Both the position numbers and the translations under genes were made by a program. Positions 1 to 34,985 of a stretch of 34,985 bases of DNA are shown here, one piece after another. The stretch covers positions 1 through 34,985 of the forward strand of contig JAHJVW010000142.1 in NCBI GenBank assembly GCA_018828585.1, given 5' to 3'. This stretch comes from Bacteroidota bacterium (GTDB lineage Bacteria; Bacteroidota; Bacteroidia; Sphingobacteriales; Sphingobacteriaceae). Each line of letters begins with the position of its first letter. Position 1 is the stretch's first letter. Below the pieces are notes generated by a model, which saw only the letters and a program-made list of their open reading frames with translations, was not told the origin of the DNA and did no database searches.

Positions 1-26
1 AATTAACCTAGTAATAAGTAAAAATC

Positions 27-1214
27 ATGGCAAAAGAAAAATTTGACCGTAGTAAGCCACACTTAAACATCGGTACAATCGGTCACGTTGACCACGGTAA
101 AACTACATTAACTGCAGCTATCACTAAAGTTTTAGCAGATGCAGGTTATTCTGAAGCTCGTTCATTCGCTTCTATTGACTCTGCTCCAGAAGAAAAAGAA
201 AGAGGTATCACTATTAACACAGCTCACGTTGAGTATTCAACTGCTCTTCGTCACTATGCTCACGTTGACTGTCCAGGTCACGCGGATTATGTGAAGAACA
301 TGGTTACTGGTGCAGCTCAAATGGATGGTGCAATTATCGTAGTTGCTTCGACTGATGGTCCTATGCCACAAACTCGCGAGCATATCTTATTAGCTCGTCA
401 GGTTGGTGTTCCTTCATTAGTTGTATTCATGAATAAAGTGGATATGGTTGATGATCCAGAATTATTAGAATTAGTTGAAATGGAAATTCGTGAATTATTA
501 TCTTTCTACGATTTCCCAGGAGATGATATTCCAGTTATTCAAGGTTCTGCTTTAGGTGGATTAAATGGAGATCCAAAATGGGTTGGAAAAATTATGGAAT
601 TGATGGATGCTGTTGATAGCTATATTCCAATTCCTCCACGTTTGACAGAACTTCCTTTCTTAATGCCTGTTGAAGATGTTTTCTCGATTACTGGTCGTGG
701 AACTGTTGCAACTGGTCGTATTGAAAGAGGTATAATTAACTCTGGAGAAGGTGTTGATATCTTAGGTATGGGTGCTGAAAACTTAAAGTCTACAGTTACT
801 GGAGTAGAGATGTTCCGTAAGATATTAGATAGAGGTGAAGCTGGTGATAACGTAGGTTTATTATTACGTGGTATTGAGAAAACCGATATCCGTCGTGGTA
901 TGGTTATTTGCAAGCCAGGTTCTGTAACTCCTCACACTGATTTCAAAGCTGAGGTTTACGTATTATCAAAGGCTGAAGGTGGTCGTCACACTCCATTCTT
1001 TAATAAGTATCGTCCACAGTTTTATTTCAGAACAACAGATGTAACTGGTGAGATTACATTAGCAGAAGGCGTAGAAATGGTAATGCCAGGTGATAACGTA
1101 ACAATTACTGTTAAGTTAATCAACGCAATTGCAATGGAAAAAGGTCTACGTTTCGCTATCCGTGAAGGTGGTAGAACAGTAGGTGCTGGTCAGGTAACTG
1201 AGATCTTAAAATAA
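27..1214 (+). CDS. tuf: Elongation factor Tu
   Basis: EF-Tu is the GTPase that delivers aminoacyl-tRNA to the ribosomal A site in the cytoplasm. The 395-residue length is normal for the family. The P-loop GHVDHGKT is at residues 19-26, the switch II motif DCPGHADY follows near residue 81, and the guanine-specificity motif NKVD is at 136-139. The beta-barrel domains 2 and 3 follow and end in a typical VTEILK tail. The ATG is preceded by A-rich sequence with no Shine-Dalgarno site, as usual in Bacteroidota. Only 26 bases precede the gene, so its promoter lies outside the window. A strong hairpin closes the gene, and tRNA-Trp and secE follow. I see no damage or odd codon use. Confidence 0.99.
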
Positions 1215-1235
1215 TTATATTTTAAGAAAATATAT

Positions 1236-1270
1236 AAAAGTACTTAGGGAAAAACTCCCTAAGTACTTTT
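1236..1270 (+). terminator. Intrinsic terminator after tuf
   Basis: A perfect 15-bp stem (1236-1250 with 1256-1270) encloses the 5-nt loop AAAAC and ends in TTTTT. The A-run on the left arm means it could also work on the other strand. It should separate tuf transcription from the tRNA-Trp/secE unit, at least partly. Confidence 0.9.
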
Positions 1271-1272
1271 TA

Positions 1273-1300
1273 TCTAATAAAAGTTTTAGTTTTTATTAGA
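1273..1300 (+). terminator. Second small hairpin before tRNA-Trp
   Basis: TCTAATAAAA (1273-1282) and TTTTATTAGA (1291-1300) are perfect inverted copies around an 8-nt loop. The stem is AT-rich and has no clean T-run. It could be an auxiliary terminator or a processing signal in front of the tRNA. Its role is inference. Confidence 0.4.
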
Positions 1301-1314
1301 ATTAAAATTTATAA

Positions 1315-1385
1315 ACGGGAATAGTTCAACGGTAGAATAGAGGTCTCCAAAACCTTTGATCAGGGTTCGAATCCTTGTTCCCGTG
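1315..1385 (+). tRNA. tRNA-Trp (anticodon CCA)
   Basis: The 71-nt cloverleaf has acceptor arm ACGGGAA/TTCCCGT, discriminator G at 1385, anticodon stem GAGGT/ACCTT (one G-U pair) with loop CTCCAAA and anticodon CCA at 1347-1349, and a T arm containing TTCGAAT. The 3' CCA is not encoded (the genome reads CTA), so the product needs the CCA-adding enzyme encoded at 15446-16858. A36-A37-A38 in the loop fits a MiaA substrate. The order tuf, tRNA-Trp, secE, nusG is widely conserved in bacteria. Confidence 0.97.
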
Positions 1386-1402
1386 CTAACGCGAAAATAA
1401 GA

Positions 1403-1597
1403 ATGGCTAATTTTGCAGAATATATCAAAGAATCATACATCGAGTTAACCCAAAAGGTAACTTGGCCAACTTGGAGTGAACTTCAAAACAGTGCGGTTAT
1501 CACGCTAGTTGCTTCATTAATTATTGCTTTAATCATATTAGCAATGGATGAATCATTTGGTAACTTATTAAAGTTAATGTATAAATCATTTGCATAA
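1403..1597 (+). CDS. secE: Preprotein translocase subunit SecE
   Basis: SecE is the small essential subunit that clamps the SecY channel in the inner membrane. The 64-residue protein is the short one-helix form. An amphipathic N-terminal part contains the conserved QKVTWPTWSEL stretch (about 17-27), followed by one membrane segment at about 31-48. The start ATG lies 17 nt after the tRNA-Trp gene, so the two are probably co-transcribed and separated by tRNA processing. nusG begins 10 nt downstream. The secE-nusG pairing and the WP.W motif make the assignment secure despite the small size. Confidence 0.96.
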   Translation: MANFAEYIKESYIELTQKVTWPTWSELQNSAVITLVASLIIALIILAMDESFGNLLKLMYKSFA

Positions 1598-1607
1598 TAT
1601 ATAAAGC

Positions 1608-2150
1608 ATGAGTGATCAGTTGAAATGGTACGTAGTAAGAGCGGTTAGTGGGAAAGAGAAAAAGGTTAAGCAATATATAGATGCAGAGATTAGCCGTTTA
1701 GGTTTAACTCATTTGGTTCCTCAGGTGTTAATACCAATGGAAAAATATTACCAGATGAAAGATGGTAAGAAAATTGCTAAGGAGAGAAACTTTTATCCAG
1801 GATATGTTTTAATAGAAACTGCCTTAAACGCAGAATTAGAGCAAATTATAAAAAGCGTAAATAGTGTGATCGGTTTCTTGGGAGACAAAAGCGGAAACGC
1901 TGTTCCTTTAAGACCAGCAGAAGTTAACCGTATTTTAGGTAAGGTTGATGAGATGGCAGAGCAAGGAGAGATGATGAATGTTCCTTATTATGTTGGTGAA
2001 AATGTTAAAGTAATGGACGGGCCTTTCAATGGTTTCTCAGGAGTTATTGAAGAAATAAACGAAGAAAAGAAAAAACTAAAAGTTATGGTTAAGATTTTTG
2101 GACGTAAAACTCCACTCGAGCTTAATTACATGCAGGTTGAAAAAGAATAA
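1608..2150 (+). CDS. nusG: Transcription termination/antitermination protein NusG
   Basis: NusG binds the RNA polymerase clamp to aid elongation and links polymerase to Rho or to ribosomal protein S10. The 180-residue protein has the NGN domain at about 6-115 (WYVVRAVSGKE at the start, FYPGYVLIE in the middle) and a KOW domain at about 131-175 containing DGPFNGFSG and an FGRKTPLEL strand. It sits 10 nt after secE in the standard order. The 135-bp gap to rplK holds a heptad-phased hairpin, so the ribosomal protein genes may have their own promoter or an attenuator. Confidence 0.98.
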   Translation: MSDQLKWYVVRAVSGKEKKVKQYIDAEISRLGLTHLVPQVLIPMEKYYQMKDGKKIAKERNFYPGYVLIETALNAELEQIIKSVNSVIGFLGDKSGNAVPLRPAEVNRILGKVDEMAEQGEMMNVPYYVGENVKVMDGPFNGFSGVIEEINEEKKKLKVMVKIFGRKTPLELNYMQVEKE

Positions 2151-2155
2151 TAAAA

Positions 2156-2221
2156 AGTATTGTGTATTGCGTAATGAGTATAGTGTTTGATCGCAATACT
2201 CTATACCCACATCTCAATACT
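2156..2221. repeat. Heptad-phased hairpin element A (nusG-rplK)
   Basis: The left side reads as consecutive 7-bp units AGTATTG, TGTATTG, CGTAATG, AGTATAG (2156-2183). The right side (2192-2221) is a degenerate inverted copy, with CGCAATAC at 2192-2199 pairing GTATTGCG at 2164-2171 in one register and CAATACT at 2215-2221 pairing AGTATTG at 2156-2162 in the other. The design matches the elements at 8362-8427 and 18661-18727 although the sequences differ. Function unknown; it could act as an attenuator or as an RNA 3'-end stabiliser. Confidence 0.6.
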
Positions 2222-2285
2222 GTAAAGATCTTAAATGTTACAAATGCTTCCACATTATTAACGTTGAGAAATAAATAAATAAAAA

Positions 2286-2729
2286 ATGGCAAAAGAAGTC
2301 AGTGCGTTAATCAAATTACAAATCAAGGGAGGGGCGGCAAATCCATCTCCACCGGTTGGTCCTGCATTAGGAGCAAAGGGTGTGAACATCATGGAATTTT
2401 GTAAGCAGTTTAACGCTCGTACCCAGGAGAAAGCAGGCAAAGTACTTCCTGTTGTAATCACTGTTTATGCAGACAAATCTTTCGAATTTATCATTAAAAA
2501 TCCACCGGTTGCAATCCAGTTAATGGAAACCGCAAACATCAAAAGTGGATCAGCAGAATCTAACCGTAAAAAAGTTGCCAAGGTTACTTGGGAGCAGGTT
2601 GAGGTAATTGCAAAAGATAAAATGTCTGATTTAAATGCATTTACAATGGAATCAGCAATGAAGATGGTTGCAGGCACAGCCCGTAGTATGGGAATAAACG
2701 TTACAGGAGACGCACCCTGGAATAATTAA
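2286..2729 (+). CDS. rplK: 50S ribosomal protein L11
   Basis: L11 forms the base of the L7/L12 stalk with L10 and binds the GTPase-associated region of 23S rRNA. The 147-residue protein has the standard two domains: the N-terminal part with [20 protein letters not shown] near residues 9-28 and the C-terminal rRNA-binding part ending with the conserved GTARSMGI stretch. The ATG follows a run of AAATAAATAAATAAAA, typical A-rich initiation context for this phylum. It begins the L11-L1-L10-L7/L12 gene set, with rplA 23 nt downstream. Confidence 0.98.
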
Positions 2730-2752
2730 TTAACACAAATAAGTAAAAGACA

Positions 2753-3451
2753 GTGGCAAGATTAACAAAAAATCAAAAGACGGCACTTTCCAAACTTGAA
2801 GCTGGTAAGGCTTATTCCTTAAAGGATGCAGCTGCCCTGGTTAAAGAAGTAACTACTACCAAATTCGATTCATCAGTAGATATTGATGTTCGTTTAGGTG
2901 TTGATCCGCGTAAAGCGAATCAAATGGTACGTGGTATTGCAACTTTACCCCATGGTACCGGTAAAACAGTACGTGTTTTAGCTTTAGTAACTCCTGATAA
3001 GGAAGAAGAAGCAAAAGCTGCAGGTGCTGATTTTGTAGGTTTGGATGAGTATATAGCTAAGATTGAGAGTGGCTGGACAGATGTCGATATTATTATTACT
3101 ACACCTAGCTGTATGGCTAAAGTAGGAAAGTTAGGTCGTATTTTAGGTCCACGTAACTTGATGCCAAATCCTAAATCAGGAACTGTAACCATGAATGTGG
3201 GACAGGCAGTAACTGATGTAAAAGGAGGTAAAATTGACTTTAAAGTCGATAAATCTGGTATCATTCATTGCTCAATAGGTAAAGTATCTTTCCCTTCTGA
3301 TAAGATTTATGAAAATGCTTTGGAGGTTCTCCAGATCATTTCAAAATTGAAACCATCAGCTGCAAAAGGAACATATTTTAAGAGTGTACATATCTCTTCA
3401 ACCATGTCTCCGGGGATTGAAATTGAAACTAAAACAGTAGCGGGAATTTAA
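2753..3451 (+). CDS. rplA: 50S ribosomal protein L1
   Basis: L1 forms the mobile L1 stalk next to the ribosomal E site and in many bacteria represses its own operon. The 232-residue length is standard. The conserved block [21 protein letters not shown] is encoded at about 3124-3186. The start is GTG (2753), giving the expected [10 protein letters not shown]-terminus; no better ATG exists upstream. The gene is followed after 4 nt by rplJ, so the two are probably translationally coupled. I could not identify a convincing L1-binding leader upstream of rplK. Confidence 0.98.
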
Positions 3452-3455
3452 TATT

Positions 3456-3980
3456 ATGAGAAGAGAAGAAAAACACGAAGTTGTTTCTGCTTTAGTCGAT
3501 AGAATGAAAGAATCAGGTAATTTTTATATTACTGATACTTCAAATTTATCGGTTGCAAAAATTAATAGTATTCGCCGTAAATGTTTTGAGAACCAAATTG
3601 GAATGCAGGTGGTTAAAAACACACTAATCAGAAAAGCTTTAGAGCAATTAGATGGTGATGTTTCTCCTTTATTCGAGGTTCTTAAAGGTTCATCTTCTGT
3701 CATGTTTTCAACTAATGCTAACGCTCCGGCTAAGCTGATTAAAGAGTTGAGAAAAAACAAAGCAGAGAAACCAGTTTTAAAAGCAGCTTATGTAGATTCA
3801 GCTGTTTTCATTGGCGATAACCAATTAGAAGCTTTAGTTAATCTTAAATCAAGAGAGCAACTTATCGGCGAGATTATTGGATTATTACAGTCACCAGCGA
3901 AGAATGTTATTTCAGCATTACAATCTGGCGGAAACAAATTGGCAGGGATTGTCAAAACTTTACAAGAAAGAGAAGGTTAA
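3456..3980 (+). CDS. rplJ: 50S ribosomal protein L10
   Basis: L10 anchors the L7/L12 dimers of the ribosomal stalk. The 174-residue protein matches the family length and carries the N-terminal rRNA-binding domain (MRREEKHEVV, then the VVKNTLIRKAL stretch) and the C-terminal helix that holds L7/L12 dimers. The spacing of 4 nt from rplA leaves no room for the separate rplJ leader found in enterobacteria, so any L10 feedback must act elsewhere. The 56-nt gap to rplL contains a weak 6-bp hairpin. Confidence 0.97.
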   Translation: MRREEKHEVVSALVDRMKESGNFYITDTSNLSVAKINSIRRKCFENQIGMQVVKNTLIRKALEQLDGDVSPLFEVLKGSSSVMFSTNANAPAKLIKELRKNKAEKPVLKAAYVDSAVFIGDNQLEALVNLKSREQLIGEIIGLLQSPAKNVISALQSGGNKLAGIVKTLQEREG

Positions 3981-4036
3981 TTCAAACACCTTAAGTTTGA
4001 TAGTAAATTATTTGTAAAAAATTAAAATTAAATATA

Positions 4037-4411
4037 ATGGCGGATTTAAAATCGTTTGCTGAACAATTAGTAAACTTAACAGTTAAAGAAGTTAATGAGT
4101 TAGCTCAAATCTTAAAAGACGAGTATGGTATCGAACCAGCTGCTGCTGCAGCTGCTGTTGCTGGACCTGCTGCAGAAGCACCTGCTGCTGCTGAAGAGAA
4201 AACATCTTTTGATGTGATCTTGAAAGAAGCTGGTGGTTCTAAACTAGCTGTAGTGAAATTAGTGAAAGACCTTACTGGTCTTGGATTAAAAGAAGCTAAA
4301 GATTTAGTTGATGGTGCACCAAAAGAATTAAAAGCTGGTGTTACTAAAGACGAAGCTGATGCTCTAAAAAAGCAGCTTGAAGAAGCTGGAGCTGTTGTTG
4401 AGATTAAGTAA
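4037..4411 (+). CDS. rplL: 50S ribosomal protein L7/L12
   Basis: L7/L12 is the multicopy stalk protein that recruits and activates translation GTPases. The 124-residue protein has an N-terminal dimerisation domain (1-33), an Ala/Pro-rich hinge (about 35-57, with runs of alanine) and a C-terminal globular domain with the conserved [20 protein letters not shown] segment. The ATG follows an AT-only stretch. High expression relative to rpoBC would be expected, because each ribosome needs several copies. Two hairpins at 4434-4476 and 4500-4521 lie between this gene and rpoB and would provide that difference. Confidence 0.98.
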
Positions 4412-4433
4412 TTTATTACCCTCAATAAAAAAT

Positions 4434-4479
4434 AGCCATAAACTCCGCCCCAAAAAAGGGGTTGGAGTTTACGGCTTTT
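4434..4479 (+). terminator. Terminator or attenuator between rplL and rpoB (first)
   Basis: Left arm 4434-4451 and right arm 4458-4476 form a long GC-containing stem with a few mismatches around a loop of six A, followed by TTTT. A short TTGGTG/CACCAA hairpin (4478-4494) comes next. By analogy with the known attenuator between rplL and rpoB in other bacteria, it should reduce but not abolish transcription into rpoBC. Confidence 0.75.
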
Positions 4480-4499
4480 GGTGTATATCACCAACGCAT

Positions 4500-4521
4500 A
4501 CTGAACAGATGTTCAGTTTTT
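4500..4521 (+). terminator. Second tandem terminator-like hairpin before rpoB
   Basis: ACTGAAC (4500-4506) pairs perfectly with GTTCAGT (4511-4517) around AGAT and runs into TTTTT. The stem is short, so efficiency is probably moderate. It lies 35 bp before the rpoB start and in series with the hairpin at 4434-4476. Confidence 0.6.
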
Positions 4522-4556
4522 AATCGAATTTTCGGTTTAACTAAAATTTAAGACCC

Positions 4557-7500
4557 TTGGCAAACAAAAGCAATCAAAGGATAAACTTTGCTCAAAGTAA
4601 GCATGTGTTAGATTATCCTGATTTTCTGGATGTACAAATCCAATCGTTCAAGGAATTCTTTCAGCTAGAAACCACCTCAGATAACCGTCACACAGAAGGT
4701 TTATTTCAGGTATTTGCTGAAAACTTTCCGATCTCTGATTCAAGAAATATTTTCGTTCTCGAATTTTTGGATTACTTTATTGATCCACCGCGTTATGACA
4801 TTCATGAATGTATAGAGCGTGGACTAACTTACAGTGTTCCTCTAAAGGCTAAGCTTCGCTTATCCTGTAATGATGAAGAGCATGAGGATTTCGAAACTAT
4901 TGTGCAGGATGTTTATTTAGGAACTATTCCTTATATGACACCTAAAGGTACTTTTGTAATCAATGGTGCAGAGCGTGTAATTGTATCTCAATTGCACCGT
5001 TCTCCGGGTGTATTCTTCGGCGTAAGTCGACATACCAACGGAAGCAAGCTTTACTCCGCTCGTGTGATTCCTTTTAAAGGATCTTGGATCGAATTTGCAA
5101 CTGACGTTAATAATGTCATGTATGCTTACATCGACCGTAAGAAAAAGTTTCCGGTAACTACACTCTTAAGAGCGATTGGTTATGATTCTGATAAAGATAT
5201 ATTGGAATTATTTGATCTTGCTGATGAGGTGAAAGTAAGCAAATCTGGCTTAAAGAAATACGTAGGTCGTAAATTGGCCGCTAGAGTGCTTAAGAAATGG
5301 GTAGAAGATTTTGTGGATGAGGATACTGGAGAAGTAGTATCTATCGATAGAAATGAAATTATTCTCGAAAGAGAAACCATTTTGGAGGAAGATCAAATTG
5401 ATATGATTGTTGATGCTGGTGTAAAAACATTGATCCTTTCTAAGGAAGATGCAAACACTGGAGATTACACGATCATTTATAATACGCTACAAAAAGACAC
5501 TTCCAATTCTGCTAAAGAAGCGGTTGAACATATATATAGACAATTACGTAACGCCGAACCACCTGATGAAGAAACTGCTCGTGGTATCATCGATCGTTTA
5601 TTCTTTTCTGATAAGCGTTATGATTTAGGCGATGTAGGACGTTACAGAATCAATCGTAAATTAAAGATGGATACGCCAGTTGAAACTAAGGTTTTGACTA
5701 AGTTAGACATCATTGCGATTGTGAAATATTTGATCAAATTAATCAACTCTAAAGAAGATGTAGATGATATTGATCACTTATCAAACAGAAGAGTAAGAAC
5801 TGTTGGAGAACAATTATATGCGCAGTTTGGTGTTGGTTTAGCTCGTATGGCTAGAACAATCCGTGAGCGTATGAACATCCGTGATAACGAGGTATTTACC
5901 CCAACAGATTTGATCAATGCTCGTACATTATCATCAGTAATTAACTCTTTCTTTGGAACTAATCAGTTATCTCAATTCATGGATCAAACCAATCCATTGG
6001 CTGAGATTACGCACAAACGTCGTTTGTCAGCATTAGGTCCTGGCGGTTTATCACGTGAAAGAGCTGGTTTCGAGGTTCGTGACGTTCACTATACCCACTA
6101 CGGTAGGTTGTGTACTATTGAAACTCCAGAGGGTCCAAACATTGGTTTGATTTCTTCTCTTTGTGTTCATGCTAAGATTAATAACTTAGGTTTTATCGAG
6201 ACTCCTTACCGTAAAGTTAATGACGGTGTTGTTGTTGTAGATCAGCCGGTTACTTATTTATCTGCTGAAGATGAAGACGGAATGACCATTGCTCAGGCGA
6301 ATGCTCAATACAGTGATAAAGGTGTTTTTGAAGATGAGAAAGTAAAAGCAAGATACGAAGGTGACTTCCCTGTAATCGATCCTGAAAAATTAGATTACAT
6401 TGATATTGCTCCAAATCAAATTACCTCAATTGCAGCTTCTTTGATTCCATTCTTAGAACATGATGATGCGAACAGAGCCCTAATGGGATCTAACATGCAA
6501 CGTCAAGCTGTTCCTTTATTACGTCCACAAGCTCCAATTGTTGGAACTGGATTAGAAGGAAGAGTTGCCCGTGATTCAAGAACATTAATCAACGCAGAAG
6601 GAAACGGAGTTGTTGAGTATGTTGATGCTAATAAAATCACCATCAAATACGAAAGAAACGATGATGATAGATTAGTTTCATTTGAAGGAGAATCTAAAAG
6701 TTACGACTTAATTAAGTTTAAGAAAACCAATCAAAGTACTTGCATCAACTTAAAACCAATCGTTAAGAAAGGTCAAAAAGTTGAAAAAGGACAAGTATTG
6801 TGTGAAGGTTATGCAACACAAGACGGAGAGTTAGCATTAGGTATCAATTTAAAAGTTGCTTTCATGCCTTGGCAGGGATATAACTTTGAAGATGCGATTG
6901 TAATTTCTGAAAGAGTTGTTTCTCAAGATATATTTACTTCTCTTCACATCGAAGAATTCGAGCTAGAAGTTCGAGATACTAAACGCGGTGAAGAAGAGTT
7001 GACACCAGATATTCCAAACGTTTCTGAAGAAGCTACTAAAGATTTAGATGAACATGGAATTATCAGAGTTGGTGCCGAAGTTCAAGAAGGTGACATTTTA
7101 ATTGGTAAGATTACTCCAAAAGGAGAGTCAGACCCATCTCCAGAAGAAAAATTACTAAGAGCAATCTTTGGTGATAAAGCTGGTGATGTGAAAGATGCAT
7201 CCTTAAAAACTCCTCCATCAATCAAAGGTGTTGTTATCGATTCTAAATTATTCTCTAGAGCTAAGAAAACTTCTAAAGCAGAAGAAAAAGCAATGTTAGA
7301 GAAGTTGGATGCTAAGCATGAAAAAGCAGTTAGAGAACTGAGAGAGAGCTTAGTTGATAAAATGTTCACTATCGTAAACGGCAAAACTTCTCAAGGAGTA
7401 TTCAATGTATATAAAGAGCTATTGATAGCTAAAGGTGTTAAATTCACTCAAAAACTATTAATGGAATTAGATTATAATCACATCAATCCAACAAAATGGA

Positions 7501-8357
7501 CTACTGATGATGATAAAAATGATCTGATCAAAACTTTATTACACAACTTCGGTATCAAAACCAATGAAGAATTAGGAGCATACAGAAGAGATAAATTTGC
7601 GATCAGTGTTGGTGATGAGCTTCCATCAGGGATTGTTCAAATGGCTAAAGTTTATGTTGCTAAGAAACGTAAATTAAAAGTTGGTGATAAGATGGCAGGT
7701 CGTCACGGTAATAAAGGTATTGTAGCCCGTATCGTAAGAGACGAGGATATGCCTTTCTTATCAGATGGAACTCCAGTAGATATCGTTTTAAATCCTCTGG
7801 GTGTGCCTTCTCGTATGAACTTAGGACAGATTTACGAAACTGTTTTAGGTTGGGCCGGTAAAGAATTAGGATTAAAATTTGCTACACCAATTTTCGATGG
7901 TGCTTCCCATGATGAGGTAGAAGGATATGTGAAACAAGCTGGTGTACCAGAATCAGGAAGAACTTATCTATACAATGGTTTAACTGGAGATCGTTTTGAT
8001 CAACCAACAACTGTAGGTATTATCTATATGTTGAAATTAGGCCACATGGTTGATGATAAGATGCATGCTCGTTCAATTGGACCGTACTCATTAATTACAC
8101 AACAACCATTAGGTGGTAAAGCACAATTTGGTGGTCAGCGTTTTGGTGAGATGGAAGTTTGGGCATTAGAGGCATTTGGTGCATCAAACATCTTACAAGA
8201 AATCTTAACTGTTAAATCTGATGATGTGGTAGGAAGAGCTAAAACTTACGAAGCTATCGTAAAAGGCGAAAACTTACCAACTCCAGGTGTTCCAGAATCA
8301 TTCAATGTATTGGTTCATGAATTAAGAGGTTTAGGATTAGATATTACATTAGACTAG
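4557..8357 (+). CDS. rpoB: DNA-directed RNA polymerase subunit beta
   Basis: The beta subunit forms half of the RNA polymerase catalytic cleft. The 1266-residue protein is full length for Bacteroidota. The rifampicin pocket [19 protein letters not shown] spans residues 471-489, and the positions most often mutated to resistance keep the sensitive residues (Q473, D476, H486, S491, corresponding to E. coli Q513, D516, H526, S531). The conserved [14 protein letters not shown] block lies near 1041-1054, and the C-terminus ends with the ELRGLGLDI stretch that contacts beta prime. The start is TTG at 4557, which gives the expected [13 protein letters not shown]-terminus; no in-frame ATG upstream is better. 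Hairpins upstream suggest attenuated readthrough from rplL. Confidence 0.99.
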
Positions 8358-8361
8358 TTTT

Positions 8362-8427
8362 AGGTTATAAGTTGTAGGTTATAAGTTTACTTATTACTTA
8401 CAACTTATCACTTTTAACTTTCAACTT
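8362..8427. repeat. Heptad-phased hairpin element B (rpoB-rpoC)
   Basis: A 14-bp unit is tandemly repeated (8362-8375 and 8376-8389; 12 of 14 identical), each made of heptads AGGTTAT and AAGTTGT/AAGTTTA. The segment 8367-8385 then pairs with 8390-8408 in a 19-bp stem with two mismatches and a TTTA loop. More heptad-like sequence (CACTTTTAACTTTCAACTT) follows to 8427. It fills almost the whole rpoB-rpoC gap. Same architecture as the elements at 2156-2221 and 18661-18727. Confidence 0.7.
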
Positions 8428-8438
8428 AAAGAAAGAAT

Positions 8439-11400
8439 ATGTCTTACAAAAAGGATAGTAAAATCAAAAGTAATTTCACTTCGATTACCATTAGTTTATC
8501 TTCTCCAGAAGCAATTTTAGAGAGATCAAGTGGTGAGGTGTTGAAGCCTGAAACCATTAATTATAGAACATACAAGCCTGAGCGTGATGGTTTGTTTTGC
8601 GAAAGAATTTTTGGTCCGGTGAAGGATTACGAATGCCATTGCGGTAAATACAAAAGAATCCGTTATAAGGGAATCGTTTGTGACCGTTGCGGTGTAGAAG
8701 TAACTGAGAAAAAAGTACGTCGCGAGCGTATGGGACACATTAACTTGGTAGTTCCTGTTGCGCATATCTGGTACTTCAGATCTTTACCTAACAAAATTGG
8801 TTACCTTTTAGGTTTACCAACCAAAAGATTAGATTTAATCATTTATTATGAACGATATGTAGTGATTCAAGCGGGTCAAATGGCCGATGAAGGTATCGCT
8901 TACATGGACTTCTTAACAGAAGAAGAATATTTAGATATTTTAGATAAATTACCCAAAGAAAATCAGTATTTGGATGATAAAGATCCAAATAAATTCATCG
9001 CTAAGATGGGTGCTGAAGCTTTAGAAGACTTATTATCTAGATTAGACTTAGATCAATTATCTTACGATTTACGTCATCAAGCAGCTAACGAAACTTCTCA
9101 GCAACGTAAAAATGAAGCTTTAAAACGCTTGCAAGTTGTGGAAGCTTTCCGTGATGCTAAAACACGTATTGCGAATAATCCGGAGTGGATGATTATTAAA
9201 ATCGTTCCTGTTATTCCACCAGAATTACGTCCATTAGTGCCTTTAGAAGGTGGTCGTTTTGCGACTTCAGATTTAAATGATTTATATAGAAGAGTAATTA
9301 TCCGTAACAATCGTTTAAAAAGATTAATGGAAATTAAAGCTCCGGAAGTAATCTTACGTAACGAAAAGCGTATGTTACAAGAGGCTGTTGATTCATTATT
9401 TGACAATTCACGTAAGGTGAATGCGGTTAAAACTGAAGGTAACAGAGCTTTAAAATCTCTTTCTGATATCTTAAAAGGTAAACAAGGTCGTTTCCGTCAA
9501 AACTTATTGGGTAAGCGTGTGGATTATTCTGGACGTTCTGTAATTGTGGTGGGTCCAACATTGAAACTACACGAATGCGGTTTACCTAAAGATATGGCTG
9601 CAGAGCTTTTCAAACCGTTTATCATCCGTAAGATGATAGAAAGAGGTGTTGTTAAGACTGTAAAATCAGCAAAGAAAATTGTTGATAGAAAAGATCCTTT
9701 AGTATGGGATATTTTAGAGAATGTATTAAAAGGGCATCCTATTTTATTAAACAGAGCTCCTACATTACACCGTTTAGGTATCCAAGCTTTCCAACCAAAA
9801 TTAATTGAAGGAAAAGCAATCCAATTGCATCCTTTAGTATGTACAGCATTCAATGCAGATTTTGATGGTGACCAGATGGCAGTACACGTACCACTAGGTA
9901 ACGCTGCAGTTTTGGAAGCCCAAATCTTGATGTTAGCTTCACATAATATTTTAAATCCGGCTAACGGAACTCCAGTTACAGTACCATCTCAGGATATGGT
10001 TTTGGGTCTATACTACATGACCAAAGGACGTAAAACAGAAGAAGGACATATTGTAAAAGGAGAAGGTCAAACTTTCTATTCTGCAGAAGAAGTGATCATT
10101 GCTTATAATGAGAGGATGATTGATCTTCACGCTTTTATTAAAGTAAAAGCAACAGTTAAAGAAAAAGATGGATCTTTAGTAGAAAAAATCATTGATACTA
10201 CTGTTGGAAGAGTATTATTTAATGAAGTTGTTCCGCCTGAAGTTGGTTATATCAATGAGCTATTAACTAAGAAATCATTACGTGATATCATTGGTGAAGT
10301 AGTTAAAAATACAGGTATGGCGAGAGCGGCAAATTTCTTAGATGAAATTAAGACGCTGGGTTTCCAATCTGCATTTATCGGAGGTTTATCTTTCAACTTG
10401 AAGGATTTAAATATCCCAACAGAGAAACATACCTTATTAGAGCAAGCCAGAAAAGAAGTTCAAGATGTAATGGGTAACTACAATATGGGTTTCATTACCA
10501 ATAACGAACGTTACAACCAAATTATTGACATCTGGACTCGTATCAATAACAGATTGACGACTCACGTAATGACTCAATTAACTAACGATAATCAGGGTTT
10601 CAACTCTGTTTACATGATGTTAGATTCTGGAGCCCGTGGTTCTAAAGAGCAAATTCGTCAGTTATGTGGTATGAGGGGATTGATGGCGAAACCGCAAAAA
10701 TCTGGTTCAGGTGGTGAAATTATTGAAAATCCAATTCTTTCTAACTTTAAAGAAGGATTATCCGTATTAGAATACTTTATTTCTACTCACGGTGCTCGTA
10801 AAGGATTAGCGGATACAGCTTTAAAAACTGCGGATGCAGGTTACTTGACACGTCGTTTACATGATGTGGCGCAAGATATGGTGATTAAACATCATGATTG
10901 TGGTACGTTAAGAGGAATGTTTACTACTGCTTTAAAGGATCAAGAAGATATAATTGAGCCATTATATGATAGAATTTTAGGTCGTACATCATTACATGAT
11001 GTTTATGACCCTATCACTAATGAAATATTAGTAAAAGCAGATCAGGACATTAATGAAGAGACTGCTAGAAGAATCGAAGAATCTCCTATAGAAGGTATAG
11101 AAATCCGCTCTGTATTAACTTGCGAATCTCCAAGAGGAGTTTGTGCATTATGTTATGGACGTAACTTAGCTTCTGGTAAGCCAGTTCAAATGGGTGAGGC
11201 AGTTGGAGTAATTGCTGCTCAATCAATCGGTGAGCCGGGTACACAGTTAACATTACGTACTTTCCACGTGGGTGGTACTGCATCTAACATTGCAGCTGAA
11301 TCTCAAATCAACGCGAAGTTTGATGGTGTTATCGAATTTGAGAACTTAAGAACAGTTACTAAGACTACGGAAGAAGGTGAAATTGAGGTGGTATTAGGAC

Positions 11401-12731
11401 GTTCTGGCGAATTCAAAATTACTGATCCAAAGTCTGGAAGAGTAATTATGACTAACAATATCCCTTACGGATCTTTCCTTTTTGTTAAAGAAGGAGATAA
11501 AGTCACCAAAGGAGATAAGTTATGTTCTTGGGATCCATATAATGCGGTCATTATTTCTGAATTTACGGGTAAGGTTGAGTTTGAATCTGTTATAGAGGGA
11601 GTAACTTTCCGTGAAGAATCTGACGAACAAACTGGTCACAGAGAAAAAGTAATTATTGATACTCGTGATAAAACTAAAAATCCGGTTGTAAAAATCGTTG
11701 ATAAGAAAGGTGATTCTATCAGAGAATATAATATTCCAGTAGGAGCACACGTAACGGTTGATGAAGCCGACCAAGTGAAAATGGGTGAGATTTTAGTAAA
11801 AATCCCTCGTACAACTGGAAAAACCAGAGATATCACCGGTGGTTTACCTCGTGTAACTGAATTATTTGAAGCAAGAAATCCTTCAAATCCTGCGGTTGTA
11901 ACTGAGATTGACGGTGTGGTAACTTTAGGTGGTGTGAAACGTGGTAACCGCGAGGTAACTATCGAATCTAGAGATGGTCAAGTTAAAAAATACTTGGTTC
12001 CACTTTCTAAGCACATCTTGGTACAAGAAAATGATTTTGTTAAAGCAGGTATGCCATTGTCTGACGGAGCTATCTCTCCTGGAGATATTTTATCCATCAA
12101 AGGTCCAGCTGCAGTTCAAGAGTACTTAGTAAATGGTATCCAAGAAGTTTACCGTTTACAAGGTGTGAAAATTAACGATAAGCATTTTGAAACCATCGTT
12201 CACCAAATGATGCAGAAAGTTTTGATTGAAGACGCAGGTGATACAAGTTTCTTAGAAAAACAAGCTGTTGATCGTTTTGATTTCTCTATTGAGAATGATG
12301 AGATCTATGATAAAGTAGTAGTAGAAGATACTGGAGATTCTAACACTTTAAAATCAGGTCAGATTGTATCTGTACGAAGATTACGTGATGAGAATTCACA
12401 ATTGAAACGTAAGGATATGAAGTTGGTAACTGCTAGAGAAGCAAGAGCCGCTACCGCAAGCCCAATGTTACAAGGTATTACTAGAGCTTCATTAGGTACT
12501 AAATCATTCATTTCAGCAGCATCCTTCCAGGAAACTACTAAAGTATTGAATGAAGCAGCTATCGCCGGTAAGCGTGATAATTTATTAGGTCTGAAAGAGA
12601 ACGTTATTGTAGGTCACTTAATTCCATCAGGAACAGGCTTACGTGACTATGAAAGAATCATTGTTGGTTCTCAGGAAGAGTATGATAAATTAATGGCTTC
12701 TAAAGAAGAAGAGGAAGAAGTTGGGGCTTAA
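8439..12731 (+). CDS. rpoC: DNA-directed RNA polymerase subunit beta prime
   Basis: Beta prime carries the RNA polymerase active site. The 1430-residue protein is full length. The N-terminal zinc site is C66, C68, C81 and C84; the catalytic NADFDGD motif is at 472-478 with magnesium-binding D474, D476 and D478; the second zinc site is C821, C895, C902 and C905. The bridge-helix and trigger-loop region includes [20 protein letters not shown] and RTFHVGGTA. The C-terminus has a short acidic tail (KEEEEEVGA). The 81-bp gap after rpoB is nearly filled by a repeat hairpin, so transcription probably continues through it. A strong terminator follows at 12766-12794. Confidence 0.99.
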
Positions 12732-12765
12732 GCCAGAATTTCTTTAATTCATTAAATATTTATTC

Positions 12766-12796
12766 AAAAGTCCTCCTTTTACAGGAGGACTTTTTT
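12766..12796 (+). terminator. Intrinsic terminator after rpoC
   Basis: AAAAGTCCTCC (12766-12776) pairs perfectly with GGAGGACTTTT (12784-12794) around a 7-nt loop, and the T-run extends to 12796. It ends the rpoBC transcript just before the DUF3467 gene, which would then depend on readthrough or on a promoter I could not recognise. Confidence 0.9.
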
Positions 12797-12807
12797 AATT
12801 TAGGGAC

Positions 12808-13122
12808 ATGGAAGAACAAAATGACAACCAAATTAATATAGAACTATCAGAGGAAATGGCTGAAGGAACTTATTCTAATCTTGCAATCATCACACATTCG
12901 AATAGTGAATTTGTACTAGATTTTATAAGAGTAATGCCTGGAGTGCCTAAGGCTAAAGTAAAAAGCAGAATTGTATTGACTCCAGATCATGCAAAAAGGC
13001 TGATGAATGCTTTAGAAGATAATATCGCTAAATTTGAAATGGCTAATGGAACCATTAAGATGGGTAGCGGAAATGAAGGAGGGATGCCATTTAATTTCGG
13101 CGGACCTACTGCACAAGCTTAA
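12808..13122 (+). CDS. DUF3467 family protein
   Basis: This 104-residue protein matches the DUF3467 family: an acidic N-terminus (EEQNDNQINIEL), then YSNLAIITHSNSEFVLDF, PGVPKAKVKSRIVLTPDHAKRL, and a Gly-rich C-terminal tail. The family function is unknown. There is no signal peptide or membrane segment, so it is cytoplasmic. It begins 76 bp after rpoC, beyond a terminator, and 9 bp before the channel gene. From memory, DUF3467 genes sit next to rpoC in many Bacteroidota, which hints at a link to transcription, but that link is inference. Confidence 0.88.
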   Translation: MEEQNDNQINIELSEEMAEGTYSNLAIITHSNSEFVLDFIRVMPGVPKAKVKSRIVLTPDHAKRLMNALEDNIAKFEMANGTIKMGSGNEGGMPFNFGGPTAQA

Positions 13123-13131
13123 AAATATGTA

Positions 13132-13812
13132 ATGGCAAAGGGAATTAAAGGAATCTTTAAAGGAAATCAAGATTTTGAAGAAAATTCCCTTTCGGGTTAC
13201 CAACACCAATTATATAAAATTTCAGAAGTTTGGAGAGGAGACAAATACGATGATTTTGGAATATTAAGGATTTTTAGATTAACCTTAGTAACCATGTTAC
13301 TTTTATTCCCTGGCGTTTTGATTGATGAAATTTTCAAATCGTGGGGTACTTTAAGTAGAAAATTAGTGGTTGAGTTTTATGTACTAATAAAAACAATTTT
13401 CCCTGCTTTAATTCTTGCTTTTCGTTGGTACGATTATACCTATATCTATTTAATCGCTGTTTATTTTTTAATAGAAACCTATATCTACCTATTTTCGAAA
13501 ATATTTTTAGAATATCAACATTTAAAGGGTTCTAATACGAGAACTTTATTGATGTTGGTATTAAATTTCTTTGAGTCGGGTTTAACTTTTGCAGTGATTT
13601 ATATAGCTGGAGACTTTTTAAATATCCCAATAGAAAGCGCAATTGATGCTATTTACTTTTCATTTATTACGAGTTCTACGGTTGGTTATGGGGATATCCA
13701 TCCGATAAGTGATGTAGGAAAGATACTCTCTATTGTACAGATATTTAGCTCTATTTCTTTCTTAGTTTTATTTTTTAATTTCTTTTCTGGGAAATCGAGT
13801 GCTACAGGGTAG
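13132..13812 (+). CDS. Potassium channel family protein (ion transport 2 type)
   Basis: The protein (226 residues) carries a potassium selectivity filter TVGYGD at 183-188, placed between a pore helix (IYFSFITSS) and a final hydrophobic segment (about 197-219). Three or four earlier hydrophobic stretches (about 47-60, 77-100, 102-122 and 138-158) give a channel larger than the minimal two-helix form. No RCK or cyclic-nucleotide domain follows the pore, so gating is not evident. The ATG is 9 bp after the DUF3467 gene, suggesting an operon. The last 11 bp overlap the convergent miaA gene, so the two 3' ends are interlocked. Confidence 0.85.
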   Translation: MAKGIKGIFKGNQDFEENSLSGYQHQLYKISEVWRGDKYDDFGILRIFRLTLVTMLLLFPGVLIDEIFKSWGTLSRKLVVEFYVLIKTIFPALILAFRWYDYTYIYLIAVYFLIETYIYLFSKIFLEYQHLKGSNTRTLLMLVLNFFESGLTFAVIYIAGDFLNIPIESAIDAIYFSFITSSTVGYGDIHPISDVGKILSIVQIFSSISFLVLFFNFFSGKSSATG

Positions 13813-14710
13813 TTTCTACATAATCCAATATTTCTTTCGAGTTTGAAGGATTAAACCACAACACATCTTCACTTCTTTTAAACCACGTTAATTGCCTTTT
13901 GGCAAAATTGCGGCTGTTTTGTTTAATTTTATCTACAGCTTGCTCTAAAGTCCATTCTCCATTTATATGATTGAAGATTTCTGAATAGCCTACAGTTTTT
14001 AAAGCATTAAGATGCTGATATTCTCTTAAGCTTTTTACTTCATCTAATAAGCCATCCTGCATCATTAAATCAACTCGAAGGTTGATTCTTTCGTATAATT
14101 GTTCTCTTTCTGTATTTAATCCAATGAAAATTGTATTGAAATTACGCTCTTTATTTTGAGTTTTTCTGAAAGAGGAGAAAGGTTTCCCAGTAGTTAAACA
14201 AACTTCTAACGCTCTAATCACTCTTTGAGGATTATGTATATCCACCTGGTTAAAATAAGTAGGGTCTAATTCTTTGAGTTGTTTTTGAAGGGATTCAATT
14301 CCTTCAGATGCTAGTCTCTGATTCAATTGATTTCGTAAGTTTTCGTCAGCTTTTGGGATTTCATCAAAACCATAAAGAACGGCGTTGATATACAAACCAG
14401 ACCCACCCACCATTACTAGAACATCATTTTGCTGAAATAGCGTATCTATTTTTGCGCTGGCTTGCTTTTCAAAAGTCCCTACGCTTACTTCTTCATGTAT
14501 TGAATGGGAATTGATAAAGTGATGAGGTACCGTTGCTAATTCCTGTGGGTTAGGTTTTGCAGTTCCGATACTCATTTCTTTAAAAAACTGACGAGAATCT
14601 GCAGAGATAATTTCTGTTTGATAGGTTTGGGCAATTTCAATAGCCAAAGCAGTTTTGCCTATGGCGGTTGGACCTGCTATGACTATTAAAGTTTTTTGTT
14701 TTCCCTGCAT
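13802..14710 (-). CDS. miaA: tRNA dimethylallyltransferase
   Basis: MiaA adds a dimethylallyl group to N6 of A37 in tRNAs that read U-starting codons, including the tRNA-Trp in this window. The 302-residue protein has the P-loop GPTAIGKT at 13-20, DSRQ at 38-41, the GGSGLYI motif near 103-109, and a C-terminal QLTWFKR segment. Length is normal. The ATG at 14710 lies inside the first copy of a 13-nt direct repeat (CCTGCATTTATTT) belonging to an adjacent palindromic element, so the N-terminal MQGK has an unusual origin. The 3' end overlaps the channel gene by 11 bp on the opposite strand. Confidence 0.97.
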   Translation of the reverse strand: MQGKQKTLIVIAGPTAIGKTALAIEIAQTYQTEIISADSRQFFKEMSIGTAKPNPQELATVPHHFINSHSIHEEVSVGTFEKQASAKIDTLFQQNDVLVMVGGSGLYINAVLYGFDEIPKADENLRNQLNQRLASEGIESLQKQLKELDPTYFNQVDIHNPQRVIRALEVCLTTGKPFSSFRKTQNKERNFNTIFIGLNTEREQLYERINLRVDLMMQDGLLDEVKSLREYQHLNALKTVGYSEIFNHINGEWTLEQAVDKIKQNSRNFAKRQLTWFKRSEDVLWFNPSNSKEILDYVETTL

Positions 14711-14714
14711 TTAT

Positions 14715-14786
14715 TTGTCATCCTGCATTTATTTCAGGATCTATACTTGAGATATTAAAGATGCCGAAATAAATTCGGTATGACAA
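14715..14786. repeat. Interspersed palindromic element (TTGTCATCCTG type)
   Basis: TTGTCAT (14715-14721) and ATGACAA (14780-14786) close a structure containing two inner hairpins: TCCTG/CAGGA (14721-14725 with 14735-14739) and CCGAA/TTCGG (14764-14768 with 14774-14778). A 13-nt direct repeat CCTGCATTTATTT occurs at 14704-14716 and 14722-14734, the first copy covering the miaA start. I recall very similar elements scattered in Sphingobacteriaceae genomes, but copy number cannot be tested here. It fills the gap between miaA and the next gene. Confidence 0.7.
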
Positions 14787-14792
14787 TTAAGC

Positions 14793-15413
14793 TTAATCTT
14801 TCTCTAAATCTGCGTCATCAAAGCCTTCATTGTCTGAAAATTCATCCGCAAATTCGTCCTCGTCTTCTGCCTCTGAATCTCCTTCAGTGTCGGTATTTAA
14901 GCCGTCTAGTTCTTCGTCATCTGCAATAATTGCTTGGTCTTCAATTTCGTCGTCAACGTCTTCCTCATCTCCTGTAATTTCATCAGCCGAACCTATAATC
15001 GGGATAGAAATTTTAGGAGCTTCGCCAATTGATTTAAAAAGACTTGGTAATTCTAAGGCAGGATTATTATCTAAAATTTTAATCAATTCTACATGAAATT
15101 CGAATGGTTTTTCAAAATTGTAGATGTAGTAAAACTTTTGATGCGGATCATCGATAAACTTGAAAAGCTTTGAATTTTCTAATAAAGCCACACCTTGATC
15201 AAGTTTCCGCTGATTAGGTAGGTAAGCTAACTCCTCATTTTTAATCCATTGATCGTTACTCACATAAAATGAAGAAGTTTTTTCTGGATCGTAACCTACA
15301 TTTTGCAAAAAGAAAAAATGAAGGTCTTTAAAAGTTTGATTTGATTTGATATCAATTTCACGCATTACTTCATCGTAATCCTCAAAACTTATCCTAAATC
15401 TATATATTGCCAT
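14793..15413 (-). CDS. Plasmid pRiA4b ORF-3-like (IS1096 TnpR-like) family protein
   Basis: The N-terminal ~130 residues resemble the pRiA4b ORF-3-like family, often labelled IS1096 passenger TnpR: MAIYRFRISFEDYDEVMREIDI, a SNQTFKDLHFFFLQNVGYD helix, and a strand with FYYIYNFEKPFEFHVEL. Its biochemical role is not established. Residues about 139-206 form an extremely acidic, low-complexity tail of Asp and Glu. No transposase, inverted repeats or other mobile-element parts lie nearby, so this appears to be a resident chromosomal gene despite the family name. It is followed by a palindromic element and miaA. The product should be soluble and cytoplasmic. The acidic tail could mimic nucleic acid or bind a basic partner; that is inference. 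Confidence 0.7.
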   Translation of the reverse strand: MAIYRFRISFEDYDEVMREIDIKSNQTFKDLHFFFLQNVGYDPEKTSSFYVSNDQWIKNEELAYLPNQRKLDQGVALLENSKLFKFIDDPHQKFYYIYNFEKPFEFHVELIKILDNNPALELPSLFKSIGEAPKISIPIIGSADEITGDEEDVDDEIEDQAIIADDEELDGLNTDTEGDSEAEDEDEFADEFSDNEGFDDADLEKD

Positions 15414-15445
15414 ACTGCAAAAATAATTTTTATTTGATTGATTTT

Positions 15446-16858
15446 TTAATTTATCTGATTTACCATTTCTAAACCTAGCTGATTTCCTAAATTAATCATC
15501 AAAGAAATAGCTTCTTCTCTGTTATTTTTGATATCGCCTTCTAAAATAGCTTCTCTGATTTGATTTTTTATCACACCAACTTCCTTGCCAGCCCGAATAT
15601 TGAATGCTTTCATAATATCTTCCCCACTTAATGGAGGCTGCCAGTTTCTCACTTTATCTCGCTCCTCCACATCTTTAAGCTTTTGTTTTACGAGTTCAAA
15701 ATTGTTTCGATAACGTTTCTTTTTGTATTCATTTTTTGTGGTTACATCAGCATGGCAAAGCTTCATTAATGCTTCAATATCTTCTCCAGCTTCAAATAAT
15801 AAGCGTCTTACGGCTGAATCTGAAACCACATCCTGAGCTAAAACTATAGGTCTTAGATGCAGTAAAACCAATTTTTGAACGAATTTCATTTTCTCGTTCA
15901 AAGGTAATTTTAATTGATTGAAGATTTTAGGAACCAAGCGGGCGCCTTTATCTTCATGCCCGTGAAATGTCCAGCCATGGTTTTTCTCAAATCTTTTTGT
16001 TGCTGGTTTTGCAATATCATGCAAAATTGCTGCCCAACGTAACCATAAATCATCTGTTGTGGTTGCAATATTATCTAACACCTCTAGTGTGTGGTAGAAA
16101 TTATCTTTGTGGCCTTTGCCTTCAATTATTTCTACTCCGTACAAATCCGTCATCTGAGGAAATATCAAATGAAGCAATCCCGAATCAAATAAATATTTGA
16201 ACCCAATAGACGGGACTGGAGATAAAATAATTTTATTCAACTCATCTGTTATACGTTCTTTTGAGACGATTTGGATTCTGAATTTATTTTTTTTGATAGC
16301 TTCTAAAGCCTCATCAACAATTTGAAAATTCAATTGCGATGCAAAACGAATGGCTCGCATCATTCGCAAAGGATCATCAGAAAATGTTTCTTCAGGATTT
16401 AAAGGGGTAATGATGATTTTTTCTTCCAGATGTTGCAAGCCATTAAAAGGGTCTAACAATTTCCCGAAATGAGCTTGGTTAAGCTGAATCGCCATGGCAT
16501 TAATGGTGAAATCACGACGTTTTTGATCGTCTTCCAAATCGCCATCCTCTATAATGGGTTTACGAGAATCTGCTCTATACGACTCTTTTCTGGCGCCTAC
16601 GAACTCAATTTCTAAGTCCTGATAGCGCAACATGGCAGTACCAAAACTTTTAAAAATATTGACTTGCGTATTTAAAACATCAGCGGCAGCCTGAGCGAAT
16701 TCGGGTCCGTTCCCAATTACCACAATATCTACGTCTTTAGAAGAACGTTTCAAAAATATATCACGAACAAATCCACCAATCACATAAGCATCAACATTGA
16801 GTTGTGTTGCTAAATGCGAAAGAATTGCAAATACGGGATGTTGAAGATGCTCTTTCAA
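15446..16858 (-). CDS. cca: CCA tRNA nucleotidyltransferase with HD domain
   Basis: This enzyme adds the 3' CCA to tRNAs, which is required here because the window's tRNA-Trp gene lacks an encoded CCA. The 470-residue protein has the nucleotidyltransferase head with GGFVRD (about 28-33), the metal-binding DVDIVV motif just after it, and RRDFTINAMA (about 113-122). A C-terminal HD domain has HD at 280-281 within ILHDIAKP and a later HGHEDKGA. The start is TTG at 16858; the only upstream in-frame codons before a TAA are not starts, and the protein aligns from this point to what I know of the family. A 34-bp palindrome lies upstream. Confidence 0.96.
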   Translation of the reverse strand: MKEHLQHPVFAILSHLATQLNVDAYVIGGFVRDIFLKRSSKDVDIVVIGNGPEFAQAAADVLNTQVNIFKSFGTAMLRYQDLEIEFVGARKESYRADSRKPIIEDGDLEDDQKRRDFTINAMAIQLNQAHFGKLLDPFNGLQHLEEKIIITPLNPEETFSDDPLRMMRAIRFASQLNFQIVDEALEAIKKNKFRIQIVSKERITDELNKIILSPVPSIGFKYLFDSGLLHLIFPQMTDLYGVEIIEGKGHKDNFYHTLEVLDNIATTTDDLWLRWAAILHDIAKPATKRFEKNHGWTFHGHEDKGARLVPKIFNQLKLPLNEKMKFVQKLVLLHLRPIVLAQDVVSDSAVRRLLFEAGEDIEALMKLCHADVTTKNEYKKKRYRNNFELVKQKLKDVEERDKVRNWQPPLSGEDIMKAFNIRAGKEVGVIKNQIREAILEGDIKNNREEAISLMINLGNQLGLEMVNQIN

Positions 16859-16920
16859 ATTATTTGTGTTTTCTTAATCGGGATGGGTTTGTTAAATGTT
16901 CAATTTTGTGCAAATATAAT

Positions 16921-16954
16921 AATATAGCCCATGGTTTAAACCATGGGCTATATT
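16921..16954. terminator. 34-bp perfect palindrome, probable terminator of the tsaC transcript
   Basis: Positions 16921-16954 equal their own reverse complement. The core is TAGCCCATGG on one side and CCATGGGCTA on the other, around TTTAAA. As RNA it can form a stem of up to 14-15 bp, with U-rich flanks on either strand. It lies 11 bp past the stop of the minus-strand tsaC gene and before cca, so termination is the simplest role. A repeat-family or protein-binding role is also possible. Confidence 0.65.
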
Positions 16955-16965
16955 GTATGGCTTTA

Positions 16966-17532
16966 TTATTTCCTGATAAAGATGAATTTGCCGTCAGCTT
17001 CAAGCTTCATGATGGTAGAAGGTTCTTTCTTTTCTGTGCTTTCTTGTTCTAAATCAACCACATAATCAACACCTTTAATAATTTTTTGGCTGATTTCTAA
17101 GAAGTTAGAAGGCGAAGGTTCGCCGCTAATATTTGCAGAGGTGGAAACAATAGGTTTCCGAAAACCTTGGATAAGCTGCTGACAAAAGTCATGTTTTGGA
17201 ATGCGAATCCCTACACTTCCATCTTGATTGATGAGATTAGGAGCTAAATTTTTAGCTCCAGAATAAATGATAGTTAGAGGCTTTTCGGTATATTCGATTA
17301 AATCATAAGCAATATCGGGAACTTCAGAAATATAGCTTTGCAACTTGTTGTCAGTATCTAAAAGAATAATTAAACTTTTGCTGTCTTCCCGATTTTTCAG
17401 TTTAAAAATTTTTGCTACCGCTTCGGCATTCGTTGCATCACAACCTAAACCCCAAACGGTGTCGGTAGGGTAAAGGATAATTCCACCTTGTTTTAAAACT
17501 TCTAAAGCTTTGTTAATTTCTTCTTTAAGCAT
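16966..17532 (-). CDS. tsaC: L-threonylcarbamoyladenylate synthase (YrdC/TsaC type)
   Basis: The enzyme makes threonylcarbamoyl-AMP from threonine, bicarbonate and ATP, the first step of the t6A37 modification of tRNAs reading ANN codons. The 188-residue protein is the short form without the C-terminal Sua5 domain. The YPTDTVWGLGCDA motif is near residues 21-33, a KNREDSKSL motif (the K.R..KP.-like site) follows, and STSANISGEPSP is near 131-142. The ATG start overlaps the end of the upstream glycosyltransferase gene by 8 bp, so translation is probably coupled. The functional pairing with a glycosyltransferase is not obvious. Whether it is named TsaC or YwlC is a matter of convention. Confidence 0.93.
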   Translation of the reverse strand: MLKEEINKALEVLKQGGIILYPTDTVWGLGCDATNAEAVAKIFKLKNREDSKSLIILLDTDNKLQSYISEVPDIAYDLIEYTEKPLTIIYSGAKNLAPNLINQDGSVGIRIPKHDFCQQLIQGFRKPIVSTSANISGEPSPSNFLEISQKIIKGVDYVVDLEQESTEKKEPSTIMKLEADGKFIFIRK

Positions 17533-18652
17533 GATTTATGATTTCTTGATAAACCTTTATCAAATTGGCGCCTACTTTATCTTCTCTAAAACTTAATGCA
17601 AATCGTTTGCCTTTTTCACTCATTTGTTTTCTTAATTCGTCATTCCCGAACACTTTTAAAATGGTTTCTCTTAAGGCTTCAGCATCATCATTAGCAACAT
17701 AATAGCTATCGGGGCCACCAGCCTCTTCTAAACAAGAACCTTTTAAAGCATTAACAGGAACACCACAATTCAGTGCTTCCAAAATCGGGATACCAAAACC
17801 TTCAAATTTTGAAGGATAAATAAATATTTTGGCTAATTGATATATCCCTGGTAAATCCAAAAAAGGAACATCATTTAAGAATGTCACTCTTTTTTCAAAA
17901 TTATGAAGTGTGATGAAGTTTTGTAAAATATCCTGATAAGGAGTTTTTTTTCCAACCAATATCAAATTGATAGAATCAGGTAAGTTCTGTAGCGCTTTTA
18001 AAATTAATAATTGATTTTTCCTGTTTTCTATGGTTCCAACACAAAGTAAAAATTCATCAGGTAATTGATATTTTGACTTTAGCTCCCCCAATTTTAATTG
18101 GTTTTCAGCTTTGTAAAAAACGGGGTCGCATCCCTGATAAACAACTTCAATTTTAGATTCATTAGTTCCAAAAAAATGAATAATATCTCTTTTAGTTTGT
18201 TCGCTTATCGCGATGATTTTATCAGCACTTTTACAAGCCAAACGAAACTTAGCATCATAAATCTTCCGATCTAACCATTTGAAATATTGCGGATATCGCA
18301 AATAAATTAAATCATGGATGGTGACTATTGAGTTAATTCCAGCTTTTTTTAAACCAGATGGGAGTTCATGACTCAATCCGTGATAAAGCTCAATTTCATC
18401 TTTGATTAAATCTTTAACAACTCCTTTACTTCTCCAATAAGATTTTAAGAATTTTAAAGGAGCGGACCTAATGATTGTATTAGGAAGCTCGTATAGAAAT
18501 TTGGTTCTGTTGGTTTTTACTTTATCTGGAGTGTAAAGAAAGTATTGATTTTCGGGATGTTGGGTAGAAAGGATTTTAATAACTGAACGAGCATAATTGC
18601 CTAAACCTGTAAAGTTTTTAAATGCTCTTTTAGCTTCGAATCCGATTCTCAT
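17525..18652 (-). CDS. Glycosyltransferase family 4 (GT-B fold)
   Basis: This 375-residue protein resembles GT4 retaining glycosyltransferases that transfer sugars from nucleotide donors in cell-surface polysaccharide synthesis. The N-terminal acceptor domain includes the GLGNYARSV loop, and a central HDLIYLRYP segment follows. The C-terminal donor domain has LCVGTIENRKNQ and the E-x7-E motif EGFGIPILE at 284-292. There is no signal peptide or membrane helix, so it probably works at the cytoplasmic face of the membrane. Donor and acceptor cannot be read from sequence. It is not in an obvious polysaccharide cluster; it sits between dapD and tsaC and overlaps tsaC by 8 bp. Confidence 0.92.
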   Translation of the reverse strand: MRIGFEAKRAFKNFTGLGNYARSVIKILSTQHPENQYFLYTPDKVKTNRTKFLYELPNTIIRSAPLKFLKSYWRSKGVVKDLIKDEIELYHGLSHELPSGLKKAGINSIVTIHDLIYLRYPQYFKWLDRKIYDAKFRLACKSADKIIAISEQTKRDIIHFFGTNESKIEVVYQGCDPVFYKAENQLKLGELKSKYQLPDEFLLCVGTIENRKNQLLILKALQNLPDSINLILVGKKTPYQDILQNFITLHNFEKRVTFLNDVPFLDLPGIYQLAKIFIYPSKFEGFGIPILEALNCGVPVNALKGSCLEEAGGPDSYYVANDDAEALRETILKVFGNDELRKQMSEKGKRFALSFREDKVGANLIKVYQEIINHA

Positions 18653-18660
18653 TTTTTTTA

Positions 18661-18727
18661 AGTTGAAAGTGAAAAGTTGAAAGTAAAAAGACGCTTGAAC
18701 TTTTTACTTTTCACCTTTAACTTTTTT
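18661..18727. repeat. Heptad-phased hairpin element C (after dapD)
   Basis: AGTTGAAAGTGAAA (18661-18674) is repeated as AGTTGAAAGTAAAA (18675-18688), i.e. four heptads. GTAAAAAG (18683-18690) pairs with CTTTTTAC (18700-18707), and 18661-18675 pairs with 18708-18722 at 13 of 15 positions, leaving exactly one 7-nt heptad bulged. It lies 4 bp past the dapD stop on the minus strand and could terminate that transcript. It shares the plan of the elements at 2156-2221 and 8362-8427. Confidence 0.65.
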
Positions 18728-18731
18728 ACTC

Positions 18732-19550
18732 CTAAACTGCTACCTTATTTTCTCTCAAAGCATCGTTAAGAGATGTCTTTTTATCTGTTGATTCTTTACG
18801 TTTACCAATAATTAGTGCACAAGGTACTTGGAATTCTCCAGCAGGGAATTTCTTAGTGTAGGAGCCAGGAATCACAACTGAACGGGCAGGAACTACCATT
18901 TTGTGTTCAATTGGTTCTGGTCCGGTTACATCAATAATTTTGGTAGAAGCAGTTAATACAACGTTTGCTCCTAATACAGCTTCAGTCTCCACTCTTACAC
19001 CTTCTACAACAATCGCTCTCGAACCAATAAAACAATTATCCTCGATGATCACAGGAGCCGCTTGTATAGGTTCTAACACTCCACCAATTCCAACACCACC
19101 ACTTAGATGGACATTTTTACCAATTTGCGCACATGAACCTACGGTAGCCCATGTATCTACCATCGTCCCTTCGTCTACATAAGCACCAATATTTACATAA
19201 GAAGGCATCATGATGACTCCTTTTGCCAAATAAGCACCATAACGGGCTAAACCATGAGGAACTACACGTACACCAGTTTTTTTAAAGTCAGTTTTAAGTT
19301 TCATTTTATCATAAAACACAAAGGGACCTGCTTTAATTTCCTCCATCTCACGGATGGGGAAATACATGATCACTGCTTTTTTAATCCAATCGTTTACATG
19401 CCATACATTACCAATGGGTTCTGCAACACGTAATTCGCCAATATCTAAACGATAAATAATACGTTCAATATGGTCTCTATATTCTTTAAAGTTTAATAGG
19501 TTTCTATCTTCCCAGGCCTCTTCAACGGCTTTTTTTAGTTCGGCTATCAT
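18732..19550 (-). CDS. dapD: 2,3,4,5-tetrahydropyridine-2,6-dicarboxylate N-succinyltransferase
   Basis: DapD uses succinyl-CoA to open tetrahydrodipicolinate, a step of the succinylase route to meso-diaminopimelate and lysine, supplying peptidoglycan. The 272-residue length is standard. The left-handed beta-helix hexapeptide repeats run from about 105 to 210, including DEGTMVDTWATVGSCAQIG, GGVGIGGVLEP and DNCFIGSRAIVVEG. The ATG at 19550 is clear. The gene diverges from the S4-domain gene at 19624 with 73 bp between start codons. Its presence argues that this organism uses the succinylase route. A heptad-repeat hairpin follows its stop. Confidence 0.98.
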   Translation of the reverse strand: MIAELKKAVEEAWEDRNLLNFKEYRDHIERIIYRLDIGELRVAEPIGNVWHVNDWIKKAVIMYFPIREMEEIKAGPFVFYDKMKLKTDFKKTGVRVVPHGLARYGAYLAKGVIMMPSYVNIGAYVDEGTMVDTWATVGSCAQIGKNVHLSGGVGIGGVLEPIQAAPVIIEDNCFIGSRAIVVEGVRVETEAVLGANVVLTASTKIIDVTGPEPIEHKMVVPARSVVIPGSYTKKFPAGEFQVPCALIIGKRKESTDKKTSLNDALRENKVAV

Positions 19551-19581
19551 AATTGTAATTTTGGTGCAAATTAAAGGTTTT

Positions 19582-19615
19582 TTTGCCTTTTACCTTAAAT
19601 TTTGCTTTATTTTTG
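19582..19615 (+). promoter_or_regulatory. Candidate Bacteroidota-type promoter for the S4-domain gene
   Basis: TTTG (19582-19585) and TATTTTTG (19608-19615) match the Bacteroidota -33 TTTG and -7 TAnnTTTG elements at 22-bp spacing, inside the described 17-23 range. Transcription would begin close to the ATG at 19624, giving almost no leader. AT-rich sequence makes chance matches likely. Confidence 0.35.
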
Positions 19616-19623
19616 AAGAGATT

Positions 19624-20025
19624 ATGGCAGAAAAATTAAGAATTGATAAATACTTGTGGTCTATCAGGTTGTTTAAAACCCGTTCATTAGCAACAGATGC
19701 CTGTAGAGCTGGAAGAGTGAAGAAAGAAGGAACCAATATTAAGCCGAGTTATGAGGTGAAAGTAGGAGAAGTCTATCAGGTTTCTAAAGCAATTGAGAAA
19801 AAGACCATCAAAGTTCTTGATCTCTTAGCTACCCGAGTAGATGCAAAAAAAGCAATATTGGCTTATGAAGATCTAACTCCTCCGGAAGAGACCGCTAAAT
19901 TCAAGTCTATGTTTCATTCACCACTTCTAAAAAGAGATACCGGAACTGGGCGACCAACAAAAAAAGATAGAAGGGAAATTGATGACTTAAAAGACAGTTT
20001 TTTTGATTTGGATGAGGAAGACTAG
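19624..20025 (+). CDS. RNA-binding S4 domain protein (Hsp15-like)
   Basis: The 133-residue protein starts with the S4 RNA-binding fold (LRIDKYLWSIRLFKTRSLATDACRAG, then the GEVYQVS strand), followed by a basic segment (RDTGTGRPTKKDRREID) and an acidic end. This layout matches Hsp15/HslR, which in E. coli recognises 50S subunits carrying a stalled nascent peptide-tRNA. I chose the ATG at 19624 because the fold begins there; an upstream TTG or GTG frame open from 19561 would add a hydrophobic, AT-encoded stretch with no family match. It is divergent from dapD. The following 600 bp hold no gene. Confidence 0.88.
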   Translation: MAEKLRIDKYLWSIRLFKTRSLATDACRAGRVKKEGTNIKPSYEVKVGEVYQVSKAIEKKTIKVLDLLATRVDAKKAILAYEDLTPPEETAKFKSMFHSPLLKRDTGTGRPTKKDRREIDDLKDSFFDLDEED

Positions 20026-20625
20026 CAATGTATGCGATAACTGAATTTTTCTGTATGGTAAGATTGTATTTGTAACCTATCTCAAAGGATTTGGACTTTT
20101 AACTAACTTTCCGAATAGATGTTTTTATAATTCATCCGAATAAAAATTTTCATCATAATTTTTTAAAATTGAATTTTTTTTGTGTTAATCAAATTTCATT
20201 TATAGTATCATTAAGCTTGCCATTTTAGGAATAAATTAAAAGGATAGTTATTCAAATGAGTAGAAGTAAATTGGAGATTCTCAAGTTTATTTTCTTTTAA
20301 TTTATGTTGTACGATTTTTAAATTTATTTTCCAACAGCAAACATATTCGCAAACGTTTGCGAACATGTTTAAGGTGATTTGAATTGCTTTAAAGTATAAT
20401 CGTATTATTTTTTAATGTAATTTAGTGTAACCAATTAATCCGTAATCAAACTATTTTTTTTAGATATTAAAATTTGACTTCATAAATTTTCTTTAAAAGG
20501 TATAAAATTTTATTGAAATCATTATTAATGGTTCAAAAAATTGAAATAATTTTAATTAATTTAAAAGATTATGTTTACGATTTAATAATTTCTTACATTT
20601 AATATAACCAATTTAAACTAAAATT
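20026..20625 (+). promoter_or_regulatory. 600-bp AT-rich intergenic region upstream of susC
   Basis: I see no convincing gene, tRNA or terminator here; the longest start-to-stop reading noticed is a 14-codon ATG frame at 20256. The region holds a long palindromic operator at 20339-20370, leaving about 255 bp of very AT-rich sequence before susC. TTTG at 20378-20381 followed by TATTATTT at 20403-20410 is a weak promoter-like match (two mismatches to TAnnTTTG). Long untranslated leaders before susC are common, but the start of transcription cannot be fixed. Confidence 0.5.
20339..20370. promoter_or_regulatory. LacI/PurR-type operator upstream of susC
   Basis: The 18-bp core TTCGCAAACGTTTGCGAA (20346-20363) is a perfect palindrome centred on a CG step, the hallmark of LacI/GalR-family operators; its inner 14 bp equal the centre of the E. 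coli PurR box. Symmetry extends to 32 bp (20339-20370) with only one mismatched pair (20345/20364). No T-run follows, so it is not a terminator. It most likely controls the susC operon. The matching regulator gene is not in the window. Confidence 0.8.
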
Positions 20626-23595
20626 ATGCAATTTAAACGTTTACTATCGCTTAGTTTGTTACTTATTTTCTTCACATTTGAGTTTGTTTCAGCTCAAACG
20701 AAAACGATTGAGGGAAAAGTTATAGACAAAAAAGACGGGTCACCATTAATTGGAGTTTCCGTAAAAGTTAAAAACACTAATTCAGGAACCGTTACTGATT
20801 TTAATGGAAAATTTCAATTGAAGGTGAATGACGGAGTAACTACTTTAGAAGTCTCTTATATAGGCTATAAAACAATAGAAGTAGCAATTGGAACCAAACG
20901 GTCTTATGAAATTGTTCTAGAAGCTGATAACACTTCTCTTAATGAGGTGGTGGTTGTAGGTTACGGAACTCAAAAAATTAAAGATGCAACAGGTTCTGTA
21001 GCTACATTGGGAACCAAAGACTTTAATAAGGGAGTTATTTCTTCTCCTGAACAATTACTTCAAGGAAGATTAGCAGGTGTTCAAGTAACTCCAGCTAGTG
21101 GGGAGCCAGGATCCGGGATTAATATTAACATTCGTGGTACAGGATCTATTCGTAGTGGTAACAATCCATTATTTGTTGTGGATGGAGTGCCATTAGATGG
21201 TGGTGGAACATCAGGTGGTTTTGATAGTGGTAGTGGAAGTTCATCTGCTAGAAATCCCCTTTCATTTTTAAATCCTTCTGATATTGAAAACATCAGTGTA
21301 TTAAAAGATGCATCTGCAGCGGCTATTTATGGCTCGAGAGGTGCAAATGGTGTTGTAATTATTACGACTAAAAAAGGATCTTCTGGTCAAGGTTTATCAT
21401 TTCTTGCAAGTACAAGCGTTTCATCAGCCGCAAAGAGGTATGATTTATTAAATGCTACACAATTCTATGCGGGTGTTTTAAATGCTGGAGCTAATCCAGT
21501 AGCTGTAGATTTTAAAGGAAATACCAATTGGCAAAATGAAATCTTTAGAACAGGTGTATCTCAAAATTATAACCTAGGATACGGTGGGTCTAATCAAACT
21601 TCTAACTATCGGGTATCTTTAGGATACGATAAAATAGGAGGTATTGTTAAAAATTCTTCTTTAGGTCGTTTAACTGGAAGATTGAATGGTTCAAAAAGAA
21701 TCCTAAATGATAAAGTCAAACTTGATTTATCCTTAACAGGTGCTAATGTGAAGAACATATATGCTCCTATATCTGATAATGCTGGCTTTCAAGGAAGTTT
21801 AGTAGGTGCTGCGATTCAGGCCAATCCTACTTATCCTGTAAAAAATGCGGATGGAACCTTCTTTTTCCCAGGTGGAGATTTTAGAAATCCGGCAGCTATG
21901 TTGGCTTACATAGATGATTCCGATAAAATCAATCGCTATTTAGCTAATATAAGTGCAACATGGACCATTACTAAAGGATTAAACTATAAAGCTACTTTAG
22001 GTCTCGATAATTCAAATAGTTTAAGACAAACTTTTCTAGATCCAAGGCTTCAAGGCTATACAGGTGGAAGTAATTTCAGAGGAATTAATATCAACCAAGT
22101 TACTGGTAATGGAAGAGGAGTTGAGCAAAACCTCAAGTTAAGATCAACCTTAGTAGAGCATACTTTAACCTACGATGTTAATGTAGCAAAAAATCCACTG
22201 ACTGCTTTAGTAGGATATTCATATCAGGACTTTAAAAGTAATGCATTTTATAATGTAGCCTCTGATACCAAAACGCCTAACGTATTAGTTAAAGATTTAA
22301 ATTCTTTCAAAACAAAAGTTCCAACTTTTGGAGATAGTACACGTAACGAACTTCAATCATTTTTTGGAAGATTAAATTATAACATTAGCGATAAGTACTT
22401 ATTAACCGCTACTGTTCGTGTAGATGGATCTTCTAAATTTGGAGCGAATAACAAATATGCAACCTTCCCAGCAATTGCTGCAAAGTGGAAATTGATGAAT
22501 GAAAACTTTATTCCTAAGAAGGTGTTTACTGATTTAAGTATAAGACTAAATTATGGTAAAACTGGTAATCAGGAATATCCAGGTGGGGCATCTTTAGCAA
22601 TTACACAAAGACAATTGGACGGATCTCAAGTTGAAATAAATGCGGCAAATCCTAATATTAAGTGGGAAACTACCACTCAGTATGGTGCAGGTTTAGATTT
22701 TGCTTTATTTGGAGGAAGATTAAGTAGTACAGTTGATTATTTTGACAAATCTACTACTGATCTTTTATTCTTGCAAGATTATGCTCAGCCAGCTGCATTT
22801 AGCAGAAGATGGACAAACTTACCTGGCGAAGTAATCAATAAAGGTTTAGAAATTGGTTTAGATGTTAAAGCGATTCAAGGGAATAAATTTAATTGGGAAG
22901 TTGCTTATAACATGACTTTTTTAAAAAATACAGTTAAGAATTTTGGAAGTAGCACAGTGATTACTGGAGACATAAATGGTCAAGGATTATCTGGTGCGTA
23001 TGTGCAAACTATACGTGATGGTTATCCATTATCATCTTTTAACTTACCAATTTTTGCAGGGTATGATAACAATGGATTTGCAATTTATCCAAATGATGCA
23101 GCATTTAAAGTGGTTGGAAGTGCTTTGCCAACATTTAACGCAGGTTTAACCAATAATTTTTCTTATGGAAAATGGAATGCAAGTTTCTTTATTAATGCAT
23201 CAACAGGATTTTATTTGTACAACAATACTGCAAATGCTTTGTTTACTAAAGGAAGTTTAAAGAACGGCCGAAACGTAACGGTTGATGTTGCAAGCAGTAA
23301 GGAAAATGCATTGAATGCACCGGAAGTTTCGACACGGTTTTTAGAAAAAGGCGATTTTGTAAGACTGTCGAATGCTTCATTAGGTTATACTTTTAATACA
23401 GCTAATTCAAAATCATTCAAAAATTTGAGATTATCCTTATCTGGTCAAAATCTGATATTAATCACTAATTATTCTGGTTTAGATCCCGAAGTTAATACCA
23501 ATAAAGCAAGAAATAATGTACCCTCTAGAGGTATAGATTATACTGCATATCCAAGTGCAAGAACATTTACATTGGGATTAAATGCGTCATTTTAA
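20626..23595 (+). CDS. SusC/RagA family TonB-dependent outer-membrane transporter
   Basis: This 989-residue protein is the barrel that imports oligosaccharides across the outer membrane with TonB energy. A signal peptide ends at VSA-Q (residue 23). A carboxypeptidase-regulatory-like domain (about 28-105) precedes the conserved LNEVVVVGYG segment (residues 105-114), and the plug domain follows with the SusC signature (LQGRLAGVQV, IRGTGSI, NNPLFVVDGVP, and ISVLKDASAAAIYGSRGANGV). The 22-strand barrel occupies the rest and ends in a terminal Phe (LNASF), as outer-membrane barrels do. susD starts 17 bp downstream. Substrate cannot be read directly; the GH65 gene nearby suggests an alpha-glucoside. 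The LacI-type palindrome upstream is the likely control site. Confidence 0.97.
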   Translation: MQFKRLLSLSLLLIFFTFEFVSAQTKTIEGKVIDKKDGSPLIGVSVKVKNTNSGTVTDFNGKFQLKVNDGVTTLEVSYIGYKTIEVAIGTKRSYEIVLEADNTSLNEVVVVGYGTQKIKDATGSVATLGTKDFNKGVISSPEQLLQGRLAGVQVTPASGEPGSGININIRGTGSIRSGNNPLFVVDGVPLDGGGTSGGFDSGSGSSSARNPLSFLNPSDIENISVLKDASAAAIYGSRGANGVVIITTKKGSSGQGLSFLASTSVSSAAKRYDLLNATQFYAGVLNAGANPVAVDFKGNTNWQNEIFRTGVSQNYNLGYGGSNQTSNYRVSLGYDKIGGIVKNSSLGRLTGRLNGSKRILNDKVKLDLSLTGANVKNIYAPISDNAGFQGSLVGAAIQANPTYPVKNADGTFFFPGGDFRNPAAMLAYIDDSDKINRYLANISATWTITKGLNYKATLGLDNSNSLRQTFLDPRLQGYTGGSNFRGININQVTGNGRGVEQNLKLRSTLVEHTLTYDVNVAKNPLTALVGYSYQDFKSNAFYNVASDTKTPNVLVKDLNSFKTKVPTFGDSTRNELQSFFGRLNYNISDKYLLTATVRVDGSSKFGANNKYATFPAIAAKWKLMNENFIPKKVFTDLSIRLNYGKTGNQEYPGGASLAITQRQLDGSQVEINAANPNIKWETTTQYGAGLDFALFGGRLSSTVDYFDKSTTDLLFLQDYAQPAAFSRRWTNLPGEVINKGLEIGLDVKAIQGNKFNWEVAYNMTFLKNTVKNFGSSTVITGDINGQGLSGAYVQTIRDGYPLSSFNLPIFAGYDNNGFAIYPNDAAFKVVGSALPTFNAGLTNNFSYGKWNASFFINASTGFYLYNNTANALFTKGSLKNGRNVTVDVASSKENALNAPEVSTRFLEKGDFVRLSNASLGYTFNTANSKSFKNLRLSLSGQNLILITNYSGLDPEVNTNKARNNVPSRGIDYTAYPSARTFTLGLNASF

Positions 23596-23612
23596 TTTAA
23601 AAATACAAGAAA

Positions 23613-25151
23613 ATGAAAAATATAAATAAAAAAATTTTAATAACTTTTAGTGGGATACTCCTCGTAAGTATTTCAGGTTGTACGAAGTTAGACGAAGAGG
23701 TGTTAGGCTCAAAATTTGTAAATACTAGCACAACTTCTAGCACTGCTGATTTAGCAGGAGTATATAATGTGTTAAATGGCTTTACTGATCAAGCAAATTT
23801 ATATGCATTACAAGAACAGTCGACAGATGAAATGATGGGCCCAACACGTGGTACCGACTGGGGTGATTTTGGTACATGGAGAAAACTTCACCAACATACT
23901 TGGGATCCTTTCCATAATCAAATTAATTCTACATGGGATCAGTTAAACACTGGTGTTTATAGAGCAACTCAGGTTATCGCAGCAGCCTCAGATAATAAAA
24001 TTAAAGCAGAAGCTAGTTTTTTAAGGGCATTCTTTATGTTTCAAATGGTTGACCTTTTCGGTCAACAACCATTCAGAAATCCAACTGATTCTCCTGAAAC
24101 TAATCCGAAAGTGATGAGCCGTGTTGAAGCCACTGATTTTTTAATCAAAGACTTAGAATTTGCAGAAGCTAATTTACCTTTAGGATCTGCAGATAAGGCA
24201 AATAAAACAGCAGCACAAACACTATTAGCTAAAGTTTATTTGAATAAGGCCGTTTATACTGGCACCACTTTAGGTGGTCCTTACACCTTTGCAAAAGCTG
24301 ATATGGATAAAGCAGTAGATTATTGTAATAAAGTAATATCTACTTCAGGTAAGTCTTTAACGCCAACGTATTTTGATAACTTTGCGCCTGAAAATACAGC
24401 ATTATCCAAAGAAGAAATCTTTGTCATTGGAAATAAAGAAGGAGCAGCTATTGGAAACGTTCAAAATCGTTTCAGAATGACTTTACATTATAACCAAACT
24501 CCTAGTGGATGGAACGGCTTTACAACACTTGCTGACTTTTATCATTCTTTTGAAAGTACAGATCAAAGAATAGGAGGAAGCTATCCTGGATTCACAGATA
24601 AAGTAGGAATGAAGTCTGGTTTCTTAATTGGTCAGCAATACGGACCTAATAATGAAGTATTAAAAGATAGAAGCGGAAATAACTTAGTTTTTACCGAGAA
24701 TGTAAATCTATTGTTCGCAAAAGAAGCTGACGGAATCCGTGTGATTAAATACATTCCTAAGCCAAATGCTAAAAATGATGGAATTATTGAACAAGCTGCA
24801 AATGACTATATTTTCTTAAGATTCGCTGATGTTTTATTAATGAAAGCGGAAGGTATTTTAAGAGGTGGTACTGACGCTCAAGGTAAAACAGCGCTACAAT
24901 TAGTTAATGATTTGAGATCTACCAGAGGAGCTTCTCTATTTACTTCTTTAGATGTTAAAAACTTATTAGCTGAAAGAGGAAGAGAATTATATTGGGAAGG
25001 TTGGAGAAGAAATGACATGATTCGTTTTGGAGTATTTAATGATCCTGTTGATCAAAGAGCTACAAAATCAGCTCCAAGCAGAACATTATTTCCAATTCCA
25101 CAAAGAGCTGTGGATACCAATCCAAACCTGAAACAAAATCCAGGATATTAA
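23613..25151 (+). CDS. SusD/RagB family surface nutrient-binding lipoprotein
   Basis: SusD-type proteins form the lid on SusC and bind the glycan at the cell surface. The 512-residue protein has a lipoprotein signal with SISGC (lipid Cys23) followed by acidic residues (TKLDEE), consistent with surface export in this phylum. The N-terminal SusD-like TPR region includes KAEASFLRAFFMFQMVDLFG, and the C-terminal region has FLRFADVLLMKAEG, LLAERGRELYWEGWRRNDMIRFG and the usual ending with LFPIP and NPNLKQNPGY. It is 17 bp after susC. A hairpin at 25186-25211 follows and may lower expression of downstream genes. Confidence 0.97.
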   Translation: MKNINKKILITFSGILLVSISGCTKLDEEVLGSKFVNTSTTSSTADLAGVYNVLNGFTDQANLYALQEQSTDEMMGPTRGTDWGDFGTWRKLHQHTWDPFHNQINSTWDQLNTGVYRATQVIAAASDNKIKAEASFLRAFFMFQMVDLFGQQPFRNPTDSPETNPKVMSRVEATDFLIKDLEFAEANLPLGSADKANKTAAQTLLAKVYLNKAVYTGTTLGGPYTFAKADMDKAVDYCNKVISTSGKSLTPTYFDNFAPENTALSKEEIFVIGNKEGAAIGNVQNRFRMTLHYNQTPSGWNGFTTLADFYHSFESTDQRIGGSYPGFTDKVGMKSGFLIGQQYGPNNEVLKDRSGNNLVFTENVNLLFAKEADGIRVIKYIPKPNAKNDGIIEQAANDYIFLRFADVLLMKAEGILRGGTDAQGKTALQLVNDLRSTRGASLFTSLDVKNLLAERGRELYWEGWRRNDMIRFGVFNDPVDQRATKSAPSRTLFPIPQRAVDTNPNLKQNPGY

Positions 25152-25185
25152 TAAAATAGGTTAAGTTTAGTTGATTTTATCCAAA

Positions 25186-25211
25186 AATGTAGCGAGTTTA
25201 CTCGCTACATT
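25186..25211 (+). terminator. Hairpin between susD and the first propeller lipoprotein gene
   Basis: AATGTAGCGAG (25186-25196) pairs perfectly with CTCGCTACATT (25201-25211) around TTTA, followed by CGTTTTA. The weak T-run suggests a partial terminator or a 3'-end stabiliser that raises susCD mRNA relative to the downstream lipoproteins. Confidence 0.65.
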
Positions 25212-25231
25212 CGTTTTATAACTTTTCTAAA

Positions 25232-28200
25232 ATGTTTAAATACTCAATTTTTTATCTTCCATTACTTTGTTTTGGCTTAATATCTTGTCATAAAAAACAA
25301 AATAAATTATTCACACTAAAAGACAACAAAGAGATAGGTATAAACTTTATTAACCAGTTACAGGATAAGCAAGGGACAAATGTCTTCACTTTTAGAAATT
25401 ATTATAATGGAGGTGGAGTTGCAATTGGAGATGTTAACAACGATGGATTAAACGATATTTATCTAACATCTAACCAAGAAGGTAACCAACTTTTAATCAA
25501 TAAAGGAAATTGGAAGTTTGAGAATGTTGCAGATAAGGCAGGCGTAAAAGGAACAAAATATTGGAGTACTGGAGTGACCATGGTAGATATTAATCATGAC
25601 GGTTGGTTGGATATTTATGTGTGTAACAGTGGTAATGCAAATGGTAGTGAAACTGAAAATGAGCTTTTTATAAATCAACGCAACGGAACCTTTAAAGATG
25701 AAGCCAAAGCCTATGGATTGGCAGATGCAGGACTTTCTACTCATGCCGTGTTTTTTGATTATGATTTAGATGGGGATCTAGATTGCTATGTATTAAATAA
25801 TTCTTTTAGACCAGTCGGAAGTTTTGATTTTACTCAAAATTTAAGAAATGTTGTAAATGAGTTAGGAGGGGATAGGTTATATAGAAATGATGGAGGTCAC
25901 TTTGTTAATGTAAATAAAGAAGCTGGAATTTATTCTAGTGACATTGGTTTTGGATTAGGAGTTTCCGTGTGTGACATTAATCAGGACGGGTATCCAGACA
26001 TTTACGTATCTAACGATTTTTTCGAGAGGGATTACCTTTACATCAATCAAAAGAATGGGACTTTTAAAGAAGATATTCAGTCCCAAATGGGCCATTTAAG
26101 TTTGGCATCTATGGGTTCGGATGTTGGAGATATTAATAACGATGGTAAATATGATTTATTTACAACTGAAATGCTACCCGAAGGAGATTATCGCTTAAAA
26201 ACAATGACACTTTTTGAAACCTATGATGTAAACAAGTCTAAACAAAATGATGGATATTATAACCAGTATATGCAAAATTGTTTGCAGCTGAATAATGGTG
26301 ATAATACCTTTTCTGAAATTGCATTTTATGCAGGGGTGGCAGCAACCGATTGGAGCTGGGGAGCATTATTTATGGACTTTGATAATGATGGATGGAAGGA
26401 TATTTTTGTGTCTAATGGTATTTTTAAAGATTTAACAAATCAGGATTATATTGAATTTTTATCAAGTAAAGAAAACATGTCAAAAGTGGCTGACGGTAAA
26501 AAGTTTGATTATAAAAAATTTACCGATAAAATGAATTCGACCCCTTTAGCTAATTATGCTTTCATAAACAATAAGAATTTAACATTTACCAACAAAGCAC
26601 AAGAGTTAGGTTTAGATAAAGCATCTTTTAGTAATGGTGCAGCTTATGGTGATTTAGATAATGATGGAGATAATGATTTAGTGGTTAATAATGTAAACAT
26701 GCCCTTATTTGTTTATCAAAATAATTCAAATCATATCAATACCAATCATTACCTCGGTATAAAATTTAAAGGAGATAGTTTGAACACTTTCGGGGTGGGT
26801 AGTACCATTAAAATTTTCCATCAAGATTCATCAGAAATTTATTATCATCAACCTGTTCATGGCTTCCAAAGCAGTACTGCTCCAAATGTTTTAACTATGG
26901 GTGTTGGGCAGCATCAAAAAATTGATTCTTTAGAAGTGATTTGGCCAAAAGGGAACTATCAGACAATTAAAAATTTAAAAACAGATAGTACCTATACAAT
27001 TGATATTAGAAATGCTACGAAAAGGTATAATTATGAACAAGTACCTGCTAAAAAAATGTTTTCTGAGGTCACAAAAAGCTTGTTTCCCTCTATCCCTAAG
27101 CATGAGGAGGATGATTTTGTAGATTTTGATCAAGAAAGAATGATGCTTCAAATGCTGTCTCATCAAAATCCATATTTGGTGAAAGGTGACATCAATAATG
27201 ACGGTCTTGATGATTTTTATATGAGTAGCTCAAAAGGCTTTAATGCTGCCATTTATATTCAACAAAAAAACGGACATTTTTTAAAATATATACCAGATGA
27301 TTTTAAGCATCAAAATTACTTAGAGTGTGCTGGGGCAGTTTTTGGAGATTTTGACGGTGATGGAGATCAGGATTTAATTGTAAGCTACGGTGGTAATCAG
27401 GAAACAATTGGTACCAAAGTATTATATCCAAAATTTTATGAAAATAATGGGCAGGGTAAGTTTACTTGGAGAAAAGATAAAAACATCAAGGTAGAAATCA
27501 ACGCTTCTACCATTGTCAGCTCAGATTTTGATCATGATGGAGATTTAGATTTATTTATTGGAAGTAGAAATGTAGTTGGAAGTTATGGAAGTGCACCAAA
27601 TTCTTACGTTTTTGAAAACGATGGAAAAGGAAATTTCAAGGATATCTCTGCGAAAGTCTTAGGAAAACATGCCCAAATGGGAATGGTTACAGACGCCAAG
27701 TGGGCAGATTTAGATGGAAATGGATATGAGGATTTAATTGTGGTGGGCAACTGGATGGGGATTTATATTTTTAATAATGACCACGGTAAGTTCACTCTAA
27801 ATAATACGCTAGAAAACTATAAGGGGTGGTGGAGTAGTGTTGCAGTAAATGATATAAATGGAGATGGGAAACTAGACATCATAGCTGGGAATTTAGGTTT
27901 AAATTCTAAATTTAAAGCTTCTGAAAAAGAGCCCATGAAAATTTATATTAAAGATTTTGATGACAATGGGACTAAAGAGTGCATCACAACGCTTTATAAA
28001 TCAGATCATAAGGCTTATGTTTTTCATTTAAAACAGGATATGGTAATGCAAATGCCTATTCTGAAAAAAAGATTTTTGAGGTACGAGGACTATGCAGGAA
28101 AATCTGCCGATGTTGTTTTGACTCCTGAAATGACGAAAGATGCTGAGGTACACGAAATCAATACCCTTAGCTCAGGTGTATTCTTTAACAAAGGAGCAAA

Positions 28201-28528
28201 TCAATTTGGATGGAAAGTGTTTCCTTATCAAGCTCAGCTATCTAGTGTAAATAGCATTTTGATTGATGATGTGAATGGTAGTAAACAATTAATTCTTACT
28301 GGAAACTCATGGGATTTTAAGCCAGAAGTAGGACGATTAGACGCCAATTATGGAGTAATGTACCAATATCAAAAGAATGGCTTTCATTTTATCCCTAATC
28401 AAATCAGCGGTATAAAAATTTCAGGTCAGGTGAGGTCTGCAATATCAGTTCAAGGAAGTAATCATCAGAAAACCTATTTATTTGGTCGTAATAATGATAC
28501 AACCTTAGCCTTTAAATTCAATAAATAG
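25232..28528 (+). CDS. FG-GAP/VCBS repeat lipoprotein with ASPIC/UnbV domain (CRTAC1-like), copy 1
   Basis: This 1098-residue lipoprotein (LISC, lipid Cys19) contains 13 calcium-type motifs of the form D-x-[DN]-x-[DN]-G-x-x-[DE], the first at D67-D75. Seven precede and six follow an ASPIC/UnbV domain at about 507-592 (FGVGSTIKIFHQ ... LEVIWPKGNYQ). The simplest reading is a seven-bladed beta-propeller, a small ASPIC domain, and a second propeller. Such proteins are frequent beside SusCD pairs in Bacteroidota, but their biochemical role is not established; surface glycan binding in place of SusE/SusF is my inference. It lies 80 bp after susD and 28 bp before a paralogue with the same plan. No catalytic motif is visible. 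Confidence 0.88.
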   Translation: MFKYSIFYLPLLCFGLISCHKKQNKLFTLKDNKEIGINFINQLQDKQGTNVFTFRNYYNGGGVAIGDVNNDGLNDIYLTSNQEGNQLLINKGNWKFENVADKAGVKGTKYWSTGVTMVDINHDGWLDIYVCNSGNANGSETENELFINQRNGTFKDEAKAYGLADAGLSTHAVFFDYDLDGDLDCYVLNNSFRPVGSFDFTQNLRNVVNELGGDRLYRNDGGHFVNVNKEAGIYSSDIGFGLGVSVCDINQDGYPDIYVSNDFFERDYLYINQKNGTFKEDIQSQMGHLSLASMGSDVGDINNDGKYDLFTTEMLPEGDYRLKTMTLFETYDVNKSKQNDGYYNQYMQNCLQLNNGDNTFSEIAFYAGVAATDWSWGALFMDFDNDGWKDIFVSNGIFKDLTNQDYIEFLSSKENMSKVADGKKFDYKKFTDKMNSTPLANYAFINNKNLTFTNKAQELGLDKASFSNGAAYGDLDNDGDNDLVVNNVNMPLFVYQNNSNHINTNHYLGIKFKGDSLNTFGVGSTIKIFHQDSSEIYYHQPVHGFQSSTAPNVLTMGVGQHQKIDSLEVIWPKGNYQTIKNLKTDSTYTIDIRNATKRYNYEQVPAKKMFSEVTKSLFPSIPKHEEDDFVDFDQERMMLQMLSHQNPYLVKGDINNDGLDDFYMSSSKGFNAAIYIQQKNGHFLKYIPDDFKHQNYLECAGAVFGDFDGDGDQDLIVSYGGNQETIGTKVLYPKFYENNGQGKFTWRKDKNIKVEINASTIVSSDFDHDGDLDLFIGSRNVVGSYGSAPNSYVFENDGKGNFKDISAKVLGKHAQMGMVTDAKWADLDGNGYEDLIVVGNWMGIYIFNNDHGKFTLNNTLENYKGWWSSVAVNDINGDGKLDIIAGNLGLNSKFKASEKEPMKIYIKDFDDNGTKECITTLYKSDHKAYVFHLKQDMVMQMPILKKRFLRYEDYAGKSADVVLTPEMTKDAEVHEINTLSSGVFFNKGANQFGWKVFPYQAQLSSVNSILIDDVNGSKQLILTGNSWDFKPEVGRLDANYGVMYQYQKNGFHFIPNQISGIKISGQVRSAISVQGSNHQKTYLFGRNNDTTLAFKFNK

Positions 28529-28556
28529 TTCATTTTAACTATAAATTACTAATACG

Positions 28557-31500
28557 ATGAAACAAAGGATACATTTTTTATGGATATTGATGGGTATTTT
28601 AAGTGCTTGTCAATCGAAGAAGAGTGATTCCTTAGCTCGGATATTTACAAAGTTAGACTCAACAAAAACGCAGGTAATGTTCAATAATAAGATTACAGAA
28701 ACTGATAGTCTTAATATTTTGGACTATCTGTATTTTTATAATGGAGCGGGCGTTGCTGCCGCTGATTTTAATAATGACGGATTACAAGATTTATTTTTTG
28801 TTTCTAATCAAGGAGAAAATCAATTATATATTAATAAGGGGGAGTTAACTTTCGAGGATATTACTAAAAATTCGGGACTAGGTGGGCGTCAAGAAAACTG
28901 GAAAACGGGTGTAACCATTGTAGATATCAATAATGATGGTTATCCAGATATCTATGTATCTGTAGTTTCTGGCTATCGAAGTTTTAAAGGGCATAACCTA
29001 CTTTTTATCAATAATGGAGATCTAACATTTACCGAAAAGTCTAAAGAATACGGTATCGACTTCGCAGGGCTTTCTACACAAGCTTCCTTTTTTGATTATG
29101 ATAAAGATGGAGATTTAGATTTATTGGTGCTTACCCATTCGGTACATAGTAATGATACTTATGGCGATTCAACCCTTCGCTTTAAATACAATGAAATTGC
29201 TGGTGACCATTTATTTCGAAACGATAACGGAAAGTTTTCTGATGTAACAAAAGGTTCTGGCATTTATGCTGCACCAATCGGTTACGGTCTGGGTATCAGC
29301 ATAGCGGATTTAAATAATGATGGTTGGGATGATATTTATATCAGTAACGATTTTTTCGAACAGGATTATTATTATATCAATCAGAAAAATGGAAAGTTTA
29401 AAGAAAGTCTAAAAAGTGCTTTTGGACACACCTCCTTGTTTTCTATGGGTAATGCTTTGAATGATATCAATAAGGACGGGTATGTGGACGTATTATCTAC
29501 AGATATGTTACCCGAAGATCTTCATGCTTTAAAATCGACCATAAATGATGAATCATTAGACATTTATAATCAAGAAGTACAAAGTGGTTATTATTATCAA
29601 TACTCCAAAAATAGCCTACAATTGAATGTGGGAAATGGGATGAAGTTTGTTGATATTAGTCTTTACTCGGGCATATCTGCAACCGATTGGACTTGGTCTC
29701 CATTGATCGAAGATTTTAATTTGGATGGTCATAAAGACATCTTCTTTTCTACCGGAATAAAAAAGAGGTTGAATGATATGGATTATCTCAAATACCTTGG
29801 TGACCAGAATGTATTTAAAAACTTTGGTACCGACCGTAAATTTGATCGGAACAAAATCAACCTCATGCCTGATGGACGGGTCCATAATTACCTATATGAA
29901 GGAAAAGACTTATTGAAATTTCAGGATATCTCTGCTGTTAACGGGATGTCTGATTTGTCTTGCTCAAATGGGGCGTTAATGGTTGATTTGGATAATGATG
30001 GAGATAAAGAGATTGTTACTAATAATCTCAATCAAGCTGCTTTTATTTATCGAAATAATACCATTGAAAACGATAAAAATAAAAAATTAAGTTTTTTGAG
30101 TATAAAAGTGAATTATAATGCGACCAATAGAAATGGCATCGGCACAAAGATATTTTTAAAGTCAGATTCTTCTGTTGATCATCAAGAGATACAAACCAGT
30201 TCAGCCTTTCAAAGTAGTCAGAATAATACACTTAATTTCGCATTTAAACCAAACGAAAAGCCGCAAGAAATGCTGGTGATTTGGCCTGATAATTCTTATC
30301 AAGTCTTTAAAAGTTTCAATTTAAATAAGACATCAATTCTAAAATATGATGGAAATAGGGTAAATAAACCAGTTCAGGATATATCTACTATAATTTCATC
30401 CTTTATTAAACCCAAATCACAGTTTAATTATCAAAACATTGATGCCCGACTTATTGCACAAGTAAAAACTAACCAAACGATAGATTTTAATTATTACTAT
30501 CTGTTGCCTCATACTTATTTACAACTACCTCCGCCAATTGCTACGGGTGATATTAATGGCGATGGTTATGATGATATTTATGTTGGAGGAATTGAAGGTG
30601 AGGATAAATACATGTTGATGGGCCAAAAAGATGGATCCTTTAAAAAAGGAAAAGTTTTCGCTCAAAATTTCAATGATGCAGATGCTCAGGCAGCTTTTGT
30701 TGATTTAAATCAGGATGGAAAGTTAGACTTAGTGGTTAGCAATGCAGATCATCCCTTTGCAGAAGTAAAAGATATTAAACCTTTGCGGGTTTATTTGAAC
30801 AGAGGTAAAAACCAATTCGACGTGATCCCCATGCCTAATGCTCATGCTTTAACCTCTAAAATGTGCTTTATTGATATAAATCATGATGGTTTAAAAGATA
30901 TTTATTTGGCTGGGGCAGTTTCATTTCGGGATTATACCCGATCAATGGAAGCCGTAATTTTGCTGAATCGAGGTAATGGTAAATTTGAATTAGGAGCAAA
31001 TCAGCAATTTAAAGAATTAAAAAATATCCAATTTGTCAAGAATTTATTAGTTTCAGATATCAATAAGGATGGATTTGATGATCTTTTGATTAGTGCGGAA
31101 TGGCAGCCTTTACAAATCTTTTTAAATAGTAAAAGTGGCCTAAAAAAATGGTCACCTAAGTCTCTGGAAAATTTAAAGGGTTGGTGGCAGTCGGCGATTG
31201 TTACTGATTTAAACCATGATGGTCAACCAGATTTAGTTGCAGGGAATTGGGGATTAAATAATAAGTTCAATGTAAATCGTGATCAACCGTTAAATGCATA
31301 TCATAGTGATTTAGATGATGACGGGAAAAATGATTTGATCTTATCTTATTTTTATAAAGGGAAACATTATCCTTTTAGGCCTAAAAATGATTTGGAAACG
31401 GAACTTCCATACCTGAAGAAGAAATGGTTAAGCTATCGAGAAATGTCAGAAAAAACTACGGAGGAAGTGTTTGAAGGAAAACTTCCAGAAAAAGATTATT

Positions 31501-31868
31501 TAAGTGCTAATAGTTTTGAGAGTATTTATATCAGTGATTTTCTTCATAAAAATGAAATTACTGCTTTACCTTATTTATACCAACAGGCACCTATCATGGG
31601 TTTACAAATTCAAAAAAATAATGAAGTGATTGTTAACGGAAATTTTTGGGGTACCATTCCTTATGAAGGTAAGTACGATGCTTTGGGCTTAGCCACTTTA
31701 AAATATGATTTAAATAAAAAGGAAATAGCAGCTCCAGTTTACTGGATTAATCCAGCTATAAATTTCAATGAGATTGATCAGTTTCAATCAATCAAAATGG
31801 GTAAAAAAGAAAATTATGTAGCTTTAACCAGTGATGGAAGGATATTTATACTTTCAGAAAATCCATAG
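28557..31868 (+). CDS. FG-GAP/VCBS repeat lipoprotein with ASPIC/UnbV domain (CRTAC1-like), copy 2
   Basis: This 1103-residue lipoprotein (LSAC, lipid Cys18) has the same layout as its upstream neighbour: seven calcium-type motifs, an ASPIC/UnbV domain at about 512-598 (NGIGTKIFLKSD ... MLVIWPDNSYQ), then six more motifs. The motifs correspond one to one with those of copy 1, and shared blocks such as STQASFFDYD, SNDFFEQDYYYINQKNG, LKGWWQS and AGNWGLNNKF show common ancestry, although the sequences have diverged clearly. The pair is therefore an old tandem duplication, possibly with split ligand roles. The 28-bp gap implies one transcript with copy 1. The 3' end faces the minus-strand SRPBCC gene with 12 bp between stops and no clear terminator. 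Confidence 0.88.
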   Translation: MKQRIHFLWILMGILSACQSKKSDSLARIFTKLDSTKTQVMFNNKITETDSLNILDYLYFYNGAGVAAADFNNDGLQDLFFVSNQGENQLYINKGELTFEDITKNSGLGGRQENWKTGVTIVDINNDGYPDIYVSVVSGYRSFKGHNLLFINNGDLTFTEKSKEYGIDFAGLSTQASFFDYDKDGDLDLLVLTHSVHSNDTYGDSTLRFKYNEIAGDHLFRNDNGKFSDVTKGSGIYAAPIGYGLGISIADLNNDGWDDIYISNDFFEQDYYYINQKNGKFKESLKSAFGHTSLFSMGNALNDINKDGYVDVLSTDMLPEDLHALKSTINDESLDIYNQEVQSGYYYQYSKNSLQLNVGNGMKFVDISLYSGISATDWTWSPLIEDFNLDGHKDIFFSTGIKKRLNDMDYLKYLGDQNVFKNFGTDRKFDRNKINLMPDGRVHNYLYEGKDLLKFQDISAVNGMSDLSCSNGALMVDLDNDGDKEIVTNNLNQAAFIYRNNTIENDKNKKLSFLSIKVNYNATNRNGIGTKIFLKSDSSVDHQEIQTSSAFQSSQNNTLNFAFKPNEKPQEMLVIWPDNSYQVFKSFNLNKTSILKYDGNRVNKPVQDISTIISSFIKPKSQFNYQNIDARLIAQVKTNQTIDFNYYYLLPHTYLQLPPPIATGDINGDGYDDIYVGGIEGEDKYMLMGQKDGSFKKGKVFAQNFNDADAQAAFVDLNQDGKLDLVVSNADHPFAEVKDIKPLRVYLNRGKNQFDVIPMPNAHALTSKMCFIDINHDGLKDIYLAGAVSFRDYTRSMEAVILLNRGNGKFELGANQQFKELKNIQFVKNLLVSDINKDGFDDLLISAEWQPLQIFLNSKSGLKKWSPKSLENLKGWWQSAIVTDLNHDGQPDLVAGNWGLNNKFNVNRDQPLNAYHSDLDDDGKNDLILSYFYKGKHYPFRPKNDLETELPYLKKKWLSYREMSEKTTEEVFEGKLPEKDYLSANSFESIYISDFLHKNEITALPYLYQQAPIMGLQIQKNNEVIVNGNFWGTIPYEGKYDALGLATLKYDLNKKEIAAPVYWINPAINFNEIDQFQSIKMGKKENYVALTSDGRIFILSENP

Positions 31869-31880
31869 AAGAATTTAAAA

Positions 31881-32816
31881 TTAAAATATAGGATAATAAA
31901 CTTTTGTTTGCCATTTAGAAGAATCAGGATTTAGATTTCTATCAGTAATCATCAATTCAAATGGTATCGCAGGAGAGGTCAACTTAAAATCTTTCATGTA
32001 GTTTTTAAGCTGATCAAATGCCAGTTGAATTGATTGATGACCGCCAGTAACGTTGGCATAAAGTATATTACCTGGTATCATTCGGTTTACTAGCATCTTA
32101 TCTTTAGGCGGGATATACTTGTCAATTGGGATGGCAACCGTAATCACATAAGTTTGATACCCAGTATTGGTAATATTTAACATAGGATAATTGGTTGGCT
32201 CAGCATTTTTTTCCTTTACATATTGTTGAAGGCTTGCTAATAAAGTTGATGCTAATTTTGGATCCGGTGGAGAGGAAAGTGTTCTTTGAGTAGTAATTAA
32301 AATGGTGTCTTTGACTGTGCTTCTTTGAATATCATAGGTGTAGATGTTTTTGGGCTTAATCGCGAACCTTGCAAATTTATTTAATAAGGTGTCTATCTCA
32401 TGCTGACTTTTTTTAGCATTCATAAAGATAGATATCATGCGAATAGGATTTAAGGTTTTTTGAACATGTTGTTCCCAAACGATTTCTACAATGCTTTTTG
32501 GTAAAAGTTTACTGGTGATAATACCTTCTGATGAATTTGATAAAATTACAGTGGCAGCGTTAAATCCTGTTGCATGAAATTCAAAAATTTGGTTGTGAAA
32601 TGAAAATTTAGTAGAGTCAGAAGTATGAGTTTGAATTGTTTGATTAGGCCACCATTTTAATTTGTATTTATTGGTTAAAAGATAATCATATACAATTCTT
32701 TCACTCGAATCAATATAAATTACTTTTTTGATGGTATGAGGAGTAAGAATAAAAATAAGAATAAATGCAGAAAAAGCCAACAATAAGGGTATAATCAACA
32801 AAAAGGGTTTCTTCAC
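31881..32816 (-). CDS. Membrane-anchored SRPBCC protein with GyrI-like effector-binding domain
   Basis: The 311-residue protein begins with one hydrophobic segment (about 4-25), then a region resembling a START/SRPBCC fold (about 30-145: VIYIDSSERIVYDYLLTNKYKLKWWP) and a C-terminal region resembling GyrI-like or AraC effector-binding domains (about 150-311, ending FELMITDRNLNPDSSKWQTKVYYPIF). There is no DNA-binding domain. Both folds bind hydrophobic or small ligands, so an envelope-located ligand-binding role is plausible; no substrate can be named. The start is GTG (32816); no ATG fits the signal segment better. It is convergent with copy 2 of the propeller lipoproteins and divergent from the GH65 gene, so it interrupts the carbohydrate locus on the opposite strand. 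Confidence 0.65.
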   Translation of the reverse strand: MKKPFLLIIPLLLAFSAFILIFILTPHTIKKVIYIDSSERIVYDYLLTNKYKLKWWPNQTIQTHTSDSTKFSFHNQIFEFHATGFNAATVILSNSSEGIITSKLLPKSIVEIVWEQHVQKTLNPIRMISIFMNAKKSQHEIDTLLNKFARFAIKPKNIYTYDIQRSTVKDTILITTQRTLSSPPDPKLASTLLASLQQYVKEKNAEPTNYPMLNITNTGYQTYVITVAIPIDKYIPPKDKMLVNRMIPGNILYANVTGGHQSIQLAFDQLKNYMKDFKLTSPAIPFELMITDRNLNPDSSKWQTKVYYPIF

Positions 32817-32926
32817 TTTAATAAAATAAATAAAAATTGTGAGGTAATAAATCTTGAAATATAAAGGTATTAATATTGGCTATTAAGCCGTTAAAACTAT
32901 AAGATAAATTTAATTAAATTTAAAAT

Positions 32927-34978
32927 ATGACCAATTTTACAAACATTCGAAAACTAACTCGTATAATTTTATTTTTGCTTTTGCCAATTTCTGTAAACGC
33001 ACAAACAAACAATGACCCATGGTTAGTCAAAGCAAATTCTATTGATCCCTCAAATTATTATGGGGAAACTGTAGCCAATGGAATGATTGGAATTGTAAGT
33101 TCTGCCGAACCATTTAAAACAAAAGATGTCGTATTAAATGGAGCATTTGACTTATACGGAAGAGGCCGAGTGAGCAATATCTTAAAAAGTTTTAACTTTT
33201 TAAATATGTATTTGGAGGTAAATGGTTCTCGCATAGAAAATTTTAATCAGGTCACAAACATGCAACAAACGTTGGATATGAAGCATGGAAATCTCAACAC
33301 AAAACTTGATTATCAAGATAAAGCGAGTATTTCTTACACCTATTATGCATTAAGGCAATTGCCCTATTGTGGTTTAGTTGATGTAGTAATTACAGCTAAG
33401 AAAGATATCGAAATAACAGCTGCTAGTGTTATGGAGGCCCCTGATATGCTTAAAGATGTTCAAAATTATTATAATGAAATAGATAGGCCACATGTAAAAA
33501 TTAGCTTGCTGACATCTCAAGCTAAAAGTCCTACTGGAAAGCTTATCCTAGCTTCTTCCACCTCGTTTATGTTTGATGAAGAGCATGGGCAAGAACCTGC
33601 AATCATCCATGAGATGTGGGATAATAACATGCATCTTGCAAAATTTAAAAAGAAAATCAAAGCTGGTGAAAGCTATCACTATACGATTGTGGGAAGTAGC
33701 ATTACGAGTGCTCATCATGATGACCCGCTTAATGAAGCAGAAAGGTTGACCATATTTGCGAAACTGGAAGGTCATGATAGATTGCTTAAATTTCATAACG
33801 AGGCTTGGGACAAATTATGGGAGAGTGATATTCAAATTGAAGGTGATCCACAAACACAGCAAGAAGTACATAGTATGATGTATCATCTATATGCTTTTGC
33901 TAGAGCAGGAACCGCTTATTCTTTATCCCCTATGGGATTGAGTGGGTTAGGATATAATGGTCATGCTTTTTGGGATACAGAATTATGGATGTATCCAGCG
34001 ATGTTGATGCTTCATCCTGACATCGCTAAATCTTTAATTCAATATCGTTTTGACCGATTAAAAGAGGCAAAACATAATGCTTTTTCTCATGGATATAAGG
34101 GTGCAATGTTTCCTTGGGAAAGTGCCATGTCTGGCAATGAAGAAACGCCAGTATGGGCATTAAGTGGACCTTTTGAGCATCATATAACAGCTGATATTGG
34201 AATTGCTGCTTGGAATTATTATGCGGTAACACAAGATAAGCAATGGTTAAGAGAAGTGGGTTGGCCTTTATTAAAAGAAACGGCAGATTTTTGGGCGAGT
34301 AGAGTAGAACGAAATGGAGTTGGGAACTTCGCTATTAAAAATGTAGTAGCAGCCGATGAATGGGCAGAGAATGTAGATAATAATGCTTTCACCAATGCGG
34401 CGGCAAAAGCGAATTTAAACGATGCAGTTAAGGCCGCTAAAATTTTAGAAATTACTCCGGATGATGATTGGGCTTTGGTTGCAAAAAATATACCGATATT
34501 AAAGTTTGAAAGTGGCGTCACCAAAGAACATGCTACCTATAAAGGTGAAGACATCAAACAAGCGGATGTAAACCTATTAGCTTATCCATTACATGAAGTT
34601 TCTGACCCGGAATTAATTGGAAAAGATTTAGACTATTACCAACAAAGAGTAGGTGATGGCCCAGCCATGACAGATGCTATTTTTGCAATTCTACACGTCC
34701 GTTTAGGAAATCCAGATAAGGGACTATCTTCATTCAAACAGGGCTATCGCCCGAATAAAAGACCTCCATTTGGTGTATTAGCTGAAACTGCTACCGGAAA
34801 TAATCCTTATTTTGCGACTGGTGCAGGAGGAATGATACAGGCCATGTTAAGTGGCTTTGGAGGTCTTGAAATTACAGATACAGGAATTAAGCAATTACCT
34901 GTTAAGTTACCAGGATCATGGAAGTCGTTAACAATCAAAGGAATTGGAGTAAGTAAGGAAACTTATCAAGTGAAATAA
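32927..34978 (+). CDS. Secreted glycoside hydrolase family 65 protein, hydrolase type
   Basis: GH65 enzymes act on alpha-glucosides such as kojibiose, nigerose, maltose or trehalose, mostly as phosphorylases. This 683-residue protein has a signal peptide cleaved near NA-QT (residue 25) with no lipobox, so it should be periplasmic. An N-terminal beta-sandwich (about 30-280) precedes the (alpha/alpha)6 barrel. The general acid is Glu478 in ADEWAENVDNNAFTN, matching the family DE.-ENVDNN.YTN site. Glu620 in LAETATGNNPYF stands where a base is expected in GH65 hydrolases such as the Flavobacterium johnsoniae kojibiose hydrolase; I see no phosphorylase-type Ser-rich phosphate loop (the corresponding area reads VGDGPAMTDAIF). 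It diverges from the SRPBCC gene across 110 bp. Linkage specificity is open. Confidence 0.9.
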   Translation: MTNFTNIRKLTRIILFLLLPISVNAQTNNDPWLVKANSIDPSNYYGETVANGMIGIVSSAEPFKTKDVVLNGAFDLYGRGRVSNILKSFNFLNMYLEVNGSRIENFNQVTNMQQTLDMKHGNLNTKLDYQDKASISYTYYALRQLPYCGLVDVVITAKKDIEITAASVMEAPDMLKDVQNYYNEIDRPHVKISLLTSQAKSPTGKLILASSTSFMFDEEHGQEPAIIHEMWDNNMHLAKFKKKIKAGESYHYTIVGSSITSAHHDDPLNEAERLTIFAKLEGHDRLLKFHNEAWDKLWESDIQIEGDPQTQQEVHSMMYHLYAFARAGTAYSLSPMGLSGLGYNGHAFWDTELWMYPAMLMLHPDIAKSLIQYRFDRLKEAKHNAFSHGYKGAMFPWESAMSGNEETPVWALSGPFEHHITADIGIAAWNYYAVTQDKQWLREVGWPLLKETADFWASRVERNGVGNFAIKNVVAADEWAENVDNNAFTNAAAKANLNDAVKAAKILEITPDDDWALVAKNIPILKFESGVTKEHATYKGEDIKQADVNLLAYPLHEVSDPELIGKDLDYYQQRVGDGPAMTDAIFAILHVRLGNPDKGLSSFKQGYRPNKRPPFGVLAETATGNNPYFATGAGGMIQAMLSGFGGLEITDTGIKQLPVKLPGSWKSLTIKGIGVSKETYQVK

Positions 34979-34985
34979 TTTTGAG

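Follow-up and report, generated by a model that had tools for sequence, protein, structure and literature searches.

The window, by which we mean the whole 34,985-nucleotide stretch of DNA analyzed here, encodes two adjacent lipoproteins (A and B) of a widespread, apparently undescribed family whose genes are linked to SusCD operons and to genes for vanadium-haloperoxidase homologues. Bacteroidota take up glycans chiefly through SusCD systems. On balance, we lean slightly toward A and B being paired SusCD accessory lipoproteins that dock on SusC/SusD and hold substrate together with a haloperoxidase-family lipoprotein.

The gene order in the window is SusC, SusD, and then directly A and B, all on the forward strand. 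The SusC/RagA TonB-dependent transporter (20626..23595, 989 aa; TIGR04056 696.7 bits, cut-off 368) adjoins the SusD/RagB lipoprotein (23613..25151, 512 aa; PF07980 70.1 bits, PF14322 45.8 bits), and the locus includes a carbohydrate-active enzyme of family GH65 (32927..34978, forward strand), which together identify a PUL-like SusCD operon. Protein A (1098 aa, lipoprotein Cys19) spans 25232..28528, and protein B (1103 aa, Cys18) spans 28557..31868. Between B and the GH65 gene, which is the final gene ahead of the contig end at 34985, the reverse strand encodes a 311-aa protein (31881..32816) with no match in Pfam or NCBIfam. Our neighborhood survey placed its profile relatives beside 16 clusters including the window, a count for which the overlap filter in use hid genes at some loci (e.g., L153 and L249). 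These relatives contain a GyrI-like ligand-binding domain (PF06445 in L075, 28.5 bits, cut-off 26).

A and B share one architecture: FG-GAP propeller, ASPIC/UnbV domain, FG-GAP propeller. Each protein contains 13 copies of the strict calcium-type motif Dx[DN]x[DN]Gxx[DE], seven ahead of the ASPIC domain and six behind it; shuffled versions of A and B averaged 0.043 and 0.028 (maximum 2; 1000 shuffles each), and the remaining window ORFs have none in 8745 aa. The proteins are 35% identical over 1075 columns, in which the motifs align, and they carry the lipoboxes LISC (A) and LSAC (B). Thus the exact ORFs, lipoboxes, motif scan, and pairwise alignment agree with the first-pass annotation, which described two neighboring lipoproteins of ~1100 residues with 13 motifs (7 + 6) each in one-to-one correspondence. 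Both FG-GAP_3 (PF13517; 244.7 bits in A, 230.6 in B, cut-off 26.9) and ASPIC/UnbV (PF07593; whole-protein scores of 52.8 and 35.7 bits, cut-off 23.4) exceed curated cut-offs, placing A and B among FG-GAP/ASPIC (CRTAC1-like) proteins. The ASPIC domains cover residues 521-589 of A (26792..26998) and 527-591 of B (30135..30329). NCBIfam holds no full-length model for A, B, or one further family member, while its short domain model XAC2610 is passed by B alone. The sole annotated family record examined is named only "VCBS repeat-containing protein." We found no paper describing this class and none linking the double-propeller family, SusCD, and haloperoxidase homologues, consistent with the earlier suggestion of an undescribed class.

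AlphaFold2 models are confident for both A (pLDDT 91.2, pTM 0.92) and B (pLDDT 87.4, pTM 0.89) and, with the fold matches, uphold the double-propeller assignment. The C-terminal propellers comprise residues ~605-1098 of A (27044..28525) and ~622-1103 of B (30420..31865). By VIA-align, that of A matches the LGI1 EPTP domain (606..1097, Z 31.6) and aldos-2-ulose dehydratase (604..1098, Z 29.4), and that of B matches aldos-2-ulose dehydratase (Z 27.8) and a KICSTOR subunit (Z 27.5). In the models, each protein joins a CRTAC1-like half to a second FG-GAP propeller.

On the family tree, the deepest branch (support 100, midpoint root) separates A from B, and a recent tandem duplication is rejected on this ground. 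In this tree, the 154 rows were named by input order, and the recovered 50-row clade matches the size of that in an earlier tree and holds window B. Among members of 1000-1300 aa, 35 of 42 multi-copy loci contain representatives of both deep lineages, compared to a shuffled mean of 24.6 (2 of 10000 shuffles as high). The phylogeny shows an ancient, co-retained pair reflecting a family-wide split, not the locally retained divergent duplicate that had been proposed.

The family was detected in 115 of 395 sampled Bacteroidota genomes. At 60 sampled loci (one per genome from 60 of the 115 positive genomes, chosen non-randomly and mostly by score order), SusD lies within 6 kb of the family gene in 52 and immediately upstream in 40; 8 have no SusD within 6 kb. 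For all evaluable loci, SusD is immediately upstream in 96 of 141 and within 6 kb in 121, with none within 6 kb in 20; this recount overlooks a SusD of the SusD-like_2 type at L039. Of 161 loci, 20 had <2.5 kb of sequence upstream and 21 had <2.5 kb downstream, and these were omitted from the respective counts. The 80 named loci comprise those with the greatest similarity to A, and the three locus sets may share species (the SusCs of L052 and L137 are nearly the same), so they cannot all be counted as independent. Based on the density of SusD-like_3 matches in two genomes (13 in 3.58 Mb in G000, 35 in ~4.8 Mb in G018), we estimate that chance would place a SusD this close very roughly 7 to 14% of the time. 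The neighborhood survey that the first-pass annotation called for gives a strong link to SusCD. The association persists where SusCD is inverted onto the other strand, as in L063, L074, L093, and L098. One genome (G027) has a family gene adjoining a haloperoxidase homologue, but lacks any PF14322 match, and its SusC matches all fall below the cut-off; another (G032) has a family member with no PF14322 match, over-cut-off SusC, or haloperoxidase homologue in the genome. Sugar hydrolases, kinases, and permeases are among the matches listed downstream of family loci, in a scan of 75 genes, drawn from the 83 of 114 downstream genes that were listed at no more than two per locus, and among the first 25 of 80 families. 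Of the alignments used, A6 lacks one unrelated row present in A2.

The partner SusCs are themselves related: two thirds form one clade. In a SusC clade of 68 that includes the window SusC, 66 are partnered with the family, and the other two (L252 and L251) have a SusE-domain gene in the family's place. This supports the proposal that A and B occupy the SusE/SusF position. The SusC tree requires 12 changes between partnered and unpartnered labels, whereas shuffled labels require 42.0, and none of 500 shuffles reached so low a number. SusE is present in 27 of 32 genomes having the family, and the nearest SusE to any listed family gene is 7.5 kb away. In seven genomes (G038, G225, G161, G169, G185, G273, and G331), a SusE gene and a listed family gene are separated by 7.5 to 32 kb; these distances compare 26 of 45 SusE rows with an incomplete list of family genes, and the remaining 19 rows were placed by eye on other contigs or at a great distance. 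Such spacing does not uphold a replacement of SusE within one complex, and suggests that A/B-type and SusE-type SusCD systems may operate side by side in one genome.

A vanadium-haloperoxidase homologue, which the first-pass annotation did not mention, is closely linked to the family. It is encoded within 8 kb downstream in 69 of 140 family loci, and about half of the loci lack it in that stretch. In 12 hand-picked genomes that all carry the family, 20 of 23 homologues of the Zobellia iodoperoxidase (>300 bits; five weaker matches of <120 bits left out) have a family gene within 10 kb, a count that is partly circular because the profile was built from proteins beside family genes; 9 of 29 family clusters in these genomes have no homologue within 10 kb. 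In the genome of the window, the homologue adjoins a trehalase gene on a separate contig (C58, 51022-52344), only 40 bp short of where that contig ends. The profile of the homologues matches the Zobellia enzyme at E 1.6e-180, with 4cit the best match by far. Among 69 homologues (>300 bits, 380-520 aa), K335, R342, H371, R421, and H427 (L042 numbering) are kept in all, S369 in 67, and G370 in 64; Ala replaces G370 in five, and the window genome's own homologue has Ala there. Full-length similarity and active-site residues thus place the partner in the vanadium iodoperoxidase family. We infer that it is an oxidase, and the 4cit match weakens its reading as a PAP2 phosphatase.

The window GH65 is predicted to be of the kojibiose-hydrolase (alpha-1,2-glucosidase) type (NCBIfam NF053734, 1140.1 bits, cut-off 800). 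Through this model, it would be the same type as FjGH65A, the kojibiose hydrolase of Flavobacterium johnsoniae, which we take to be a member of NF053734. One paper reportedly treats a branched-dextran PUL. A trehalase is encoded two genes past GH65 in a relative (L032), and the trehalase of the window genome is on contig C58, which also carries the haloperoxidase homologue. GH65 and trehalase are confined to a subset of loci, so neither defines the family. The sugar handled by the window's system is probably an alpha-glucoside whose bonds are of the kojibiose or trehalose type. FjGH65A carries a signal peptide and is periplasmic or extracellular; the main text of its description treats it alongside dextranase gene products and does not contain the terms "SusD" and "gene cluster" (PMC8626586).

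Which face of the outer membrane A and B occupy bears on two competing explanations. According to one study, the minimal export signal in Capnocytophaga consists of two acidic residues behind a polar or basic one (PMC5080379). The residues after the lipobox Cys are basic in A (CHKKQNK) and B (CQSKKSD), with no acidic pair in either, whereas the window's own SusD (CTKLDEEVLGS) has acidic residues. Where our lipobox rule recognized the protein (77 of 131 SusDs, 198 of 263 family members, and 57 of 72 haloperoxidase homologues), at least two acidic residues occur at +2 to +7 in 63 of 77 SusDs, 71 of 198 family members, and 17 of 57 haloperoxidase homologues, and an adjacent acidic pair occurs in 36, 40, and 8, respectively. 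The surface location assigned in the first pass is not borne out by these signals; this argument is not decisive, as the export rule derives from other Bacteroidota, and its validity in the host group is not known to us. It is nonetheless possible, though less likely than not, that A and B are, as the first-pass annotation proposed, surface glycan-binding proteins of the SusE/SusF or SGBP type that catch glycan for SusCD: their lipoboxes and gene place after SusD, like SusE in sister operons, fit, as does the surface propeller lipoprotein BtuG, which caps a TonB-dependent transporter (PMC10404256). Against this stand the basic residues after Cys and the greater frequency of acidic residues in SusDs than in family members. 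We give a little more credence, still short of an even chance, to a periplasm-facing scaffold anchored beneath SusC in the inner leaflet of the outer membrane, where A and B would receive sugar after its import and hold both the haloperoxidase homologue and the glycosidases. This would account for the missing acidic signal in A, B, and 40 of 57 lipobox-bearing haloperoxidase homologues, and at three loci (L040, L149, and L158) a haloperoxidase homologue accompanies the family and the stretch examined showed no SusD. The related FjGH65A, with its signal peptide and periplasmic or extracellular location, also fits (PMC8626586). However, family members with at least two acidic residues (37 of 112 and 34 of 86) argue against a periplasmic position, and the export signal may differ in the host's bacterial group.

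Two further explanations are much less probable. In one, A and B are enzymes whose C-terminal propeller may act on an oxidized sugar, in a redox pathway shared with the haloperoxidase homologue. The resemblance to the N-terminal propeller of fungal aldos-2-ulose dehydratase (4a7y/4a7k) and non-calcium residues such as W374, W376, N887, N891, and Q1002, conserved in both clades, point this way, but identity to the dehydratase is 9-10%, LGI1 scores higher for A, propellers match many proteins, and His624, ~90% conserved in both clades, is missing from window B; we regard this as very unlikely. About as doubtful is that A and B are unrelated passengers, adhesins or cell-envelope proteins traveling with SusCD operons. 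Integrin alpha chains are the next sequence matches behind CRTAC1, and some loci are without SusD, but the gene order recurs phylum-wide with clade-specific SusC partners, the two lineages are co-retained, and the linkage outlasts inversion of SusCD.

In the accessory-lipoprotein reading that we favor, A and B occupy the gene position held by SusE in sister SusCD operons, and 13 calcium-type loops would probably stiffen each protein. At the outer membrane, the most likely role of A and B would be to dock on the SusC/SusD assembly and to hold substrate together with the vanadium-haloperoxidase-family lipoprotein encoded nearby; after import, GH65 and trehalase would probably cut the alpha-glucoside in the window's system. 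We infer the physical complex, the calcium and ligand binding, the membrane face, and the substrate. Weighing against this reading are the loci with no SusD within 6 kb, genomes G027 and G032, the loci and clusters with no haloperoxidase homologue close by, and the restriction of GH65 and trehalase to a subset.

A family that often takes the place of SusE, has a main SusC lineage to itself, and is linked to a haloperoxidase-family partner would amount to a large unrecognized branch of SusCD. Because this widespread family accompanies both SusCD and iodoperoxidase relatives, the textbook sugar-uptake complex may have such a branch. Bacterial iodoperoxidase homologues also gain a genomic context in marine and terrestrial groups, which makes their physiological role directly testable. 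A bolder idea, which we consider unlikely, is that A, B, and SusCD work with the iodoperoxidase homologue as a single outer-membrane machine coupling sugar uptake to calcium-dependent halide/peroxide chemistry. Iodine uptake by Arenibacter sp. C-21 is said to depend on glucose, oxygen, calcium, and peroxide, and its genome reportedly encodes at least five iodoperoxidase homologues and 39 SusD proteins. If true, the machine would be a missing molecular basis of this uptake, kept in terrestrial bacteria for a related oxidation.

Among known systems, the animal protein CRTAC1 (cartilage acidic protein 1, PDB 9etn_A) resembles the N-terminal halves of A (residues 25-594; Z 38.9, rmsd 2.4, 457 residues) and B (Z 37.5, rmsd 2.8, 472 residues). 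The shared part is the FG-GAP propeller plus ASPIC domain, with 25% (A) and 20% (B) identity in the fold alignments. Unlike CRTAC1 proper, which has a single propeller and no SusCD context, A and B carry a second propeller beyond the end of the match (A 594, B 623). The vanadium haloperoxidase/iodoperoxidase of Zobellia galactanivorans (4cit, 4usz) is the counterpart of the partner protein and not of A or B: the window genome's own homologue aligns with it nearly end to end (E 5.8e-136), and its iodide activity is only predicted. SusE/SusF and surface glycan-binding proteins are likewise encoded right after SusD, but A and B have no PF14292 match among their Pfam matches at E 0.001 and no acidic export signal. 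BtuG was not among the fold matches listed for A and B, which carries no weight either way. It shares with A and B the plan of a propeller lipoprotein adjoining a TonB-dependent transporter in Bacteroidota; BtuG is a single seven-bladed propeller serving as a lid on BtuB, whereas A and B combine two propellers and an ASPIC domain and occur with SusD (PMC10404256).

Two adjacent lipoprotein genes, A (25232-28528) and B (28557-31868), follow SusC (20626-23595) and SusD (23613-25151), and with their homologues they make up a genuine branch of SusCD systems that is widespread and seemingly undescribed, with two double-propeller subunits of ancient origin and a partner from the haloperoxidase family. 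On recheck, both open reading frames, their lipoboxes and the 13 calcium-type motifs in each, split seven and six about an ASPIC domain, were as the first-pass annotation had described them. Structure prediction of each protein alone, a check it had proposed, yielded confident AlphaFold2 models with two propellers each (A: 43 aligned sequences, pLDDT 91.2, pTM 0.92; B: 35 aligned sequences, pLDDT 87.4, pTM 0.89). Murine CRTAC1 is the top solved-structure match of the A model (Foldseek, E 3e-26), and it aligns with A 25-594 (Z 38.9, rmsd 2.4, 457 residues) and B 26-623 (Z 37.5, rmsd 2.8, 472 residues; both VIA-align). In the models, each protein forms a second propeller in its C-terminal part. 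By VIA-align it matches LGI1 in A (Z 31.6) and aldos-2-ulose dehydratase in both A (Z 29.4) and B (Z 27.8); at only 9-13% identity, these matches are evidence of fold only. Among solved structures, CRTAC1 was the only match of A as a single sequence, while the A profile matched CRTAC1 (E 1.7e-26), then integrin alpha chains (E 1.4e-9 at best), with a further weak match to a secreted esterase. By descent, A and B are thus FG-GAP/ASPIC proteins akin to CRTAC1 and not SusE proteins.

The association with SusCD is strong in a neighbourhood survey of the kind that the first-pass annotation had suggested. We recounted 161 loci in six frames (21 from relatives, the window among them, 80 named and 60 sampled): of 141 evaluable loci, 96 have SusD immediately upstream of a member (≤700 bp, same strand) and 121 have it within 6 kb. 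The sampled loci alone gave 40/60 and 52/60, with no SusD within 6 kb in the other eight. At four loci (L063, L074, L093 and L098), SusCD runs in the opposite direction yet still adjoins the member. In a tree of 100 SusCs beside family genes ("partnered") and 50 others from four genomes, the partnered/unpartnered label changes 12 times, versus 42.0 with shuffled labels (0/500 shuffles as low). One clade of 68 (support 100) includes the window SusC and is partnered in 66 cases; the remaining partnered SusCs fall outside it, and 17 of these belong to another all-partnered clade. The two unpartnered SusCs of the 68-member clade, from genomes G038 and G225, each have a partnered locus ~15 to 20 kb away; in both, the gene after SusD has a SusE domain, followed in G225 by GH13, GH53 and GH65 genes. 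The family thus occupies the SusE position of a sister lineage, which bears out the earlier view that A and B stand where SusE/SusF would be expected. Family loci lie 7.5 to 18 kb from SusE genes on G038:C15, G225:C1, G185:C12 and G331:C1, as though neighbouring substrates were each served by a different kind of SusCD.

The A/B pair is of ancient origin. The deepest branch (midpoint, support 100) of a 154-member family tree separates window A from window B. They had been called a divergent duplicate; two related lineages do exist, but a local duplication does not fit, since this branch parts A from B. Both lineages are present at 35 of the 42 loci that have several members of 1000-1300 aa (24.6 on average after shuffling; 2/10000 shuffles as high), based on lineage labels for which tree row names were restored by input order. 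The orders are AB (18), AAB (9), AA (7), BAB (6), ABB (1) and BA (1). That two lineages are retained side by side, in mostly constant order, suggests that they are subunits with distinct roles.

Many family loci encode downstream a ~440-450-aa protein with a PAP2 match, and 57 of 72 such homologues have a lipobox. A profile of nine matched the Zobellia vanadium-dependent haloperoxidase 4cit near full length (E 1.6e-180), the second-best structure being at E 1.8e-10. Residues W332, K335, R342, F364, H371, R421 and H427 (L042 numbering) are kept in 69/69 haloperoxidase homologues, S369 in 67/69 and G370 in 64/69; from vanadium chloroperoxidase, we take the conserved residues to be vanadate or halide ligands. 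In a set of 12 chosen genomes, a family gene is found within 10 kb for 20 of the 23 homologues >300 bits (20 out of 28 when all matches at E 1e-20 are counted), and a homologue lies within that distance of 20 of the 29 family clusters. Across the 41 genomes of the relatives search, homologues >500 bits occur in 9/12 with the family and 0/29 without it (10/12 and 2/29 at E 1e-20). In the 161-locus recount, 69 of 140 evaluable loci have one ≤8 kb downstream. At L051 (G018), a glucuronyl-esterase-like gene (7476-9023) follows the family locus in place of the homologue. The window, which is all of contig C127 in genome G000, seems to lack one only because that contig ends 7 bases after GH65 (32927-34978, + strand). 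In the same genome, contig C58 carries a homologue 40 bases from its end (51022-52344, locus L254; residues 9-445 of 447 aligned to 4cit, E 5.8e-136), then a trehalase and four more genes in the same order as in relative L032, which has GH65, haloperoxidase homologue and trehalase in direct succession. We infer a junction here, the C58 end probably continuing the window operon.

Full-length members (>590 bits) were found in 12 of the 41 relatives-search genomes, counting the 3.58-Mb window genome, and Mucilaginibacter are the nearest named relatives of the window members in the family tree. Members at E 1e-100 occur in 115 of 395 Bacteroidota genomes surveyed, with two candidates scored per genome. 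Members are also present in a Calditrichota MAG (L089), and on plasmid 2 of Gemmatirosa kalamazoonensis (Gemmatimonadota, L249) the order SusC-SusD-member-haloperoxidase homologue-member-SusC-SusD suggests transfer across phyla. Two genomes depart from the SusCD link. Genome G027 has a member and a haloperoxidase homologue, with no PF14322 match and all SusC matches below cut-off; G032 has a member, with no SusD-like_3 match, no SusC above cut-off and no haloperoxidase homologue. The G032 member at L048:8430-12995 is 1521 aa long, with ~400 additional N-terminal residues. In the one annotated record examined, NCBI labels the member "VCBS repeat-containing protein"; two hypothetical genes follow, then a "vanadium-dependent haloperoxidase". 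An NCBIfam scan of A, B and one other member gave no full-length model, and B alone passes the short domain model XAC2610 (37.8 bits).

The window GH65 is of the kojibiose-hydrolase type (NCBIfam, 1140.1 bits vs cut-off 800). GH65 lies within 8 kb of 18/73 multi-copy versus 0/67 single-copy evaluable loci. Strong trehalase matches stand beside three GH65 loci (L032, L080, L094), on C58, and at L091, where GH65 is not in view. Elsewhere, GH13, GH97, GH127, GH30, GH32, GH1, sugar kinases and permeases are close by; given this variety, the family is not bound to one sugar, and the alpha-glucoside gene set is one specialisation. From the enzyme pair, our guess is that the window substrate combines an alpha-1,2 bond with one of trehalose type. 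Alternatively, by analogy with FjGH65A, for which excerpts of PMC8626586 propose oligosaccharides of 1,2-branched dextran, these could be the substrate. Within the cluster, on the opposite strand, a 311-aa protein (31881-32816, -) has profile relatives beside the family in 17/59 evaluable sampled loci, some GyrI-like, and is possibly a ligand-binding or regulatory part. Similar-looking 188-215-aa proteins lie between family genes at L056:9396-9959, L057:9414-9989, L061:5132-5707, L066:9399-9980 and L082:9354-9998; the two scanned (L056, L061) had no Pfam match.

According to excerpts of PMC5080379, lipoproteins of the Bacteroidota studied are marked for surface export by acidic residues that follow the lipidated cysteine. 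Where a lipobox was recognised, at least two acidic residues at +2 to +7 are present in 63/77 SusDs, 71/198 family members and 17/57 haloperoxidase homologues, and an adjacent acidic pair in 36/77, 40/198 and 8/57. A and B have basic residues here, which, judged from sequence, speaks against the surface location once claimed for them, though two acidic residues do occur in more than a third of the family, and this rule from other Bacteroidota may not be that of Sphingobacteriaceae.

In the open literature, with subscription papers mostly outside its scope, we found no paper tying UnbV, FG-GAP or VCBS to SusC/SusD, TonB-dependent transport or polysaccharide utilization. The one paper found for UnbV/FG-GAP in Bacteroidetes concerns ice-binding proteins, and the one for CRTAC1 with propeller and ASPIC concerns plasma CRTAC1. 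Vanadium haloperoxidase and SusD come up together in one paper found, the Arenibacter sp. C-21 genome announcement (PMC5064120). A and B would act as an accessory binding and docking module of SusCD. The closest mechanistic precedent we found for a propeller lipoprotein at a transporter is BtuG, which excerpts of PMC10404256 describe as a propeller lipoprotein capping its transporter.
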